Source of the DNA: Athalassotoga saccharophila
GTDB lineage: Bacteria; Thermotogota; Thermotogae; Mesoaciditogales; Mesoaciditogaceae
Direction: 5' to 3'
DNA length: 64,000 nucleotides
NCBI RefSeq assembly: GCF_009936215.1
Contig: NZ_AP019551.1
Span: forward strand, 1,388,708 to 1,452,707
In this document: positions 1-64,000 of the stretch, one piece after another
How positions within the stretch are numbered: position 1 is the first letter of the stretch
Layout: the number at the start of each line of letters is the position of its first letter
Made by a program: the position numbers and the translations under genes
The notes under the pieces: generated by a model
Told to the model about the DNA's origin: nothing
The model's database searches: none
What the model saw: only the letters and a program-made list of their open reading frames with translations

Positions 1-84
1 AAATCATTTGCGTTCTTCAAATTTGCTCCCAATTTTTCTCTTTACAGGATGTATAAATCAGTTTAAATTTTCTGGAGGCGAGTC

Positions 85-732
85 ATGAGAAAGATCCTTA
101 TCTTGTTTGCGATATTCACTCTTTCATTTTCTGCCATTGTAATGGCAGATCTTACTCCCAGTGCGACCTTTATGAATGTTTTGAAGGGAAAGATAATAGT
201 CCTTGATCCCGGCCATGGCGGTGAAGATACGGGAGCGATAGGACCGACGGGATTACTTGAAAAAACCATAAATCTCGAAGTTGCGCTCGATCTCGCAAGC
301 ATTTTAAAGGTGCAAGGAGCATCTGTTTACCTTACAAGGGCGACGGACGTGTACGTTTCTCTTCAATCGAGAATAGCACTTGCCAACAATCTCCACGCCG
401 ATCTTTTTTTGTGCATGCACCATAATTCGATAGAAGGGGCTCCCGATATAGACAGGCCTCAGGCTTTTTACTGGAGCACAACTGATACCTCTGAACTTGC
501 CGCAAAGATAATCCTTGAGGCTTTTGAAAACTTCACCGGCACAGAAGGTGATTTGATTCAGGAAGAATATTACGTTTTAAGATACGCACAGGTTCCGGCC
601 GTTTTGATAGAACCTTTTTTCATGTCAAATCCTACGAGAGAGAAATGGCTTGAAAATCCTGTTAATATATGGAAAGAAGCGCTAATTTACGATAACGGAA
701 TTTTGAAGTACTTTAAAACAATTTCCAATTGA
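85..732 (+). CDS. N-acetylmuramoyl-L-alanine amidase (Amidase_3), exported
   Basis: Predicted zinc amidase that cuts the bond between MurNAc and the stem peptide of peptidoglycan outside the cytoplasmic membrane. Residues 1-21 form a signal peptide (MRK then a hydrophobic run ending VMA). The Amidase_3 fold is shown by IVLDPGHGGEDTGA (zinc ligand H44), LLEKTINLEV (ligand E59), MHHNS near 111-115 (third ligand) and VLIEPFFMSN (catalytic E176). At 215 residues it is a bare catalytic domain without a wall-binding repeat. The ATG follows GGAGGCGAG. It stands alone ahead of thrS, which has its own promoter. Family assignment is firm; the exact wall-remodelling role is inference. Confidence 0.9.
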   Translation: MRKILILFAIFTLSFSAIVMADLTPSATFMNVLKGKIIVLDPGHGGEDTGAIGPTGLLEKTINLEVALDLASILKVQGASVYLTRATDVYVSLQSRIALANNLHADLFLCMHHNSIEGAPDIDRPQAFYWSTTDTSELAAKIILEAFENFTGTEGDLIQEEYYVLRYAQVPAVLIEPFFMSNPTREKWLENPVNIWKEALIYDNGILKYFKTISN

Positions 733-769
733 GAATTTTTAATTCTCGGAATTTGAATTTTGTTGGGTA

Positions 770-778
770 TGGTATAAT
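770..778 (+). promoter_or_regulatory. extended -10 promoter of thrS
   Basis: TGGTATAAT is a perfect extended -10 element, about 32 bases before the thrS start codon. The best -35 (TTGAAT at 753-758) is only 14 bases away, so the TGn extension probably carries recognition. The implied leader of about 25 bases is too short for a T-box. Confidence 0.65.
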
Positions 779-809
779 AATTCAAAAGTTGTCTAAGAGG
801 GTGGACTAA

Positions 810-2720
810 TTGGCAAAGTTGATCTTTAACGGAAAGTCTTACGATGTTCATGAAGGCATGCTAAAAGATTTGGTAAAAGCGTTAAACCTTGATTCGAAGA
901 TCGTAGGTGGGGTTGTGGCCAAGGAGATCGTGGACTTGTTTTACACGGTAAAGCCGGAGGACAAGATAGAACTTTTCACTGCAGAAGATCCGAGAGCAGG
1001 GGAACTTTACAGACACACCATGAGCCACATAATGGCTCAGGCAATTCAGAGAATTTACAAGAACGCGAAATTTGCCATAGGCCCAACGATAGAAAATGGC
1101 TTTTACTATGATGTAGATGTGGATGTGCCTCTGAATGAAGATGAATTGAAAAAAATAGAAGAAGAGATGAAAAAGATAATAAAAGAGGATCTTCCGTTGG
1201 AAAAATTTTCTATGACCGCCAGAGAGGCCATCGATTATTTCGAATCAAAGGATCAACCGTACAAGGTTGAAATAATAAAGGACCTTAACGAAGATAATGT
1301 CACGCTTTACAGACAGGGTGAGTTCGTCGATCTTTGCAGGGGACCCCATATGCCATCCACCGGGCGGGTAAAGTACTTCAAACTTCTAAATGTTGCCGGT
1401 GCTTACTGGCGCGGTGATGAAAAGAACAAGATGCTTCAAAGGATTTACGGAACAGCCTTTTACAAAAAAGAAGATCTCGAGAGTTATCTTAAGATGATCG
1501 AAGAGGCTGAAAAGAGAGATCATAGAAAACTCGGCCCACAACTCGATCTCTTTTCCATTCATCCAGATGTTGCTCCGGGCATGGTGTTTTTCCATCCAAA
1601 GGGAACTATCATAAGGCGGGAACTTGAAAAGTACTGGAGAGAAGAACATAAAAAATCTGGATACGTAGAGGTAGTTACACCGATGGTCATGAATGAAAGC
1701 CTGTGGCGTCAATCCGGTCATTGGGATCATTACAAGGAAAATATGTACTTTACGGAAAAAGAAAACCAGATGTACGCGATAAAGCCAATGAACTGCCCGG
1801 GTCATATAATGATATACAAATCACAAACTCGAAGTTATAAGGATCTCCCGTTGAGAATGTGCGAACTTGGTACCGTCCATCGTTATGAAAGAAGCGGTGT
1901 CGTTCATGGCCTTTTCAGAACGCGAGCCTTTACACAGGATGATGCTCATATATTTTGCACGGAGGATCAAATAGAAGATGAAATAAAAGGTGTTATTTCT
2001 TTGATAGACAAAACGTACAAACTTTTTGGATTCCCCTACAAAGTTGAACTTTCAACGAGACCTGAAAATTCCATGGGATCTGACGAGATATGGGAAAAAT
2101 CCACGAATGCCCTTCGTGCGGCCCTTGAACATGTTGGACTTCTATATCAGGTTAACGAGGGTGATGGCGCATTTTATGGCCCAAAGATAGATTTCCACGT
2201 CAAAGATTCGATAGGTAGAACATGGCAGTGTGCAACTATTCAACTCGATTTCTTGATGCCGGAACGCTTTGGCATTTCCTACACCGGATCTGACAATCTG
2301 GATCACAGACCCGTTATGATTCACAGGGTTATATACGGATCCATTGAGAGATTCATAGGGATACTCATAGAACATTACGCCGGCGCTTTCCCCGCATGGA
2401 TTTCTCCAATTCAGGTTGCAGTTCTTCCAATATCCGACAAACATGCCGAATACGCAAAAAAAGTTGTGCAAATCTTAGATGAAAAAGAGATAAGAACGAT
2501 TCTTGACGATAAGCCGAGAAAGATAAATTACAAGATAAGAGAGGCCCAGATTCAAAAAATTCCTTACATGCTCATAATCGGAGACAGAGAAATTGAGACC
2601 GGAAGCGTTGCCGTGAGATTAAGAAGTGGCAAAGATCTTGGAGATCTCAAAACTGATGACTTTATTTCAAAGATTTTGAAAGAAATAAAAGATAAAAGTC
2701 AAACTTCCTTTGGTGAGTGA
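810..2720 (+). CDS. thrS: threonyl-tRNA synthetase
   Basis: Charges tRNA-Thr with threonine in the cytoplasm. The full domain order is present: N-terminal TGS domain (about 1-60), editing domain with HTMSH at 69-73 and DLCRGPH further on, class II catalytic core with the zinc-binding [14 protein letters not shown] stretch, and a C-terminal anticodon-binding domain. The 636-residue length is normal for bacteria. The start is TTG, chosen because AGAGGGTGG lies just upstream and the TGS domain begins at once. The stop overlaps the beginning of the next gene, so thrS heads a run that may extend through kal and kce to the Sec genes. Confidence 0.97.
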
Positions 2721-2721
2721 A

Positions 2722-3126
2722 ATGGCTTACGAAGACTGGTCGAAACCGATGATAAGGATAAGAATTTCCCAGTCTGACGTTCATTACGCTGGAGGACTTG
2801 TTGATGGCGCAAAGATAATGCAATTTTTTGGAGATGTGGCGACAGAGTTGCTCATAATTTCGGACGGAGACGAGGGATTGTTCCGAGCCTACGATATGGT
2901 AGAGTTCCTCGCTCCCGTTCACGCTGGCGATTACATCGAAGTTTATGGTAAAATAACTGAATTTGGGAAAACATCGAGAAAGATGTACTTTGAGGCTTAC
3001 AAGGTTATTGCCCCTGTTGATAATGTTGGCGGATGTGATATACTTGAAAAGCCAGTTCTCGTCGCCAAGGCAAGTGGAACATGCGTTGTGCCACAGGAAA
3101 GACAGAGAAAGGTAAGGAAAGTATAA
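2722..3126 (+). CDS. kal: 3-aminobutyryl-CoA ammonia lyase-like hotdog protein
   Basis: Hotdog-fold protein that in lysine fermentation removes ammonia from 3-aminobutyryl-CoA to give crotonyl-CoA. The stretches HYAGGLVDGAKIMQFFGDVA and ELLI match the family pattern, and the gene is directly followed by kce, its usual pathway partner. I place the start at ATG 2722 because GGTGAG (2711-2716) is well spaced for it; in-frame TTG 2710 and GTG 2713 upstream are possible but have no ribosome site. The size (about 134 residues) fits. The other lysine-fermentation genes (kamA, kamDE, kdd) are not in the window, so in vivo use of the pathway is inference. Confidence 0.75.
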   Translation: MAYEDWSKPMIRIRISQSDVHYAGGLVDGAKIMQFFGDVATELLIISDGDEGLFRAYDMVEFLAPVHAGDYIEVYGKITEFGKTSRKMYFEAYKVIAPVDNVGGCDILEKPVLVAKASGTCVVPQERQRKVRKV

Positions 3127-3948
3127 ATGGATAAACTCATAATAACAGCGGCTCTTTGCGGTGCCGAGGTTACAAGGGCACAAACGCCTTACATTCCTTT
3201 GACTCCAGAAGAAATAGCAAATGAAGCCTTTCTATCTTACAGGGCAGGGGCTTCGATTGTTCATCTCCACGTCAGAGACGAAGAAGGCAAACCTACTCAG
3301 GACGTTAACGTATTCAAAAAAGTTATAGGCTTGATAAGAGAAAAAGCGCCAGATCTTATCATTCAGGTTTCAACTGGTGGTGCCGTGGGAATGAGCGCTG
3401 AAGAAAGACTTCAATCGATCTATGCTCTTCCAGAAATGGCTTCTTTGGATACTGGAACGACGAATTTTGGGGACGACATCTTTGTAAATGATATGCCTCT
3501 TATAAGGCACTTTGCTTCAAAAATGGCCGAGATGAACATAATGCCTGAATTCGAATGCTTTGAGATCGGACACATCTCAAATGCTTTAAGAATAGTAAAA
3601 GAGGGCATAATAAAGGGTCATCTTCACTTTGATTTCGTTCTTGGAGTGCCCGGATCATCTCCTGCAGATGTGAGAAACCTTGTAAGAATGGTAGATTCAA
3701 TACCTTCTGACGCAACATGGACAGTTGCAGGAATTGGAAGGCACGAGTTTGAAATGGCCGCCGTTGCAATCGCGATGGGAGGCAATGTGAGAGTTGGTCT
3801 TGAAGATAACATATACATTTCAAAAGGAGTACTTGCAAAATCCAACGCCGAACTTGTGGAAAACGTTGTAAAAATAGCAAAAAGTATTGGACGTGAAATC
3901 GCAACACCGATCGAAGCAAGAAAAATTTTGGATATTCATTCAAATTGA
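3127..3948 (+). CDS. kce: 3-keto-5-aminohexanoate cleavage enzyme (BKACE family)
   Basis: Zinc-dependent TIM-barrel enzyme of the DUF849/BKACE family; Kce condenses 3-keto-5-aminohexanoate with acetyl-CoA to give acetoacetate and 3-aminobutyryl-CoA. The zinc motif HLHVRD (H46, H48) and a late GLEDN glutamate match the family, and the 273-residue length is standard. It begins on the base after the kal stop codon, so the two are coupled, and the product of Kce is the substrate of Kal. BKACE members use various beta-keto acids; the kal neighbour is the main reason for choosing the lysine-pathway function. Confidence 0.82.
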   Translation: MDKLIITAALCGAEVTRAQTPYIPLTPEEIANEAFLSYRAGASIVHLHVRDEEGKPTQDVNVFKKVIGLIREKAPDLIIQVSTGGAVGMSAEERLQSIYALPEMASLDTGTTNFGDDIFVNDMPLIRHFASKMAEMNIMPEFECFEIGHISNALRIVKEGIIKGHLHFDFVLGVPGSSPADVRNLVRMVDSIPSDATWTVAGIGRHEFEMAAVAIAMGGNVRVGLEDNIYISKGVLAKSNAELVENVVKIAKSIGREIATPIEARKILDIHSN

Positions 3949-3973
3949 TTAATTGAAGGGAGGAATAACTTAA

Positions 3974-4399
3974 GTGTTAGACAAAATCGTACTGGCAGCA
4001 GCACCGGGTTCGACTGCCCCTCAATCCACGGCACCCGCGGCAAGCGGAAGTGGAGATACGGGCATATTAACGATGATAATATGGCTTGTAGTCATCGTTG
4101 CGATCTTCTATTTTTTGCTCATCTTCCCTCAAAGAAGACAGAACAAAACATTTGAAAAGATGATGAGCAATCTCAAAAGGGGAGATACGGTTGTTACAAT
4201 AGGGGGAGTTATCGGGAAGGTAACGGATATCAAAAACAATACTGTCAAGATAAGAACCGGAAATACGGAGATGGAAGTCACGAAGCGTGCCATATCATCT
4301 GTCATAAAGAGTGAAGGGACGGATGATTCTAAAGCCGAAGACTCAAAGAACGGAAAAGAAGAATCGAAAGATTCTGATGACAAGACTGAAAGCAAATGA
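3974..4399 (+). CDS. yajC: YajC, SecDF-associated translocase subunit
   Basis: Small single-span membrane protein that joins SecDF and YidC at the SecYEG translocon. A hydrophobic segment (about 32-53, ILTMIIWLVVIVAIFYFLL) is followed by FPQRRQNKTFEKMMSNLKRG and a beta-rich domain with GDTVVTIGGVIGKV, the YajC signature. The N-terminus (about 30 residues rich in Ala, Pro, Ser, Thr) is longer than usual and the tail is a charged Asp/Glu/Lys/Ser repeat, so at 141 residues it is long for the family. The start is GTG with GGGAGGA nine bases upstream. secD and secF follow directly. Confidence 0.92.
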   Translation: MLDKIVLAAAPGSTAPQSTAPAASGSGDTGILTMIIWLVVIVAIFYFLLIFPQRRQNKTFEKMMSNLKRGDTVVTIGGVIGKVTDIKNNTVKIRTGNTEMEVTKRAISSVIKSEGTDDSKAEDSKNGKEESKDSDDKTESK

Positions 4400-4401
4400 G
4401 T

Positions 4402-4426
4402 GGAGGTGAAGGGGCCTTAGGCCTTC
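4402..4426 (+). promoter_or_regulatory. ribosome site and hairpin ahead of secD
   Basis: GGAGGTGA (4402-4409) lies 17 bases before the secD GTG, too far for normal initiation. Between them GAAG (4408-4411) pairs with CTTC (4423-4426) and GCC (4414-4416) with GGC (4420-4422) around a TTA loop. Folding would bring the ribosome site closer to the start or would mask it. No experiment supports either reading. Confidence 0.4.
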
Positions 4427-5863
4427 GTGATGAGGTATAACACGATAAGAGTAGCGGTTGTTCTAATTGTTTTATTCGTTGCCTTGTTTTTTCTTTTCTA
4501 TCCAATGAATCCCTCTAACACGGGATTGTTTGCCAATATACCTCTCGGTCTGGACATAAAAGGTGGATCTTTGCTTGAATACACCTTTTCCGGCAACGTT
4601 ACTCCCGATACCGCAAATCAGGTTGTAACCATTTTAAGAAGAAGGCTTGACGATGCGAATTACACAGAGGCAAATGTTTCGACGATTGGGAATAATGGAA
4701 TAAGAGTTGAGATTCCGGGAATAGATAATCCACAGCAAGCCGAAAGTTTAATCGGTCAAAGAGGAGAATTGTACTTTGCCCAAGTCCTCGACACCGTTCA
4801 ATCTACAGTAAAACCCGCTCCAAAGATAGGACTTCAGTATGCCGGTGCCGAGTGGCTTCTGTCCAAAGATCCGAGCGTTCCACCAAATACATGGTACCTT
4901 GTGAATAGAAATATCCAAGTTGGAGCAGGAACGCTTCAATTAAATGGTAGTGAAGTCTCCAACGCTTCGGCCGCGATGAACACGTCAAGTGGAGGATGGG
5001 AAATAGATCTTTCCTTCAACGCAAAAGGTGCTCAAGATTTCTACCAGATAACCCAGGCCCTCGTTGGTAAACCGCTGGCCATAGTTCTCGACAATTATGT
5101 CTTAAGTGCTCCAATAGTCCAGCAAGCGATTCAAGGAGGTCGCGCACAGATAACGGGGAATTTCACATACCAGCAGGCACAGGAACTTGCGGCCCTTATA
5201 CGTAGCGGTAATTTGCCTGTGACTTTGAATCTAACCGAAGAGCAAACGATTGGACCGACCCTTGGAGCCGATGTTGTACGTACAAGCATAATCGTCGGAT
5301 TGATAGGAATGGCAATAGTTCTTGCCTACATGCTTGCCTATTACGGACCTTTGATGGGAATGGTGGCAGACCTTGCCCTTGTCTACAACGCGTTCTTTGT
5401 TCTTGGAATGCTCGCCCTCACCCATGGGATTCTCACCCTTCCCGGTATGGCTGGTATCATCCTTACTATAGGTACAACGGTGGATGGTAACGTTATAATC
5501 TTTGAAAGAATAAAGGAAGAGATGAGAACTGGAAAGACTTCAAAAGCCGCTATAACCGCAGGCTTTTCAAGATCGACGGCCGTTATACTCGATGCAAATA
5601 TCACAACATTGATAGTTGCCTTCGTGCTTTATTACTTAGGGACAGGATCGATAAAGGGATTTGCGGTAACTTTGACAGTAGGTATAATCGGGACGATCTT
5701 TACATCCCTTGTCTTCTCGAGAGTCTTGATGGATTTTCTTGCTCCGCATATCAAGAATAAGTACCTCCCAGCCTCAAATGCCGGACAGGCTCAATCTGTT
5801 CAGCCTGATTCTGCAAAGGGTCTAAATTCTAACAAGGACAAAAAGGGAGGTAATCAAAGATGA
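4427..5863 (+). CDS. secD: protein translocase subunit SecD
   Basis: RND-family membrane protein that uses the proton gradient to pull exported proteins through SecYEG. It has an N-terminal span (RVAVVLIVLFVALFFLFYPM), the SecD motif IPLGLDIKGGSLLEYTF, a large periplasmic P1 region (about 55-280) and five C-terminal spans beginning near GADVVRTSIIVGLIGMAIVL. Length 478 is typical for a SecD without extra domains. Initiation may be at GTG 4427 or the adjacent ATG 4430. The last bases overlap the secF start (ATGA), showing translational coupling. Confidence 0.96.
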   Translation: MMRYNTIRVAVVLIVLFVALFFLFYPMNPSNTGLFANIPLGLDIKGGSLLEYTFSGNVTPDTANQVVTILRRRLDDANYTEANVSTIGNNGIRVEIPGIDNPQQAESLIGQRGELYFAQVLDTVQSTVKPAPKIGLQYAGAEWLLSKDPSVPPNTWYLVNRNIQVGAGTLQLNGSEVSNASAAMNTSSGGWEIDLSFNAKGAQDFYQITQALVGKPLAIVLDNYVLSAPIVQQAIQGGRAQITGNFTYQQAQELAALIRSGNLPVTLNLTEEQTIGPTLGADVVRTSIIVGLIGMAIVLAYMLAYYGPLMGMVADLALVYNAFFVLGMLALTHGILTLPGMAGIILTIGTTVDGNVIIFERIKEEMRTGKTSKAAITAGFSRSTAVILDANITTLIVAFVLYYLGTGSIKGFAVTLTVGIIGTIFTSLVFSRVLMDFLAPHIKNKYLPASNAGQAQSVQPDSAKGLNSNKDKKGGNQR

Positions 5864-6789
5864 GGAAGATGATAAATTTCGTCGGGCCGAGATACATCTT
5901 CATTGGCATATCTTTGGCCGCAATAGCACTTTCAATAGTCTTTATACTTGTCAAGGGATTCAACTTTGGGGTTGATTTCGCTGGCGGTACAATGATAACG
6001 GCTTCCTTCAACAAACCGGATCTGTCCGTTTCGGAAGTCAGAGATATCTTTTCAAAGGCCGATCCGGCATTTACAAATGCAAGTATAGTTAAACTTATGT
6101 CGATGACATCGAAAGGAACGACTACACAGAAATCTTTGTTCGATCTGACCGTAAAGCAATTTTACAATGCAAGCGCGAGGGCGAAATTAAATGCCGATGT
6201 TCAAAATGTCGCAAAATCTCATGGCTTGACAGTCAACTTCGAATCTTTCGAAACAGTTAGCGGTTACGCCGCAGCGGGTTTGAGACAGTCAGCGATATGG
6301 GCATCGATTATCGTTGTTATCCTCTTACTCATATACATAGCCATAAGATATCGTTTTGTTTTTGGTATCGGTGCGCTTGCCTCTCTTGCCCATGATTTGA
6401 TAATCACGGCCGGACTTTTTTCGATGTTCTGGATAACCTTCGATAGCACCGCAATCGCCGCACTGCTTACATTGCTCGGTTACTCCCTCAACGATACGGT
6501 CGTCGTTTACTCAAGGATAAGAGAGAATCTCAAAAAAATGCACGGTCATCCAATAGATGAAATAGTTAACGTCTCAATAAATGAAACTCTTTCAAGAACT
6601 ATAAACACGTCTTTGACGACCTTTATAGTTGTATTCACACTTTTTCTCTTTGCCGGTTCTGTCTTAAGACCCTTTTCATTTGGAATGAGTTTTGGAGTCA
6701 TAACCGGGACATACTCCTCAATATACATAGCAAGTCCTATTCTCATAGGATGGCTTGAAAGAAGAAGAAAATCTCTGGCAAAAAGATAA
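5860..6789 (+). CDS. secF: protein translocase subunit SecF
   Basis: Partner of SecD in the export motor. An N-terminal span is followed by FNFGVDFAGGTMI (the SecF version of the glycine-rich motif), a short periplasmic domain, and five spans containing GYSLNDTVVVYSRIREN, a strong SecF signature. Length 309 is normal. The ATG overlaps the secD TGA by four bases and AGGGAGG lies upstream. It is the last gene of the run, followed within a few bases by a strong terminator. Confidence 0.97.
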   Translation: MRKMINFVGPRYIFIGISLAAIALSIVFILVKGFNFGVDFAGGTMITASFNKPDLSVSEVRDIFSKADPAFTNASIVKLMSMTSKGTTTQKSLFDLTVKQFYNASARAKLNADVQNVAKSHGLTVNFESFETVSGYAAAGLRQSAIWASIIVVILLLIYIAIRYRFVFGIGALASLAHDLIITAGLFSMFWITFDSTAIAALLTLLGYSLNDTVVVYSRIRENLKKMHGHPIDEIVNVSINETLSRTINTSLTTFIVVFTLFLFAGSVLRPFSFGMSFGVITGTYSSIYIASPILIGWLERRRKSLAKR

Positions 6790-6790
6790 G

Positions 6791-6812
6791 AAAAGCCCCT
6801 TTCGGGGCTTTT
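6791..6812. terminator. bidirectional terminator between secF and the binding-protein gene
   Basis: AAAAGCCCC - TTTC - GGGGCTTTT is a perfect 9-bp stem with T-runs readable from both strands. It sits between the secF stop and the stop of the convergent minus-strand gene, so it can end both transcripts. Confidence 0.93.
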
Positions 6813-6815
6813 TTA

Positions 6816-8066
6816 TTACTGACTTTGCAGATCCTTTGTAACCTCCTGCTGGGCAAGTTGAAGGGCTTCCTGAGGCGTTTTCTTGAAGAACATCGCATCG
6901 GAAACAAGAGTACCAACATCATTTCTTATCTGGCTCCAAGCGGCAATTCCAGGATCAGATGAACCGTAAGGAATCTGAGATACGAGTATGTTAGCCATCG
7001 GGTTCGATGCCGCATAATCTTTCCACGCCTGGGTCTCTACCGCGCTCTTGGTAACTGGAAGATAACCAGTCTTTATTGCCCAGAATGCCTGAATCTGAGG
7101 GCTTAAAAGGAACTTGACGAATTCCCATGCGGCCTCTTGTTCTGCCGGACTCGCTGTGTTGAAGATCGCAAGGTCAGTTCCTGCAAATGGTGGGGCCTGT
7201 GTCTTCCATGCCGGAACCGGTGCTATTGTCCATGAGAATTTACCTCCGACACTGTTTGCCGTGTAAGAAAGTCCTGCGGATGTGTCTATGTACATTGCTA
7301 TTTGACCATTTCCAAATGGACCATCCAAGTATCCGCCTTGGGCAAGGACATCTCCGGTTTTTATCATGTCAACGAGCGTTTGAAGGGTCTCAAGTGCAAC
7401 TGGGGTATCCAGAGTGGCTTTTGTGTAATCCGAATTTATGAAATCGGCTCCATTTTGTCTTAAGAAAACCTCAAAAGTATCTACTGTAGTTCTTAGGCCG
7501 AGAGCATACTGGATAACCTTTCCGGACGAATCCTTTATGGTCAGTAATGGAAGGTCCTTTATGAGTTCGGGAACGGTTTTTGGAATACTTACCCCGGCAA
7601 GAGCCAGAGCATCCTGATTTACATACATTATGTATATCGATTTGTTAAAAGGCAGGGTGTAAATCTTTCCATTCCACGTGTTGGCCTTTAAGAACGGTTC
7701 CCATATATCATTCAACTGGCTCTGAGAAAGTCCAATTTGCGGGTTATCTATGAAGGTTTGCATCGGCTGGATAACGTTGGATTTCATCAAAGCGGCAGTC
7801 CAGTTGGAATAAACCTGACTCATCGTCGGAAGTCCACCACCGACCGCACTTGCAAGTAATTTTTGCTGTAAAGTTGCATAACTTCCAACGTATATTGCCT
7901 TTACCTCGATATTTGCATGCTGGGAGTTAAAGGTATCTACGATTTGTGAAAGTGTCTTTCCAAGGTCTCCACCCATAGACTCCCAGAAGGTAACGACCGT
8001 CTTCGAAAAGATCATGCCGGTCATCAAAATGGAAATGGCCAGCATCACGACAAGAACCTTCCTCAT
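6816..8066 (-). CDS. extracellular sugar-binding protein (ABC transporter, family 1)
   Basis: Substrate-binding protein of a carbohydrate ABC importer. The first 20 or so residues (MRKVLVVMLAISILMTGMIF) are a signal peptide. The mature part begins KTVVTFWESMGGDLGKTLSQ and contains YTLPFNKSIYIMYVN and PAEQEAAWEFVKFLLSP, all usual in family 1 sugar-binding proteins; 416 residues is normal. GGAGGG precedes the ATG. No permease or ATPase gene is near, so it must work with transporter parts encoded elsewhere, or share a common ATPase. It lies 39 bases after coaE on the same strand and may be the last gene of the purine operon. Ligand unknown. Confidence 0.85.
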   Translation of the reverse strand: MRKVLVVMLAISILMTGMIFSKTVVTFWESMGGDLGKTLSQIVDTFNSQHANIEVKAIYVGSYATLQQKLLASAVGGGLPTMSQVYSNWTAALMKSNVIQPMQTFIDNPQIGLSQSQLNDIWEPFLKANTWNGKIYTLPFNKSIYIMYVNQDALALAGVSIPKTVPELIKDLPLLTIKDSSGKVIQYALGLRTTVDTFEVFLRQNGADFINSDYTKATLDTPVALETLQTLVDMIKTGDVLAQGGYLDGPFGNGQIAMYIDTSAGLSYTANSVGGKFSWTIAPVPAWKTQAPPFAGTDLAIFNTASPAEQEAAWEFVKFLLSPQIQAFWAIKTGYLPVTKSAVETQAWKDYAASNPMANILVSQIPYGSSDPGIAAWSQIRNDVGTLVSDAMFFKKTPQEALQLAQQEVTKDLQSQ

Positions 8067-8089
8067 TTGTGATCCCTCCTTTTTTGATG

Positions 8090-8108
8090 TAAGGCTTCCT
8101 AAGCCTTA
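8090..8108. other. hairpin at the end of coaE
   Basis: TAAGGCTT-CCT-AAGCCTTA is a perfect 8-bp stem with a three-base loop overlapping the coaE stop. In the coaE direction it is followed by an A-run, not a T-run, so it is not a standard terminator; it may slow or partly end transcription, or protect the 5' end of the binding-protein message. Confidence 0.5.
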
Positions 8109-8702
8109 TATTTTATCACACCACGGTTTTCTCTTCAACATTTCAAAGACCTTCTCAAGTGTGTCCTGAACATCTCCTGACGTGTCTATCACAAAATCTG
8201 CCCTTTTTATATATTCCTCTCTCGGCATCTGGGATTTAATTCTCATAACGGCCGCATCATAACTTAACTTGTCTCTTTCCATGATCCTTTTGATTCTCAA
8301 ATCATCTGGACAATCTGTAACTATTATGAAATTCGTGTATCTATCAAGGCCCATCTCAAAAAGCACTGCCGCTTCCACAAAAATTTCTTCATTCATCGCA
8401 GAAAGACCCCTTACTTCGTTGAGAATGGCATCTATTATCCTCGGATGGGTTATTTCATTCAAAATTTTGAGTTTGTCCCAATTTGAAAAAACTATGGATC
8501 CGAGTTTTTTCCTGTCTATCTTTCCATCTGATTCTACATTTCCTATTCTCTCATTTATCTCGCGCTTAACGTCCTCTCTTTCAAGCACTTCATGACCTAT
8601 AAGATCTGCGTTTATTACCGGATAACCAAGACTTCTCAAATATCCAGAGATTATACTCTTTCCTGTTGCGATGCCGCCAGTTATGCCTATTATCTTTGAC
8701 AT
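8106..8702 (-). CDS. coaE: dephospho-CoA kinase
   Basis: Last step of coenzyme A synthesis: phosphorylates the 3'-hydroxyl of dephospho-CoA with ATP. The P-loop GITGGIATGKS lies at about residues 6-16, followed by SGYLRSLGYPVINADLIGHEVL (the CoaE lid and substrate region begins here) and EEIFVEAAVLFEMGL with its family-typical acidic residue. Length 198 is standard. The start is two bases after the purA stop, so it is coupled to the purine operon, although its reaction is in another pathway. Confidence 0.93.
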   Translation of the reverse strand: MSKIIGITGGIATGKSIISGYLRSLGYPVINADLIGHEVLEREDVKREINERIGNVESDGKIDRKKLGSIVFSNWDKLKILNEITHPRIIDAILNEVRGLSAMNEEIFVEAAVLFEMGLDRYTNFIIVTDCPDDLRIKRIMERDKLSYDAAVMRIKSQMPREEYIKRADFVIDTSGDVQDTLEKVFEMLKRKPWCDKI

Positions 8703-8703
8703 A

Positions 8704-9852
8704 TCAGCGTACTTTTATCTCTTCTTCTGAAGGTCCGAATGAAATGTAATCAATACGCTTTTGAATGTATTTCTCTATCAAAGAGACAAAATCTCCGAAT
8801 TCAGAACTTTCTAAGTTTTTCCAGCCTTTTATGTATTCTATCTCTGCATTTACGTCTTCGAGATCGTGCACGCAAAAAGGTCTATCGTATCCAACGCACA
8901 CACCGATCTTATCGAAACCATTTAGCACGTCTGCCTTGGTCATGACAAGATGATCTGTGTTGGAGATCTCTATGGCATATTTCAACTGGGGAAGATCGAT
9001 CCATCCACACCTTCTCGGTCTGCCGGTAGTCGATCCGAATTCTCCTCCACTTTTTCTTATGGCATCTCCAGTATCGTCATTCAATTCGGTCGGGAAAGGA
9101 CCGGCACCTACCCTTGTCACGTAGGCTTTAAAGACGCCGAAAACTTCATATCCAGCCTTAATTCCGGATCCGTAAGAAAGATAAGATGGAATCGTTGGCG
9201 TCGAGGTAACGTAAGGATAAGTGCCGTACATAGGATCTAACATGATTCCCTGCGTCCCTTCGAATAGGATATCCCCACTTATCTTTGGATCTTCAACTCT
9301 TTCTCTCACCTTATTGAATGATTTTAAAAGATCGTCCTCAAAGTCCTTTTGATATCCACAAAATTTCTTTAGAAGTTTTGCTTTTTCTCTGAAAATTCTT
9401 TCGTCGAAAAGGTCAAAAACGTGCAAAGCAATCCTATTTGCGTCATTCGAAATGGTAGGTCCTATTCCCATCCCAGTTGTCCCGACAGATTTTGCGCCCT
9501 TTAACTTTTCGATTTCGGCGTCCTGCCATCTTTCAACCGGAGTTATGACCCTACACCATTCGGATATGAAAAGCCTTTCTTTGATGTCTGGATAAATTTC
9601 TGAGAGTTTGGCAATCTCATCGTTTAGTATATCGAAATTGACAAGTGTTCCACGTCCTATGAAAAGTTTATTTTTGTCTGTTCCAGTCGGGACAAGATGA
9701 TGAACTACCTTCTTTCCGTTGTGATAAACCGTATGGCCTGCATTTGGACCTCCCGAAAATCTTACGATCCATTCATGCGATCTTGAGAATTTCTGTACAA
9801 CCTTACCCTTTCCTTCGTCTCCCCATTGAAGTCCTACTATGGCAGAATTCAT
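8704..9852 (-). CDS. purA: adenylosuccinate synthetase
   Basis: Joins IMP and aspartate with GTP hydrolysis to make adenylosuccinate, the first committed step to AMP. The N-terminal GLQWGDEGKGKVV phosphate loop with its catalytic Asp, GPNAGHTVYHNGKKVVHH, GTTGMGIGPTISNDANRIAL, and GSTTGRPRRCGWIDL are all clear. At 382 residues it is shorter than the roughly 430 of E. coli PurA; conserved blocks from both ends are present, so this looks like a compact form and not a truncation. AAAGGAG overlaps the end of purB just upstream of its ATG. It follows purB, whose product handles the next reaction. Confidence 0.95.
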   Translation of the reverse strand: MNSAIVGLQWGDEGKGKVVQKFSRSHEWIVRFSGGPNAGHTVYHNGKKVVHHLVPTGTDKNKLFIGRGTLVNFDILNDEIAKLSEIYPDIKERLFISEWCRVITPVERWQDAEIEKLKGAKSVGTTGMGIGPTISNDANRIALHVFDLFDERIFREKAKLLKKFCGYQKDFEDDLLKSFNKVRERVEDPKISGDILFEGTQGIMLDPMYGTYPYVTSTPTIPSYLSYGSGIKAGYEVFGVFKAYVTRVGAGPFPTELNDDTGDAIRKSGGEFGSTTGRPRRCGWIDLPQLKYAIEISNTDHLVMTKADVLNGFDKIGVCVGYDRPFCVHDLEDVNAEIEYIKGWKNLESSEFGDFVSLIEKYIQKRIDYISFGPSEEEIKVR

Positions 9853-9854
9853 CT

Positions 9855-11132
9855 TTAACTCCTTTCAAATCTTTCAAAGATTTTATCGACATTTTTAAGG
9901 TATGGATCTAAAGAAAAAGCGTCCTCTAAGTCTATATCCGTGTATTTTTTCATAGCCTCTTTCAGACTCCTTTCCTCTCCGTCCCATACCTTCATCGAAG
10001 CATTTTGGACAATTCTATAGGCCTCTTCGCGGCTTAAGCCGCTATTTACAAGTTTTAAAAGCACCTTCTCAGAGAAGACAAGGCCTCCGGTCATGTATAT
10101 ATTCTCCTTCATTTTCTTTTCCTCAATTTTAAGTCCATTTATGATTTTATTCAGTTCATCTATCATGAAATAAAGCGTTGAAGTCGTATCGGGAAAGATA
10201 ATACGCTCAACAGATGAATGTGAGATATCTCTTTCGTGCCATAGCGCTATATCTTCCATTGCAGAAATGGCGTATCCTCTCAAAACCCTTGAAAGACCGG
10301 AAATTCTTTCATCCTTTACGGGATTTTTCTTGTGAGGCATCGCGCTCGAACCTCTTTGGGTAGAAGAAAATGGCTCCTGAACTTCGCGTATCTCCGTTCT
10401 TTGAAGGTTCCTGATTTCCGTCGATATTCTTTCCAATTCTCCGCCAACTATCGCTATAGATGAGATGTATCCGGCATGAAGATCTCTCGGAAGGATTTGC
10501 GTGGATATTTTTGCAGGTTTTAGTTTGAGTTTTTTGCATACCATCTCTTCAATTTCAACCGGCACATTTGCGTAATTTCCAACGGCGCCCGATATCTTTC
10601 CGATCGATACATTTTCTTTCTCTCTTTCAAGCCTTTCTTTACTTCTCTCAAGCCCGTAATACCAGTTCAATACCTTAAGACCGAATGTCGTCGGTTCTGC
10701 GTGGACTCCATGGGTTCTTCCTATGATGGGCGTGTATTTGTAATTTTTTGCAAGTGTCAAAGTTGAACTCATTAACTCTTCCATCTTCGAAAGTATCAGA
10801 TCCATTGCTCTAACGGCGGCGATCGAAAAGGCTGTATCAACAACGTCGGAGGATGTCAGACCGTAATGAAAGTATCTTGCCTCATCTCCCATAGTCGAGG
10901 TGACAGATTTTATAAAGGCAATAACATCATGATTGACATTTGATTCGATCTGGTTTATCTCTTCTACATCTATCCTTGAATGCTTTCTGGCCAACTGTGA
11001 GTATCCCTTGGGAATGACTCCTATCTCTTCGTAAGATTCCATAACGGCTATTTCGACCTCAAGCCATCTTTCGAACTTTCTCTCCTCAGACCAGAGATCT
11101 TTCATACACGATGGAGTATACCTTTCTATCAT
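9855..11132 (-). CDS. purB: adenylosuccinate lyase
   Basis: Fumarase-superfamily enzyme that releases fumarate from SAICAR and from adenylosuccinate, so it acts twice in purine synthesis. The signature GSSAMPHKKNPVKDERISG is present, as are GRTHGVHAEPTTFG and TSSDVVDTAFS. I start it at the ATG encoding MIERYTPSCMKDLW, since the guaA stop and GGGAGTGAG lie immediately upstream; a longer in-frame reading adds 19 residues that overlap guaA and do not resemble PurB. That gives about 425 residues, normal for the family. It lies between guaA and purA with gaps of only a few bases. Confidence 0.95.
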   Translation of the reverse strand: MIERYTPSCMKDLWSEERKFERWLEVEIAVMESYEEIGVIPKGYSQLARKHSRIDVEEINQIESNVNHDVIAFIKSVTSTMGDEARYFHYGLTSSDVVDTAFSIAAVRAMDLILSKMEELMSSTLTLAKNYKYTPIIGRTHGVHAEPTTFGLKVLNWYYGLERSKERLEREKENVSIGKISGAVGNYANVPVEIEEMVCKKLKLKPAKISTQILPRDLHAGYISSIAIVGGELERISTEIRNLQRTEIREVQEPFSSTQRGSSAMPHKKNPVKDERISGLSRVLRGYAISAMEDIALWHERDISHSSVERIIFPDTTSTLYFMIDELNKIINGLKIEEKKMKENIYMTGGLVFSEKVLLKLVNSGLSREEAYRIVQNASMKVWDGEERSLKEAMKKYTDIDLEDAFSLDPYLKNVDKIFERFERS

Positions 11133-11136
11133 CTTC

Positions 11137-12636
11137 TCACTCCCATTCGATAGTCGAAGGAGGTTTGTCGGTAATATCGTAGACAACACGACCGATTTGT
11201 GGAATTTTAGAGGTTATTTCTGATGAAGCAATCCTTAAAATCTCAAATGGTATTTGATGCCATGAGGCCGTCATCCCATCAACGCTATCGACGGCACGAA
11301 GGGCAAGGACATATCCGTAAGATCGCGCATCTCCCTTTACCCCAACAGATCTGACCGGCAAAAGAACGGAGAAGGCCTGCCATATCCTTGAATATTCGCC
11401 CGTTTTCATAAGTACATTTACAAATATATCATCTGCTTCTCTTAAAATCTCGACCTTTTCCCTTGTTATCTCGCCAAGAATTCTAACTCCAAGGCCCGGT
11501 CCCGGGAAAGGATGCCGGGATACAAAGGTATCGGAAAGCCCCATCAATCTTCCAACTTCTCTGACTTCATCTTTGAAAAGAGTCCTTAGAGGTTCCAAAA
11601 TCTTTAAATTCATCTTCTCGGGAAGTCCTCCAACGTTGTGATGGCTTTTTATCTTCGCACTTCTTTGTGAAGATGCGGCAGATTCTATAACATCCGGATA
11701 TATCGTCCCCTGCAACAAAAACGTAGCCCCGCTCGATCTCGCTTCCCTTTCGAAAACCTCTATGAAAGTATTTCCTATTATCTTTCTTTTTTCCTCTGGA
11801 TCAAAGATACCTTTTAACCTTTCAAAAAAGAGTTCAGAGGCGTTGACGTACTTCACATTTATTCCGAGAGTGGAAAGATTTTGAGGGACATGCATGTCCA
11901 TCTTTCTGAGTAATCCGTGATCAACGAATATCGGAATCAGATTATCTCCAACGGCTCTGTGTGTCAGAAGAGCCGCAACGGTTGAATCGACTCCTCCAGA
12001 AATCGCACCTATAATTCTTTGATCCTTTACAGTACTTTTTATCCGGGATATTTCTGAATCGATGAAATTGTTCATCGTCCATTCGGGTTTTGCCTTGCAT
12101 ATTCCAAAAACGAAATTCTTTATTATCTCGCGTCCATAAGAGGTATGAACGACTTCTGGATGAAATTGTATAGCGTAAATTTTACCATTTTCATATTCAA
12201 ATCCTGCCGTTATTCCTGTCTCGCTTATTGCCGTCTTTAAAAAGTTAGGAGGAAGTGCCTCGACAATGTCTCCATGGCTCATCCATGTTATACTCTCTGA
12301 TGGAATCCCTTCAAAAAGCGCTGATTGAAATAATTTCACCTTCGTAAGGCCGTATTCACCCTGCGCACCTTTTGCCACACGTCCGCCAAAATTTTCGGCA
12401 AGCAGATGCATTCCATAGCATATCCCAAGGACCGGCACCTTCCCTATCAATTGAGGAAGATCGTATCGTTTTTCGTAAACACTCTCAGGTCCGCCCGAAA
12501 GAATGACTCCCGATTCCTTACCGGTAAAATCGTAATCGGGCCCCACAACTTTCGAGAAAACTCCGATTTCTCTTACGCGCCTTGCAAGCAACTGCGTGTA
12601 CTGCGATCCGTAATCAACCACGACGATTTCATCCAT
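11137..12636 (-). CDS. guaA: GMP synthase (glutamine-hydrolysing)
   Basis: Converts XMP to GMP with ATP and ammonia from glutamine. The N-terminal class I amidotransferase domain has ILSGGPESVYE, LGICYGMHLL (catalytic Cys at about 73) and QFHPEV; the synthetase domain has the PP-loop GAISGGVDSTVAALL; the C-terminal dimerisation domain ends KPPSTIEWE, the nearly invariant GuaA end. Length 499 is normal. GGGAGGG precedes the ATG. It heads guaA-purB-purA-coaE, and its leader holds a candidate transcription attenuator, pointing to control by purine supply or another signal. Confidence 0.97.
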   Translation of the reverse strand: MDEIVVVDYGSQYTQLLARRVREIGVFSKVVGPDYDFTGKESGVILSGGPESVYEKRYDLPQLIGKVPVLGICYGMHLLAENFGGRVAKGAQGEYGLTKVKLFQSALFEGIPSESITWMSHGDIVEALPPNFLKTAISETGITAGFEYENGKIYAIQFHPEVVHTSYGREIIKNFVFGICKAKPEWTMNNFIDSEISRIKSTVKDQRIIGAISGGVDSTVAALLTHRAVGDNLIPIFVDHGLLRKMDMHVPQNLSTLGINVKYVNASELFFERLKGIFDPEEKRKIIGNTFIEVFEREARSSGATFLLQGTIYPDVIESAASSQRSAKIKSHHNVGGLPEKMNLKILEPLRTLFKDEVREVGRLMGLSDTFVSRHPFPGPGLGVRILGEITREKVEILREADDIFVNVLMKTGEYSRIWQAFSVLLPVRSVGVKGDARSYGYVLALRAVDSVDGMTASWHQIPFEILRIASSEITSKIPQIGRVVYDITDKPPSTIEWE

Positions 12637-12654
12637 TTTACCCTCCCAAAAATG

Positions 12655-12700
12655 AAAAAAGCCCCGTTAATTTTCCGTCTCCATCTCAGGGCTTTGGACA
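12655..12700 (-). promoter_or_regulatory. candidate transcription attenuator in the guaA leader
   Basis: Read on the minus strand, AAAGCCC (12695-12689) pairs with GGGCTTT (12664-12658), followed by a T-run: an intrinsic terminator about 20 bases ahead of the guaA start. No minus-strand gene lies upstream, so it belongs to the guaA leader. A second hairpin is possible, with GTCTgtCC just 5' pairing to GGAGAC in the loop; with the terminator stem it would form a pseudoknot-like fold. I do not recognise a known riboswitch class. Confidence 0.55.
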
Positions 12701-12724
12701 GACACATCTTTATTTTATCACATA

Positions 12725-12733
12725 AATATACCA
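12725..12733 (-). promoter_or_regulatory. probable extended -10 of the guaA operon
   Basis: On the minus strand TGGTATATT matches the extended -10 pattern seen at other genes here, with one mismatch. It would give a leader of about 80 bases that contains the terminator-like hairpin. No convincing -35 is visible. Confidence 0.5.
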
Positions 12734-12811
12734 AACAAAATTCAAATTTTTCACTTTACTTTGTGTTCACCGATCAAGACATTCTGCCAATTCATTTTCG
12801 ATGAAGTGTAG

Positions 12812-12820
12812 TGATATAAT
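12812..12820 (+). promoter_or_regulatory. extended -10 promoter of gatA operon
   Basis: TGATATAAT is an extended -10 about 28 bases before the first ATG of the gatA region, and is divergent from the guaA promoter. No good -35 is seen. Confidence 0.6.
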
Positions 12821-12847
12821 TGACGTAGATTTCGAGAAGGGAGGAAA

Positions 12848-14226
12848 ATGATACGACAAATCCTGGAGTTGAAGAATTAATAGAGAAGATAAAGAACCAT
12901 ACGTTATCATGCGATGAAAGCGTTGAAAATGCGATAGATAAGATAAAAAAGATCGATCCAAAGATAAAGGCATGCATTTCTACCCCTGTTGTGAATGGAA
13001 AGGATGGTATACTTAAAGGTATTCCATTTGCCGTTAAAGACAATATGGAAGTAATTGGAACAAAGACTACCTGTGCTTCTAAAATCCTTGAAAATTATGT
13101 TTCTCCTTACACGGCCACGGCCGTTCAAAAGGTGCTCGATAACGGTGCGACTCTCGTCGCGAAGACCAATATGGATGAATTCGCCATGGGAGCATCGACC
13201 GAATACTCTGCCTTCTTCACAACCAAAAATCCACTTGATCTCGAAAGAGTGCCCGGAGGATCAAGCGGTGGTTCTGCCGCGGCAGTTGCAAGCGGAATGG
13301 TACCATTCGCGCTCGGATCGGATACCGGCGGATCGATAAGACAGCCCGCTTCATTTTGCGGTCTGGTCGGGTACAAGCCTACCTACGGACTTGTATCGAG
13401 ATACGGGCTTGTCGCCTTTGCATCTTCTCTCGATCAAATAGGTCCTATAACGCAAAATGTAAGGGATGCGGCCCTAATAGGAGAAATCCTTTTTGGAATG
13501 GACCCAAAAGATTCAACGACGGTCGAAAAGCACTTATCACTTTTGAAGGATATAGAAAATCCGATAAAAAATTTCAAATTCGCCGTACCAAAAGAGTTTG
13601 TAAAAGATTTGAACTCAGACGTTAAGAGGATATTCGAGGGGGTAATCGATCGATTCAAAAAGATGGACGTTAAAGTTGAAGAAGTTTCTATACCTTCTTT
13701 GAAATATTCGGTAGCCGTTTATTACATAATAGCGCCGGCCGAGGCCTCTTCGAATCTCGCAAGGTACGATGGAATAAGATACGGTCTCAGCGTCGATGGT
13801 AAGTCTATAGACGAGGTATACATGAGAACAAAGGATGAAGGCTTTGGAAGGGAAGTAAAGCGGAGAATAATGATAGGTACCTTTACGCTTTCGGCCACAT
13901 ATTACGATGCGTATTTCGACAAGGCACAAAGGACAAGGGCAAAGATAGTAAACGAAATGAATAAGGTCTTCGACTCTTACGATGCGATAATAGGACCTAC
14001 GACACCTAATGTTGCTTTCAAAATAGGTCAACTTTCATCGCCTCTCGAATATTATCTTCAGGACATATACACGATTCCTGCCAACCTTGCAGGATTACCG
14101 GCAATAAGTCTTCCGATGGGAAAGATAGGAGGTATGCCCGTTGGTCTTCAGATAATGTGCAAAAGATTCGAAGACGATAAAATGTTGAGGATCGCCAGAA
14201 ATTACGAAAAGGTAAGTCAGGGGTGA
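12848..14226 (+). CDS. gatA: aspartyl/glutamyl-tRNA amidotransferase subunit A, with a 5' frame problem
   Basis: Amidase subunit that makes ammonia from glutamine to convert mischarged Glu-tRNA(Gln) or Asp-tRNA(Asn). Catalytic Lys lies in GIPFAVKDNMEV, and the Ser-cisSer pair in the VPGGSSGGSAAAVASG and GSDTGGSIRQPASF blocks. The gatA frame stays coding-like up to about 12844 (PGVEELIEKIKNHTL, then KKIDPKIKA, which fits the GatA N-terminus), but it has no ATG, GTG or TTG before GTG 12991, which would remove about 45 conserved residues. The well-placed ATG 12848 (after AGGGAGG) is one base out of frame and stops after 10 codons. A single missing base just after that ATG would restore the gene. 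gatC is not nearby. Confidence 0.88.
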
Positions 14227-14230
14227 AGAT

Positions 14231-15661
14231 ATGAAATCCGTTATAGGACTCGAAATACACGCCCAGTTACTCACAGAGACAAAGGCTTTTTGTGCATGCA
14301 AAATAGACGTTAACGCAAAACCGAACACAAATATATGTCCGGTATGTACCGGTCAACCCGGCGCGCTGCCCGTGTTGAATGAAAAGGTAGTCGAATTTGC
14401 CATAAAGAGTGGACTTGCACTTAACTGTGAAATTCATCAGAGGTCTTCTTTTGACAGAAAGAATTATTTCTATCCCGATCTTCCAAAGGGTTATCAAATA
14501 ACCCAGTACTTTCATCCGATAGCAACGGAAGGGTATATAAATCTTGACAGTGGTAAAAAAGTAAGAATAAGAAGGATCCACATAGAAGAAGATGCCGGAA
14601 AGATGATCCATTCAACTGAGAATATAACCGAGTCCAAAGAAAGTTTGATAGACTTCAACAGATGTGGTGTTCCCCTTATAGAAATAGTCACAGAACCAGA
14701 CATGGAAGAACCTCTCGAGGCAAAAGAATTCATGGAAAAGTTAAGAGATATTCTCAGAACGATAGATGTGTGCAGTGGAAATATGGAAGAAGGAGCCCTA
14801 CGCTGCGATGCGAATGTTTCAGTCATCGATGACAATGGAAGATCGAGTTCAAGAGTAGAGGTAAAAAACATAAATTCATTCAGGTATGTCCAGTACGCTT
14901 TAGAATACGAAATAGATCGCATCTCAAAATCTCTGAAAGAAGGGAAAGACGTAAAGCATGAAACACGTGGGTGGGACTTTGTGACAAGGACAACGGTTTC
15001 TTTGAGATCGAAAGAGGAAGAAAATGATTACCGGTACTTTCCAGAGCCGGATCTTCCCATTCTCGAGGTCTCGAAAGACCTCATAGAACAAGTAAAAAAG
15101 ACTCTCCCCGAATTGCCGGATCAGAAGGCCGAAAGATATGTAAAAACATTTGGAATATCCGACTACAACGCTAAAATAATATCGAAAGATCGTGATCTCG
15201 CTAATTATTTTGAAAGTACAATATCAGCCGGTGTAGATCCTAAAGATGGCGCAAACTGGATCGTCAATGATTTACTTAGCCTTTTTAATGCAGACTCGGC
15301 CGAATTCGACCCGGGAAAAGTTTCCGTCGATGCTTTGAAGATCTTGATAGATTACACGAATTCTTCGAAAATATCGAGATTGTCTGCCAAAGAGGTAATG
15401 TCAGAAGTTTACAAAAGCGGCAGAAACCCAGCCGATATAATAAAGGAAAGAAATCTTATCCAGGTCTCCGATGAAGAATCCCTCATTCCAATCATAAAAA
15501 AAGTGATAGAGGGAAATCCTGCAGTTGTCGATCAATACAGAAAAGGTAAGACTTCAGTAGTTGGATTTTTTGTCGGTAACGTTATGAAAGAAACAAAGGG
15601 AAAGGCAGATCCGAAAGCCGTCGGAGAACTTGTTAAGAAAGTGCTGGACGGTAAAGTATGA
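14231..15661 (+). CDS. gatB: aspartyl/glutamyl-tRNA amidotransferase subunit B
   Basis: Subunit that binds the mischarged tRNA, phosphorylates its acyl group and receives ammonia from GatA. It opens with GLEIHAQLLTETKAFCACK and contains CPVCTGQPGALPVLN, RKNYFYPDLPKGYQITQ, GVPLIEIVTEPDM and RYFPEPDLP, all GatB hallmarks, plus a C-terminal YqeY-like tail domain. Length 476 is normal. It starts five bases after gatA with GGTGAAG as ribosome site, and its TGA overlaps the folP ATG. The presence of gatAB suggests indirect charging of Gln and/or Asn tRNAs. Confidence 0.97.
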   Translation: MKSVIGLEIHAQLLTETKAFCACKIDVNAKPNTNICPVCTGQPGALPVLNEKVVEFAIKSGLALNCEIHQRSSFDRKNYFYPDLPKGYQITQYFHPIATEGYINLDSGKKVRIRRIHIEEDAGKMIHSTENITESKESLIDFNRCGVPLIEIVTEPDMEEPLEAKEFMEKLRDILRTIDVCSGNMEEGALRCDANVSVIDDNGRSSSRVEVKNINSFRYVQYALEYEIDRISKSLKEGKDVKHETRGWDFVTRTTVSLRSKEEENDYRYFPEPDLPILEVSKDLIEQVKKTLPELPDQKAERYVKTFGISDYNAKIISKDRDLANYFESTISAGVDPKDGANWIVNDLLSLFNADSAEFDPGKVSVDALKILIDYTNSSKISRLSAKEVMSEVYKSGRNPADIIKERNLIQVSDEESLIPIIKKVIEGNPAVVDQYRKGKTSVVGFFVGNVMKETKGKADPKAVGELVKKVLDGKV

Positions 15662-16479
15662 AAATAGGATCAAAAGAATTTGACTTTTCAAGAGTCTACA
15701 TCATGGGGATTCTCAATCTGACCGAAGACTCATTTTACCCTCCAAGCAGGGTTAAGATCGAAGATGTAGAAAGAAAAGCCCTTGGAATGATAAATGAAGG
15801 TGTGGACATAATAGATGTTGGTGCGGAATCGACAAGGCCCGGATCAGATCCTGTGGATCCTCAGGAAGAGGCCCGAAGAATAGATCTTGCCGTCAGGGCA
15901 ATAAGAAGAATAAGCGATATCCCCATTTCTGTAGACACTTACAGATCTGAAACTGCCATTGTTGGTCTTAAGGCTGGAGCAAATATGGTCAACGATATAA
16001 GCGGTCTTAAATTCGACGATCGAATGGCAGAGGTGTGCGCTAACTTTGATGTGCCGGTTGTCATGATGCACATAAAAGGCACTCCCAAAAACATGCAAGA
16101 AAATCCATTTTACGAAGACGTGTTAAAAGAAGTGTACGAGGAATTCGAGAGGATGATTGAAAAAGCCATAAAGGCCGGCATAAAAGAATCGCAGATCGTG
16201 ATAGATCCGGGGATAGGATTCGGTAAAAGGCTCGAAGATAACCTCAAATTGATAGGTCATATCGATACTTTCAAAAAACTCGGGAAGCCTATTCTGATAG
16301 GCATATCGAGAAAATCGATGATAAGTAAGATTATGCCCATGGATGTCAGCGAAAGATTAGAACCAACAATTGCCCTTAATACCATAGCGGCAATGAAAGG
16401 TGCAAACATAATAAGAGTTCATGATGTATTTTCACATGTAAAGGCCATGAAAATGGTCGATGCCATTATGGGGGTGTAG
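15658..16479 (+). CDS. folP: dihydropteroate synthase
   Basis: Joins p-aminobenzoate to hydroxymethyl-dihydropterin diphosphate in folate synthesis. The first signature reads YIMGILNLTEDSFYPPS (commonly NVTPDSF) and the second reads GVDIIDVGAESTRPGS. Further blocks are SVDTYRSETA, NDISGL, VVMMHIKGTPKNMQ, DPGIGFGKRLEDNLKLI and GISRKSMI. Length 273 fits. It overlaps gatB by four bases and is followed two bases later by folK, the enzyme that makes its pterin substrate. Confidence 0.96.
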   Translation: MKIGSKEFDFSRVYIMGILNLTEDSFYPPSRVKIEDVERKALGMINEGVDIIDVGAESTRPGSDPVDPQEEARRIDLAVRAIRRISDIPISVDTYRSETAIVGLKAGANMVNDISGLKFDDRMAEVCANFDVPVVMMHIKGTPKNMQENPFYEDVLKEVYEEFERMIEKAIKAGIKESQIVIDPGIGFGKRLEDNLKLIGHIDTFKKLGKPILIGISRKSMISKIMPMDVSERLEPTIALNTIAAMKGANIIRVHDVFSHVKAMKMVDAIMGV

Positions 16480-16481
16480 TT

Positions 16482-16952
16482 ATGGAACATTTTGTGTACG
16501 TAGCCTTTGGTTCAAATTTGGGAGATAGGAAAGATAACATCTTGCGCGCCATAGAAGAGATGAAAAAGAAAAAGATGGAATTTTTGAGGATATCCACCAT
16601 GTACGAGACAGAACCGTACGGCCTAAAAGATCAGCCTAAATTCATAAATTGCGCCGCTCTAATAAAAACATCGTATGCTCCTATGGAACTTATGGACACA
16701 CTTTTAGACATTGAAAAGATTCTTGGAAGGGTAAGAAATGTAAAATGGGGGCCGAGAACGATAGATATAGACATACTGTTCTACGATCATAGAATAATAA
16801 ATTTTGTCGATCTCATAATACCTCATCCTGATCTTCAAAACAGAGAATTCGTTTTGAGGCCGCTTGCCGAGATAGCGCCAGATTATATTCATCCAAAATT
16901 GAAAAAGAGCGTATTTGAAATGCTCAACGAAATAGAAGGTGTAAAAATTTGA
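16482..16952 (+). CDS. folK: 2-amino-4-hydroxy-6-hydroxymethyldihydropteridine diphosphokinase
   Basis: Transfers diphosphate from ATP to hydroxymethyl-dihydropterin, giving the FolP substrate. VAFGSNLGDRKDNILRAI, YETEPYGLKDQPKFIN, WGPRTIDIDILFY (metal-binding Asp pair) and IPHPDLQNREFVLRPL cover the whole HPPK pattern. Length 156 is standard. It sits two bases after folP and its stop overlaps the TTG start of nadE. Confidence 0.96.
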   Translation: MEHFVYVAFGSNLGDRKDNILRAIEEMKKKKMEFLRISTMYETEPYGLKDQPKFINCAALIKTSYAPMELMDTLLDIEKILGRVRNVKWGPRTIDIDILFYDHRIINFVDLIIPHPDLQNREFVLRPLAEIAPDYIHPKLKKSVFEMLNEIEGVKI

Positions 16953-18670
16953 AAGCGTTAAGATTTGCCATAGCACAAAAGAATTTCGTCGTAGGCGGTA
17001 TAGATGAAAATGTAGAGAAGATAAAATCTTCGATAGAACAAGCAAGAAAGTACGATCCAGATTTCATAATTTTTCCCGAACTCGCCATTACCGGATATCC
17101 ACCAGAAGATCTGCTCTTTAGAATGGCTTTTTTGCAAAAGAACATAGATGGTCTCAAGGAAATAGTGAATTTTTCGCAAGGAAAAGATGAGATAATAGTC
17201 GTAGGATTTGTAGATCTTAAGGATGATATATATAATGCGGCTGCAATAATACAAAATGGTGAGTTGATAGGGATATATCACAAGATGCTTTTGCCAAATT
17301 ACGGAGTGTTTGATGAGAAAAGGTACTTCTCGTCGGGAATTAAGCCAATGGTCGTCGAAGTGGACAACGTGAAGGTTGGAATAAGTATCTGCGAGGATAT
17401 ATGGGTACCTGATGGCCCGATAGTTGATGAGGTTGACAACGGTGCGATGGTGCTTGTTAACATATCCTCGTCTCCTTACAACATAATGAAAGGATCCGCA
17501 AGAGAGAAAATGATCCAGACTCGTGCTTCAGATCTTCATACGGCCATTGTGTATGCAAATATCGTTGGCGGACAGGATGAACTTGTCTTCGATGGACACA
17601 GTTTTGTAGTCGATGAAAATGGGACCTTAATTGCAAGGGCAAAAGACTTTGAAGAAGAGATCCTGATCGCCGATGTCGATATACCAAATATAGTGAACAT
17701 GAATTTGCACGATCCAAGAAGACGTGAAAGAACAAAAAAAGTTGTGGAAGTCGATACCATCAGTGCGAAATTGAAAGAAAATCCGAGAGAGAAGATGGAA
17801 AAATACATCTCTCCATCTCTTTGCCTTGAGGAAGAAATATTCAAAGCGCTTGTGCTTGGGACAAGAGATTATGTTACAAAAAATGGGTTCAAAAGGGTAC
17901 TCATAGGATTAAGCGGCGGGATAGATTCCTCACTTGTGGCAGTCATAGCGAGCGAGGCGATTGGGAGCGAAAATGTAATAGGTGTTATGATGCCTTCCAT
18001 GTATTCGTCTGCATCGAGCATCGAAGACGCGAGATTACTGGCACAAAATCTGGGAATAAAGACCTTTCAAATAGGAATAACGGACGTTTACAACTCTTAC
18101 ATAAAGGCCCTTGAGAAAGTATTCGAAGGCACACAGCCAAACATAACAGAGGAAAATTTACAGGCAAGAATAAGGGGCAATTACCTTATGGCGATTTCAA
18201 ATAAATTCGGTTATCTTGTGCTCACCACGGGAAACAAATCGGAAATGAGCACCGGATATGCCACACTTTACGGAGACATGGCGGGAGGATTCGATCCAAT
18301 AAAAGATCTGTACAAAACGATGGTCTACAGGGTGTGCAAATGGTTCAACGAGATCAAAAAGAAAGAAATAATACCTCACAACGTTTTTGTAAAACCTCCT
18401 TCGGCCGAATTGAAACCAAACCAGGTAGATCAGGATACATTACCACCTTATGAACTATTGGATTCAATACTCGAACTTTACGTCGAAAAAGACCTTTCAT
18501 TTGAAGAAATAGTCGGGATGGGCTTCGATCCCGAAATGGTCAAAAAGACCATAAAACTTGTCGATACAAGCGAGTACAAAAGAAGGCAGTCGCCACCCGG
18601 GGTTAAAATAACCTTTAGGGCTTTCGGAAGAGACAGAAGGCTTCCGATAACTAATCATTTCAGAGGGTGA
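16949..18670 (+). CDS. nadE: glutamine-dependent NAD+ synthetase
   Basis: Makes NAD+ from deamido-NAD+ using ammonia released from glutamine by its own nitrilase domain. Nitrilase triad: Glu in FPELAITGYPPEDLL, Lys in YHKMLLPNYGVFDE, Cys in VGISICEDIW. The synthetase half has the PP-loop GLSGGIDSSLVAVIA, then TGNKSEMSTGYATLYGD. At 573 residues it is the two-domain form. The start is TTG overlapping the folK stop; the frame continues from IAQKNFVVG as expected for a nitrilase N-terminus. A Pro-rich NHFRG tail ends the protein. Confidence 0.96.
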   Translation: MKALRFAIAQKNFVVGGIDENVEKIKSSIEQARKYDPDFIIFPELAITGYPPEDLLFRMAFLQKNIDGLKEIVNFSQGKDEIIVVGFVDLKDDIYNAAAIIQNGELIGIYHKMLLPNYGVFDEKRYFSSGIKPMVVEVDNVKVGISICEDIWVPDGPIVDEVDNGAMVLVNISSSPYNIMKGSAREKMIQTRASDLHTAIVYANIVGGQDELVFDGHSFVVDENGTLIARAKDFEEEILIADVDIPNIVNMNLHDPRRRERTKKVVEVDTISAKLKENPREKMEKYISPSLCLEEEIFKALVLGTRDYVTKNGFKRVLIGLSGGIDSSLVAVIASEAIGSENVIGVMMPSMYSSASSIEDARLLAQNLGIKTFQIGITDVYNSYIKALEKVFEGTQPNITEENLQARIRGNYLMAISNKFGYLVLTTGNKSEMSTGYATLYGDMAGGFDPIKDLYKTMVYRVCKWFNEIKKKEIIPHNVFVKPPSAELKPNQVDQDTLPPYELLDSILELYVEKDLSFEEIVGMGFDPEMVKKTIKLVDTSEYKRRQSPPGVKITFRAFGRDRRLPITNHFRG

Positions 18671-18674
18671 TAAA

Positions 18675-18917
18675 ATGGTATTTTTCTGGCCATTCTGGTG
18701 GGGATATGGGATAGGGGCTCTTATTTGGGACATAATTGGCATCGCGCTGTTTTTTTTAGTACTCTACATCTTTTTAAGATACGGAGGAATCTTCACAATA
18801 AGATATTTTGATCTTAAAGATAAAGATGCGCCGTGCGAAATACTAAAAAGGAGATACGCCTCAGGTGAAATTACTCAGGAAGAATACGAAAAAATCAGGA
18901 AAGATCTTGATTGCTAA
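18675..18917 (+). CDS. small SHOCT-domain membrane protein
   Basis: An 80-residue protein with an aromatic start (MVFFWPFWWGYG), one membrane span (about 12-36) and a C-terminal SHOCT motif, CEILKRRYASGEITQEEYEK. SHOCT segments are short oligomerisation elements with no enzymatic role. AGGGTG precedes the ATG, four bases after nadE. A paralogue of the same design lies at 58627-58896 inside an ABC transporter operon. Function unknown; an envelope accessory role is a guess. Confidence 0.75.
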   Translation: MVFFWPFWWGYGIGALIWDIIGIALFFLVLYIFLRYGGIFTIRYFDLKDKDAPCEILKRRYASGEITQEEYEKIRKDLDC

Positions 18918-18924
18918 TAAATAA

Positions 18925-19779
18925 ATGGGATACTTCTATGTCTATGCTGCCATAGCGCTTTTTTCCTCGATAGAGGTTGTCTCAAAATTCATAGGAAATT
19001 ACGTTGACCCACTTAACCTATGGCTTTTTAGGTTGATCTTCGCTATTCTTACCCTTTTACCATTTGTGAAATTCTCATATTTGAAATCTCTCAATTCTAA
19101 AGACTGGGTAAATCTTTTATGGCTTGGAGTAATATCTGCCGGAATAGGAATGAGTCTTTATCACTTAGCGGTGGCAAATTCTCAGGCAAATGAGATGGCG
19201 ATAATCTTCAGTTCAAATCCGATCTTCGTGCTTTTATTTTCAAAGTTGTTCTTCAAAGAAAAGTTCTCAATACGTGTATACATAGGAATGATTCTTGGGT
19301 TTTTGGGCGTTATAATAACGTCCTACTCTTCCGATTTTAAAGGAGACATCTATGCGCTTTTGATGGTCCTTTCATGTGTACTCTTTGCGCTTTTGACTGT
19401 TTTCGGAAGGACAGTCGTTCAACATTCATCAAGTGCAACATTCAATTTCATGATCTTTGTTATAGCGCTTCCAGTCGTCCTCTTAGAAATGTTGATTTTT
19501 AAAGTGCCCGTCCACATTGAACTCAAAAGTTTACCTTATCTTGCGTACATAGGAGTTGTAACGACTGGAGTGGCATACCTTCTCTTCTTTAAAGGAATAT
19601 CGAAAGTGGGATCAAGCCTTGGATCGATGGCATTTTTCATCAAACCATGGATAGCCTCCTTTTTAGCCTTTTTGATACTTTCGGAAAAACTCAGCGTCAA
19701 TTTAATCTTTGGAGGTATACTCATGGCCTTCTCTCTTCTTATAACATATCTTCCCCACACGCGACATCTAACACGGTAA
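18925..19779 (+). CDS. EamA/DMT-family transporter
   Basis: Ten predicted membrane spans in two EamA repeats (about 1-135 and 145-284), with the second repeat closing at FGGILMAFSLLITYL. Motifs such as EMAIIFSSNPIFVLLFSKLF and AYIGVVTTGVAYLLFFKGIS are typical of drug/metabolite transporters that export amino acids or other metabolites. Length 284 is normal. It starts seven bases after the SHOCT gene with no clear ribosome site, so it probably depends on read-through from that operon. Substrate unknown. Confidence 0.82.
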   Translation: MGYFYVYAAIALFSSIEVVSKFIGNYVDPLNLWLFRLIFAILTLLPFVKFSYLKSLNSKDWVNLLWLGVISAGIGMSLYHLAVANSQANEMAIIFSSNPIFVLLFSKLFFKEKFSIRVYIGMILGFLGVIITSYSSDFKGDIYALLMVLSCVLFALLTVFGRTVVQHSSSATFNFMIFVIALPVVLLEMLIFKVPVHIELKSLPYLAYIGVVTTGVAYLLFFKGISKVGSSLGSMAFFIKPWIASFLAFLILSEKLSVNLIFGGILMAFSLLITYLPHTRHLTR

Positions 19780-19891
19780 CTGCTGTAACACAATCATACG
19801 TACCTACGACATCTTTTCCAATATACATAGGACTTCGACTGAATTCACGGACATAACTCTTCCGGCATCGGCGATAATCACACAGATAAGG

Positions 19892-20563
19892 TTAATTTCC
19901 AGTTGTAAAGGACCAAACGGGCCCTATCACGTATAACCCTGTCGTGTAATCGTAAGCATCTATTTGCCAGTAATAAGTCGTGTTTGGATTCAGATTCGTC
20001 ACGGTATAATACGTGTTCTGTATACCGTCAGTTAGAATAGACGATGGCATCGGAGATGTGCCAAAGAAAATCGTATACTCTATTACATCTCCGCTTGTAC
20101 CCCCTCCAGACCATGACAGTGTCGGGCTTAATGAAACACCGGTTTGACCGTTGTAAGGATTGGGATTAGATGGTGTATTTGGTGGCTGCACACTCTTTGT
20201 CGTGAAAGACCATATCGGACCTGTAACAATTAATCCAGTTGTTTCATCATGGGCAACTATTTGCCAGTAGTATGTTGTGCCGGCCTTTAGAGTAAAGGAT
20301 AGGAAGAAAGATGTAGTCGAGATTTGATTCTCTAACTTTGATAAAGACGTTGGAGATGTTCCAAAATACACATCGTAAAGTATTTTGTCTCCTGCAGGTC
20401 CTACATCTGTAAAATTAAAAGTTGGATTAAGCGACACTCCGGTTTCACCGTTGTACGGGACTGGGTTGGACGGCACATTCAATTGGGATACATTCATGCA
20501 ACTCGACAAAATCAAGGCAATAGATAGAATCGAGAAAATGAAAGATAGTTTAAAATACCTCAT
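19892..20563 (-). CDS. lipoprotein of two tandem fibronectin-III-like repeats
   Basis: A signal with lipobox ILSSC predicts lipidation at Cys22. The rest is two near copies of a beta-sandwich domain, residues about 31-122 and 131-221; both run from PSNPxPYNGxTGVSLxPT through FGTSP and TTYYWQI to GPxWSFTT. Such repeats are usual in surface proteins that bind sugars or partners, and no catalytic motif is seen. The close similarity of the copies suggests a recent internal duplication. GGGAGGA precedes the ATG. It is divergent from the secreted-protein gene at 20949. Confidence 0.75.
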   Translation of the reverse strand: MRYFKLSFIFSILSIALILSSCMNVSQLNVPSNPVPYNGETGVSLNPTFNFTDVGPAGDKILYDVYFGTSPTSLSKLENQISTTSFFLSFTLKAGTTYYWQIVAHDETTGLIVTGPIWSFTTKSVQPPNTPSNPNPYNGQTGVSLSPTLSWSGGGTSGDVIEYTIFFGTSPMPSSILTDGIQNTYYTVTNLNPNTTYYWQIDAYDYTTGLYVIGPVWSFTTGN

Positions 20564-20948
20564 ATCAATTCCTCCCTTCAGAGATGATAAAGACTGGCTC
20601 GATATTTAATCAAAATTGATTGTTAGCATTTCTATGTGTTTACATATTATTGAATATATTATACTGTTTTCTTAATTGAAAAAGAAGTGTCAAGTTAAAT
20701 TAGAGGGAATTGACAGTTAACAACGTTGTTTTCAAAAGATAGGAGATAAAAAATTCATTCATTCAAATGATTATAAGTGATATCTCGATATATCTTTTCT
20801 TATCTATAAATTTCTTAATCAATTTGGGTCTTTGACGTGCATCTATTTTACAGGTTAATTCTTTTTCCACGATACATGCACACCATTTTTATTCTAATTT
20901 GGAAGGGTGATATAATAATTTCCTATTTCAAAAGAGGAGGGATCTTTT
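20564..20948. other. A+T-rich intergenic region between divergent exported-protein genes
   Basis: 385 bases without a gene. It holds an extended -10 (TGATATAAT, 20908-20916) for the rightward gene, a TATAAT facing left at 20658-20663, TTGACA boxes at 20710-20715 (+) and 20688-20693 (-) that are not correctly spaced to any clear -10, and a perfect 12-bp palindrome AACAACGTTGTT at 20719-20730 that could be an operator. Nothing else was recognised. Confidence 0.5.
20908..20916 (+). promoter_or_regulatory. extended -10 promoter of the secreted-protein gene
   Basis: TGATATAAT, about 33 bases before the ATG of the 20949 gene, matching the promoter style of this genome. Confidence 0.6.
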
Positions 20949-21728
20949 ATGAAAAAGTTTTATTTGATTCTTATTGCCGTGCTTGTTCTCGGGATGATGG
21001 CTTTTTCAACTGTCAATGTTATAATCGATGAAGGACATTCAAACCAGTACGCTCAAACGAAATTAACGGATATGGTTAAAACACTCGAATCTTCCGGCTA
21101 TAACGTTATATTTTCAACATCTGAAATTACGCCTCAACTTTTAAGTCAAGGAAAGATACTCTTGCTTGCAAATCCAAAATCACTGTCTGATTCGGAGATA
21201 AACGCGATAGTTAACTTTGTGCAAGACGGTGGTGGATTATTTCTAACTGCCGAATCAAATTATAAACAAGAAGGTCATTTCGACGTTCTGAACAAATTGC
21301 TTGGGGCGTTAAATGCCGCTTTTGTATTTAATCCCGATGAAGTCGAAGACAGTTCCTCTAACTATGGGGATGTATGGGAAGTCAAAATTAGTGATTTTCC
21401 TCAAACTCCATTTAATATTACAAATGGAATAAGTGTCATTAAATTTTACAGTGGATGTTCACTGGCAGCTCCTGGAAATAACCCACTTCAGAATGGAGAG
21501 GCTTACGTGATTGCCCAAACTTCTCCGATGGCAAAGCAGGCAGATACAAATTCTCAAACTTACTCTTACTGGCAGCCACCATTTCCAGTTGGAGCAGCAC
21601 AGATCATAGGGAAAGGGAGGCTTGTTGGTTTTGGAACTGCGATATATTCAAACTATGACTGGACGACGAAAGGATACGATAACGCACAACTTACTTTGAA
21701 TATTTTATCATGGCTTTCCGGAAAATGA
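20949..21728 (+). CDS. secreted protein of unknown function, GATase1-like fold suspected
   Basis: The N-terminus MKKFYLILIAVLVLGMMAFS is a signal peptide. The mature part begins VNVIIDEGHSNQY, then alternates beta strands and helices: KILLLANPKSLSDSEINAIV, then NFVQDGGGLFLTAESNYKQ. This resembles DUF4350/ThuA-like domains of class I amidotransferase fold that are often found in exported proteins. There is no Cys nucleophile at the expected place, so an enzyme role is doubtful. GAGGAGG lies upstream. It is followed 11 bases later by an exported phosphoesterase and is probably co-transcribed with it. Confidence 0.6.
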   Translation: MKKFYLILIAVLVLGMMAFSTVNVIIDEGHSNQYAQTKLTDMVKTLESSGYNVIFSTSEITPQLLSQGKILLLANPKSLSDSEINAIVNFVQDGGGLFLTAESNYKQEGHFDVLNKLLGALNAAFVFNPDEVEDSSSNYGDVWEVKISDFPQTPFNITNGISVIKFYSGCSLAAPGNNPLQNGEAYVIAQTSPMAKQADTNSQTYSYWQPPFPVGAAQIIGKGRLVGFGTAIYSNYDWTTKGYDNAQLTLNILSWLSGK

Positions 21729-21739
21729 GATGAATCAAA

Positions 21740-22843
21740 ATGGATAAGAGGGTATTTTTTATTTCACTGATCTTTCTTATCTCTTTTGCTATTTTTATCT
21801 TTGGAACAGAAACATTTAGATTCATTGTTTTTGGAGATAACAGGCCCTATAACAATGAAGAACCTCAACCTGCCATATTCAGACAAATAGTTCAAGATAC
21901 CGAATGGATACATCCGTCTTTCGTCGTTGATACGGGTGATCTTGTTCATGGATACGATGCCAACTCTGAGCAGACATGGGAGCAATACATAGATTTTTTG
22001 AATGTCACAAAGATTTTTGATATGCCATTTTATACAACTGTTGGCAATCACGATGTGGCAGGAGAAAATGGTCAAACAGATTATGAATTGCTCCTACATA
22101 GACCTCTTTACTACTCATTCAATTATGATACGAGTCATTTTATAGTACTCGATACCAATGTAAATTCTCCGAATGGGGATTTCACACAAGCCCAATACGA
22201 TTGGCTTGTAAAAGATCTTGAGTCCGCGACTTCCGCCGACAATATTTTTATCTTCATGCACAAACCACTTCACGAATACGGTGATCCAACAGATACAGCA
22301 TGGGCAGACAAGGTCATGGCTCAAAAGGTTGAAGAACTATTCAATTCGTACAATGAAAAGTATCACAACATAAAGATAGTATTTGAAGGTCACGAACATC
22401 TTTACTGGAAAGCAGATTTTGACGGAATAACGTACATCATCACGGGTGGAGCAGGAGCACCACTTTATCAAACACCGGATAATGGTGGCTTTTACCATTT
22501 TGTGCTTGTCACAGTCTACGGAAAACAAGTATATACTCAGGTATTTCTTCCAGGGTATTTTGATGTCAAATACTATCCTTTGAATACGGGAGCATTCGGA
22601 AGTGTAACGGCAATAATAACGAATCACTTGCCAACAGTCTACGATGGGTTAGTTATAAAAGGACTTAAATTTGTTATGCCGAATGCCTCATCTTACACAG
22701 TTAGCGGAAATATTCCATGCAGGATTTGGAAAATCGTTAAAAATGATAACGACACGACAACTGTTTATGTTGAGGCTAAACTTGAACTTGGCAGTTATTC
22801 TCAAATGACACAAAACATTGTAACTGTGAATGTTTCAAAATAA
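21740..22843 (+). CDS. exported metallophosphoesterase
   Basis: Calcineurin-like two-metal hydrolase outside the membrane. A signal segment (MDKRVFFISLIFLISFAIF) is followed by the motif series FGDNR, VVDTGDLVHG, GNHDV, FMHKPLHE and FEGHEHLYW, supplying the Asp, His and Asn ligands of the dinuclear site. The catalytic domain covers about residues 25-270; the remaining 100 residues look like a beta domain. Likely substrates are phosphate esters in the periplasm, as in purple acid phosphatases, but the sequence does not tell which. A terminator follows 130 bases downstream. Confidence 0.83.
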   Translation: MDKRVFFISLIFLISFAIFIFGTETFRFIVFGDNRPYNNEEPQPAIFRQIVQDTEWIHPSFVVDTGDLVHGYDANSEQTWEQYIDFLNVTKIFDMPFYTTVGNHDVAGENGQTDYELLLHRPLYYSFNYDTSHFIVLDTNVNSPNGDFTQAQYDWLVKDLESATSADNIFIFMHKPLHEYGDPTDTAWADKVMAQKVEELFNSYNEKYHNIKIVFEGHEHLYWKADFDGITYIITGGAGAPLYQTPDNGGFYHFVLVTVYGKQVYTQVFLPGYFDVKYYPLNTGAFGSVTAIITNHLPTVYDGLVIKGLKFVMPNASSYTVSGNIPCRIWKIVKNDNDTTTVYVEAKLELGSYSQMTQNIVTVNVSK

Positions 22844-22971
22844 ATTTACCGGAACGGGACTTAAAATAGAGTTTGTGATATTGACTAAAATACGCTAAAC
22901 ATAAAAATGCAGACAAGTTAGATGAACTTTATTAAACAGCGTATTGAACAAATGTTAGAATAGAAATATTT

Positions 22972-22995
22972 GCCACCGGTAAGGTGGCTTTTATT
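22972..22995 (+). terminator. intrinsic terminator after the metallophosphoesterase
   Basis: GCCACC (22972-22977), loop GGTAA, GGTGGC (22983-22988), then TTTTATTTT. A good 6-bp G+C stem with a T-run, 128 bases beyond the stop codon. Confidence 0.85.
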
Positions 22996-23124
22996 TTGTG
23001 CTGATTTTCTAACAAATTTATTTCTGGTAAAATTTGTCTGGCGCTGATGATTTTGCTTTCAGACGCAACTATGGTATTTCCGTAATCATGACTTAGAATT
23101 AACGACGAAATTGAGTTATTTACC

Positions 23125-23153
23125 TTGACAGAGGAATGGTGTTATTTTAATAT
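23125..23153 (+). promoter_or_regulatory. near-consensus promoter ahead of a broken sigma-factor gene
   Basis: TTGACA (23125-23130), 17-base spacer, TAATAT (23148-23153). This is the best -35/-10 pair in the window, and it faces the sigma-factor remnant that begins 30 bases downstream. The rest of 22996-23124 shows nothing recognisable. Confidence 0.65.
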
Positions 23154-23181
23154 CTAAGCAGAATCCTCTGGCGATAAATGA

Positions 23182-23411
23182 TCAAAAGAACAACTTATCA
23201 TTTCGAATCTCAGACTTGTCGTAAGCATTGCCCGCCATTACACAGGCTTGGGTCTCCCACTCGATGATCTCATCCAGGAGGGAAACATAGGTCTCATGAA
23301 GGCCGTAGATAAGTTTGACTGGAAGAGTGTCAACAGAGCGATAAGGATACCAATTCACACATTTGAGAAGATCCTCAAGATAAATCGGATCTTAATCCGA
23401 GAGATGCGATG
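23182..23411 (+). pseudogene. sigma-70 factor remnant, region 2 part
   Basis: One frame reads [18 protein letters not shown] and then [20 protein letters not shown] and DKFDWK, which is region 2.1-2.2 of a primary-type sigma factor. After DWK the expected RGxKFSTYAxWWIRQ block (regions 2.3-2.4) is missing and the frame goes to SVNRAI, then [14 protein letters not shown] with a second short gap. After KIN it shifts into a frame reading DLNPRDAMI, the start of region 4, so region 3 is lost. There is an in-frame stop directly before the fragment and no start codon. The gene then breaks at an insertion sequence and resumes at 25263. Confidence 0.82.
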
Positions 23412-23418
23412 ATAGTAA
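23412..23418. repeat. target-site duplication, left copy (ATAGTAA)
   Basis: ATAGTAA directly precedes the left end (CCCAC) of the insertion sequence and recurs at 25263-25269 directly after its right end (GTGGG). Confidence 0.8.
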
Positions 23419-25262
23419 CCCACTTTCCGCAGATAAAAAACAGTTTTTTGGATTTATTTGAAACTCATGTTTTAAAATTGAAAGTGGGAAATGATTAGAG
23501 TCAGTAATAGCCAAAGAAGCATTTGCTGTAACCTTGACGCACATCACAAAGATTATACCACTATTTACCGTTTCGGATAGAGTCCATTGATTTATGCCTT
23601 TCTGCTGCTATGATCTATTTGAAAAAGACAGCGGAGGTAGAAAAATGGAAATCACTACAAAGCAACTTGATCACCATGGACTTGTGGCTGGGACATTTGA
23701 TAAATTTGAAATGGGAGAGGTCATTGAAAAGAGAATACCGAAAGTCCGGAACTTCAATCTTTCAACGTCTGCGATAATAAAAGCGATGATCATACTCGGG
23801 CTTGGTTTTGTTGACAGGAGATTGTACTTTGCAGGGAGTTATTTTGAGAACTGGGATGTTGAGAAACTTTTAGGCGAAGGAACTAAACCGGAAGATCTTA
23901 ACGATGACGCTCTCGGCAGAGTGCTTGACAAGATTTATGATTACGGTCCAACGGAATTATTTCAAGAGATAGCGGCGCACGCTTTGAACAAACTTGAAAT
24001 GGATGTTCACCTCGTTCACACCGATACCACAAGCGTGAGTGTAAGCGGCAATTACGAGATGGAAGACGGGACGAATGGTTTTAAGATCACCTTCGGTCAT
24101 TCGAAAGATCACAGACAGGATTTGAAACAATTCGTGATAGGGATGGTTGTAAATCAGCATGGAATGCCGATGTTTGCCAAAACATACAACGGGAACGAAT
24201 CGGATAAAGAGTCGATCAAAGAAATGGTCAAAGCAATCAGGAAGAACATTGACAAAGACAAGAAAGTCTATCATGTGGCAGACAGTGCTTTCTACACTGC
24301 GGAAAACATTAGCGAACTCAGAACAACATACTGGATAAGCCATGTGCCGTCTACGATAAAAGAGGCTGAAGAAATGCTAAATAAAGAAGTTGAATTTCGT
24401 CCGACCAAAATTGAAGGATATGAAGTGTATTCCGAAATAAGCAATTACGGCGGGATAAAACAAAAATGGATAATGGTGAATTCGAAATATCTTAAAGAAC
24501 AGGAACTGAAAACATTTGACAGGCATTTGAAAAAAAGCAAGACAGAAGCGGAAAAGTCATTGAAAAAGACTGTGACGAAAGAACGGTATTTTTGTTCTGA
24601 AGACGGAATAAACAAGTCCAGACAATGGATGGAAGCTCATCCTCTTTTCAAATACGACAAGTTTGAGATAAAGAGCGTAAGAGTCAGAACTGACGGGAAA
24701 AGAGGAAGGCCTAAAGATGGGGATCCGACGATAGAAATGTATGAAATAGATGCTGAGATAGGTCTGAATGAAGAAGCGGTTGAAAAGGCCAAAGCAAAAC
24801 TCGGAAGATTCATACTTTCAACGAACGACATTGAACTTGAAGATGAAAAAGTGCTCGAATATTACAAAAACCAGACAACGGTCGAAAGAGGATTCAGGTT
24901 TTTGAAAGACAAAAGTTTCGGAGTAAGCGATGTGTATCTGAAAAAGCCCGGACGGATTCAGGCACTTGTGATGATAATGGTATTGACGTTATTGGTGTAC
25001 TCGCTTTCGGAATGGGAAATAAGGCGCACATTGAAAGAGACAGGGCAAACATTTCCGAATCAGTTGAAAAAGCCGACAAACAGGCCGACATTCAGGTGGA
25101 TATGTCAGAACTTCATGAACATAACCGTTGTAAATGTGGTTACAGATGGGCAAACAACCACACAGATAGCGAATTTAAAAGATTTGCAGATCAAAGTGAT
25201 AAGACTTTTGGGAGTTGAATATGAAAAATATTATTTCTGATCAAAGATGTGCGAAATGTGGG
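23419..25262 (+). mobile_element. IS1634-type insertion sequence inside the sigma-factor remnant
   Basis: 1,844-bp element. Ends are imperfect inverted repeats: left CCCACTTTCCGCAGAT, right (reverse complement) CCCACATTTCGCACAT. It is flanked by the 7-bp direct repeat ATAGTAA. It encodes one intact transposase of the IS1634 (IS4-superfamily) type. The left 70 bases (23419-23488) are themselves bounded by CCCACTTTC and GAAAGTGGG. Removing the element and one ATAGTAA restores the sigma region 4 reading frame ([11 protein letters not shown]). Confidence 0.85.
23645..25240 (+). CDS. IS1634-family transposase
   Basis: DDE transposase of the IS4 superfamily. The N-terminus [20 protein letters not shown] and the stretches [32 protein letters not shown] and [20 protein letters not shown] are typical of the IS1634/DUF4277 group. 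I start at the ATG after GCGGAGG; the frame extends 17 codons further up without a better site. About 531 residues, no interruption, so the element may still be active. The gene ends 22 bases from the right end of the element. Confidence 0.88.
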
Positions 25263-25421
25263 ATAGTAAGGATGAGGTATGGACTTTATGGGAAGAGATG
25301 GACTCTTGCCGAGATAGGTCAAGAATTGGGAATTACGAGAGAAAGGGTCAGACAGATAGAAAAAAGGGCAATTGAGAAATTAAGGCGGCTTGAATCTGGA
25401 GAGGATTTATGGAAGTCATAG
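25263..25421 (+). pseudogene. sigma-70 factor remnant, region 4
   Basis: Continues the broken sigma gene beyond the insertion: [19 protein letters not shown], then [20 protein letters not shown] and RRLESG, ending LWKS. This is an intact region 4 with the helix-turn-helix that reads the -35 box. The stop TAG overlaps the plsY start (ATG at 25409). TSD copy ATAGTAA occupies 25263-25269. Together with 23182-23411 it represents a decayed primary-type sigma factor, so the working rpoD must lie elsewhere. Confidence 0.82.
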
Positions 25422-25547
25422 GGATTTTTCTGGGCTATCTGTTAGGTGCGATTCTACCTGGCTATTACCGAAGATTTTAAGAGGTGTGGACATTCGTACT
25501 CTGGGTGATGGAAATCCGGGGACAACGAATGTCAAAAGAGAATCCGG
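25409..25547 (+). pseudogene. plsY: plsY remnant, 5' part (frameshifted, cut by an IS256-type element)
   Basis: ATG 25409 opens [19 protein letters not shown], the first span of glycerol-3-phosphate acyltransferase PlsY; then the frame is lost by what looks like one missing T, and the next frame reads LPKILRGVDIRTLGDGNPG then TTNVKRESG, the PlsY catalytic loop (GxGNPGxTN). The reading continues across the IS256-type element: after GAATCCGG the right flank (26882 on) reads GLFPAVITASYDTTKGLISM, again PlsY-like. The gene is therefore dead twice over. Confidence 0.8.
25540..25547. repeat. target-site duplication, left copy (GAATCCGG)
   Basis: GAATCCGG adjoins the left tip (GGGTCTG) of the IS256-type element and is repeated at 26882-26889 next to the right tip. 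Confidence 0.85.
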
Positions 25548-26881
25548 GGGTCTGTCAATAGTTTTGTGTAAACTCCATTTTTGTCAGTATTCATAAGTAT
25601 TTAGACACTCTTTCCCCAAAATGTACCTTTAATTGCTGTAAAATTTGATTCCAGTCTTTTACCTTCATCACCCATTTTTTCTTTATCTCAACTACTGCCA
25701 AATAAAGCAATTTGAATATAGCCGTATCGTTAGGTAAAACATCTCTGTTCTTTGTTTTCCTCCTCAATTGCATGTTAAAACTTTCTATCGGATTTGTAGT
25801 ATAGATGAGTTTCCTTATCTCAGGAGTAAATTGATACATCGTGGATATCCTGTCAAAACTCTTTTCCCATACATTCACAGCTAAAGGATATTTCTCAGAC
25901 CACTTTTCTTTCAAAGCGTTTAATCCCTTTCGTGCCGATTCTTCTGTCGGCGCTTGATATATACTCTTCGTATCCTTGGAGAACTCTTTTAAATCCTTGT
26001 ACGAAACGTATTTCATTCCATTCCTTATGACATGAACGACGCATCCCTGCAATTCAGTTTCAGGATAAATCGCTTCAACCGCTTCTTTCATCCCACTAAG
26101 TCCATCTGTTGTCATTATGAGAATGTCTTTAACACCACGATTTCGTAAATCACTTAAAACCTTGGCCCAATACTTGGATGTTTCTGTTTCTGCTATCCAC
26201 ATACCTAAAACATCTTTTTGTCCACCTAAATCTATTCCTACCGCAAAATAAACCGTCTTGTTTATTACCTGTTCATTTTCCCGCACATTATACCTTATCC
26301 CGTCAAGATAAACTATGGCGTATACTTCTTCAAGCCGCCTGTTTCTCCATTCTTCCATGAGCGGTATTATCTTATCCGTTATCCTCGATAAGGTTTCATT
26401 TGAAAGTTCCGCTCCGTAAATATCCTCTATCTGATTCCCAATTTCGGAGAATGTCATCCCATTAGCATACATGGATATTATCCTGTCTTCTATACCAGAA
26501 ATATCTCTTTGGCGTTTCTTAACAACCTGAGGTTCAAAATCGGAATTCCTGTCTCGTGGAACTTCTATTTCAGTTTCACCGTATTTCGACATAACCGTTT
26601 TCTTCGATTTGCCATTTCTTGAATTATCCGTCATCTTAGACTTGTAATCGTATTTGGTATATCCAAGTTGGTCCTCTAATTCAGCCTCAAGCATTTCTTC
26701 AATAACCGATGAAAACATCCTTTTTAGAGATTCTTCGATACCTGCAATATCTTTGATATCATTGTCTTTGATAAACTTTCTGATCTCATCTTTGGACATT
26801 AGTCTTTTCTTTTCCATGATTCTCCTCCTTTGAGTTTATTTTACTCAAAATGGAGGTTTACACAAATAATCTTATACTCCC
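25548..26881 (-). mobile_element. IS256-type insertion sequence inserted in plsY
   Basis: 1,334-bp element flanked by the 8-bp duplication GAATCCGG. The tips are GGGTCTGTCAATAGTTTT and, on the other strand, GGGAGTATAAGATTATTT, each followed at the same distance by GTGTAAAC and TCCATTTT, the pattern of IS256 ends. Size, duplication length and the Mutator-type transposase agree. Confidence 0.9.
25591..26817 (-). CDS. IS256-family (Mutator) transposase
   Basis: 408-residue DDE transposase. The first Asp lies in AIVYLDGIRYNVRENEQ, the second in MTTDGLSGMKEAVEAIYPE followed by QGCVVHVIRNGMKYVS, and the Glu in IYTTNPIESFNMQLRRKTK, the well-known C-terminal block of the family. The N-terminal LEAELEDQLGYTKYDYKS block is also typical. 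GGAGGAG precedes the ATG. The frame is intact, so the element may be active. Confidence 0.95.
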   Translation of the reverse strand: MEKKRLMSKDEIRKFIKDNDIKDIAGIEESLKRMFSSVIEEMLEAELEDQLGYTKYDYKSKMTDNSRNGKSKKTVMSKYGETEIEVPRDRNSDFEPQVVKKRQRDISGIEDRIISMYANGMTFSEIGNQIEDIYGAELSNETLSRITDKIIPLMEEWRNRRLEEVYAIVYLDGIRYNVRENEQVINKTVYFAVGIDLGGQKDVLGMWIAETETSKYWAKVLSDLRNRGVKDILIMTTDGLSGMKEAVEAIYPETELQGCVVHVIRNGMKYVSYKDLKEFSKDTKSIYQAPTEESARKGLNALKEKWSEKYPLAVNVWEKSFDRISTMYQFTPEIRKLIYTTNPIESFNMQLRRKTKNRDVLPNDTAIFKLLYLAVVEIKKKWVMKVKDWNQILQQLKVHFGERVSKYL

Positions 26882-26945
26882 GAATCCGGGCTTTTTCCGG
26901 CAGTCATTACAGCCTCATATGACACGACAAAGGGACTTATATCAA
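26882..26945 (+). pseudogene. plsY: plsY remnant, continuation after the IS256-type element
   Basis: Begins with the right GAATCCGG copy and reads ESGLFPAVITASYDTTKG in the plsY frame, including the Asp-x-x-Lys-Gly that follows the catalytic loop. Similarity fades near 26945, where the antisense group II intron sequence begins. The exact boundary is uncertain by about 20 bases. Confidence 0.65.
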
Positions 26946-27303
26946 TGGCTATCAGATTTCTGAGTATCTTGCTTATTGCCAGTTTTACTATCTTATCTTC
27001 GCATGCTGGTATCCCGAGAGGTCTTAATTCAGATTTACCGGGCTTGGGAATGTACACCCGTCTGACTGGCTGCGGAATGTAGGTCATATCCTTCAGTGAT
27101 TCGTGTAGCCTTTTAATGTTTTCTTGAAGGTTTTCTTCGTATTCCGCTTTGGTAACCTCGTCAACACCGGCCGCTTTATTTGCCTTCAGTTCGTTGTGGC
27201 ATTCAAGCAACATTTCCTCATTTATGAGATGCGCTAAACTTGTGAATCTCTCCTTCGGCCTTTCTTTCGCAATCTGTGCTATCCTTGCAAGTTTCGTTTC
27301 CAA
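26945..27303 (-). pseudogene. group II intron reverse transcriptase, N-terminal fragment
   Basis: Reads ERFTSLAHLINEEML, NKAAGVDEVTKAEYEENL, YIPQPVRRVYIPKPGKSELR and PLGIPACEDKIVKLAI, which are the RT0 to RT2 blocks of LtrA-like intron proteins. After ILRNLIAID the open frame runs on for about 25 codons, but these are antisense to the plsY remnant and are not RT. The catalytic YADD block and the maturase domain are lost. Confidence 0.85.
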
Positions 27304-27708
27304 TCGTTTCCCACCTCTGTGTGCAGCAATTGTTTCCCCTACAAAGTCCTCTTAATGTAGTTGCCTTCTCTCCACAGCCATTAAGCCGTTTCTTAGATAC
27401 TACGCAGCTATCCGACTTCCTGCCCGTCTTTTGCCTTCCTCACTTTTTAGACTTGTAAGGCATACTCTATTCAGAGAACAGACAGGATCTCCTGAGTTTC
27501 TGTTAACTCTCGATTATGATGTGCCGAGTTCTCAGATCCCGGGGCGCCATTGAAAACTCACCATTTCGCTTTCAACGATGTTGCCTTGTGAGTAGCTTAA
27601 AGTGTTCAGTTACCTGAACACCTCCAAGGCTAACTACGAAACTGCTGGTTGGGCATTATTTCGATGGGACTTCCACCCATTAGAGTTAACACAATTTCTC
27701 AGCCGCAC
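26945..27708 (-). mobile_element. truncated group II intron
   Basis: Read on the minus strand, the sequence starts at 27708 with GTGCGGCTGAG, then AACTCTAATGGGTGGAAGTC, the usual opening of a bacterial group II intron, followed by about 400 bases of structured RNA-type sequence (27304-27708) and the first third of a reverse-transcriptase gene. The rest of the RT, domains V-VI and the 3' end are missing; the sequence breaks off against the plsY remnant near 26945. It cannot splice or move by itself. Confidence 0.75.
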
Positions 27709-27731
27709 TACACAAATAATCTTATACTCCC
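27709..27731 (-). repeat. 23-bp tip of a second IS256-type element, 5' exon of the intron
   Basis: Identical over 23 bases to the right tip of the neighbouring IS256-type element (26859-26881) and in the same orientation, ending GGGAGTATAAG. The identity stops exactly where the intron's GTGCG begins, so the intron appears to have inserted inside the terminal repeat of another copy whose body is gone. Confidence 0.75.
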
Positions 27732-27738
27732 AATAGTT

Positions 27739-27794
27739 TCATTATTACCTTCACAAAATCACCGTAAAAAACCCACATTTCCAAACGTAAATGA
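27739..27794 (+). repeat. 56-bp direct repeat, left copy, beside the methyltransferase gene
   Basis: Identical over 56 bases to 35156-35211. It begins TCATTATTACCTTCACAA and ends CCCACATTTCCAAACGTAAA plus TGA. The two copies bracket the restriction-modification-like pair. Confidence 0.9.
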
Positions 27795-27837
27795 GACAAT
27801 TTCTGTGGGCGGCGTGGATCAATTTTATTTTATACAG
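27795..27837 (-). repeat. IS21-like end fragment at the 3' edge of the methyltransferase gene
   Basis: Read from 27837 on the minus strand: TGTATAAAATAAAATTGATC and then a CCACGCCGCCCACA stretch. A TGTATAAA tip followed by spaced AAATTGATCC repeats is the pattern of IS21-family ends. A similar end lies at 35979-36030 and an inverted relative near 35236-35268. No istA or istB gene remains. Confidence 0.5.
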
Positions 27838-30800
27838 CTCTATTTGCTTTCTCCAATCTATTTTTGACAAGTTCTGCAACTGCCCAGTAAACTTCTTTGC
27901 GCTCTTCTTCGGTTAAGCCGAGAGCATCAAAAATAATATTATCAAGGGCTTGTCGATCTGGCATAGGATTAGGTTCCTGATCACGAATAGGTTTTGATGG
28001 GTCAAATCCAAGCTCAGCAAAGATGGTATTTATAAAAGATTTATTAGAAAAATCAATTTTCCCCTTGATTTCAAAATTATCTAATTTTGGTATAAGAATT
28101 TGATTTACCTCATAAACTTTTACATCTGCAGCTCCACCACCGTATCCTCTTGCACTTAATTCAATCCAAAATAGACAATAAGTGCTATTAAGTATAAAGA
28201 CTGTATTTTCATTACAATATATATCGTAAAAACGGGCATCAGCAAAAGCTGCTTTATTAAATACCACAAAGAATCTCTCACCATAAGTCATTGTCCATAA
28301 TGCTGTACTTATTTCTGATTCTCTCAAATCCCACCATGGTTTTCTACTTTTGCAAGTCGGTTTATTTTGATACCCTTGTTTTTCTCCCCACTTTATATAT
28401 TCAAGAGCTTTTGTTCCTTTCAACTGTGATTTTGAATCATGGCACATAAAAGCAAGATAATTTAAATCTTCAATTTTTACAACTATTGTCTTTAATTCTT
28501 TTGGGCTTTTTATAACAGGTTTTAAAAATCTTGCTTCGATTTCTCCTTTCCACCCAACATCATTTTTAACTTCTATCAGAACATTGGGGTTATTGCCTGC
28601 TATTTCTGCAACCTCTTTAACTGTTTTACCCACTGGTTTCAAATAAAAGAATTCATTTGCTCCTGTTTTTATTCCAAATTTTACTTCTGCGATATCTCCC
28701 AACCTAACTAACTTTCCCTTTCCTTTTTCTAAGATTTTGAAGTAAATTTCAGGTGCTCTTAGATATTTTCCACCCCATTTGTTGCCAATATATGGAAGAT
28801 CTTCTAAGTTTTGACCAAAGTTTGATTCATCGTTTCCATCGAATTCTGTCCCTTCTAACAATAAATCTTTTTTCGTCTTTGGGTATAGTCTGAAGTCTTC
28901 ATCATTAAAGTTAGGTTCATTAATTGCTTCTATTTTTTTGATTACATATGGGTTGGATACATCTTCAAAGGGCTTTTTGAATGCGACGAACTTTAACGTA
29001 TAATCTTTTAAAGGATTCTCTGGTTTCCTTATCAAAACAATTACTGTGTTTATATCCGCTTCCTTGAAAGAACGTTTTTTTAAGTTATCAATTATCAGTA
29101 AAGGCTCCATATTTTTGAGTAAAAATTCTTGCAACTTTGTTCCATAATTAACGTCAAGCCATGAATTTGAACTTATAAAGCAAAAAACGCCATCTGATTT
29201 AAGTAATGATAAACCCTTATAATAGAAGTAAACATAAAGGTCGCTTGTTCTATCAATCTTTGCAAGATTATCCCATTCATTTTTGGCAGACTGAATTAAT
29301 TTGTTTTTGTATTCTTTCTTTAGTTCGCTCCATTCTTTACCATTATAATTTTTTTGATTTTCAAGTGGAGGAGCGATAAGTTCTTGTCGAACATATGGTG
29401 GATTACCTATTACAATATCAAATCCACCTTTTTCTGCAAATATTTCAATAAAGTCAACTTCCCAGAGAAAATAATCTTTCTCTGCTTTTTTACCTATTTC
29501 TGAATAAATATTTTTGTATTTAGTAATATTGTTATTATATAATGATATCTTTTCTTCTATTTCTTTTATCTTATTTTCTTTTTTTTCTTTTATCTGGTTC
29601 TCTATTTGGGGATTTTCTTTTTCAAAAAGGCTCCTGGATTTTTTTAGTGATTCAATATTACTGCTAAGAGATTGTATTTCTTTCTCGGTTTGTTCAATCT
29701 TAAACTGAACTATTTCTTTAAAAATCTCTTGTTCAAACATTTCAATATCTCTTTCTTCTTTGAGATCATCGTCTCTTGATCCGACGAAGAAACGTTCTTT
29801 TTTTTCTACAAGTTTTTCTATTTTTACCCTTATTGAAGGAGGAAGTGAAGGCATTTTATTCTCATTTTTCAGAGTAATATAAACTCCGGCTATCTCTTCA
29901 ATTAATGAGTCTCCCTGACGAATTTTGAAAGAAAGATTCGGAAGTAGAGGTTTTGTGTAATCCATATATTGTTCGCCTGTTTCAACAATTAAAGATAGCC
30001 ATAATCTTAATTCTGCAACCATTACAGCCCAATATTTAACATCCACACCATAAATATTTTCACAAATGATTTTTTCTTTTAGGGCAAATAAGTTTTCTTT
30101 ACCTTCAAGATCTCGATTCAGTTTAGAGTGTAATTCAACAAGAATATTCAGCATTGCAACAAGAAAAGAACCGGAACCAACGGCAGGATCAACCACTTTT
30201 AATCTATCTAACTTATCACTTATATTCTCTAGTTCTTCTTCTGATAACTTATTATCGTCCGTGTTAAACACAAAATCTGTGATTTTTTCTTTTTGTATTT
30301 TTGTCTCTTTAGTAAGGTACTCAACAAGAGATAATCGTGTCATTAAGTCAATTTCAATTCTCGGTGTGTAAAAAATGCCTGATTCTTCTCTTTCATCTTC
30401 AAGAATAAGAGATTCATAAACCTTGCCAAGCATTTCAGGATCAACAGCAACTTCAACATCAAGAGGAGTTGATTCATCAATAGTAAAATTGTAAATTTCA
30501 AGAAATCCTTTGCGATTATCATTTGGATCTGATTCAAAGAGCCATTCAAAAACCGAATCTGGAATATTAACATCTTTATCAAGTTTTGTTTTTGAAAACA
30601 AACCGCCATCTAAAAATGGCATCAATTTTAGAGATTCTTTGATATCGTCAGGTATGCCTTCTGAAATAAGATGCTGCTTTTTATTAAATGCACCAAAGAA
30701 AAGACTCGATAGCCATCTAGAATAAAATACATCCTTTGACTTTGTAGATTTCTTCCAATCTAAATATTTTAACCAGAAATTTTTTAAATATTTTCTGTCT

Positions 30801-31534
30801 TGGAGCCATCCTTTTTTTTGAAGAAAATAAACAAAAAGAATTCTCGATAATAAAAGTTGAGCGAACGAACGTTTATCTAATGAAATATCATTAGGTAATG
30901 ATTTTATAATAATTTCATTAAGCGCGTATTTGTAAGCGTCAAAAAATTCTTCTGTTACAGGTTCAACATTAAAGGCATTTTCTAAATCTTCAAGTTTTGG
31001 CATTTGATCATTTTCAAGTATCGGAATAAATCTCGATTTTGCAGTATGGATATTTTGGTTTTCTCCAACAAGAAATGACCATCGTCTTGCAGATGTGGCT
31101 TTTTCTTTAATTTTAACTTCACCATCAAATTCTTCAAAAAAATAATTCATTTTGACAAGAGAAAACCTCCAGTCCTTATTTTCTGGCGATTCAAAGGCAA
31201 CAAGAGCCGCATCTTTAATTTCTATTTTTTCATTTTCTTTCAAATACCACTCAATAAAATTTCTTTGCGCAGTTCTCGCCCTTTCAAGCGAGGTACTTTT
31301 CTTCAGCTTAACGATTAGTAAATCAATTTTCTTACCACCATAAGAGTATTTGCCAATTATCTTTAAGGAATAAATGTGTGGCTGGAAACGTTCTGGAATT
31401 GAATCTTTCAGATATAACTGACTTTCTATTGGTTGAAAATTTTTTAAAAGGTCTTTCAGGAACAATGTGAATTTATTTTCATCAAAAGCTTGTTCGAAAA
31501 CACTTAGAAGTCTTTCAGCATCTGTTCTATTCAT
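27830..31534 (-). CDS. Eco57I-like N6-adenine DNA methyltransferase of a two-gene RM-like module
   Basis: 1,234-residue protein. SAM motif I is DPAVGSGSFLVAML (about residue 448) and the N6-adenine motif IV is GNPPYV (about 711); Eco57I-type linking segments lie between, with a long coiled region (about 600-690). The first 200 residues hold KIDLLIVKLK, reminiscent of a PD-(D/E)xK core but lacking a clear second acidic residue, so nuclease activity is doubtful. The C-terminal 350 residues should recognise the DNA target. The start overlaps the helicase stop (ATGA). The final codons GCT GTA TAA coincide with an IS21-like tip, so the last residues may have been replaced. Visibly more A+T-rich than flanking core genes. 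Confidence 0.85.
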   Translation of the reverse strand: MNRTDAERLLSVFEQAFDENKFTLFLKDLLKNFQPIESQLYLKDSIPERFQPHIYSLKIIGKYSYGGKKIDLLIVKLKKSTSLERARTAQRNFIEWYLKENEKIEIKDAALVAFESPENKDWRFSLVKMNYFFEEFDGEVKIKEKATSARRWSFLVGENQNIHTAKSRFIPILENDQMPKLEDLENAFNVEPVTEEFFDAYKYALNEIIIKSLPNDISLDKRSFAQLLLSRILFVYFLQKKGWLQDRKYLKNFWLKYLDWKKSTKSKDVFYSRWLSSLFFGAFNKKQHLISEGIPDDIKESLKLMPFLDGGLFSKTKLDKDVNIPDSVFEWLFESDPNDNRKGFLEIYNFTIDESTPLDVEVAVDPEMLGKVYESLILEDEREESGIFYTPRIEIDLMTRLSLVEYLTKETKIQKEKITDFVFNTDDNKLSEEELENISDKLDRLKVVDPAVGSGSFLVAMLNILVELHSKLNRDLEGKENLFALKEKIICENIYGVDVKYWAVMVAELRLWLSLIVETGEQYMDYTKPLLPNLSFKIRQGDSLIEEIAGVYITLKNENKMPSLPPSIRVKIEKLVEKKERFFVGSRDDDLKEERDIEMFEQEIFKEIVQFKIEQTEKEIQSLSSNIESLKKSRSLFEKENPQIENQIKEKKENKIKEIEEKISLYNNNITKYKNIYSEIGKKAEKDYFLWEVDFIEIFAEKGGFDIVIGNPPYVRQELIAPPLENQKNYNGKEWSELKKEYKNKLIQSAKNEWDNLAKIDRTSDLYVYFYYKGLSLLKSDGVFCFISSNSWLDVNYGTKLQEFLLKNMEPLLIIDNLKKRSFKEADINTVIVLIRKPENPLKDYTLKFVAFKKPFEDVSNPYVIKKIEAINEPNFNDEDFRLYPKTKKDLLLEGTEFDGNDESNFGQNLEDLPYIGNKWGGKYLRAPEIYFKILEKGKGKLVRLGDIAEVKFGIKTGANEFFYLKPVGKTVKEVAEIAGNNPNVLIEVKNDVGWKGEIEARFLKPVIKSPKELKTIVVKIEDLNYLAFMCHDSKSQLKGTKALEYIKWGEKQGYQNKPTCKSRKPWWDLRESEISTALWTMTYGERFFVVFNKAAFADARFYDIYCNENTVFILNSTYCLFWIELSARGYGGGAADVKVYEVNQILIPKLDNFEIKGKIDFSNKSFINTIFAELGFDPSKPIRDQEPNPMPDRQALDNIIFDALGLTEEERKEVYWAVAELVKNRLEKANRAV

Positions 31535-34500
31535 TCTTTGCCTCCACCATTAATCAAATATAGCGATAATATGGTCTCTCTTTTTCCTTCTGGTATAGAG
31601 GACGTCTCAACATAATGACTTTCGAGAAACACCTTTGAAATTACTCTTTGCAACGTATTTATGACTTTTAACGGATTCTGCTTTTCACTTCCAAGTTTGT
31701 TTAACTCTGCAGTTGCTTTTTTCATTGTTTGCTTGGGTAATGATCCTTCCTCGATCCGACTTATAAGTTTACTAATATATTCTTCTTGTTCTTCTGTTAA
31801 TCGCTTAGTATCTTGCTGGATTGCTTTCAAAATTTTTAAAATATTAGTTGCACTATCATTTCTAATATGTCTAGAATTTTCAATAAAATTTTCCTGTGTT
31901 GAAACAAGGAAAGCGTTTTTATTCCTTTCAAGAAATTCGTAATAATTATGAAGGGGTAATTTTTCTTTTTTTGTATTTAGAGAGCTTTCAATAATTTCTG
32001 CAACCCTCAAAAAATCGATCTCAATCGTACTGTTTCTATCCGAGAGGAAAAATTTAATTAATCTCCCTTTTCTAAAGAAAGTAATTAAAAAATCACCTAA
32101 AGTAATATTGCTTAAAGATGAAGGAGACATTTTTGCACAACGGGCTTTTCTGGGAAGTTGCTTTATTTTTTCAAATAAATGTGGATCGTTTTCTCGAATA
32201 TTTTCAATAACCTTCAAATATTTCAATTCGCTCTCTTCTGTTTCGCCTTCTGTAACTATTTCCTTTGAAATTAGTTTATCAAATAATTCATGTGAAGATA
32301 CAGGTTCTCCTTCTGTTAATATAAAGGCATCACCACCAAGTAATGTCAAAAATTCATTTATTTTCGAACTCGCAATTCGTGTAAGCTCTATTTCAGAATC
32401 TGATTGTTTTGTCGGAAAAAAATTGAACGTGTATATTTTATCAAAAGATGTATCTATACGGTTTATTCTTCCTATTCTTTGCATTAATCTTGTAGGATTC
32501 CATGGTATATCATAGTTTATTATTACATTTGATCGGTGAAGATTGACTCCCTCAGAAAGTACCTCAGTTGAGACCAATATTCTATAATCATCTTTCTTAT
32601 TCTTTGCTCTTGCATCAAAATTTTCTATAACTTGATCTCTAACTTCTTCTTTAGAATCTCCATGAAATAAGAGCGCAATTTTACCTAAATGGTTATTTAT
32701 ATTTTGAGTAAGGTACTCTGCTGTCTCCTTTGACTCTGTAAAGATTATTATTTTATTATCCTTAAAAATATTATCTTTATTCAGATTATCCAATAAAGTC
32801 TCAATTTTAGGATCTCGGTTTATAGATTGCCATATAGATTTTATATTTTCCAAAATTTTGAGATCATTCTCAAGATCATCTTTTAACTGGGATTTGAAAT
32901 CCTTACTAGGATATCTTTCTGCTTTACCTTCATCAATAAGTTTTTGAACTGCTTCATCGTTTCCCAGTTCTAAAAGTTCAAAGATCTTATTTATATAACC
33001 CTTACTTACATAAACATTTCCTTTGTCATATTCTTCAATGAATTTCTTATAAGAATTTATAAATCTGTCAATGCTATTTCTAAATGCATAAAAACTACTT
33101 TCAAGGCGTTTTACAAGGAGTACTTTCATAAAACTACCCATATTTCTTTGTGATTGTTCTTCTATATGAGAAATATTTTTCATCAAATAAAGTAATGGCG
33201 TATAACGAGCATATTTGAATTTCTTAGTTATTAGCCGAACCGTTTCCATAAAGATTTTGTCTTCTTCGTCATTTAATTGGTAATAAAATGGTTTTGGAGC
33301 TTTTACTTCTGGGAATTTAATTTTATTTTTCTTCAGATCCTCAGAAAAATATTTCTCTATTTCTGCTCTTGTCCTTCTGACCATTAAATATTTTAGAATT
33401 TTATCACGGATTTCTTTTGAATTACTTTTTTCTATTTCAATCAAGTCATTATAATCCTTCTGTCGATCAACTAAGTTAAGTTTTGATTCAAGTCTGCTAA
33501 AAAATGTTTCAAGATTTTGAACCCCAGGAATAGTGCTTTTCCTTGCGTTTTGAAAAAGTTTAATCAGTGCAAGAATATCTTTGGGTGAGTTGTTATAAGG
33601 GGTAGCAGAAACTAAAATTACTCTTTTACCACGGCAAATTTCAGAAATTTTTTCATAACTAATAGTTATTTCGTTTCTAAAGCGATGCGCTTCATCTATA
33701 ATAATATTTTTAAAATCTGTTCGTTCCACTATCTTTTTTGCCTCATTAAGATTACCAATAGAAACATACTCAGCAGGAACATGAAAATCAGAAAAAACAT
33801 TTGGCCAAGAACCAGGGTTACTTTTATTAAGAATGGCGGGTGGAGCTATAACAAGAGTTCTGCCGTCAATCTGATTTGCAAGCATTGCTGTTATATAAGT
33901 TTTCCCAAGTCCCACTACATCAGAAATAAAAACTCCGCCATACTCTTCTAATATCCTTTTAGCATTCAAAACAGCTTGTTCTTGATACTTGAATCTTTTA
34001 AAATTTTGAGGTAAGTATTCCATAAAAACATCATCATTTCTTGTCAATTCTTCTTTAAAATATTCATATAAGAACTTAAGATAAAGTTCATAAGGAGTTA
34101 TATCTTGATTTAGCCAAGTTTTGGAATTTATTGTCTGTACGAATTTTTCACTAACATCAACAGATTCTTTCCATAATTCTTCAAATTTTTGTTTTGCAAA
34201 TTCATAATCAGCATAGTTCTTCAATTCGACATTAAATTCGATATTATCGGCAAGACCAGATTGAGTAAAATTACTTGAACCCGTGATGACTCTTCCTTTA
34301 TCTCTGTCTCCTTCCCTAAAAGTCATAATATATAATTTGGCATGAATATCATGAAATGGGTAAGCTTTTACTTGCAACTTACCATTTTTTATCCATTCAA
34401 TAAATTTCTGCACTCCTTCTTCAACAATTTGATTGTCTTCAGATTCAGACATTTCATTTTCTACGAGATTTTCGACTATTTGCCTGGTTTCTAGATAAGA

Positions 34501-34839
34501 AAATTGAAATGAATCTTGTGACTTGTCTTCTGCAAATCTTATTAAATTATAAGTTTCTTTGTTTGTATTAATTCCAATAAGAATTCTTATATTTTTTGTT
34601 TGCTCCAGTGATTTATATATTGAATGAAATCCACTTATATAAAAATAAGCGACCAGACAATCAAAGAATTCGCAATCCCTTATTAGTTGATTAAACCTAT
34701 CTTTGAGTGTCTTACCTGATTCGTTCGTTATAAATGATAAGTCTAAATTTGATTTCTTATTTTCCTGAACTATCGATGATTCATAAAAATTTTTGTTAAA
34801 ACTTGTTGAATTTTCCTTATAAAATTTGTTCTTATCCAT
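31531..34839 (-). CDS. PLD-nuclease / SF2 helicase fusion of a two-gene RM-like module
   Basis: About 1,102 residues. An N-terminal phospholipase-D-like nuclease domain has HDIHAKLYIM (HxK, about 160) and GSSNFTQSGLADNIEFNVE. An SNF2-like ATPase follows: DVVGLGKTYIT (motif I, about 308), IIIDEAHRFRN (II, about 380), VSATPYNN (III), EGVNLHRSNVIINYD (V) and QRIGRINRID (VI, about 784). The C-terminal 250 residues are unassigned. It presumably translocates on DNA and cuts, guided by the methyltransferase partner translated from the overlapping gene. I use the ATG with GGAG nine bases upstream; TTG 34848 abuts the site too closely. Confidence 0.85.
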   Translation of the reverse strand: MDKNKFYKENSTSFNKNFYESSIVQENKKSNLDLSFITNESGKTLKDRFNQLIRDCEFFDCLVAYFYISGFHSIYKSLEQTKNIRILIGINTNKETYNLIRFAEDKSQDSFQFSYLETRQIVENLVENEMSESEDNQIVEEGVQKFIEWIKNGKLQVKAYPFHDIHAKLYIMTFREGDRDKGRVITGSSNFTQSGLADNIEFNVELKNYADYEFAKQKFEELWKESVDVSEKFVQTINSKTWLNQDITPYELYLKFLYEYFKEELTRNDDVFMEYLPQNFKRFKYQEQAVLNAKRILEEYGGVFISDVVGLGKTYITAMLANQIDGRTLVIAPPAILNKSNPGSWPNVFSDFHVPAEYVSIGNLNEAKKIVERTDFKNIIIDEAHRFRNEITISYEKISEICRGKRVILVSATPYNNSPKDILALIKLFQNARKSTIPGVQNLETFFSRLESKLNLVDRQKDYNDLIEIEKSNSKEIRDKILKYLMVRRTRAEIEKYFSEDLKKNKIKFPEVKAPKPFYYQLNDEEDKIFMETVRLITKKFKYARYTPLLYLMKNISHIEEQSQRNMGSFMKVLLVKRLESSFYAFRNSIDRFINSYKKFIEEYDKGNVYVSKGYINKIFELLELGNDEAVQKLIDEGKAERYPSKDFKSQLKDDLENDLKILENIKSIWQSINRDPKIETLLDNLNKDNIFKDNKIIIFTESKETAEYLTQNINNHLGKIALLFHGDSKEEVRDQVIENFDARAKNKKDDYRILVSTEVLSEGVNLHRSNVIINYDIPWNPTRLMQRIGRINRIDTSFDKIYTFNFFPTKQSDSEIELTRIASSKINEFLTLLGGDAFILTEGEPVSSHELFDKLISKEIVTEGETEESELKYLKVIENIRENDPHLFEKIKQLPRKARCAKMSPSSLSNITLGDFLITFFRKGRLIKFFLSDRNSTIEIDFLRVAEIIESSLNTKKEKLPLHNYYEFLERNKNAFLVSTQENFIENSRHIRNDSATNILKILKAIQQDTKRLTEEQEEYISKLISRIEEGSLPKQTMKKATAELNKLGSEKQNPLKVINTLQRVISKVFLESHYVETSSIPEGKRETILSLYLINGGGKE

Positions 34840-34862
34840 TCTTCTCAACTCCAGTGAATCCC

Positions 34863-34868
34863 ATTATA
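34863..34868 (-). promoter_or_regulatory. -10 box of the PLD-helicase operon
   Basis: TATAAT on the minus strand about 24 bases before the ATG, without a TGn extension and without a good -35. This suggests the module carries its own promoter. Confidence 0.45.
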
Positions 34869-35155
34869 TACTGAACCAGTTTTAAATTCGGAATCTTTGG
34901 CCTAAAAAAGTGCTTCAAAATTGAGGGATGATCTTAGATACGATTTGGTATTCTCTGTGGCTCACAAAGAAACATTACCCGCTTATAATCTGAAAAGCAG
35001 TATCTATGAAAATCTTCAATTCCAAGTTTATCAACTTGTCTTTTACGTCTTCTTCAAAGAATTCTTTTATCTTCGATTTGAATTTCTCTTTCTTTTCATA
35101 ATAGACCTGAAATAACACATTTTTCGAATATTTTCACAGTCTTTCTATTAGATCC
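34869..35155. other. gap upstream of the PLD-helicase gene
   Basis: No recognisable gene. On the minus strand 35115-34978 reads FKSKIKEFFEEDVKDKLINL then ELKIFIDTAFQIISG and a stop, a helical tail without a start that may be the remnant of a lost gene. I cannot identify it. Confidence 0.35.
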
Positions 35156-35211
35156 TCATTATTACCTTCACAAAATCACCGTAAAAAACCCACATTTCCA
35201 AACGTAAATGA
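35156..35211 (+). repeat. 56-bp direct repeat, right copy
   Basis: Identical to 27739-27794. It runs directly into a 21-bp segment (35214-35234) that is identical to 23469-23489 within the IS1634-type element, so IS-derived sequence adjoins it. CCCACATTTCC (35189-35199) and GAAAGTGGG (35225-35233) form IS1634-like inverted ends only 45 bases apart. Confidence 0.9.
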
Positions 35212-35235
35212 CAGTTTTAAAATTGAAAGTGGGAT

Positions 35236-35268
35236 AAATGATCCGCGCCGCCCACAAAAATTGATCCT
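35236..35268 (+). repeat. inverted relative of the IS21-like end
   Basis: A GATCC-CGCCGCCCACA-AAATTG arrangement that matches, on the opposite strand and with a few differences, 27795-27825. It gives the module an outer inverted repeat in addition to the direct repeats. Confidence 0.5.
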
Positions 35269-35312
35269 CCGATTTAAATTGAATCCATTTCTTTCCTTCA
35301 ACATTTACTCTC

Positions 35313-35591
35313 TCATTTTGCAAGTTTCGCAACTTTCGATAGCCCAATTCTTGTGGACGATCGAATTAACGGGGTATATTTTACACCCATTTTTTTACTC
35401 AGTTCTTTTATCTGTTTCAATTCATCTTCGTCCATTCTTATAGATACAGTTGTCTTAGGACGCTTTCTTACAAGCACTTTGACTTCTTCTAAGTCGTCAA
35501 AAACATCCTCCAATGAATGTGTATCCCAGAATATTCTTTCTTCTTCTAAATTTTTAAATTTTGGTATTTCATCTTTATAAGCCTTTTTCAC
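35313..35591 (-). CDS. CopG/BrnA-like antitoxin
   Basis: 92-residue DNA-binding antitoxin candidate. The N-terminal part (KNLEEERIFWDTHSLEDVF) and the central TTVSIRMDEDELKQIKELSK ribbon-helix-helix are typical of CopG/BrnA antitoxins paired with BrnT. The C-terminus, YTPLIRSSTRIGLSKVAKL, departs from the usual YTTLIR-x-W-x-x-E ending and may have been altered. It overlaps the upstream toxin by four bases (ATGA), with the toxin first as in brnTA operons. Confidence 0.75.
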   Translation of the reverse strand: MKKAYKDEIPKFKNLEEERIFWDTHSLEDVFDDLEEVKVLVRKRPKTTVSIRMDEDELKQIKELSKKMGVKYTPLIRSSTRIGLSKVAKLAK

Positions 35592-35878
35592 CTTGCACCT
35601 CTCTTTTTGTAAAGTCTGATATCTTTGTCTGTCATATCACGTGCAGTTATTATTTTGACTTGATTTTTAACAGGTTTTGTAATGACGACAAACAATAATC
35701 TATTTGTTAAAGTTCTACAAAGCACGTACATTCTGTCTTTACCATCTCTGTTTGATACCATAAACAAAGGTTTATCGTCGAAAATGTCTTCTTCAACTTC
35801 TTCTGGCATGACATCATGCTTTGCAATGTGTTCTATTGAGCCTTTTGTCCATAAATATATTCTACCAAGACATATCAC
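35588..35878 (-). CDS. BrnT-like toxin
   Basis: Small RelE-fold ribonuclease toxin candidate. SIEHIAKHDVMPEEVEEDIF, then GKDRMYVLCRTLTNRLLFVV and KIITARDMTDKDIRLYKKRG match BrnT. The start is uncertain: I use GTG 35878, about 10 residues before the conserved part. The open frame runs on to 35986, but that portion (FRDLSQISLSF and so on) is unlike BrnT and borders an IS21-like end, suggesting that the original 5' end was altered by an insertion. About 97 residues from the GTG. Confidence 0.68.
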   Translation of the reverse strand: MICLGRIYLWTKGSIEHIAKHDVMPEEVEEDIFDDKPLFMVSNRDGKDRMYVLCRTLTNRLLFVVITKPVKNQVKIITARDMTDKDIRLYKKRGAR

Positions 35879-35978
35879 CAGTTCTATTGGAACACGAAAA
35901 GTAATAAAAGTCGTTAAGTGGAAAATGCTCGAATTTAACACAAAGCTTAAGCTAATTTGGGAAAGATCTCGAAAATAA

Positions 35979-36030
35979 TGGATCAATTTTGATGAGCGCG
36001 ATGGATCAATTTCTGATTTACTTTATACAG
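35979..36030 (-). repeat. IS21-like end with two internal repeats
   Basis: From 36029 on the minus strand: TGTATAAAGTAAATCAG, then two AAATTGATCCAT-type repeats separated by CGCGCTCATC. Multiple short terminal repeats behind a TGTA tip are typical of IS21-family ends. The adjoining 36031-36109 shows nothing recognisable. Confidence 0.5.
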
Positions 36031-36109
36031 TTAACTCGACTTGCATAATTTGATATAAGATTTTATTCAAAACGGTAAAATTGCACAAATGAATAAAGAA
36101 CTTTCTTTC

Positions 36110-36352
36110 TCATAAGTTCTTGTAAGCTGAACCTCTTGGTAAGACTCGAACAACATAAAGCACTTTTTTTTCGAGCTTAAAAATAACTCTGTAATTGCTT
36201 ACTCTCAAACGATAAAATTCAACACCTTTTAGTTTTTTAACATCCCCAACGCTTTCATTATCAAGGCGTTCGAGAACATCCATAATGTGTTTCTGCAATT
36301 TAGAAGACAATTTTGAAAGATCCTTTACGGCTTGTCTATCAAATTCTATCAT
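36110..36352 (-). CDS. RelE/ParE-family toxin
   Basis: 80-residue toxin. MIEFDRQAVKDLSKLSSKLQ, LKGVEFYRLRVSNYRVIFKL and VLPRGSAYKN match the RelE family, whose members cut mRNA on the ribosome. ATG at 36355 or 36352; both overlap the antitoxin stop. It is the second gene of a two-gene unit, antitoxin first. Confidence 0.85.
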   Translation of the reverse strand: MIEFDRQAVKDLSKLSSKLQKHIMDVLERLDNESVGDVKKLKGVEFYRLRVSNYRVIFKLEKKVLYVVRVLPRGSAYKNL

Positions 36353-36636
36353 CAAATGTTCAACTCTTTTTTGGCCTCTTCAAGGGAAATACTTTCAACT
36401 TTTCTTAGAGCTTTACGGCTTTCATATTCTTCAATGACTTTTATCTCATCCAATTCGGGTTCTACTTCGGGAACGCTTTCGAGGAAATCTAAAAGGTTTT
36501 TAAAGTGAGAAACCTTTTTCAAGTAGTCTTCCACGGCTGCCCGTATGATAACGCTTTTTGAAACTCTGAGCCTGTGAGCTTGTGTATTTAACTCTTCAAG
36601 GAGTTCATTATCTATCTTCACGCTTATAGTTTTCAT
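36352..36636 (-). CDS. ribbon-helix-helix antitoxin
   Basis: 94 residues. The N-terminal TISVKIDNELLEELNTQ and SKSVIIRAAVEDYLKK form a ribbon-helix-helix DNA-binding domain, and the acidic tail (EVEPELDEIKVIEEYESRKA) should wrap the RelE-type toxin. GGAGGTGG lies before the ATG, and an extended -10 with a flanking inverted repeat lies just upstream, so autorepression is likely. Confidence 0.82.
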   Translation of the reverse strand: MKTISVKIDNELLEELNTQAHRLRVSKSVIIRAAVEDYLKKVSHFKNLLDFLESVPEVEPELDEIKVIEEYESRKALRKVESISLEEAKKELNI

Positions 36637-36661
36637 AATCCACCTCCTTTTTGGGTGTTAC

Positions 36662-36704
36662 TATGTATTATTTTATTATACCATAGAATAAAAAACAGCC
36701 AAAA
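36662..36704 (-). promoter_or_regulatory. promoter and operator-like repeat of the toxin-antitoxin unit
   Basis: On the minus strand TGGTATAAT (36684-36676) is a perfect extended -10, with TTGGCT (36703-36698) as a fair -35. CTATG (36662-36666) and CATAG (36683-36687) form an inverted repeat that spans the -10, a natural site for the RHH antitoxin. Confidence 0.6.
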
Positions 36705-36709
36705 TTGGG

Positions 36710-37188
36710 TGTGTATAAAGTAATGGGGTATAAAGATTATGTAAAATGTGGATTTAGAAGAGTCTTAATTTTGTCTTCCACATAAGAATTATTCAGAGTT
36801 GCTAATGTACAATCAATATATCCCAAATGAGTGTCTTGATCATCAATGTGTTTCTTCTGTGCTTTAACCTCGTGAATCTTTAGCACTTTCTCAGATAAAA
36901 TCATCATGTGCCTTATCATGTTAAATAACCCTCTTTTTGACCAACTCCTACCCTTAAGCCTTTGCTTTACTTTTTTGACGTTGCTTTCGCATGAACCAAA
37001 ATATCCCTTGTATTCAAAAGATTTGACCAGTTTTTCCTCTTCTTGATCCTTAATACCTTGTATCCCCTTTCCAAATAAGCGGAACATAACTCCTCATCCA
37101 ATTCTTTCATGACCGTGTCAAGAAATTCTTTTATTAGAAGCCTTTTTCTCCCTCCTTTCATCTTCATACCCCTATATTATATACACAC
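36710..37188 (-). mobile_element. internally deleted ISLre2-like element
   Basis: Both ends remain: GTGTGTATAAAGTAATGGGG plus TATAAAGAT at 36710-36738 matches the reverse complement of 37160-37188 (GTGTGTATATAATATAGGGG plus TATGAAGAT) with few differences. The interior is the two outer pieces of one transposase gene. No target duplication was found next to these ends. At 479 bp it is a non-autonomous derivative. Confidence 0.72.
36737..37167 (-). pseudogene. ISLre2-family transposase remnant
   Basis: The 5' piece reads LLIKEFLDTVMKELDEELCS and YLERGYKVLRIKKRKN, the N-terminus of ISLre2/UPF0236 transposases; after a frame change the second piece reads GYFGSCESNVKKVKQRLKGR and SWSKRGLFNMIRHMMI, the C-terminal block. 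The whole catalytic middle is missing, so no active protein is made. Confidence 0.75.
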
Positions 37189-37214
37189 GAGTGTGCATAT
37201 AATCTTTTTGTTTA

Positions 37215-37223
37215 TGGTATAAT
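37215..37223 (+). promoter_or_regulatory. extended -10 promoter of the rbfA operon
   Basis: TGGTATAAT, about 32 bases before the rbfA ATG, the first regular promoter after the accessory region. Confidence 0.65.
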
Positions 37224-37254
37224 TTTCTGAAAAACTTAAAAAGTGGTGATACCC

Positions 37255-37614
37255 ATGGGATACAAAAAAGAGATGATGGAGTCCGAGATAATGAAGATCG
37301 TCTCTCAGGCGCTTTTGAATATGAAGGATCCAAGGATTGCGGGAATGATCTCCGTTACGCGAGTAGAACTTTCAAATGATAAAAGGTACGCAAAGATCTA
37401 TCTAAGCCTTTACGGAAACGAAGAGGAAAAAAATACCGAGATTTTTGGAATAATAGAAAAAGCAAAGGGATATTTCAAAACTGAGATAGCAAGGAATATT
37501 CACACTTTTAAAGCGCCAGAAATAACCTTTGTAAGGGACAGAGGAATAGAAAAGTCATTTGAAATAGATAAACTCTTCAAAAAGATAGAAAATGAACGGC
37601 ATAATCAAAGTTGA
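37255..37614 (+). CDS. rbfA: 30S ribosome-binding factor A
   Basis: KH-like protein that binds the maturing 30S subunit and helps process the 5' end of 16S rRNA. MKDPRIAGMISVTRVELSND, KRYAKIYLSLYG, AKGYFKTEIARNIHTFKAPE and FVRDRGIEKSFEIDKL follow the family from end to end. I start at ATG 37255 with GGTGAT five bases upstream; a GTG four codons earlier is less likely. About 119 residues. Its end overlaps truB by 23 bases. Confidence 0.94.
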   Translation: MGYKKEMMESEIMKIVSQALLNMKDPRIAGMISVTRVELSNDKRYAKIYLSLYGNEEEKNTEIFGIIEKAKGYFKTEIARNIHTFKAPEITFVRDRGIEKSFEIDKLFKKIENERHNQS

Positions 37615-38509
37615 TAAACCACAAGGACCCACTTCTCATGATGTCGTTGAAAGAGTTAGAAAGATATCCGGTATGCGTGTGGGTCATGCCGGGACGCTTG
37701 ATCCATTTGCAAGTGGTTTGCTTATAGTCGGCATTGGAGAAGGCACAAGAATTCTTGAATATTTTCTTGATTTTCCAAAAACCTATGAGGCAGTCGCACG
37801 TCTTGGAATTGTAACTGACACATACGATAGAACGGGAAAGATAATGGAAAGATCTGAATGCGTAGCAGACGAACAAATGGTGAGAGATGTATTTCTCTCT
37901 TTTATCGGGGAATATTATCAGGTGCCTCCTATGTACTCGGCAAAGAAAATATCCGGAAGAAAACTCTACGAACTTGCCAGAGAAGGAAAAATAATAACGA
38001 TGCCTCCTTCAAAAGTAATGATATACGAGATAAAGGTTGAGAAGGTTGATCTGCCATATGTTGAATTCAAGACCGTTGTCTCTGGGGGCACTTATATTCG
38101 TGCGCTGTGCAGGGATATAGGAATTAAACTTGGTTGCGGTGCCATCACAGAAGAATTAAGGAGAACAAAGGTAGGTCCATTCGATCTTGAAGGATCGATA
38201 AATCCTTTCGATAAAGATCTCATAAATTGCGAAGAAATAATGTCTTTAGAAGAGGTAACTAAATATTTGTTTAAAACTGTCGTTATCAACGAGTCCGGAG
38301 AGAAAAAGATGAGGAATGGGATGCCTTTGAAAATAGAAGATTTGATCGCCTACGAGGATTTTAAAAAGGGGGAGGTCTTAAGAGTTTTAAGCAAAGAGAA
38401 ATTGATATCTCTTTCGATTGCGCAAAGAAGTTCTAATTTTTTTGATACCGTAAAAAAACATGAAAGACATGATTTACTCTTAAAGCCAAAGAAGGTGTTT
38501 TTACATTGA
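37592..38509 (+). CDS. truB: tRNA pseudouridine-55 synthase
   Basis: Modifies U55 in the T-loop of tRNAs. The N-terminal GIIKVDKPQGPTSHDVV, the catalytic VGHAGTLDPFASGLLIVGIG (active Asp in GTLDPFA), PPMYSAKKISGRKLYELARE and SGGTYIRALCRDIG are diagnostic. The C-terminal part carries a PUA-type region. 305 residues, normal. It overlaps rbfA at its start and ribF at its end, a common arrangement in bacteria. Confidence 0.96.
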   Translation: MNGIIKVDKPQGPTSHDVVERVRKISGMRVGHAGTLDPFASGLLIVGIGEGTRILEYFLDFPKTYEAVARLGIVTDTYDRTGKIMERSECVADEQMVRDVFLSFIGEYYQVPPMYSAKKISGRKLYELAREGKIITMPPSKVMIYEIKVEKVDLPYVEFKTVVSGGTYIRALCRDIGIKLGCGAITEELRRTKVGPFDLEGSINPFDKDLINCEEIMSLEEVTKYLFKTVVINESGEKKMRNGMPLKIEDLIAYEDFKKGEVLRVLSKEKLISLSIAQRSSNFFDTVKKHERHDLLLKPKKVFLH

Positions 38510-39405
38510 GATCTCTAACTATAGGTGTTTTTGACGGCGTCCACCTTGGGCATACTTACATGGTAAAAAAGATGGTCAATTATGCTATTGCCCATCATCA
38601 GATTCCAACGGCCATAGTTTTTGAAATGCCGTATGAGGCAATCGTAGATCCTAAAAGTTTTGAAGGATTGATAACGACTCCCCAAGAAAGGGTTGAACTC
38701 CTAAAAAAGATAGGAGTTGTAGATGTTATTGTTCAAGATTTACGTGAGATAGCCGAAATGAATGAAAGAGCCTATGTGGATCTCCTTGTGAATAAGTACG
38801 AAATGAAGAGTATTTACATAGGCTATGACTTTAAATTTGGAAAGCGCGCCAAGGGAGATATAGATTTGCTAAGGGAAATGGGCAAGATTATGGGTTTTAC
38901 GGTTGATGTAACTCCCAAGATCATCGAAGGTGGAGTAAGGATAAGCAGTTCTCTCATAAGAAGGGAAATAAGGGCCGGAAGGGTCGATGTGGCCATGCAT
39001 TTCCTCGGAAGACCGTTTTCTATCTCTGGAACGGTTTTTAGAGAACGTGGCATAGGCTCTAAGATAGGATTTCCGACGGCAAATATCTCGAGAGAAGGTA
39101 CAAATCTTGTCGTTCCTAAATATGGTGTATATCTTGTCAGATCAACGATAGACGGTTCTATAGTTTACGGTGTCATGGGTATAGGCGTTAGGCCAACAAC
39201 GGATACAGATGGCAATGTAACCTATGAGGTTCATTTCTTGGATGGAGAATATAAACTCACCGGAAAGAAACTCAAAGTCGAACTTCTTGAATTTATGAGA
39301 CCGGAGATGAAATTCAAAGATCTCAATGAATTAAAAGAAGCCATAAGAAAAGATGTTGAAAGGGCACATGAACTGATATTTCAAAAATCTTATGAACAAA
39401 TTTGA
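38506..39405 (+). CDS. ribF: bifunctional riboflavin kinase / FAD synthetase
   Basis: Makes FMN and then FAD from riboflavin. The N-terminal nucleotidyltransferase domain begins TIGVFDGVHLGHTYMVKKMV (HxGH) and includes RISSSLIRREIRAGRVDVAM; the C-terminal kinase has GIGSKIGFPTANI and YEVHFLDGEYKLTGKKLKVE. 299 residues. TTG start overlapping the truB stop, with GAAGGTG upstream. Confidence 0.95.
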   Translation: MRSLTIGVFDGVHLGHTYMVKKMVNYAIAHHQIPTAIVFEMPYEAIVDPKSFEGLITTPQERVELLKKIGVVDVIVQDLREIAEMNERAYVDLLVNKYEMKSIYIGYDFKFGKRAKGDIDLLREMGKIMGFTVDVTPKIIEGGVRISSSLIRREIRAGRVDVAMHFLGRPFSISGTVFRERGIGSKIGFPTANISREGTNLVVPKYGVYLVRSTIDGSIVYGVMGIGVRPTTDTDGNVTYEVHFLDGEYKLTGKKLKVELLEFMRPEMKFKDLNELKEAIRKDVERAHELIFQKSYEQI

Positions 39406-40726
39406 TTATACAAACGCTCCCATCTCAAAATCTCTTTTAAGGCTTGCCTTGCCGTCGATGGGAGCATCTTTTTTCTCATCCATATACAATTTGATAGACA
39501 CTTTCTGGATTGGCCACCTTGGAGCGGATCAGGTGGCGGGTGTTACGCTTGCCATGATGATCTTTTATTACGGTTCGATCTTCAACGACCTTTTTGGAAC
39601 ACCTTCTGTGATAATGATATCGAGAAGGTACGGGGAAGGAAATTACGAAGAGGTAAAGTGGGTCGTAGGCCAGACTATTCTCGCAAAAATAGCGCTTGGT
39701 ACCATTTTCATGATCATCGCGTACATCTTTCTCGGACCTCTTTTGACTTTAATAGGGGCAAATAAAAACACATTCGCCTACGGAATGGACTTTCTAAAAT
39801 GGAGACTTTGGGTAATACCTCTTTCTTTTGCCGGATATACCATGATGACCACCTTTAGAGGCACTGGAGATTCTTACAAATTATTCTGGGTGCAGGGTAT
39901 TTCGGCAGGCATTAACATATTGCTCGATCCGATCCTCATATATTCATTAGGAATGGGTGTAAGCGGGGCGGCAATAGCCTCAGATATATCCGAGATATAC
40001 TTGCTCGTTATGGGAATGATCTTGTTGAACAGTCAAAAAAGTTACTTAAAATTCAATCCTTTCGGGTATATGAAACCGAGATTTGACATAATAAAGAAGA
40101 TGGTGTCTCTTGGAATTCCAAGTGTCTTTGATACATTTTCGGCGAATTTCGTTTATACCCTTGTTCTTAAGTTCGCATCTTTTTACGGTGCGGATCTGGT
40201 TGCAGCCCTTGGAATAGTAAACAATATAAGAAGTATTTCATTCACACTTGGTTTTTCAATGAATATGTCCACATCTACGATGATCGGGCAAAATTTGGGG
40301 GCAAAAAAGCATGAAAGACTTAAAAAAATAATTCTTACCTCTGTATGGATCGGAGAACTTTTGATAGCAGGTTACGTTTTTGCACTTTTCTTATTCGGAT
40401 CTGAGATAACTTATTTTTTCACGCCGAATCAGAACGTTGCAATGATGGGTGGGGTAATCATGAAGTTTTTTGCGATTAACGAGATCTTTTTCATAATAGC
40501 CATGATTGGTTACGGTGTTCTAACTGGAGGTGGTCTTACCAGAACGACTATGATGATAGGAATTATTTCAGACTGGCTTGTCCTCGCACCTCTTGTTGTT
40601 ATCTTTTCTCTTCTTCACATGAGATGGGAATTTCTGATCTTTGCTTTTGTTATTCAAAGTTTTGTCATGGCAATGTTGGCAATTTGGGAAGTTAAAAAGG
40701 GTAAATGGATTGAACAGAAAATTTGA
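39392..40726 (+). CDS. MATE-family efflux transporter
   Basis: Twelve predicted spans in two MATE halves; 444 residues. SLLRLALPSMGASFFSSIYN, then LIDTFWIGHLGADQVAGVTL mark the first half, and MVSLGIPSVFDTFSANFVYT the second. Members export drugs or toxic metabolites driven by H+ or Na+. It overlaps the ribF end by 14 bases, so it is co-translated with a flavin gene; whether it moves flavins is only a suggestion from context. Confidence 0.9.
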   Translation: MNKFDYTNAPISKSLLRLALPSMGASFFSSIYNLIDTFWIGHLGADQVAGVTLAMMIFYYGSIFNDLFGTPSVIMISRRYGEGNYEEVKWVVGQTILAKIALGTIFMIIAYIFLGPLLTLIGANKNTFAYGMDFLKWRLWVIPLSFAGYTMMTTFRGTGDSYKLFWVQGISAGINILLDPILIYSLGMGVSGAAIASDISEIYLLVMGMILLNSQKSYLKFNPFGYMKPRFDIIKKMVSLGIPSVFDTFSANFVYTLVLKFASFYGADLVAALGIVNNIRSISFTLGFSMNMSTSTMIGQNLGAKKHERLKKIILTSVWIGELLIAGYVFALFLFGSEITYFFTPNQNVAMMGGVIMKFFAINEIFFIIAMIGYGVLTGGGLTRTTMMIGIISDWLVLAPLVVIFSLLHMRWEFLIFAFVIQSFVMAMLAIWEVKKGKWIEQKI

Positions 40727-40732
40727 ACTTTA

Positions 40733-40741
40733 TGGTAAAAT
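40733..40741 (+). promoter_or_regulatory. extended -10 promoter of rpsO
   Basis: TGGTAAAAT, one base off the usual extended -10, right after the MATE gene stop and 11 bases before the leader hairpin. Confidence 0.6.
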
Positions 40742-40751
40742 ATATTTAGAC

Positions 40752-40789
40752 TCGAACTCAGAGCGTGGATAGTCCCACTCTTAGTTCGA
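40752..40789 (+). promoter_or_regulatory. rpsO leader hairpin, candidate S15 autoregulatory site
   Basis: TCGAACT (40752-40758) pairs with AGTTCGA (40783-40789), AGA (40760-40762) with TCT (40779-40781) and GTGG (40765-40768) with CCAC (40775-40778), a long hairpin with small internal irregularities. It ends eight bases before GGAGG of rpsO. S15 controls its own translation through leader structures in several bacteria; this one is a candidate by position and stability, not by a match to a known motif. Confidence 0.6.
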
Positions 40790-40806
40790 AGTGACGGAGG
40801 TGCTGT

Positions 40807-41070
40807 ATGGAAAAGGAAGAAAAGAGTAAGATCATCGAGAATTTCAGAATCAACGAGAAGGACAACGGATCGGTAGAGGTGCAAGTCGCGCTTTTAACTG
40901 CAAGGATCAACCATTTAACCGAACATCTTAGTACTCATCCGAAAGATTTTCATTCGAGAAGAGGCCTTCTTAAGATGGTTGGAAAAAGAAGAAGACTTCT
41001 TCGATATTTGATGAATCGTAAACCGGATGTTTACAAAGATCTCATATCAAAATTAAATTTAAGACGGTAA
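40807..41070 (+). CDS. rpsO: 30S ribosomal protein S15
   Basis: Binds the 16S rRNA three-way junction early in 30S assembly. 87 residues; [40 protein letters not shown] and [19 protein letters not shown] cover the family from end to end. GGAGG precedes the ATG. Followed by a hairpin and pnp, the classic rpsO-pnp pair. Confidence 0.98.
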
Positions 41071-41084
41071 TTTTAATTATTGCT

Positions 41085-41104
41085 GAAGCGGGGTAGCCCG
41101 CTTC
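41085..41104 (+). terminator. rpsO-pnp intercistronic hairpin
   Basis: GAAGCGGG (41085-41092) and CCCGCTTC (41097-41104), perfect 8-bp stem with a four-base loop, followed by a weak T stretch. It may end part of the transcripts or be a processing site that controls pnp, as known for this gene pair in E. coli. Confidence 0.65.
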
Positions 41105-41132
41105 CTTCTTTGAAAAATTAAGAGGTGATTAA

Positions 41133-43301
41133 ATGTACAGAGTTTGGAAAAAACATTTCAAAGGTAGAGATCTTATAATAGAAAATGGTAAGATTGCAAA
41201 ACAAGCAGATGGAGCATTTGTCGTCAATTACGGAGAATCAACGATTCTCGTTACCGCAGTTATGGAAAAGAACGCAAAGGAAGGACTTGATTTTTTCCCA
41301 CTGACCGTTGAATTTCAGGAAAAATTCTACGCGGCTGGCAAGATCCCGGGAGGATTTATAAAGCGTGAAGGGAAACCTTCGGAGAGCGGAATTCTATCTG
41401 CCAGAGACATAGACAGACCTATAAGGCCTTTATTTCCAGAAGATTTTAAGATGCCAGTTCAAATTGTGGCCACCATCCTTTCTTTCGATCCAGACAATCC
41501 ACCCAACACATGGGGCATTTTGGGAGCATCTCTTGCTCTGAATGCTTCTGTTATACCCTTTAACGGTATAGTTGCCGGTGTTAGAATAGCGCATGTTAAA
41601 GGAGAATATGTCTTCTTTCCTTCCGAAGAAATCGCGAAAGAAGCAGACATTGATCTTATAGTCGCGGGAACAAAAGACGCCATCACAATGGTCGAAGGAG
41701 AGGCAAATGAAGTAAGCGAGGATCAGATGGTTGAGATCCTTATGGAAGCCCACAATGCCATAAAAGAACTCGTTGAATTTCAAGAGGAGATTCTTTCCGA
41801 ATTCAAAGTTGAGAAGTTCCAGTACGAAAAGAATGAACTTGAGGAAGGGTTAAAGGGAAAATTCTTAAGTCTTCTTTCAAATGAGGAGATCGAAAAAAGA
41901 CTTCTTACACCCGGGAAACACGAAAGAGACAAAATGATAGAAGAATACAAAAAATCTAAGATAGATTCTTTCATTGCTGAATCGCAAATACCCGAAGAAA
42001 AACTCGATGAAACGAAATATCATCTTTCCGAATTGTTCGAAGGTCTTGTGAAAAACAGGATGAGAAGGATGATCTTCGAGAAACATCTTAGAGTCGATGG
42101 ACGAGGCCCTGATGATATAAGGCCTATAACGTGTGAACTTGGTCTTCTTCCAAGAACGCACGGAAGCGCTTTATTCACAAGAGGAGAAACGCAAAGTCTT
42201 GGTATTGTAACGCTTGGTGCTTCGATGGATGTTCAAATAATAGATACTCTTCTCGAAGAAGGAGAGAAGAGATTTATGCTCCATTACAATTTCCCACCTT
42301 TCAGTGTTGGCGAAACAGGTAAGTTTGGAAGCCCCGGAAGGCGTGAAATAGGGCATGGTCATCTTGCCGAAAGGGCTTTAAAGCGTATGATACCGCCGGA
42401 AGAAGAATTCCCTTACACGATAAGAGTTGTCTCTGAGATACTTGAGTCTAACGGTTCTTCATCCATGGCAACGGTCTGTTCTGGCTCTCTCTCCTTGATG
42501 GATGCCGGAGTCCCGGTCAAGAAACACGTTGCCGGTGTAGCGATGGGGTTGATCTTCGAGCCGGATGGATGGATCGTTTTGACGGATATAATGGGAATGG
42601 AAGATCACCTCGGAGATATGGATTTCAAAGTCGCTGGAACTCGGGAAGGAATAACGGCCTTCCAGATGGACGTTAAGGTTGGTCAGGTCTCGGCAGAGAT
42701 TCTCAAAGTAGCACTTGAAAAGGCGCGTGTAGCTCGAAATAAAATCCTTGACATAATGTACAGTGCGATTCCCGAGCCGAGGAAATCTCTCTCCAAATAC
42801 GCTCCTATTATAAAGATCACATTCGTTCCGGCAGATAAGATAGGAGAACTCATAGGGCCGGGAGGAAGAAATGTAAAGGCTCTTTCAGAAGAGTACAATG
42901 TTGAAATTCAAATAGAAGAGGATGGCAAGGTCAAGGTCGTAGGAAATGATCCCAAAAAGATAGATCAAGTAATAGCCTACATCTCCAATATGAGCAAAGA
43001 AATAAAACAGGGAGAACGTTTCATGGCGACTGTAAGCCGTGTTGAGAAATATGGATTTTTTGCCGAAGTAGTTCCCGGAAGGACAGGCCTTGTACACATA
43101 TCAAAAATGGGCAGACACGTAAAGAACGTTGCAGATGTCGTCCACGTTGGAGACAAGGTCAACGTCGAGATAACTGGTTTTGATCCGTCTGGAAAACTTC
43201 AGTTGAGACAGATAGTAGATGAAGAAGAGGAACGTACAGAAGGGAGAGATAGCAATAGAAAGTGGAACAACAATAAATCAAAAAGAGAGAATAACGACTA
43301 A
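41133..43301 (+). CDS. pnp: polyribonucleotide nucleotidyltransferase (PNPase)
   Basis: 3'-5' phosphorolytic exoribonuclease of mRNA decay. Two RNase PH-like domains (about 1-210 and 310-545; the second with [40 protein letters not shown] and [20 protein letters not shown]), a helical linker between them, a KH domain ([19 protein letters not shown]) and an S1 domain ([20 protein letters not shown]). A short Arg/Asn/Lys tail ends it. 722 residues, normal. AAGAGGTG upstream. Its 3' end overlaps the next gene's open frame by about 80 bases. Confidence 0.97.
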
Positions 43302-44556
43302 AAGGCTTAAAAATGGATCGCTTATGGTCCTTAAAAACATCCCTTCTTTAAGGACCATAACTATAGGCATAGGGGTAAAGGTTGGATCTGTAAATGAAAA
43401 AGAGGGAGAGTACGGAATCTCTCATCTTATAGAACATTCCGTGTTCAAGGGAACTAAAAGTTTTGCTTCTTCAGAGATAAAAAGAAAGATAGAAAAATTT
43501 GGTGGCATAATAAACGCTTTTACATCCGAAGAGTACACACTTTTTGAATCGAAAGTACCTGATTTTGCGGCCAAGGAATCTTTCGATGTTCTATTTGAAC
43601 TTGTAACCTCCCCGCTTTTTCCGGAAAAAGAGATAGAGTCAGAAAAGCAGGTTGTACTTGAAGAGATAGCCATGTACGAAGACGATCCGGCGGCACTTTC
43701 CGAAGAAAATCTTTTGAACTCCATATGGGGAAATACGGAATACGGAAGACCAATAGCGGGAAAGGCCGAGAGTGTTAAGAAAATAACAAAAGATCAAATA
43801 GAGAATTTTTTCAAGAAACATTACGTTGCCGGAAATATGGTGACAGTCTTAATAGGAAATCTTTCCGCAATCGATCTTGATTACGTGGAAGAGAAAATGG
43901 CCTCGATAAAGGGTTCAAAACCCGAAAGTTTAAAACTTGATCCACACCCGCTCGATCCGACTATGAAGATAGTCGAGAAAAGTGATCTAAATCAGGCAAA
44001 TGGAAGCATAGGAATTCCATCTGTGCCGCGCGGGGACAGAATGAGTTATGTGCTTGGTGTGATTTCCACAATTCTCGGAAGTGGAATGAGTTCAATTCTT
44101 TTCGATAGATTGAGAGAAAAACTCGGTCTTGTTTATTCTATTTCCTCATCGAATCAATCTCATTCTTTTTGCGGTGAGTTTACAATAAATTTCTCGACTT
44201 CTCTTCAAAACACCGGTAAAGCCTTGAATGAAATAAAGAAGGTTTTAAATGAATTGCCTGAAGAGATATCGAAACAATTAGAATATGGAAAGAAAAAGGT
44301 TAAGGGTAGACTTCTTATGTCTACGGAGTCGACTCTTGCGACGATGTACATGATCGTCGACGATTACTTCACAATAGGAAAGATAAGAGAAATAGACGAA
44401 ATAAGCGAAAACATAGATACCGTCACCGAAGAAGAAGCGATAACGGCCTTTGAAAGATACATGAAAAGAAAATGGACGCTCTCTTTTGTCGGACCGCAGG
44501 GGTTATCGAGATTCTTTGATAATTGCGAATTCGTGGTGAATCACAATGGCGATTGA
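43219..44556 (+). CDS. M16-family zinc peptidase
   Basis: Processing-protease-like metallopeptidase with the inverted zinc motif HLIEH (in [17 protein letters not shown]) and the distal Glu in [17 protein letters not shown]-terminal and C-terminal M16 domains are both present (LRE(K)LGLVYSISS marks the second). The start is not settled: the family's RLKNG segment begins near 43299, just after the pnp stop, yet the only in-frame ATG before it is 43219, within pnp and without a good ribosome site. ATG 43324 would cut into the conserved first strand. A rare start such as ATA after GGGAGAG (43241-43247) is possible. Followed by HD-GYP with a small overlap. Confidence 0.85.
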
Positions 44557-45652
44557 ATGGAAACCTATCGAGAACATAAAAGAAGGAGAGATACTCGGAG
44601 AAGATTTGTACGATAAATCTTCTTTCAACGTCTTACTTGCCAAGGGAACAAGGATAACAAAGGATAAAATAGAAATTTTAAGAAGTCGTGAGATACTCTG
44701 GCTTCCCATAGAGACAAAAGAAAAACCATCGGACGAACTTGAAAAGATAAAAAGTTCTATAGATTTCGATCAGGAATTAATAAAAAACGAAGAACCAATA
44801 GCGGCAGGAGTTAAATTATCAATACAGGAAGAGATGTACCAGAATTTTATAGATTCCTTTAAAGATATATCAAGGGAATTGAAGATCGGAGAGAAGATAG
44901 ATCCAACCCCGATTCAACGAACCGTTGGTGTGCTTGTAGACGAGATGATGACCCAAAAAGAATTTGTCGTTAATCTTTTTAGAAAACATCCAAGTGGATA
45001 TCTTTACAAGCACGGAATAAACACAGCAATTCTTTCTTTGATGATAGGAATCACCCTTTCTATGTCGAGATACCATCTTGTTCCCCTCGCACAATCTGCC
45101 GTCTTCCACGACATAGGATTGATGCTTTTGGACGATCCGAATTACGTGGATATAGGAAAGATGACCGAAAGGGAAAAGTTGCTCCAACATACGGCTATAG
45201 GATACAAGGTGCTTTCCACATCTGGTACCATCGACAACAGAGAGGTGCTCGACGCAATTCTTGAACATCACGAAAAGTACGATGGAAGCGGTATTCCACT
45301 TGGAAAGGCAAAGGACGACATAAATTTCTACGCAAAGGTTATTCAAATTGCGGACGCTTACGATTCTTTAACATCTACAACATCTGAAGCCCTTAAGATG
45401 AGTCCCTATCAGGCGATAAAGTGGATCCTATCGAGAGCGGGAAAGGACTACGATCCATACGTCGTCAATAACTTTCTTAAAGTCGTTGGCATGTACCCAA
45501 CCGGTACACGTGTAAAATTAAGCAACGGGAAATCAGGAATGGTTTTAAGATCGAGCGGTGTTGGTTTACTCGTTCCCGTCGTCGTTGTCGAGGATAAAAT
45601 CGTAGACCTTTCAAAAGATAAGAGCATATGGATAGAGGCTGTTATTTATTGA
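44546..45652 (+). CDS. HD-GYP domain protein, probable cyclic-di-GMP phosphodiesterase
   Basis: 368 residues. The N-terminal 120 residues are unassigned. The HD-GYP core shows HGINTAILSLMIG, FHDIGLMLLDD (HD), LQHTAIGYKVL, LEHHEKYDGSGIPLGKAKDD and IADAYDSLTS. The signature reads GIP where most members have GYP. Such proteins hydrolyse c-di-GMP. A small C-terminal beta domain (GTRVKLSNGKSGMVLR) follows. It overlaps the M16 gene by 11 bases. No cyclase gene is near. Confidence 0.85.
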   Translation: MAIEWKPIENIKEGEILGEDLYDKSSFNVLLAKGTRITKDKIEILRSREILWLPIETKEKPSDELEKIKSSIDFDQELIKNEEPIAAGVKLSIQEEMYQNFIDSFKDISRELKIGEKIDPTPIQRTVGVLVDEMMTQKEFVVNLFRKHPSGYLYKHGINTAILSLMIGITLSMSRYHLVPLAQSAVFHDIGLMLLDDPNYVDIGKMTEREKLLQHTAIGYKVLSTSGTIDNREVLDAILEHHEKYDGSGIPLGKAKDDINFYAKVIQIADAYDSLTSTTSEALKMSPYQAIKWILSRAGKDYDPYVVNNFLKVVGMYPTGTRVKLSNGKSGMVLRSSGVGLLVPVVVVEDKIVDLSKDKSIWIEAVIY

Positions 45653-45666
45653 AAGGAGGAATAAAA

Positions 45667-46839
45667 ATGAAAGACGTAAGGGATTTTACCTACTTTTTGC
45701 CAACCAAAATAATCTTTGGAGTCGGCAAAATAAACGAAATTGGAAATCTCGCAAAAGGTGTGGGTAAAAAAGCGCTCGTAGTTACCGGAGGAAAGAGCGC
45801 AAAATCAACAGGCTTACTTGACAAAGTACTGAAAGCGCTCGAGAAAAATGGCATCAAATATGTCCATTTCGATAAGATCGTACCAAATCCACTCTCAACA
45901 ACTGTAGATGAAGGAGCAAAGATCGCAAAAGATGAGAAATGCGATTTTGTTATAGGTATAGGTGGCGGGAGTCCTATCGACTCGGCAAAGATGATCGCAG
46001 TTGTGGCTAAATCGGGAGGAAATTGCTGGGATTACACCAACGTTGGAGGTGGAAAAGTTCCAACTGACGCACTTCCAATAATAGCAATTCCAACAACTCA
46101 TGGAACTGGAACGGAGGCAGATCCGTTTGCCGTCGTTACAAACCCAAAGACGAATGAAAAGATAGGCGTTGGATTCGATCTCACATTTCCAAAGATATCG
46201 ATAGTCGATCCCGAATTGATGATATCCCTTCCTCCAAATCAAACTGCTTCTACGGGAATGGACGCATTCTACCATGCGATAGAATCTTACGTGAATATAA
46301 ATCATCAGCCAGCCTCAGATCTTCTCGCGCTCGAGGCTATATCGCTTATAAATCAATATCTTCCAGTCGCTTACAGGGACGGTAAAAACATAGAAGCGCG
46401 CACAGCGCTCGCTTGGGCAAGCACCGCCGCGGGCATATGCGAAACTCTTTCAGGATGTATAGCAAATCATTCTCTTGAACATCCCGTAAGCGGTCATTAC
46501 AACGTCACGCACGGTGTTGGACTTTGCGCTACGGGCCCTGCTTTATTTGAATACATTCTCCCACACGTAAAGGAAAGGCTCGCGAAGGTCGCTCTGACAA
46601 TGGGCGCTCCCGATTCCATAACTGATACAGAAGAACTTGCCCGCCTTTCTATAGAACTCATAAGAAGACTGCAAAAATCTGTTGATCTTGATGTTTCCCT
46701 TTCAAAGTTGGGAGTCGAAAGATCGAAGATAAAACAACTCGCTTCAGATGCTATGAGGACTATGGGAGGACTTATAGAGGTAACACCGGGGAACCTTAAG
46801 GTTGAAGATCTTGAAAAGATATACGAGAGATCATTTTGA
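45667..46839 (+). CDS. iron-containing alcohol dehydrogenase
   Basis: NAD(P)-dependent type III alcohol dehydrogenase. The nucleotide loop GIGGGSPIDSAKMIAVV and the metal segment GMDAFYHAIESYVN, HSLEHPVSGHYNVTHGVG supply the usual Asp and three His ligands. I start at ATG 45667 with AAAGGAGGA eight bases upstream, giving 390 residues; an upstream in-frame ATG lies inside the HD-GYP gene. Members reduce aldehydes such as butanal; the natural substrate here cannot be told. Confidence 0.93.
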   Translation: MKDVRDFTYFLPTKIIFGVGKINEIGNLAKGVGKKALVVTGGKSAKSTGLLDKVLKALEKNGIKYVHFDKIVPNPLSTTVDEGAKIAKDEKCDFVIGIGGGSPIDSAKMIAVVAKSGGNCWDYTNVGGGKVPTDALPIIAIPTTHGTGTEADPFAVVTNPKTNEKIGVGFDLTFPKISIVDPELMISLPPNQTASTGMDAFYHAIESYVNINHQPASDLLALEAISLINQYLPVAYRDGKNIEARTALAWASTAAGICETLSGCIANHSLEHPVSGHYNVTHGVGLCATGPALFEYILPHVKERLAKVALTMGAPDSITDTEELARLSIELIRRLQKSVDLDVSLSKLGVERSKIKQLASDAMRTMGGLIEVTPGNLKVEDLEKIYERSF

Positions 46840-46854
46840 AATTTAAAATTAATG

Positions 46855-46863
46855 TGATATAAT
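46855..46863 (+). promoter_or_regulatory. extended -10 promoter of the beta-barrel gene
   Basis: TGATATAAT, about 38 bases before the ATG, right after the dehydrogenase gene. Confidence 0.65.
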
Positions 46864-46900
46864 TTTATCCTTTCCAAAATCAAATCAAGGGGGTAGTAAA

Positions 46901-47932
46901 ATGCGGAAGTACATTGTTTTGGTGGCGTTGATTTCAGTACTTGCCTTTTCGGCGCTTGCCGCGGGAGTTCAGTTCAACATCCTTACATACTACACGATGA
47001 ATTTGCAAAATCAAACTTCGTCTCAACCGGCAAACATTTTCCCGATAGCCTATTTGAATATTCCCGTGATGAAAGGACTTAACGTTAGCATCCAGGATTA
47101 CCTTGCGACAAGCCTCGCGACCTTTTCAGCCTTCGGCGTGACTTTGATTCAGCCGACATTCTGGTATGCAAATTATTACTCCGGAGACTGGAACATTTAT
47201 CTCGGCAAATTCAGATCCAACCATGTGTTGACAAGAGAATCGAATTATCTGTGGATAATGCCATGGGTTGGAGGATTTTACGACTACGTTACCGGCGGTG
47301 AGATAAATTACAACTCTGGAAATATCGCAATGGGAGTAAGATATGATCAGCCGAGTTCAACTTTTGGAGGATATGCAGGATACGTTTCTAAAAATGCGAG
47401 TCTTTACGCGTATGCCGCCCAAGATTTCAGTTACGCAAGAAACAATAAAGTCCATCTTTCTGCGAATGGTCAGATGAATTTCAACCTTGGGGATATCTCA
47501 ATGTCAGCCATAGGTGGCGCAGCCTACGACATTTACATGAACAATCCGACATTTGGAATGCCAACTTGGGAGGTTGAGTTAAACGCAAATTACAACCAGT
47601 TCTCATTCCAAGGACTTTACGCAAATCAGCCTACAAGCACATCGGCCTATATCCATTACGATACGACAGATCCGGACAGATACGGTTATCCCTTGCAGGT
47701 AGCAAATGCAATTCTTACCTACAACCTTGACAAATCAAACGCGATAGGCGCTCTTGTTGACTGGAATTCCAGACTTTCTCAGCCTTCTTTTGGATTGTTC
47801 TACCAGCACGGATATTTCAGCGTTACAGTTGGTACCGGCAACATGACAGGATCGATTCCGGGGAACAATTATATAGTGCTTAACTACTCGACTTACGTTT
47901 CTCTGCCTTTGACTTCAGGCCCCCTTTTCTGA
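46901..47932 (+). CDS. exported beta-barrel-like protein
   Basis: Signal peptide MRKYIVLVALISVLAFSALA, then about 320 residues rich in aromatic, Gly, Asn and Ser residues with alternating patterns (WNIYLGKFRSN, GNIAMGVRYDQPSSTFGGYA, HLSANGQMNFNLGDISMSAI), as in outer-membrane barrels. The last residues (YVSLPLTSGPLF) end in Phe, as many barrels do. It is most likely a porin-like protein of the outer sheath ('toga'). Own promoter and terminator, so it is expressed alone. I cannot assign a named family. Confidence 0.65.
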   Translation: MRKYIVLVALISVLAFSALAAGVQFNILTYYTMNLQNQTSSQPANIFPIAYLNIPVMKGLNVSIQDYLATSLATFSAFGVTLIQPTFWYANYYSGDWNIYLGKFRSNHVLTRESNYLWIMPWVGGFYDYVTGGEINYNSGNIAMGVRYDQPSSTFGGYAGYVSKNASLYAYAAQDFSYARNNKVHLSANGQMNFNLGDISMSAIGGAAYDIYMNNPTFGMPTWEVELNANYNQFSFQGLYANQPTSTSAYIHYDTTDPDRYGYPLQVANAILTYNLDKSNAIGALVDWNSRLSQPSFGLFYQHGYFSVTVGTGNMTGSIPGNNYIVLNYSTYVSLPLTSGPLF

Positions 47933-47945
47933 AGAAAAAGGGTTT

Positions 47946-47967
47946 ATTGCCCACGAAAGTGGGCAAT
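47946..47967. terminator. bidirectional terminator with GAAA loop
   Basis: ATTGCCCAC - GAAA - GTGGGCAAT, perfect 9-bp stem with a GNRA loop, then TTTTTG. It lies between convergent genes and can serve both. Confidence 0.93.
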
Positions 47968-47973
47968 TTTTGT

Positions 47974-48741
47974 TTAAATAGGCTGGATCAAGCAGGTTGG
48001 CCCTCCAGTTCCTTTTACAAATTCAGAAAGATTTATACTGTGTACCTTAAATTCATTTGATTTTAAAAGTTTTATTGCATCTACATTTGATTCCTCAACA
48101 ATTACGTCGTTGAAGGGAAGAAAGATGACATTTCCACTTATGAAATCCCCGCTTGGCACCTTTAAAAGGTCAAAATCACTGAAATCTCCATCTAAATTGT
48201 CAACGCACAGGATTTTATTACTTCCTATATAAGTCATCGCACCTCCAAGATGAAGGTATGGCGATGGAACCTTTACCATCCGCGGCTTATACCCAAAATT
48301 CGAAAAGATTTCGGAGATCTTTTTCGCACCATTTAAGTTTGTTCTTGAAGATAAACCTATAAAGACAAATTTCTCCGCGATTATTATGTCTCCTCCTTCG
48401 GCTGTGGCGGGCGCTTCCAACTTACCGATGCATCTTATTCCAAGTTGATCAAGAAATTTCGAGAGCCATTCCTCTTCTGATCGCCTGCTTTTAAGTCCCA
48501 TTCTTAACTTGATATATCCATTCGGAGTGCAGCATACCGGATCTTTAACAAAGACTGAATTGGGATGACCTTCTAACTCCTCTACCATAACGACATCGTG
48601 GCCCAAAGATCTTATAAGAGATGAAAGTGATCGGTGCTGTGATATTGCAAGCGCTTTGTTTGATCTTTGAGTTATATTGTGAGTTTTCAGATCATCAACT
48701 TTGAAATAAGCCTCTTTCGGCTCACACATCAAAAATCTCAT
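47974..48741 (-). CDS. dimethylargininase/arginine-deiminase-like hydrolase
   Basis: Guanidino-group modifying fold. The catalytic pieces are ATAEGGDIII (acidic residues), YLHLGGAMTYIG (His) and the C-terminal GTGGPTCLIQPI (nucleophile Cys). This pattern fits DDAH-like enzymes, which form citrulline from arginine derivatives; the size (about 255 residues) fits DDAH better than the larger arginine deiminases. Start at ATG 48741, overlapping the transporter stop (ATGA). The paired MFS transporter may carry its substrate or product. Confidence 0.8.
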   Translation of the reverse strand: MRFLMCEPKEAYFKVDDLKTHNITQRSNKALAISQHRSLSSLIRSLGHDVVMVEELEGHPNSVFVKDPVCCTPNGYIKLRMGLKSRRSEEEWLSKFLDQLGIRCIGKLEAPATAEGGDIIIAEKFVFIGLSSRTNLNGAKKISEIFSNFGYKPRMVKVPSPYLHLGGAMTYIGSNKILCVDNLDGDFSDFDLLKVPSGDFISGNVIFLPFNDVIVEESNVDAIKLLKSNEFKVHSINLSEFVKGTGGPTCLIQPI

Positions 48742-49916
48742 GATTTCGCCGTTCTCCACAGATAAGTCATGAAAGGAATCGATAACGCTTCAAGCACGAT
48801 CGAGAAGATCACAACGTACAATATCGACACATCGTAAAGCGCTCCCATTATCGTGCTGCCTGCAAGCCATGCCGCACCGTAGAATATGTTGAAAAGACCA
48901 TAAGCCTTTCCTCTTGAGGAGGTTGGAATCAAGTCTGCAATCGATGCCCTCAAAACTGTGTCCTGAATTCCGAGTACTATACCCCATAATATCATGCCGA
49001 CTACGGCGAGAGTGTACCCAAAAGCAAAAACAAATGGAGTTGTCAATATCGCAAGTATAGGAATTAAAAGCAATGATTTAAAGCCTATCTTGTCGTAAAT
49101 TCTACCTATTAGAAATGCAGAAATTCCTTCTGTCACCATGGCAACGGCAAAGATCACAGGTATCATGGCATCGGAGATTATCGAATTTTTGCTGAAGTGA
49201 TAGGAAATTATCATAAAATGGGCAAATCCCATCATCGTTAAAGTAACAAATACGGAATAAATCCAGAATTTTTTATTGAGTATCCCGGAATTTTCCTTTT
49301 TTGGCCTTTCGATTTCTTTTTCTTCCTCCATCTCAGTTGGTTCTGGATAATGTGCCATGGATATGAAAAGGACTATCATGGCCGCTATGGCTGGAATCAA
49401 AAGGAAAGTATAGCCCAATTTGTAATCGTTGGGTTTAATAAATAATACAAGGGCCACAAATAGAGGTCCTATTACTGCTCCGGCCTGATCTATCAATTTG
49501 TGAAGCCCAAATCCCTTTCCCCTTCCGACTTCATTCGTCGCAAAGGAGAGCATAACATCTCTTGGAGGATTTTTAAAGGCCTTTCCAAATCTTTCTATTA
49601 TTATGAGTGCGAAGGCAATCTGCCAGTTCCAAGCAATAGCCATAAGGGGAACGGCAAAAAGGTTTATGGCGTAACCTATTATTGTAAGAAGCCAGTAAGA
49701 TTTGGTCCTATCCACGAAATATCCGGTTATAAATCTTAGGGCATACCCTACGAATTCTCCAAGTCCACCTGCGAGGCCTACGGCAAGGGCACTCGCCCCC
49801 AACATGGACATGAATGGGCCGTTTATACTTCTTGCAGACTCATGGGTCATATCGGCAAAGAAACTTACAACACCCAATAGGATTATGAATATCAAAGCCT
49901 TCTTTTTTCTGTCCAT
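48738..49916 (-). CDS. MFS transporter
   Basis: 392 residues with about 11-12 predicted spans. ADMTHESARSINGPFMSMLG, then RFITGYFVDRTKSYWLLTII and SRGKAYGLFNIFYGAAWLAG are typical of a major-facilitator subgroup annotated only as MFS. The charged loop EMEEEKEIERPKKENSG separates the two halves. GGAGG precedes the ATG. It is coupled to the DDAH-like gene. Substrate unknown. Confidence 0.87.
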   Translation of the reverse strand: MDRKKKALIFIILLGVVSFFADMTHESARSINGPFMSMLGASALAVGLAGGLGEFVGYALRFITGYFVDRTKSYWLLTIIGYAINLFAVPLMAIAWNWQIAFALIIIERFGKAFKNPPRDVMLSFATNEVGRGKGFGLHKLIDQAGAVIGPLFVALVLFIKPNDYKLGYTFLLIPAIAAMIVLFISMAHYPEPTEMEEEKEIERPKKENSGILNKKFWIYSVFVTLTMMGFAHFMIISYHFSKNSIISDAMIPVIFAVAMVTEGISAFLIGRIYDKIGFKSLLLIPILAILTTPFVFAFGYTLAVVGMILWGIVLGIQDTVLRASIADLIPTSSRGKAYGLFNIFYGAAWLAGSTIMGALYDVSILYVVIFSIVLEALSIPFMTYLWRTAKS

Positions 49917-50009
49917 TTTTGCCTCCTTATCCAGAATAACTTCAAATGATATTAATTTAAGTATACATCAAAATGATTGAAATCTTTGTTGAACTTATCT
50001 TAAATAATT

Positions 50010-50039
50010 TTGATTCGATCCTTCGAATTGTGATATCAT
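50010..50039 (+). promoter_or_regulatory. promoter of the M20-fabG-PEPCK-like operon
   Basis: TTGATT (50010-50015), 18-base spacer, TGATATCAT (50031-50039): a -35 with an extended -10, 26 bases before the ATG. Confidence 0.6.
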
Positions 50040-50064
50040 ACTCTTAAGAAAGGAGCCAAAAAGG

Positions 50065-51177
50065 ATGGAGATTTCAAAGATCGTTGTAGATCACAGAAGA
50101 TACCTTCACATGCATCCAGAACTCGGATTTGAAGAGTATGAGACGGCAAAATACATAAGGAATCATCTCGATAGGTTAGGAATACCTTATAAAACGGCAG
50201 GTACAGGTACTATAGGGTACATGGATGTGGGATCGAATGAAACCATAGCACTTAGAGCAGACATAGATGCTCTTCCCATAAATGAAATGAATGATAAACC
50301 ATATGCCTCTAAGAATCCCGGAAAGATGCATGCATGTGGCCATGACGCTCATACGGCCATGCTTCTGACGGCGGCGGAGTACATGGTCGTTCATAAACCT
50401 TCGAAAAATGTGAGATTCATCTTTCAGCCTTCTGAGGAAGGGGGTTGCGGTGCATGCGAAATGGTAAAGGCCGGGGCAGTCGATGGAGTGGATAGCGTTT
50501 TTGGAATCCATGTCTGGATCGGCACCGAATCGGGAAGATTCGCCGTTAAATCTGGACCTTTGATGGCCGGAGTTGATGAAATGACCTTGCGTGTAAAAGG
50601 ATCCGGAGGCCATGCTGCATCTCCAAATCAAACTGTTAATCCCATCTCAATAGGATCAACGATAATCAACGAATTAATGAAGATGAGATCTCTTAGAGTG
50701 GATCCGCTTGACAGCGCCGTTTTAAATGTAACGGCTTTTAATTCTGGAAATGCCTTTAACGTTGTACCGGTAGATGCAAAAATACTTGGCACGATCCGCA
50801 CCTTTTCTGACAAGGTAAGAGATGAAATAATATCAAACGTCGAAAAGATGAGAGAACTTTCCAAATCTCTCGGTGGAGATTTAGAGGTAAAGATAAACAG
50901 GATAGCCCCTCCGCTTGTGAATTTCAAAGAAAGCACAGAGTACGCGATAAAAACGCTTGAAAGATTGGGATTCCAATACGATGAAGCAACACCGACGATG
51001 GGATCGGAAGATTTTGCTTATTATCTTAAGGAAGTAAAGGGATCATTTGTATTTCTTGGCATACGTTCTCCATCTAAAAATATAATCGCTCCACATCATA
51101 GTCCTTATTTCGATGTTGATGAAGATGTTCTTGAAATGGGAGTTAAATTTTTTCTTGGACTTGTCGGTTCGATATAG
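50065..51177 (+). CDS. M20-family amidohydrolase (hippurate/N-acyl-amino-acid hydrolase type)
   Basis: Metal-dependent hydrolase of N-acyl amino acids or related amides. HMHPELGFEEYETAKYI, ALRADIDALPI, HACGHDAHTAMLLTAA, FQPSEEGGCGACEMVKAGA and the late TMGSEDFAYYL give the M20D metal and catalytic residues. 370 residues, normal. AAGGAG upstream. First gene of a run leading to the PEPCK-like gene; the link to its neighbours is not obvious. Confidence 0.9.
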   Translation: MEISKIVVDHRRYLHMHPELGFEEYETAKYIRNHLDRLGIPYKTAGTGTIGYMDVGSNETIALRADIDALPINEMNDKPYASKNPGKMHACGHDAHTAMLLTAAEYMVVHKPSKNVRFIFQPSEEGGCGACEMVKAGAVDGVDSVFGIHVWIGTESGRFAVKSGPLMAGVDEMTLRVKGSGGHAASPNQTVNPISIGSTIINELMKMRSLRVDPLDSAVLNVTAFNSGNAFNVVPVDAKILGTIRTFSDKVRDEIISNVEKMRELSKSLGGDLEVKINRIAPPLVNFKESTEYAIKTLERLGFQYDEATPTMGSEDFAYYLKEVKGSFVFLGIRSPSKNIIAPHHSPYFDVDEDVLEMGVKFFLGLVGSI

Positions 51178-51197
51178 TTGAATGTGGGAGGTAAATC

Positions 51198-51929
51198 ATG
51201 AGATTAGAGAAAAAAGTGGCACTTATAACAGGAGCGGCAAGTGGTATTGGATTTGAAACTGCGAAAAGATTCATATCAGAAGGAGCAGTAATTGCCGCAT
51301 GTGATTACAACGAGGACGCTTTGAAAAGGGCACAAAGTGAACTTGGCGATGCTTACAAAATATACAAAATGGACGTTTCAAAGCACGATGAGGTAAAACA
51401 GATCGTAGATAGAATAGCAAAGGATCTCGGAAGAATAGACATTCTCGTAAATAATGCCGGCATAACAAAAGACAACTTTCTCGTCAGGATGTCGGAAAGC
51501 GATTTTGATGCTGTCATAGCGATAAATCTAAAGGGAGTATACAATGTAACTCAGGCTGTTGTTCCTTACATGATGAATCAAAGAAGTGGGGTGATATTGA
51601 ACGCGTCATCTGTTGTGGGTATTTACGGAAATATAGGTCAGACAAATTATTCTGCCTCAAAAGCGGGCCTTATAGGAATGACTAAAACATGGTCTAAGGA
51701 ACTTGCAAGGTACAATATCCGCGTCAACGCCGTTGCTCCTGGATACATAAGAACTCCGATGACTGCCAATCTGCCAGAAAAAGTCACAAACCTTATGAAG
51801 GAAAAGACGCCGCTCGGAAGAATGGGCGAGCCTGTAGATGTGGCAAATGCCTACCTTTTCCTTGCATCGGATGAGGCAAATTACATAACAGGTCAGATAC
51901 TCGGCGTGGACGGAGGACTTGTTTTTTAG
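51198..51929 (+). CDS. fabG: 3-oxoacyl-[acyl-carrier-protein] reductase-like SDR
   Basis: Short-chain dehydrogenase. Cofactor loop [37 protein letters not shown] (the FabG-specific region), catalytic Ser-Tyr-Lys in LNASSVVG and [13 protein letters not shown], and the end [12 protein letters not shown]. 243 residues. GGGAGG upstream of ATG. Sequence favours FabG, but no other fatty-acid gene is near, so another SDR role is possible. Confidence 0.85.
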
Positions 51930-51937
51930 GAGATAAC

Positions 51938-52198
51938 GTGGAAAATAATAATCAAAATTTCGATTTCGAAAAATACGTTCAGGCAGTTAAATCGGCAATT
52001 GAGAAGGCTCCTTTAAGGTCCGAAGACAGCGTGGAAGTATCAGACATATGGGTTATAACTTCCCTTCCCATTGATTTGATACTTGAATGCTTAAAAAGAG
52101 AAGAAATGAAATTGCCTCCGACGGTGAGTAAGGTTGTTTTTAACAAACGGGTGATCCTGAAAAATCCCGAATATAAAGGCAAAACTGAAGGAGGATGA
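51938..52198 (+). CDS. small protein of unknown function
   Basis: 86 residues, start GTG with TAGGAGA upstream. The middle, IWVITSLPIDLILECLKREE, looks helical and the end, VVFNKRVILKNPEYKG, is basic. No known motif or signal. It lies eight bases after fabG and overlaps the PEPCK-like gene's first possible ATG, so it belongs to the same operon and may work with that protein. Confidence 0.65.
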   Translation: MENNNQNFDFEKYVQAVKSAIEKAPLRSEDSVEVSDIWVITSLPIDLILECLKREEMKLPPTVSKVVFNKRVILKNPEYKGKTEGG

Positions 52199-52203
52199 TT
52201 TTC

Positions 52204-53874
52204 ATGGACACGATAGTTATAAATGGACTCTTTGTTAACAGTTACAACCAGATCATATCAAGCCCATATTTCAAGAAATTCATGATCGATTATCTTGGTG
52301 CGCTTGAGAAAAAAAATGAGGTGCCGGAGGTTTTAAAAAAATTCAAAAAGAAAAATTTCAAATACGATGATATAATGAATTACCTTTACAATTTGACTTT
52401 GAAACCTGCGGATGATCTCGACGATAAAACGAGAAATGAACTTGAAAATTTCGTTGAAGGGTTTTACGATTTTTGGAGAGAAAAGCATCGCTTCATAGTC
52501 AAAAGGGAAAGATTTTCGAAGAACGTGAATGAGAGAAATGGAATCCTTAAATCTGCAATGTACCTTGGAGAAGAATTTGAAAATACCGTCAGAAATCTTT
52601 ACCGAGACCTTGAATTCAACACCTCACTTAAAGTCCAGAAGGTTTTCAGGCAACTGCCGAGCGGCGCTCAGGTGATATTCATAACCGACAAGATAAGAAA
52701 TTCTCCAAAGAACAGGATGAAATACGAATGGATGTATTCAGTTCCGTTCATATGGAGTGCGGTAATCGCTCCCCCGGCCATATTTCACACAAAATCGAAC
52801 AAAAGAACGGGCGTTTTCCCAGTTGTGAAATCTAAATTCTTGGATAAGGTCGAACTTGACCGTGGATGGTATGCCATGCCGATAAAGGTTGGAACCCTTT
52901 TGATGTACATCTATTTCAATTATAAATATTTAGCGCATGCGGCAGGTCTTACAAATCTTTTCGAGATGGCAGATCTTACAGAGCAACGCAAACCTGACGG
53001 TATAGTGATCTTTGGCCTTCCAATAGATTACATCGGGAATGAATATAAAGATGGTGTGATATACGAAGATGAAATATATGCGGGAGTAATCCCCGATCTG
53101 GACGAAAATGATTACTTTGGATATGCCAAGAAAATGATACTAACGGTTCACAATTTAATAATGATAGACAGAGAAAAATTACCTGTGCACGGATCTCTTG
53201 CCACGATAAAATTGAAAAATGGAAGAAAGGCTAACATCATGTTCGTGGGTGACAGTGGTGCGGGTAAATCAGAGACTCTCGACGCTCTCGGAAGGCTTGA
53301 CGAAGTTGAATATGTCAACATACTCATAGATGACATGGGATCTTTGAGCATAGAAGATGGAAGGGTTGTTGCCTACGGCACAGAAATAGGAGCCTTTGTA
53401 AGGCTTGACGATCTACCTCCGGGATATGCCTACTCAACGCTCGACAGAAGTATTTTCATGAATCCAGATCAAACAAACGCAAGGGTTATAGTTCCATTCG
53501 ATAACTACAACGAAATAATCTCACCCACCCCAATAGATTTCTTCCTTTACGCCAACAATTACACAAAGGTAGAATCGGACGAAGAAAGGGTCCTTTTCTT
53601 CAAAGATCTCAAAAGCGCCATAGATGTCTTTTCCAAAGGCGCAAGGATGGCAAAGGGTACAACGTCTGAGAAGGGCCTGTCGTTTTCATACTTTGCAAAT
53701 CCATTCGGAGCCGTTCAAAGAAAAGAAGTGCACGAAAAACTCGCTGATTTCTACGTCGGAAAGATGTTCGAAACAGGCGTAAAGGTCGGAGAGGTAAGAA
53801 CCATGTTGGGTGTAACGGGATACGAAAATGAAGGGACACTTCTTGCGGCCCGTCAACTTGTGAAATTAATATAA
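52204..53874 (+). CDS. PEPCK/HPr-kinase-fold protein of unknown reaction
   Basis: About 556 residues. The C-terminal half has the phosphoenolpyruvate-carboxykinase type P-loop FVGDSGAGKSETLDALG, the acidic pair in NILIDDMGSLSIEDG, and GTEIGAFVRLDDLPPGYAYS then TLDRSIFMNPDQTNARVIVP. The N-terminal 300 residues resemble nothing I recognise. The GxSGxGKS loop and DD pair suggest a phosphoryl-transfer enzyme; whether it carboxylates, like a PEPCK, or phosphorylates a protein or metabolite is open. Start at the second ATG (GGAGG nine bases before). Convergent with a second PEPCK-family gene. Confidence 0.6.
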   Translation: MDTIVINGLFVNSYNQIISSPYFKKFMIDYLGALEKKNEVPEVLKKFKKKNFKYDDIMNYLYNLTLKPADDLDDKTRNELENFVEGFYDFWREKHRFIVKRERFSKNVNERNGILKSAMYLGEEFENTVRNLYRDLEFNTSLKVQKVFRQLPSGAQVIFITDKIRNSPKNRMKYEWMYSVPFIWSAVIAPPAIFHTKSNKRTGVFPVVKSKFLDKVELDRGWYAMPIKVGTLLMYIYFNYKYLAHAAGLTNLFEMADLTEQRKPDGIVIFGLPIDYIGNEYKDGVIYEDEIYAGVIPDLDENDYFGYAKKMILTVHNLIMIDREKLPVHGSLATIKLKNGRKANIMFVGDSGAGKSETLDALGRLDEVEYVNILIDDMGSLSIEDGRVVAYGTEIGAFVRLDDLPPGYAYSTLDRSIFMNPDQTNARVIVPFDNYNEIISPTPIDFFLYANNYTKVESDEERVLFFKDLKSAIDVFSKGARMAKGTTSEKGLSFSYFANPFGAVQRKEVHEKLADFYVGKMFETGVKVGEVRTMLGVTGYENEGTLLAARQLVKLI

Positions 53875-53898
53875 CAACGCCTGCCTAAGCAGGCGTTG
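53875..53898. terminator. hairpin between the convergent PEPCK-family genes
   Basis: CAACGCCTGC - CTAA - GCAGGCGTTG, perfect 10-bp stem filling the 25 bases between the two stop codons. It lacks a T-run on either strand, so it may block polymerase collision or protect 3' ends more than terminate. Confidence 0.7.
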
Positions 53899-53899
53899 G

Positions 53900-55393
53900 T
53901 CAGATCGACTCTACAATGTCCTTGTCAAGTCCGTCAAGCGTCTTGAGAAATTCTAATCTCTCGGCTCTTAATCTTTTCATCTTTTGAGCGTATTCTTCTT
54001 TCGAATAGAAGTTTTCTATTTTGAATTTGCTTATGTCCATACCTTCAACCTCAACGGGTACTTCAAACCCTACGAGAGGATCATATTCGAATTTTATTTC
54101 ATCTCTTAAGGCTTTTTCGACGAAGTTAAAGGTGTCGGCTGGTTTTATCTTGAGGCCATTCCATCCTCCAATGTATCCCGTGTTAACTATGAACGCCTTG
54201 AATTCTTTTCCCTTGAGTGCGCTTTTGAACGTGTTTACCTCTTTTGCAGGATCGTCTATTATAAAGGGATTAAAGCCCACAGTTCTTACAGGCTGGCCCG
54301 CTCTTTGAGGATCATCGGCACTTGTTATGGTAGACTCTCCCAGCGCAAAGATGGCCGCGGCCTTTTCGACGCTATCGATCTTAAGAATGGGAGGCAGATC
54401 GTCACGACGGGTGTTGAAAAATAGAACATCGACCTTTCCCATTCTGTAAGATTTCGAACTGTAAGGGATCTTATCTTTTTCAACTATCGCGCGCCCATTT
54501 GAACTTATGCTTAAATTATCAAAGTCTATTTCTCCTTTTTCATTGACGTAAACATTCTCGAGAATAGAACCCGTACTTTTTGCGGCTTCAAAAAGCAATG
54601 GCTGTGATGTAATACCTTCCGTCTTGATGTAGAAGTTCTTCTCAGATCCCCAAGCAAAAAGATTTTGATCTATGAAATTTATATCGTCCTGAATTATCTC
54701 TATCGATTCTGGCGTTTTTAGATCGTGTGTCGCGCAAACAAGAGTTGTTTTTCCAGTTCCGCTCAGTCCAAAGATCAAAACACCGATGTGTTTCATTTCA
54801 GAATTTATCTTCAGATTGTATGCTTTGCTTCCAGCGTGAAGACCAAGTGCTCCATGTTTTTCTCGGGCTATATACATGGCAAGCCTAAGGGCAGCCATCT
54901 TTGTCTCTCCGTAATAATCACTTCCCAAAATCACTTCGACGCCCTCTTTTGGAAAGACGAGAACCTTCCTTTCCGGATACTCGGGAATGGTTATAACGTC
55001 AACCTGTTCTATCTCTTCCCCGTTAGGTTCAAATAAGTTCTTTTTGAACATGTAGGCAAGTTGTGGATATTTCGCGCTTACAAAAAGTCTCGATCTGAAA
55101 GTTAATTCCGATCCCTCTCCTATTCTTGCCTCAACCTTTATCATCTCGTTGTTTTTGACAAAATCCTGAACATCTTTGAGATACTTCTGCGCTTCCGGAT
55201 CATCGATCTCATAATTTTTTGTGAATTTGGCGCTTCTCGATTTAACCTTTGGATAGAAAAGGGGCAATCCAGCGTTGTTAGGAACAGAATACACTTTAGC
55301 CATTTCCCAAAGTTCGCACAGAGTTGGATTGAGTTTGTCATCTGGCTTCATCGGAAATTCAATGTACTTTTCTAATCTGTTTATTTCCGTCAT
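53900..55393 (-). CDS. pckA: phosphoenolpyruvate carboxykinase (ATP)-family protein
   Basis: 497 residues; PEPCK (ATP) interconverts oxaloacetate + ATP with PEP + CO2 + ADP. GVLIFGLSGTGKTTLVCATH is the family P-loop, EIIQDDINFID the metal-binding acidic pair, LENVYVNEKGEIDFDNLSI and the NGRAIV block (corresponding to the N-T-R stretch near the adenine site) follow. The protein is divergent: the usual GDDEHGW block is replaced by QDDINFID and the substrate loops differ, so the activity should be treated as probable. GGAGGAAG and an extended -10 lie upstream. Confidence 0.72.
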   Translation of the reverse strand: MTEINRLEKYIEFPMKPDDKLNPTLCELWEMAKVYSVPNNAGLPLFYPKVKSRSAKFTKNYEIDDPEAQKYLKDVQDFVKNNEMIKVEARIGEGSELTFRSRLFVSAKYPQLAYMFKKNLFEPNGEEIEQVDVITIPEYPERKVLVFPKEGVEVILGSDYYGETKMAALRLAMYIAREKHGALGLHAGSKAYNLKINSEMKHIGVLIFGLSGTGKTTLVCATHDLKTPESIEIIQDDINFIDQNLFAWGSEKNFYIKTEGITSQPLLFEAAKSTGSILENVYVNEKGEIDFDNLSISSNGRAIVEKDKIPYSSKSYRMGKVDVLFFNTRRDDLPPILKIDSVEKAAAIFALGESTITSADDPQRAGQPVRTVGFNPFIIDDPAKEVNTFKSALKGKEFKAFIVNTGYIGGWNGLKIKPADTFNFVEKALRDEIKFEYDPLVGFEVPVEVEGMDISKFKIENFYSKEEYAQKMKRLRAERLEFLKTLDGLDKDIVESI

Positions 55394-55426
55394 CGTCTCT
55401 TCCTCCTTTTTGATCTATTTAAATAT

Positions 55427-55435
55427 ATTATACCA
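55427..55435 (-). promoter_or_regulatory. extended -10 promoter of the PEPCK (ATP) gene
   Basis: TGGTATAAT on the minus strand, about 34 bases before the start codon. Confidence 0.65.
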
Positions 55436-55505
55436 GCCAGATTTCTAAATTCATACACCAATATTACTTCGACTTGCATGATCCGGTAACTTTATACAAA
55501 TGAAA

Positions 55506-55527
55506 TGCGCCCCACAAAGGAGGCGCA
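55506..55527 (-). terminator. terminator of the DsrE-like gene
   Basis: On the minus strand TGCGCC - loop - GGCGCA followed by TTTCATTT, 19 bases beyond the stop. Confidence 0.7.
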
Positions 55528-55545
55528 GGTAAAATGGGAGGTTAC

Positions 55546-55881
55546 TCAAAAAACCATTGTAACGTAATCCTGATTCACAAGATCCGCGATTGACTTTCCC
55601 ACAGGTATCGTGTTAACGCCAAGGGCGTTAAGTTTTGGCGTTATATTGAAGGCATTACTGACATTAACGCACGCAACAGGCGTAATGCCATCCTTAATCA
55701 ACTTTGAAAGACTGGATTGCAAATCTTTGTCTTCACTTATAACTTTTTCACTTGGGCCAAAGAAAAAAACCTTAAGATCGCTGTAAAGTTTGTTTTCAAA
55801 AGAAATCGTTGCAAGTGTCATTGCCCCAGAAATCACGTTTTTGTCTCCGTTAGAAATTATCATCAAAACCTTTTTTGACAT
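55546..55881 (-). CDS. DsrE/DsrF-like small protein
   Basis: 111 residues of the DsrE-like fold: KVLMIISNGDKNVISGAMTL, LKVFFFGPSEKVISED, LIKDGITPVACVNVSNAF and a final NQDYVTMVF. One Cys (in TPVACVNV) lies at the position that carries sulfur in DsrE/TusD proteins, so sulfur transfer or binding is possible. Single gene with its own terminator. GGAGATG precedes the ATG. Physiological role unknown. Confidence 0.75.
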   Translation of the reverse strand: MSKKVLMIISNGDKNVISGAMTLATISFENKLYSDLKVFFFGPSEKVISEDKDLQSSLSKLIKDGITPVACVNVSNAFNITPKLNALGVNTIPVGKSIADLVNQDYVTMVF

Positions 55882-55949
55882 TTAATCATCTCCTTCTATA
55901 ATTATGACTAATACTTTACCTATTTTGTTCAATTTTGATCCTTTGGAGA

Positions 55950-55978
55950 TTGACTTTTGATCCTTATTGTGTTATAGT
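55950..55978 (+). promoter_or_regulatory. promoter of the YtrA-type envelope operon
   Basis: TTGACT (55950-55955), exactly 17 bases, TATAGT (55973-55978). The -10 lies inside the left arm of an inverted repeat (see next entry). Confidence 0.75.
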
Positions 55979-55997
55979 TATATAGAACACTATAACA
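55970..55997 (+). promoter_or_regulatory. inverted-repeat operator, likely for the GntR/YtrA regulator
   Basis: TGTTATAGT (55970-55978), 10-base spacer, ACTATAACA (55989-55997): a perfect 9-bp inverted repeat over the -10 and start point. The third base set of the operon encodes a YtrA-type repressor; such regulators bind comparable two-fold sites at their own promoters. Binding here would block polymerase. Confidence 0.7.
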
Positions 55998-56009
55998 AGA
56001 GGTGAGATC

Positions 56010-56870
56010 ATGGTAAAATATCCGATAATGTTTAGAACATGTTTGGCGATGGCATTAGGCACTTTGGCTATTTTTATTCCATTTCTGCCATTAAAGATAA
56101 TCTTGGGCGTATTATCTCTGATAATCTTTGCGATTAACATGAGAAGATATGCATTCTTCCTTATTGCGATGATCGTTATTTTTGGAGTTGTCATCGCTAT
56201 AAGAAATGTTCCATACAATTTTATTTCGAACTTTGGCGTTTTTTCTTTTACGTCAGAGACTATTTACCCGGACACATATATACAAGGATCAAGGAATCTT
56301 TCCATCAATGTTACCGGACTTGACTTAACCTTCGATCCGTCTACGAATACGATATACATTCCATCCATTCTAAACGTCAAAAGAAACAAGAATATACTCG
56401 ATATATCATCAAATCAGAATAACGTTACATTCAGAATCGTTGTTGGAACAAAGGACGGATTTACGAATGCTTATTTTCAAACGACGGGTCTTAAAGTCAA
56501 TGGAAGTATATTGGCAGAAAATGTCGTATTCAACTCGACAGGCATAGAGATGAATTCATCGATAGTGGCAAGTAAAATCTCGATAAATGGTGTTGGAATA
56601 AATCTAAATGGTACTCTTAAGGCCTCAAGCATCGAGATAAATGGGACCGGAGACAATTTAGACCTTATGGTTTCTGCCAATACGATAAAGATTAATGGTG
56701 TCTCCATAGATGGTAATTTGAAATATGTAGATAAATGGGCAGGATCGAGATCGATCCTTGTAAATGCAATAAGTGGAAATCTTTCCGTGTACACGCTTTC
56801 ATCGAATGAAGGATATCTCGACATTCAAAATACCGGTGGATTTTTAAAGATCAACAGGGTAAGATATTGA
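56010..56870 (+). CDS. membrane-anchored beta-rich protein, envelope-sensor-like
   Basis: 286 residues. Two close membrane segments at the N-terminus (about 12-60), then an exposed domain of repeated short strands rich in Asn, Ser, Ile and Val (TTGLKVNGSILAENVVFNST, SIVASKISINGVGINLNGTL, SSIEINGTGDNLDLMVSANT), which suggests a beta-solenoid or DUF4097/LiaF-like adhesin. First gene of the operon, so it may sense or stabilise the envelope. GAGGTGAG upstream. No catalytic motif. Confidence 0.6.
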   Translation: MVKYPIMFRTCLAMALGTLAIFIPFLPLKIILGVLSLIIFAINMRRYAFFLIAMIVIFGVVIAIRNVPYNFISNFGVFSFTSETIYPDTYIQGSRNLSINVTGLDLTFDPSTNTIYIPSILNVKRNKNILDISSNQNNVTFRIVVGTKDGFTNAYFQTTGLKVNGSILAENVVFNSTGIEMNSSIVASKISINGVGINLNGTLKASSIEINGTGDNLDLMVSANTIKINGVSIDGNLKYVDKWAGSRSILVNAISGNLSVYTLSSNEGYLDIQNTGGFLKINRVRY

Positions 56871-57235
56871 TGTTTGAAAAAGTAGACAAGCATAGCGGAA
56901 TTCCAGCATACATTCAAGTTATAGACATAATAAAAAAAGAAATACTTCTTGGAAATTTAAAATCTGAAGATCAACTTCCACCAGTAAGGGAATTACAGGA
57001 TATCTTTGACGTTAACGTCAACACCATCCTAAAGGCTCTCGAACGTTTGCAGTCAGAGGGTATCGTTGAGGCAAGACACGGCGTTGGGTATTTTGTAAAA
57101 TCTTCTCAAAGTCCGAAGACCGAGGTTATAAAAATTCTCGATGAAACCGTTCAGAAACTCAAAATTATGGGTATAGATTTACACACAGCCATTTTGATAA
57201 TGGAGGAGGTATGGAAAAATGATTCAAAAACTTGA
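56870..57235 (+). CDS. GntR-family regulator, YtrA type
   Basis: 121-residue repressor. The winged helix is clear: SGIPAYIQVIDIIKKEILLG, QLPPVRELQDIFDVNVNTIL and KALERLQSEGIVEARHGVGY. The C-terminal tail is only about 45 residues, as in the YtrA subfamily, which usually controls adjacent ABC transporters in response to cell-wall stress. ATG (TGATG overlap with the previous stop). Probably binds the inverted repeat at 55970-55997. Confidence 0.88.
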   Translation: MFEKVDKHSGIPAYIQVIDIIKKEILLGNLKSEDQLPPVRELQDIFDVNVNTILKALERLQSEGIVEARHGVGYFVKSSQSPKTEVIKILDETVQKLKIMGIDLHTAILIMEEVWKNDSKT

Positions 57236-57821
57236 GGCGTATTTCATGAAAGATTTCATAGAAAAGGGAGGTGCACTCGTCGTTTTCGCCATTCTCATGT
57301 TTATTCCCGTTGATTTTTTAAGAGGGATTTTCATGATTTTGATGATCACGATAGTTTTATCCCACATTGATCCATATAGAAGACGCAAAGAATCAATTTC
57401 AGAATTAATGGCATTGCCTTTTTCATATTCCGAGATATTCTGGTTTCCATTCGTCTTTTTGGTCACGATAGTAACGATCATTCAACTCTCCGTTGGTGGA
57501 ATAATCGATCTTGGTATATACCTGTCATTTTCGCAGATTCTGCATTCTTTGATCTTTTTAACAGCCTATTACGGTATCTTCAACATTTTCGCAATTGCGG
57601 GGCTAAGTGGTGGTGGTTTCATATGGCTTTTCTGGGTTGCTGACATGATTTTGGGATCTATAGGACCGGAATCTCAAAATTTGTACCGTATGATAAGTCC
57701 AATTTTTCAGGGAAATGAAATTGCGGCACTCTTATTTGCCGTGGCAATTTTGGTTGTATCCTTTTACCTTTTTTCAAAGAAAGGGGTGACAAAAAGATGG
57801 CAGAAAAGATCGTCGATGTGA
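57219..57821 (+). CDS. ABC-2-type membrane protein
   Basis: 200 residues with about six spans (for example GALVVFAILMFIPVDFLRGI, IFWFPFVFLVTIVTIIQLSV, LFAVAILVVSFYLFSKKG). It starts within the end of the regulator gene and its last 25 bases overlap the ATPase gene, so it is the probable permease of that ATPase. Family only recognisable by layout and context. Confidence 0.7.
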   Translation: MIQKLEAYFMKDFIEKGGALVVFAILMFIPVDFLRGIFMILMITIVLSHIDPYRRRKESISELMALPFSYSEIFWFPFVFLVTIVTIIQLSVGGIIDLGIYLSFSQILHSLIFLTAYYGIFNIFAIAGLSGGGFIWLFWVADMILGSIGPESQNLYRMISPIFQGNEIAALLFAVAILVVSFYLFSKKGVTKRWQKRSSM

Positions 57822-58627
57822 AAAATATCGTAAAAAAGTTTGGCGAAAAGATAGTCCTAAACAACGTGAATTTTTCGGTCAATTATGGAGAGATATTCTC
57901 TTTAATAGGCCCAAATGGAGCGGGTAAGACTACGACTCTGAGATGCCTCTACGGCGATCTTTTTCCAGATCAGGGAGAAATAAAGATCTTTGGAAGTAAA
58001 TTCAATCCAAATTTAAAGGATAGAATAGCGGTTATGACCGAAAACAGAATTTCATTTTCAAGATTCAAAGGCGATGATTATAGAAAACTGTGGAGTATGC
58101 TTTACCCCAAATGGAATGATGAGATTTTCAACGAATTTGTAATTCATTATAAACTTAATTTGGGAGAACGCGTTGAGAATTACTCAACAGGCATGAAAGT
58201 TATAATGAATTTGGCACTAACGGTTTCAAGTGGTGCCGAACTTTTAATCCTCGATGAACCAACACTTAACCTTGATCCGGTTGTCAGATCCGATATGTTA
58301 AGGATCTTGAAAGACTTTGCCAAGGAGGGAAAATCTATTGTGATATCTTCGCACGAGATATATGAATTAGAAGAAATCGCCGATGCATTTGCGATAATAA
58401 AAGAAGGAAGAATAATTTACACCGACACAATCGATGAGGCCAAGGCAAAGCACAGAATAGGTGGAAGAAATGAGAAAATATCCGGCGAGATCATAGGCAC
58501 TGTTGGAGACGAAGTTCTTTACAGGACAGACAAAGATGAAGGAAGATATCCCACTCTAATGGAGATATCCATCGCTTACATTCAAGGACAAAAGAGATTT
58601 GCCCCATTTGAAAGGAGTGATTTGTGA
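57797..58627 (+). CDS. ABC transporter ATPase (YtrB-like)
   Basis: 276 residues. Walker A LIGPNGAGKTTTLRCLYGDL; signature region ENYSTGMKVIMNLAL, where YSTGM replaces the usual LSGGQ, as in YtrB-type ATPases; Walker B ELLILDEPTLNLDPVV; H-loop SSHEIYE. Overlaps both neighbours. With the 57219 gene it forms the transporter controlled by the YtrA-type repressor. Confidence 0.9.
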   Translation: MAEKIVDVKNIVKKFGEKIVLNNVNFSVNYGEIFSLIGPNGAGKTTTLRCLYGDLFPDQGEIKIFGSKFNPNLKDRIAVMTENRISFSRFKGDDYRKLWSMLYPKWNDEIFNEFVIHYKLNLGERVENYSTGMKVIMNLALTVSSGAELLILDEPTLNLDPVVRSDMLRILKDFAKEGKSIVISSHEIYELEEIADAFAIIKEGRIIYTDTIDEAKAKHRIGGRNEKISGEIIGTVGDEVLYRTDKDEGRYPTLMEISIAYIQGQKRFAPFERSDL

Positions 58628-58896
58628 TGTATTACGCAGGACCTTACTGGTACGGATGGGATTATTGGGGATTTGGATTGGTTCAGGCTATAGCAGGCAT
58701 TTTGATCTTTGCATTTTTTCTCTGGATAATTATTCGTGTGGTAAGATCTTTTAAATGGGATTCTTACCGTCATTACAGATGGTGGGATGATGAGGATCCT
58801 ATCGAGATTCTTAAGAAAAGATACGCAAGAGGGGAGATTTCAAAAGAGGAGTACGAAAGGATAAAGGCAGATCTTGAAAGGGACATGAAAAAATAG
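58627..58896 (+). CDS. small SHOCT-domain membrane protein (paralogue)
   Basis: 89 residues. Aromatic start MYYAGPYWYGWDYWGFGL, one span (AGILIFAFFLWIIIRVV), then SHOCT: PIEILKKRYARGEISKEEYE. Same design as 18675-18917. ATG overlaps the ATPase stop (TGATG); AGGAGTG lies upstream. Position between two ABC systems suggests an accessory role in the membrane complex. Confidence 0.78.
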   Translation: MYYAGPYWYGWDYWGFGLVQAIAGILIFAFFLWIIIRVVRSFKWDSYRHYRWWDDEDPIEILKKRYARGEISKEEYERIKADLERDMKK

Positions 58897-58904
58897 GAGG
58901 ATTT

Positions 58905-59822
58905 ATGAGGGAATCCATACTCGAAGTCGAGAATTTAAAGAAATATTATTCAGATATCAAAGCGGTCGATGGAATTTCGTTCAAGGTTCTAAAGGGAGAG
59001 GTCTTCGCGCTTTTGGGACCCAATGGAGCAGGTAAAACAACCACTCTCGAGATTTTGGAGGGTCTTAAAGATTATGACGGTGGAAAGATCAAACTTTTTG
59101 GCGAAGAGGTCCGTGGAAAGGTCCCAAGGCATTTAAGAGAAAGAATCGGAGTTGTGCTGCAGGAGAATAATTTCATAGATCATCTCACAACCGTCGAGAT
59201 TCTAAAAATGTTCAGATCACTTTATTCGAATGGAATAGATGTTAGAGAAGTTTTAAAAGAGATAAGTCTTGAGGATAAGGCGAATGCAAAGGTTGAAAAA
59301 CTTTCGGGAGGTCAACGCCAGCGTCTTGCCATAGGAACTGCGCTCGTTGGAAATCCAGAACTCATCTTCATGGATGAACCCACTACCGGCCTCGATCCAC
59401 AGGCAAGAAGGAATGTCTGGGAGATGATAGAAAAACTCAGAGAAAAGGGAAAGACTGTCTTTCTTACAACTCATTACATGGAAGAGGCTGAGTATCTTGC
59501 CGATTACATCTACGTTATGGATCATGGAAAGATAATAGCAAAGGGCAGTGCAGAAGAACTCATATCCTCTTTTGGAGGAGAAAAAATAATAGAGATAGAT
59601 TTAGATTCTAAAAACTTAGATCTTTCGTTTCTTTCAGAATTTCAAAAGACAAAGATTGAGGATTCAAAGATAATAATCGTAACTTCTTCCCTTCCGACGG
59701 ATATGAAGAAAGCGCTCGATCTTTTCGAGGAAAGATCGATAAAGGTAAATGACATAATAGTAAGGCAGCCGAATCTTGAAGACGTATTTTTAAACCTTAC
59801 GGGTAGGAAATTGAGGGACTGA
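58905..59822 (+). CDS. ABC transporter ATPase (DrrA-like)
   Basis: 305 residues. Walker A LLGPNGAGKTTTLEILEGL, Q-loop VVLQENNFIDHL, signature KLSGGQRQRLAIGTAL, Walker B LIFMDEPTTGLDPQ, H-loop TTHYMEEAEYLAD, and a C-terminal domain ending PNLEDVFLNLTGRKLRD typical of ABC-2 exporters of drugs or polymers. GGAGGA before the ATG. Two permease genes follow. Confidence 0.95.
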   Translation: MRESILEVENLKKYYSDIKAVDGISFKVLKGEVFALLGPNGAGKTTTLEILEGLKDYDGGKIKLFGEEVRGKVPRHLRERIGVVLQENNFIDHLTTVEILKMFRSLYSNGIDVREVLKEISLEDKANAKVEKLSGGQRQRLAIGTALVGNPELIFMDEPTTGLDPQARRNVWEMIEKLREKGKTVFLTTHYMEEAEYLADYIYVMDHGKIIAKGSAEELISSFGGEKIIEIDLDSKNLDLSFLSEFQKTKIEDSKIIIVTSSLPTDMKKALDLFEERSIKVNDIIVRQPNLEDVFLNLTGRKLRD

Positions 59823-59823
59823 A

Positions 59824-61002
59824 ATGAAAAGAGTTTTCGCGATTTTCAAGGCGTTGATAGTCTCATCGATCAGATCTCCATCCGTTATATTTTGGAATAT
59901 ATTCTTTCCCGTCATATTGCTTTTGATACTTGCCTCTATATTTTCAAACATAGGAAAGGAAGTGTCCTTTAGAGTTAATCTTGTCGATGAAAGCACAACT
60001 TTTAAAAACACCAATATGGATTTCGCCTCTTACATATCTGAGGCTTTTAAAGAGATGTCGACTGGCAAAAATGCCGTTATAACCCTTGAATCAAGCACGA
60101 CGCAAAATTTTTTGAATGAATCTCTTGAAAAGTTGAAAAGCGGAAAGATCGATGCCGTTATTGTGATTCCACCTCTTTTCAATACCCAGATTTATGCCGC
60201 GGTTGTTCAGCAAAAGGGCGGTTTTAACCTCTTTTCAAAGCCAAAAATAGAGGTATATACCCTCGAAAATAGTCAGACATCTGATCTGGCTTTTACGATA
60301 ATATCATCTGTACTTGAATCTTTTAATCTTAAAATCTTGCAGAATTCAGGAACTCTGTCAGATTTTGTTTCCCCAAAGACAGAATATGTCTCGAAGAACG
60401 GTCAAAACTTCTCTTACATCGACTTTATAGTACCGGGCATTCTCGTAATGGCCGTAATGACGGTCTCGATCTTTGGTATAACAGATGATCTTCTCGTTCA
60501 AAGAGAGAAAAAGGTTTTAAGGAAATTATTCGTTGCGCCTCTTAATAAAGGTGAATACTTCTGGGCCATGATCCTTTCGAATCTGGCAATAGAAATCGTT
60601 CAGATAATAATCCTTTTGATTCTTGGACTTTATCTCGGCGCACATTTTGGCCTTGGAATCTTGGCCATATTGTACATTCTTTTTGCGATAGTGACGACCT
60701 TACCTATTGGGTTTTTCATAGCGAGTTTTTCGAAGACATCTGATGCGGGAAATGCCTTGGCCAATATCTTCAATTTTCTTTTCATGTTCTTAGGAGGTCT
60801 TTTTTTCCCAATTACCGGAGTCCCTCTTGCAGTTCAAATCGTTGCGTACATCATACCGACAACCTACCTTGCCAACGGCCTGAGATCGGCAATGGGAGTT
60901 ATGTCATCTCCAACCCCGATGTATCTTAACATATTGGTCCCCCTTATATGGGCAATCGTCATGGTAATTTACAGTGCAAAAGTTTTCAAATGGGAGGTGT
61001 GA
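59824..61002 (+). CDS. ABC-2 permease (DrrB/YhgE-like)
   Basis: 392 residues. One N-terminal span, a large outside loop (about 45-200), then five spans beginning IDFIVPGILVMAVMTVSIFG, the ABC-2 signature, with PLNKGEYFWAMILSNLAIE and IPTTYLANGLRSAMG. The order span-loop-five spans is standard. Two bases after the ATPase. Confidence 0.92.
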   Translation: MKRVFAIFKALIVSSIRSPSVIFWNIFFPVILLLILASIFSNIGKEVSFRVNLVDESTTFKNTNMDFASYISEAFKEMSTGKNAVITLESSTTQNFLNESLEKLKSGKIDAVIVIPPLFNTQIYAAVVQQKGGFNLFSKPKIEVYTLENSQTSDLAFTIISSVLESFNLKILQNSGTLSDFVSPKTEYVSKNGQNFSYIDFIVPGILVMAVMTVSIFGITDDLLVQREKKVLRKLFVAPLNKGEYFWAMILSNLAIEIVQIIILLILGLYLGAHFGLGILAILYILFAIVTTLPIGFFIASFSKTSDAGNALANIFNFLFMFLGGLFFPITGVPLAVQIVAYIIPTTYLANGLRSAMGVMSSPTPMYLNILVPLIWAIVMVIYSAKVFKWEV

Positions 61003-61003
61003 A

Positions 61004-62032
61004 ATGAGATTTTTATCTGTCCTGAAGGCTATGGCGCGGCATTCTGTAAGAGACATGATGAATCTTTTTTTCAATCTTTTCTTTCCGCTCGTAACGCTTT
61101 TGATCTTCGGATACGTCTTTTCGGGAATCTACTCCCAAAGTTCTTTAAATGTTGGTTTTTACGGTCAGAAATTGCCCATGGTCTCCGGCATAAAATACAT
61201 AGAGTATCCAACTTTGTCCCAACTTAAAGATGCGGTAAATTCCCAAAAGATAGATCTTGGCGTCACACTCGAAGGTACCTCCCTTTTTGCGTACATAAAC
61301 CCTGCGAACATTCAATCTTCGAATTATTACAGTTCGATAGTCAAAAGCATAGCAGATGAAATAAACAAATCAAAGGGAATAAATAACGTTATAGGCGTCG
61401 AGAGAAATGACATTTCTTTTACTGGAAAACATTTAGATTATCTCGATAACTTGATTCCCGGCATACTCGCTTTGAGCATCTTTTCGGCCGGTATTTTCTC
61501 GATAACTGCCTCTCTCGCGCACTTTAGAGATAAAAAGGTGATAAAAAGATTCTGGACAACACCGCTTGCAAAGTGGGAATTTTATTCGGCCTTTATCTCC
61601 GAAAAGATGGTCGAAAGTTTTCTATCCATAATTTTACTTTTTGTGGCCGCGATGATCTTCTTCAGACCACCGTATTCCATAGATTTAGTACGTTTTACGA
61701 TAACCGTTCTTGCGGGCACATTCGGAATGATGGGAGTTGGAATGGCCATACTTTTGATCTCACCAAACGCAAGGGTTGCAAGCGAGATATCCTCTGTGCT
61801 TTACACGGTTATAATGTTCTTTTCGGGAGTTTACTTTCCCCTCGATCTGTTGCCAAAATTTTTACAGTACATAGCCTATGGTTTGCCACTTACGTATTTA
61901 GTCATGGCTATGAAATCTGCAATGGGAATAGCCCCAATGTCAGATCTATTTTTCTATTTAACGATTGGCATAATGTTTTTTGGATCGGTGCTTGTACTTT
62001 TAGGTTTTAGCAGGATTTTTAAGGTGGAATGA
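61004..62032 (+). CDS. ABC-2 permease (second)
   Basis: 342 residues with the same layout as its neighbour: DNLIPGILALSIFSAGIFSI, TTPLAKWEFYSAFISEKMVE and AYGLPLTYLVMAMKSAMGIA. I use the ATG directly after GGGAGGTG, two bases beyond the previous stop; an in-frame ATG ten codons earlier lies inside the previous gene. The pair probably forms a heterodimeric channel with the 58905 ATPase. Confidence 0.9.
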   Translation: MRFLSVLKAMARHSVRDMMNLFFNLFFPLVTLLIFGYVFSGIYSQSSLNVGFYGQKLPMVSGIKYIEYPTLSQLKDAVNSQKIDLGVTLEGTSLFAYINPANIQSSNYYSSIVKSIADEINKSKGINNVIGVERNDISFTGKHLDYLDNLIPGILALSIFSAGIFSITASLAHFRDKKVIKRFWTTPLAKWEFYSAFISEKMVESFLSIILLFVAAMIFFRPPYSIDLVRFTITVLAGTFGMMGVGMAILLISPNARVASEISSVLYTVIMFFSGVYFPLDLLPKFLQYIAYGLPLTYLVMAMKSAMGIAPMSDLFFYLTIGIMFFGSVLVLLGFSRIFKVE

Positions 62033-62042
62033 TTGTCTAAAC

Positions 62043-62051
62043 TGGTATAAT
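62043..62051 (+). promoter_or_regulatory. extended -10 promoter of the pduO-pfkB run
   Basis: TGGTATAAT 11 bases after the permease stop and about 20 bases before the pduO start. Confidence 0.65.
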
Positions 62052-62071
62052 CGAGAAGGGAGATGATGTTT

Positions 62072-62593
62072 ATGTCAATAATAAACACTGGTCGTGGAGA
62101 TGACGGACAGACTGATTTGTTCACAGGTGAACGTGTCTACAAAGATTCGGCGCGAGTCGAGGTTTACGGAACATTAGACGAATTGAGTTCATTTCTCGGC
62201 ATGGCAAAGCATCAGGCTAAATACGAAAAAAACAAAGAGATAATAGAATACTTTCAGGACAAAATCTTTACGCTCGCGGCGATCTTTGCTTCTGCCCGTG
62301 AAACGAAGTACAGGATATTCAAAGAAGATGTTGAGTTTTTAAATCTTAAGATAGACGAATACGAAAAACTCATAAAGTTGCCAAATGGCTTTGTCAAACC
62401 GGGAGGGACATTTGGATCGGCCATTTTGGACGTTTGCAGAACTGTCGCAAGGCGTGCAGAAAGAAGGGCCGTTGAACTTACCAAAACTGCTCCTCAAGAC
62501 AGAAATGTTATGGTTTATTTGAATAGAATGAGCGATTTGCTTTACCTTATGGCAAGAGCAGAAGAACAATTAACCGGAGGAACAAATGGGTAA
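62072..62593 (+). CDS. pduO: corrinoid adenosyltransferase (PduO type)
   Basis: Transfers the adenosyl group of ATP to cob(I)alamin, making coenzyme B12. GRGDDGQTDLFTGERVYKDS, EVYGTLDELSSFLGMAKHQA, CRTVARRAERRAVEL and YLNRMSDLLYLMARAEE are the PduO hallmarks. Start at the third ATG, eight bases after AAGGGAGA; two earlier ATGs (62063, 62066) are in frame. About 173 residues. Adenosyl-B12 would be needed by aminomutases such as those of lysine fermentation, a possible link to kal-kce. Confidence 0.93.
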   Translation: MSIINTGRGDDGQTDLFTGERVYKDSARVEVYGTLDELSSFLGMAKHQAKYEKNKEIIEYFQDKIFTLAAIFASARETKYRIFKEDVEFLNLKIDEYEKLIKLPNGFVKPGGTFGSAILDVCRTVARRAERRAVELTKTAPQDRNVMVYLNRMSDLLYLMARAEEQLTGGTNG

Positions 62594-63497
62594 GATCGTT
62601 ATAGCCGGAGAAATGCTTATAGATATGATCACAACGGATTACGTCGACGATTTAGGAAAGGCCGAAACCTTCACGAGACACTTCGGTGGATCTCCAGCGA
62701 ATATAGCGATTAACCTTGCAGACTTAGGAATAAAATCGAAAATAGTCTCGAGAGTTGGAAATGATCCTGTTGGTCACGCACTTATAGATCACGCAAAAAG
62801 TCGAAATTTAGATACCCGCTACATTCAAATTGACAGTTTAAGACCAACAACCTTTGTAATAGTCTCAAAATCAAAATCAACGCCCCAGTTTTTGGCCCTA
62901 AGAGGAGCTGAGACCGCACTCGAGATGCCACCGATTGACATTTTTGATGATGCGTCTTACTTTCATTTCAGCAGTTGGCCCATCTCTTACAAAAAGTCGA
63001 GGAAGACTATCTTTGAGATGGTAGAATATGCGTCTGATAAGGGAATTAAAATTTGCTTCGATCCGAATTACAGAAAAGTACTCTGGGAAAATGGCGCCGA
63101 TGGAAGAAGAACTCTAAAAAGCATTTTTAAATATATCTTCCTTGCGAAACCATCCAATGATGATGCCTTTCACATATTTGGATCTATGAATGAGATGGAA
63201 TATATAAAGGCATTTCACAGGTTTGGAGTCGAAAATGTCGTTTTGACTCTTGGAAAAGATGGCGCGATAATTTCAAATGGTAAAAGATCCCAAATTTTGT
63301 CCTCTGTCGCAAAAACAGTCGTTAACACAACTGGCGCTGGAGATGCTTTTTGGTCAGGGATGTACTATGCGATGATGAACGGTGCAGACATCTTTGAAGC
63401 GGCTAAGTTCGGAAATGCGACAGCGGCCTTCAGAATCGGATGCCAAAGCCCCGATTCTCCTCTCGATAAAGGGAAAATAGAAAGGGACTTCCTATGA
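62586..63497 (+). CDS. PfkB-family sugar kinase, probably fructokinase
   Basis: 303 residues. HFGGSPANIAINLADLGIKS, VGNDPVGHALIDHAKSRNLD and the catalytic NTTGAGDAFWSGMYYAMMNG are PfkB signatures. The next gene is a sucrose-phosphate-synthase-like enzyme, which makes fructokinase the likely role (fructose 6-phosphate supply or sucrose breakdown). ATG overlaps pduO by eight bases with GGAGGA upstream. Confidence 0.88.
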   Translation: MGKIVIAGEMLIDMITTDYVDDLGKAETFTRHFGGSPANIAINLADLGIKSKIVSRVGNDPVGHALIDHAKSRNLDTRYIQIDSLRPTTFVIVSKSKSTPQFLALRGAETALEMPPIDIFDDASYFHFSSWPISYKKSRKTIFEMVEYASDKGIKICFDPNYRKVLWENGADGRRTLKSIFKYIFLAKPSNDDAFHIFGSMNEMEYIKAFHRFGVENVVLTLGKDGAIISNGKRSQILSSVAKTVVNTTGAGDAFWSGMYYAMMNGADIFEAAKFGNATAAFRIGCQSPDSPLDKGKIERDFL

Positions 63498-64000
63498 GAG
63501 TCATCTTTGTAAACCCACAGGGCAATTTCGATTCCAAGGACAGCAGACTTTCTTCCCACCCGGATTTCGGAGGCCAGATCGTGTATGTCAAAGAGGTGGC
63601 CATCGCGATGGAGAGGATGGGAATAGATGTCGATATAGTAACAAGAAGAATAAAAGATCCACAATGGCCCGAATTTTCATCTAAGTTCGATGGTTATCCC
63701 GGTACCAATGTAAGAATTGTGAGAATTGATTTTGGCCCTCCAGAATTTTTGCCCAAAGAAAGATTGTGGCCATACCTTGGCGAATTTGCAAAACAGATGG
63801 CCGATTTTTACAAAAAAGAAGGATTAGATTTCATAACAACCCATTACGGCGATGGGGGGATTTCGGGGGCGATGCTTTCAAAGTATCTTGAAATTCCATT
63901 TTCATTCACGGCTCATTCACTCGGTGCTCAAAAAATGGACAAATTGGGCGTTAATGAGAAAAATTTTTCTCATTTCGACGAGATTTACAATTTTTCGGCA
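63494..64000 (+). CDS. GT-B glycosyltransferase, sucrose-phosphate-synthase-like (5' part)
   Basis: Only the first 169 codons are in the window. MRVIFVNPQGNFDSKDSRLS then HPDFGGQIVYVKEVAIAMER is the N-terminal strand and glycine loop of GT4 sucrose-phosphate and sucrose synthases, and THYGDGGISGAMLSKYLEIP then FTAHSLGAQKMDKLG is the matching active-site region. It would join UDP- or ADP-glucose to fructose 6-phosphate. ATG overlaps the kinase stop by four bases. Confidence 0.82.
   Translation, partial: MRVIFVNPQGNFDSKDSRLSSHPDFGGQIVYVKEVAIAMERMGIDVDIVTRRIKDPQWPEFSSKFDGYPGTNVRIVRIDFGPPEFLPKERLWPYLGEFAKQMADFYKKEGLDFITTHYGDGGISGAMLSKYLEIPFSFTAHSLGAQKMDKLGVNEKNFSHFDEIYNFSA

Follow-up and report, generated by a model that had tools for sequence, protein, structure and literature searches.

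A PLD-SNF2 Helicase and an Eco57I-Type Methyltransferase of Athalassotoga saccharophila as a Predicted Two-Subunit Restriction-Modification System

Two adjacent genes of Athalassotoga saccharophila, one for a PLD nuclease-SNF2 helicase and the other for an Eco57I-type N6-adenine methyltransferase, are predicted to encode a two-subunit, ATP-dependent restriction-modification system, and we put the probability of this reading at about 0.75. The genes are found in the stretch of 64,000 nucleotides analyzed here (contig NZ_AP019551.1, positions 1,388,708 to 1,452,707), which is referred to as the window and whose numbering is used below. As best read, the pair has a Type III-like layout, in which a SauUSI-like motor-nuclease is combined with a Type IIG-like methyltransferase that is probably dead as a nuclease. 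In the open-access literature searched, no paper was found that treats the pair as a separate system. Automated annotation names one gene a "helicase-related protein" and the other a putative Type IIG enzyme, and this split has hidden a widespread two-gene defence candidate.

Gene Organization and Genomic Context

An earlier, sequence-only reading of this DNA had described two large overlapping genes, and both open reading frames were indeed intact on the minus strand. The helicase gene (31531..34839), first of the pair, encodes a candidate restriction subunit of 1,102 aa, and the methyltransferase gene (27830..31534) a candidate modification and specificity subunit of 1,234 aa. The start codon of the helicase was ATG at 34839, with GGAG in front of it, a TTG at 34848 being also possible. 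The two genes share an ATGA overlap of 4 nt (31531..31534, minus strand), and a GGAGG sequence was located at 31541-31545, within the end of the helicase gene and 6 nt before the ATG of the methyltransferase. Given this internal GGAGG and the overlap, the two proteins are probably translated together.

The pair lies in an acquired, low-GC, strain-specific island (22846..37191), at the limits of which homology to the sister genomes breaks off (22845 and 37192). The G+C content of the pair was about 0.30, versus 0.37-0.41 in its surroundings. Beside it, the segment 23594-27303 carries a DDE transposase with DUF4277, a Mutator-family transposase and a truncated reverse transcriptase fragment, while two toxin-antitoxin pairs, BrnT/CopG-like and ParE/RHH, are situated at 35313-36636, between the pair and rbfA. 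In agreement with the sequence-only reading, no hsdS, pglZ, brxC or DISARM gene was found within the island.

Occurrence of the Pair in Other Genomes

Co-occurrence of the two proteins across genomes, which the earlier reading had suggested looking for, was addressed by scanning GTDB species genomes with a profile, which gave at least 487 contig stretches encoding relatives of the helicase. The best 80 of these stretches, tallied from their record titles, span more than 20 phyla, among them Patescibacteria, Chloroflexota, Nitrospirota, Bacteroidota, Planctomycetota, Verrucomicrobiota, Aquificota and methanogenic archaea. Of the 52 fetched loci that extend 3.5 kb or more beyond the downstream end of the helicase gene, all but L053 have a same-strand methyltransferase in that stretch (51/52), and the gap between both genes was of 50 bp or less in 30/64. 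Within the Thermotogota, full-length helicase relatives, some with identities of about 30% or lower, were present in about a dozen of 103 genomes. An Eco57I methyltransferase adjoined the helicase in nearly all of the Thermotogota loci with its place on the contig, and in every complete locus of the family that was inspected; L050, as a system of another kind, and two contigs that end too early are left out of this count. The pairing thus recurs far beyond chance, and the pair is a real, mobile and widespread unit rather than a one-off. Helicase homologues with 35-70% identity occur in many phyla, and identities of 50-70% across phyla suggest that the pair has moved horizontally. No full-length homologue was found in phage records.

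L050 (genome G027) was rejected as a member of the family, as its helicase is divergent and, together with DUF4391, lies next to a Type III system. The same arrangement, a divergent helicase relative and DUF4391 next to Type III mod and res genes, was seen on a Lactococcus plasmid (L146).

The Helicase Subunit

The fusion of a PLD nuclease (HxK) to an SNF2-like helicase, proposed from the motifs, was borne out by Pfam matches to PLDc_2 (1.2e-9), SNF2-rel_dom (9.3e-11) and Helicase_C (9.1e-24). All three parts of the protein are encoded on the minus strand. The PLD nuclease domain comprises residues about 34-225 (34165..34740; PLDc_2 match 63-223), with the HxK catalytic motif H166-A167-K168 at 34336..34344. 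It is followed by the SNF2/SF2 motor, residues about 280-830 (32350..34002), with GLGKT (310-314), DEAH (382-385), SAT and QRIGR (787-791), and by a C-terminal region, residues about 870-1102 (31534..32232), which is folded in the structural model and is a candidate for contact with the methyltransferase. Beyond the PLD domain and the motor, the Pfam scan of the helicase gave nothing, and hence no recognised modified-base reader.

Residues H166, K168, N190, K313, D382, E383, H385, Q787, R788 and R791 were invariant in 83/83 helicases, and the PLD residue E201 was present in 82/83. The spacing of the PLD residues (H-x-K, N and then E 11 residues further on) is that of the PLD nuclease BfiI. The model of the helicase (mean pLDDT 80.3) matched RapA and SauUSI, the latter with an E value of 3.8e-14 over about 1,040 columns.

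The Methyltransferase Subunit

The second gene had been described as an N6-adenine methyltransferase of 1,234 residues, and this assignment held: the protein matched the Pfam families Eco57I (4.4e-31) and MmeI_Mtase (1.3e-13). Its core, residues 440-840 (29015..30217, minus strand), carries DPAVGSGSF (449-457) and NPPY (711-714). D449, G453 and S454 were invariant in 55 methyltransferases, and NPPY was found in 98% of them. Taking both proteins together (83 helicases and 55 methyltransferases), the catalytic residues were conserved in at least 98% of the sequences, far above chance, and since they are essentially invariant both enzymes should be active. The structural model of the methyltransferase, of moderate quality (mean pLDDT 69.8), matched CamA, BrxX, MmeI, BpuSI and DrdV. 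The core also includes a long coiled-coil insert at residues about 590-680 (29495-29767), shared only with L046 among the relatives aligned first.

An N-terminal domain (residues about 1-200) is an addition to what the sequence-only reading had described. It was delimited at residues about 1-195 (30950..31534, minus strand) and has a PD-(D/E)XK-like topology. The model of residues 1-128, with pLDDT values mostly of 80-89, shows a helix, three strands, a helix and a strand, which is the element order found in PD-(D/E)XK nucleases. Among the 55 homologues no conserved acidic-x-Lys motif or catalytic triad was detected in this domain: position 76 was acidic in 13%, and position 78 was Lys in 21/54. 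The domain is likely to be a nuclease-like fold that lacks an active site, a reading based on the predicted order of elements and on residue conservation because the fold search left the N-terminal domain unisolated. It is also the likely contact to the helicase, and we regard it as a candidate docking domain.

Exchange of Modules among Related Pairs

The identity of the methyltransferase of the window (P0001, used as reference) to its relatives was followed along the sequence by means of a sliding comparison. Against L037 and L052, it was 58-70% at residues 81-200 and mostly 20-50% thereafter, and the partner helicases of these two loci are 69-70% identical to that of the window. Against L046, on the other hand, it was 10-43% at residues 1-200 and then 60-88% over most of the rest, with a partner helicase only 33% identical. 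The recombination junction was placed at residue about 185-210 (30900..30980, minus strand), L037/L052-like upstream and L046-like downstream. Judged by these identities, P0001 is a natural chimera joined near residue 200; the switch there would mean that its N-terminal domain matches its own helicase while the remainder comes from another lineage.

The same tendency was observed over 53 loci, where the identity of the N-terminal domain followed that of the helicase with a Spearman coefficient of 0.86 (p 0.003 by permutation, the lowest value that the test could give). The coefficient was 0.71 for the first half of the methyltransferase core, and there was no correlation for the second half (-0.06) or for the recognition domain (-0.04). 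In the closer clade, the helicase C-terminal region was the best correlate of the N-terminal domain (0.77). The methyltransferase gene has its 5' end next to the helicase gene, and part of this correlation could therefore be due to linkage. In this regard, L047 has the reversed gene order, so that the N-terminal end is far from the helicase, and its best N-terminal matches were still the loci with the nearest helicases, which was not the case for its best recognition-domain matches. Being the one usable locus of reversed order, L047 offers supportive but thin evidence against pure linkage.

The target recognition domain, TaqI_C-like in the relatives, corresponds to residues about 870-1190 (27965..28927, minus strand), and the comparisons indicate that it is exchanged freely among relatives. 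In plasmids of Thermus oshimai and Allomeiothermus (L142 and L143), the part matching residues 877-1231 of P0001 is a separate gene beside that of the methyltransferase, both preceding the helicase; these split genes resemble the M and S of Type I systems. Three contigs from the viral collection (L177, L181 and L186) carry an extra, inverted specificity gene beside the methyltransferase, at 13612-15422, 13714-15492 and 13652-15350 of the respective contigs. It had a TaqI_C match in L177 and L186 and a profile match in L181. In all three, this gene and the methyltransferase share inverted repeats, with lengths of 291 bp (97.9%), about 100 bp (97-100%) and 306 bp (88%), and a serine resolvase (PF00239) adjoins the invertible domain in each. 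Inversion switches of this type are known from phase-variable restriction systems. The inverted spare copies, together with the repeats and the resolvase, argue that the C-terminal recognition domain sets specificity.

Comparison with Known Systems and Alternative Explanations

As the sequence-only reading had anticipated, none of the profiles assigns the pair as a whole to a described subtype, the matches to Type IIG, DISARM, BREX and Type-2 BR/Hma being partial. Its layout is like that of Type III (Mod/Res) systems, with two subunits, a methyltransferase containing a recognition domain and an SF2 helicase-nuclease. Nevertheless, the methyltransferase is Eco57I (PF07669)/MmeI-like instead of N6_N4_Mtase, with a TaqI_C-like domain in relatives, and SNF2 and PLD take the place of the ResIII-type motor and PD-(D/E)XK nuclease of Res. 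By its layout the pair would work like Type III, but by its parts it is no standard Type III.

A PLD-SNF2 helicase next to an N6-adenine methyltransferase also occurs in the DUF499-centred Type-2 BR, where the HKD/PLD-Swi2/Snf2 helicase and the methyltransferase have been predicted to act as a restriction-modification-like defence (PMC12839542). That system, however, needs DUF499 and DUF3780, both of which are absent from the whole genome of the window's host (91.6% complete). In addition, its helicase and methyltransferase are of other families. At a Type-2 BR locus of the Thermotogota (L147, genome G067), the helicase reached 177 bits on the profile of the window family, members of which mostly score 900-1,360, and the methyltransferase is a DUF1156 protein with no match to that of the window. 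Conversely, the PADLOC PLD_Helicase profile gave 75 bits for the window helicase versus 812 for the Type-2 BR protein of G067. Membership of Type-2 BR was rejected on these grounds, and so was that of Hma, as DUF499 is missing and the match to HmaA is only partial (89 bits). Type I was likewise discarded, the island having no hsdS and the only one of the genome lying about 1.1 Mb away.

Among the alternative explanations, a BREX- or DISARM-like block, in which DNA is marked and phage replication is stopped without cutting while the PLD domain serves as sensor or clamp, was considered unlikely. The motor matches DrmD and BrxH-like proteins and the methyltransferase BrxX-like ones, and the SNF2 helicase and adenine methyltransferase recall class 1 DISARM (DrmD, DrmMI), with partial profile matches. 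Nevertheless, the NCBIfam DrmD score was 144 against a cut-off of 610, and none of DrmA, DrmB and DrmC is present in the island. Membership of BREX was rejected, as no BrxC-like neighbour was found in the island and PglZ gave only a sub-cut-off match far away in the genome. Neither a DUF499 partner nor a PglZ above the cut-off supports such a block, and the catalytic H, K, N and E of the PLD domain are retained in 82-83 of 83 sequences.

It is quite unlikely that we are dealing with an ordinary Type IIG enzyme, a methyltransferase that marks and cuts alone, beside an unrelated helicase. The best PADLOC model was REase_MTase_IIG (5.7e-110), which covers the N-terminal region, and the methyltransferase and recognition-domain architecture, as well as the PD-(D/E)XK-like element order of the N-terminal model, are those of Type IIG/IIL enzymes such as BpuSI and MmeI. 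The window family, however, differs from them in having no conserved nuclease active site (D...(D/E)xK), the feature on which Type IIG membership was rejected, since the 55 homologues share no acidic-x-Lys triad. It also differs in its nearly constant helicase neighbour (51/52), which the N-terminal domain tracks.

An MmeI-like methyltransferase without a working nuclease beside a helicase gene is also found in DnmA-YeeB-YeeC of Bacillus subtilis (PMC9973331, PMC7261158), where the nuclease candidate is the product of a third gene, YeeC, while the PLD domain of the window pair is fused to the helicase. It must be considered that no restriction was seen in that similarly built system (PMC9973331), which counts against our preferred explanation. 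The Type IV enzyme SauUSI has a PLD nuclease and an SF2 motor in one chain, but it reads methylated cytosine through an SRA domain of its own and has no methyltransferase partner (PMC7913695); as Pfam revealed no reader domain in the window helicase, membership of this type was rejected.

The least probable reading was a Type IV-like, modification-dependent cutter whose signal is made or regulated by the methyltransferase, or else a chiefly epigenetic regulator with a dispensable restriction arm. In its favour, SauUSI, which has the nearest fold among characterised PLD-SF2 enzymes, cuts methylated DNA (PMC7913695) and DnmA is a gene regulator (PMC7261158), but the helicase has no modified-base reader recognised by Pfam and the recognition domain resides in the methyltransferase, where it is switched by inversion in relatives.

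Proposed Mechanism and Implications

In the two-subunit restriction-modification system that we favour, the C-terminal domain of the methyltransferase would recognise a DNA site, the adenine of which would be methylated to mark host DNA, while its N-terminal domain, nuclease-like and presumably without an active site, would hold the helicase subunit. An unmethylated site would engage the SNF2 motor, which would pump double-stranded DNA, and the PLD domain would then cut it, working in dimeric form like those of SauUSI and BfiI. In SauUSI, two subunits are joined through their PLD domains and the enzyme moves along DNA by ATP hydrolysis (PMC7913695), and a PLD-mediated dimer with ATP-driven movement is proposed for the window helicase by analogy with it. 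We infer that the two proteins form a complex and that adenine methylation, translocation, cutting and phage restriction are its activities. The division of labour already predicted from sequence, in which the methyltransferase recognises and marks and the helicase moves and cuts, fits every comparative test made here: the pairing and the catalytic residues are conserved, the recognition domains are exchangeable and the helicase fold matches SauUSI.

There is, in our estimation, about an even chance that these pairs form a separate class of ATP-dependent restriction-modification systems, widespread in more than 20 bacterial and archaeal phyla, in which the PLD-SNF2 cutter is recruited by a docking domain with a dead nuclease-like fold. 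If this is true, new specificities would come simply by swapping or inverting the parts behind the docking domain. The chimeric P0001 suggests a testable rule for the gain of specificity, namely that the first 200 residues are kept and the rest is changed. Moreover, the invertible recognition domains of the mobile relatives suggest target switching, as in phase-variable Type I systems.

Defence Neighbourhood of Related Pairs

In various loci, cargo genes were found between the helicase and the methyltransferase, including AlbA_2/HATPase, Fic, Bro-N, KilA-N, AbiEii, MNT/HEPN and DUF1016. Such inter-gene cargo is of the kind present in Type I operons. The enrichment in defence islands that the sequence-only reading had proposed to look for was also assessed. 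At a cut-off of 1e-15, 100 neighbours of the pair matched 146 PADLOC families versus 12 for 100 control genes, a contrast to be taken as indicative, given that the controls came from arbitrary regions of Thermotogota, and so from other taxa, and that families and not genes were counted. Gabija, Septu, PARIS and Argonaute were among the defence families matched. In L046, genes of TIR and SIR2-like type (1865-6115) directly follow the methyltransferase of the related pair, and on a Nostoc plasmid (L144) a relative of the pair adjoins a viperin-family gene and an EVE-domain gene.
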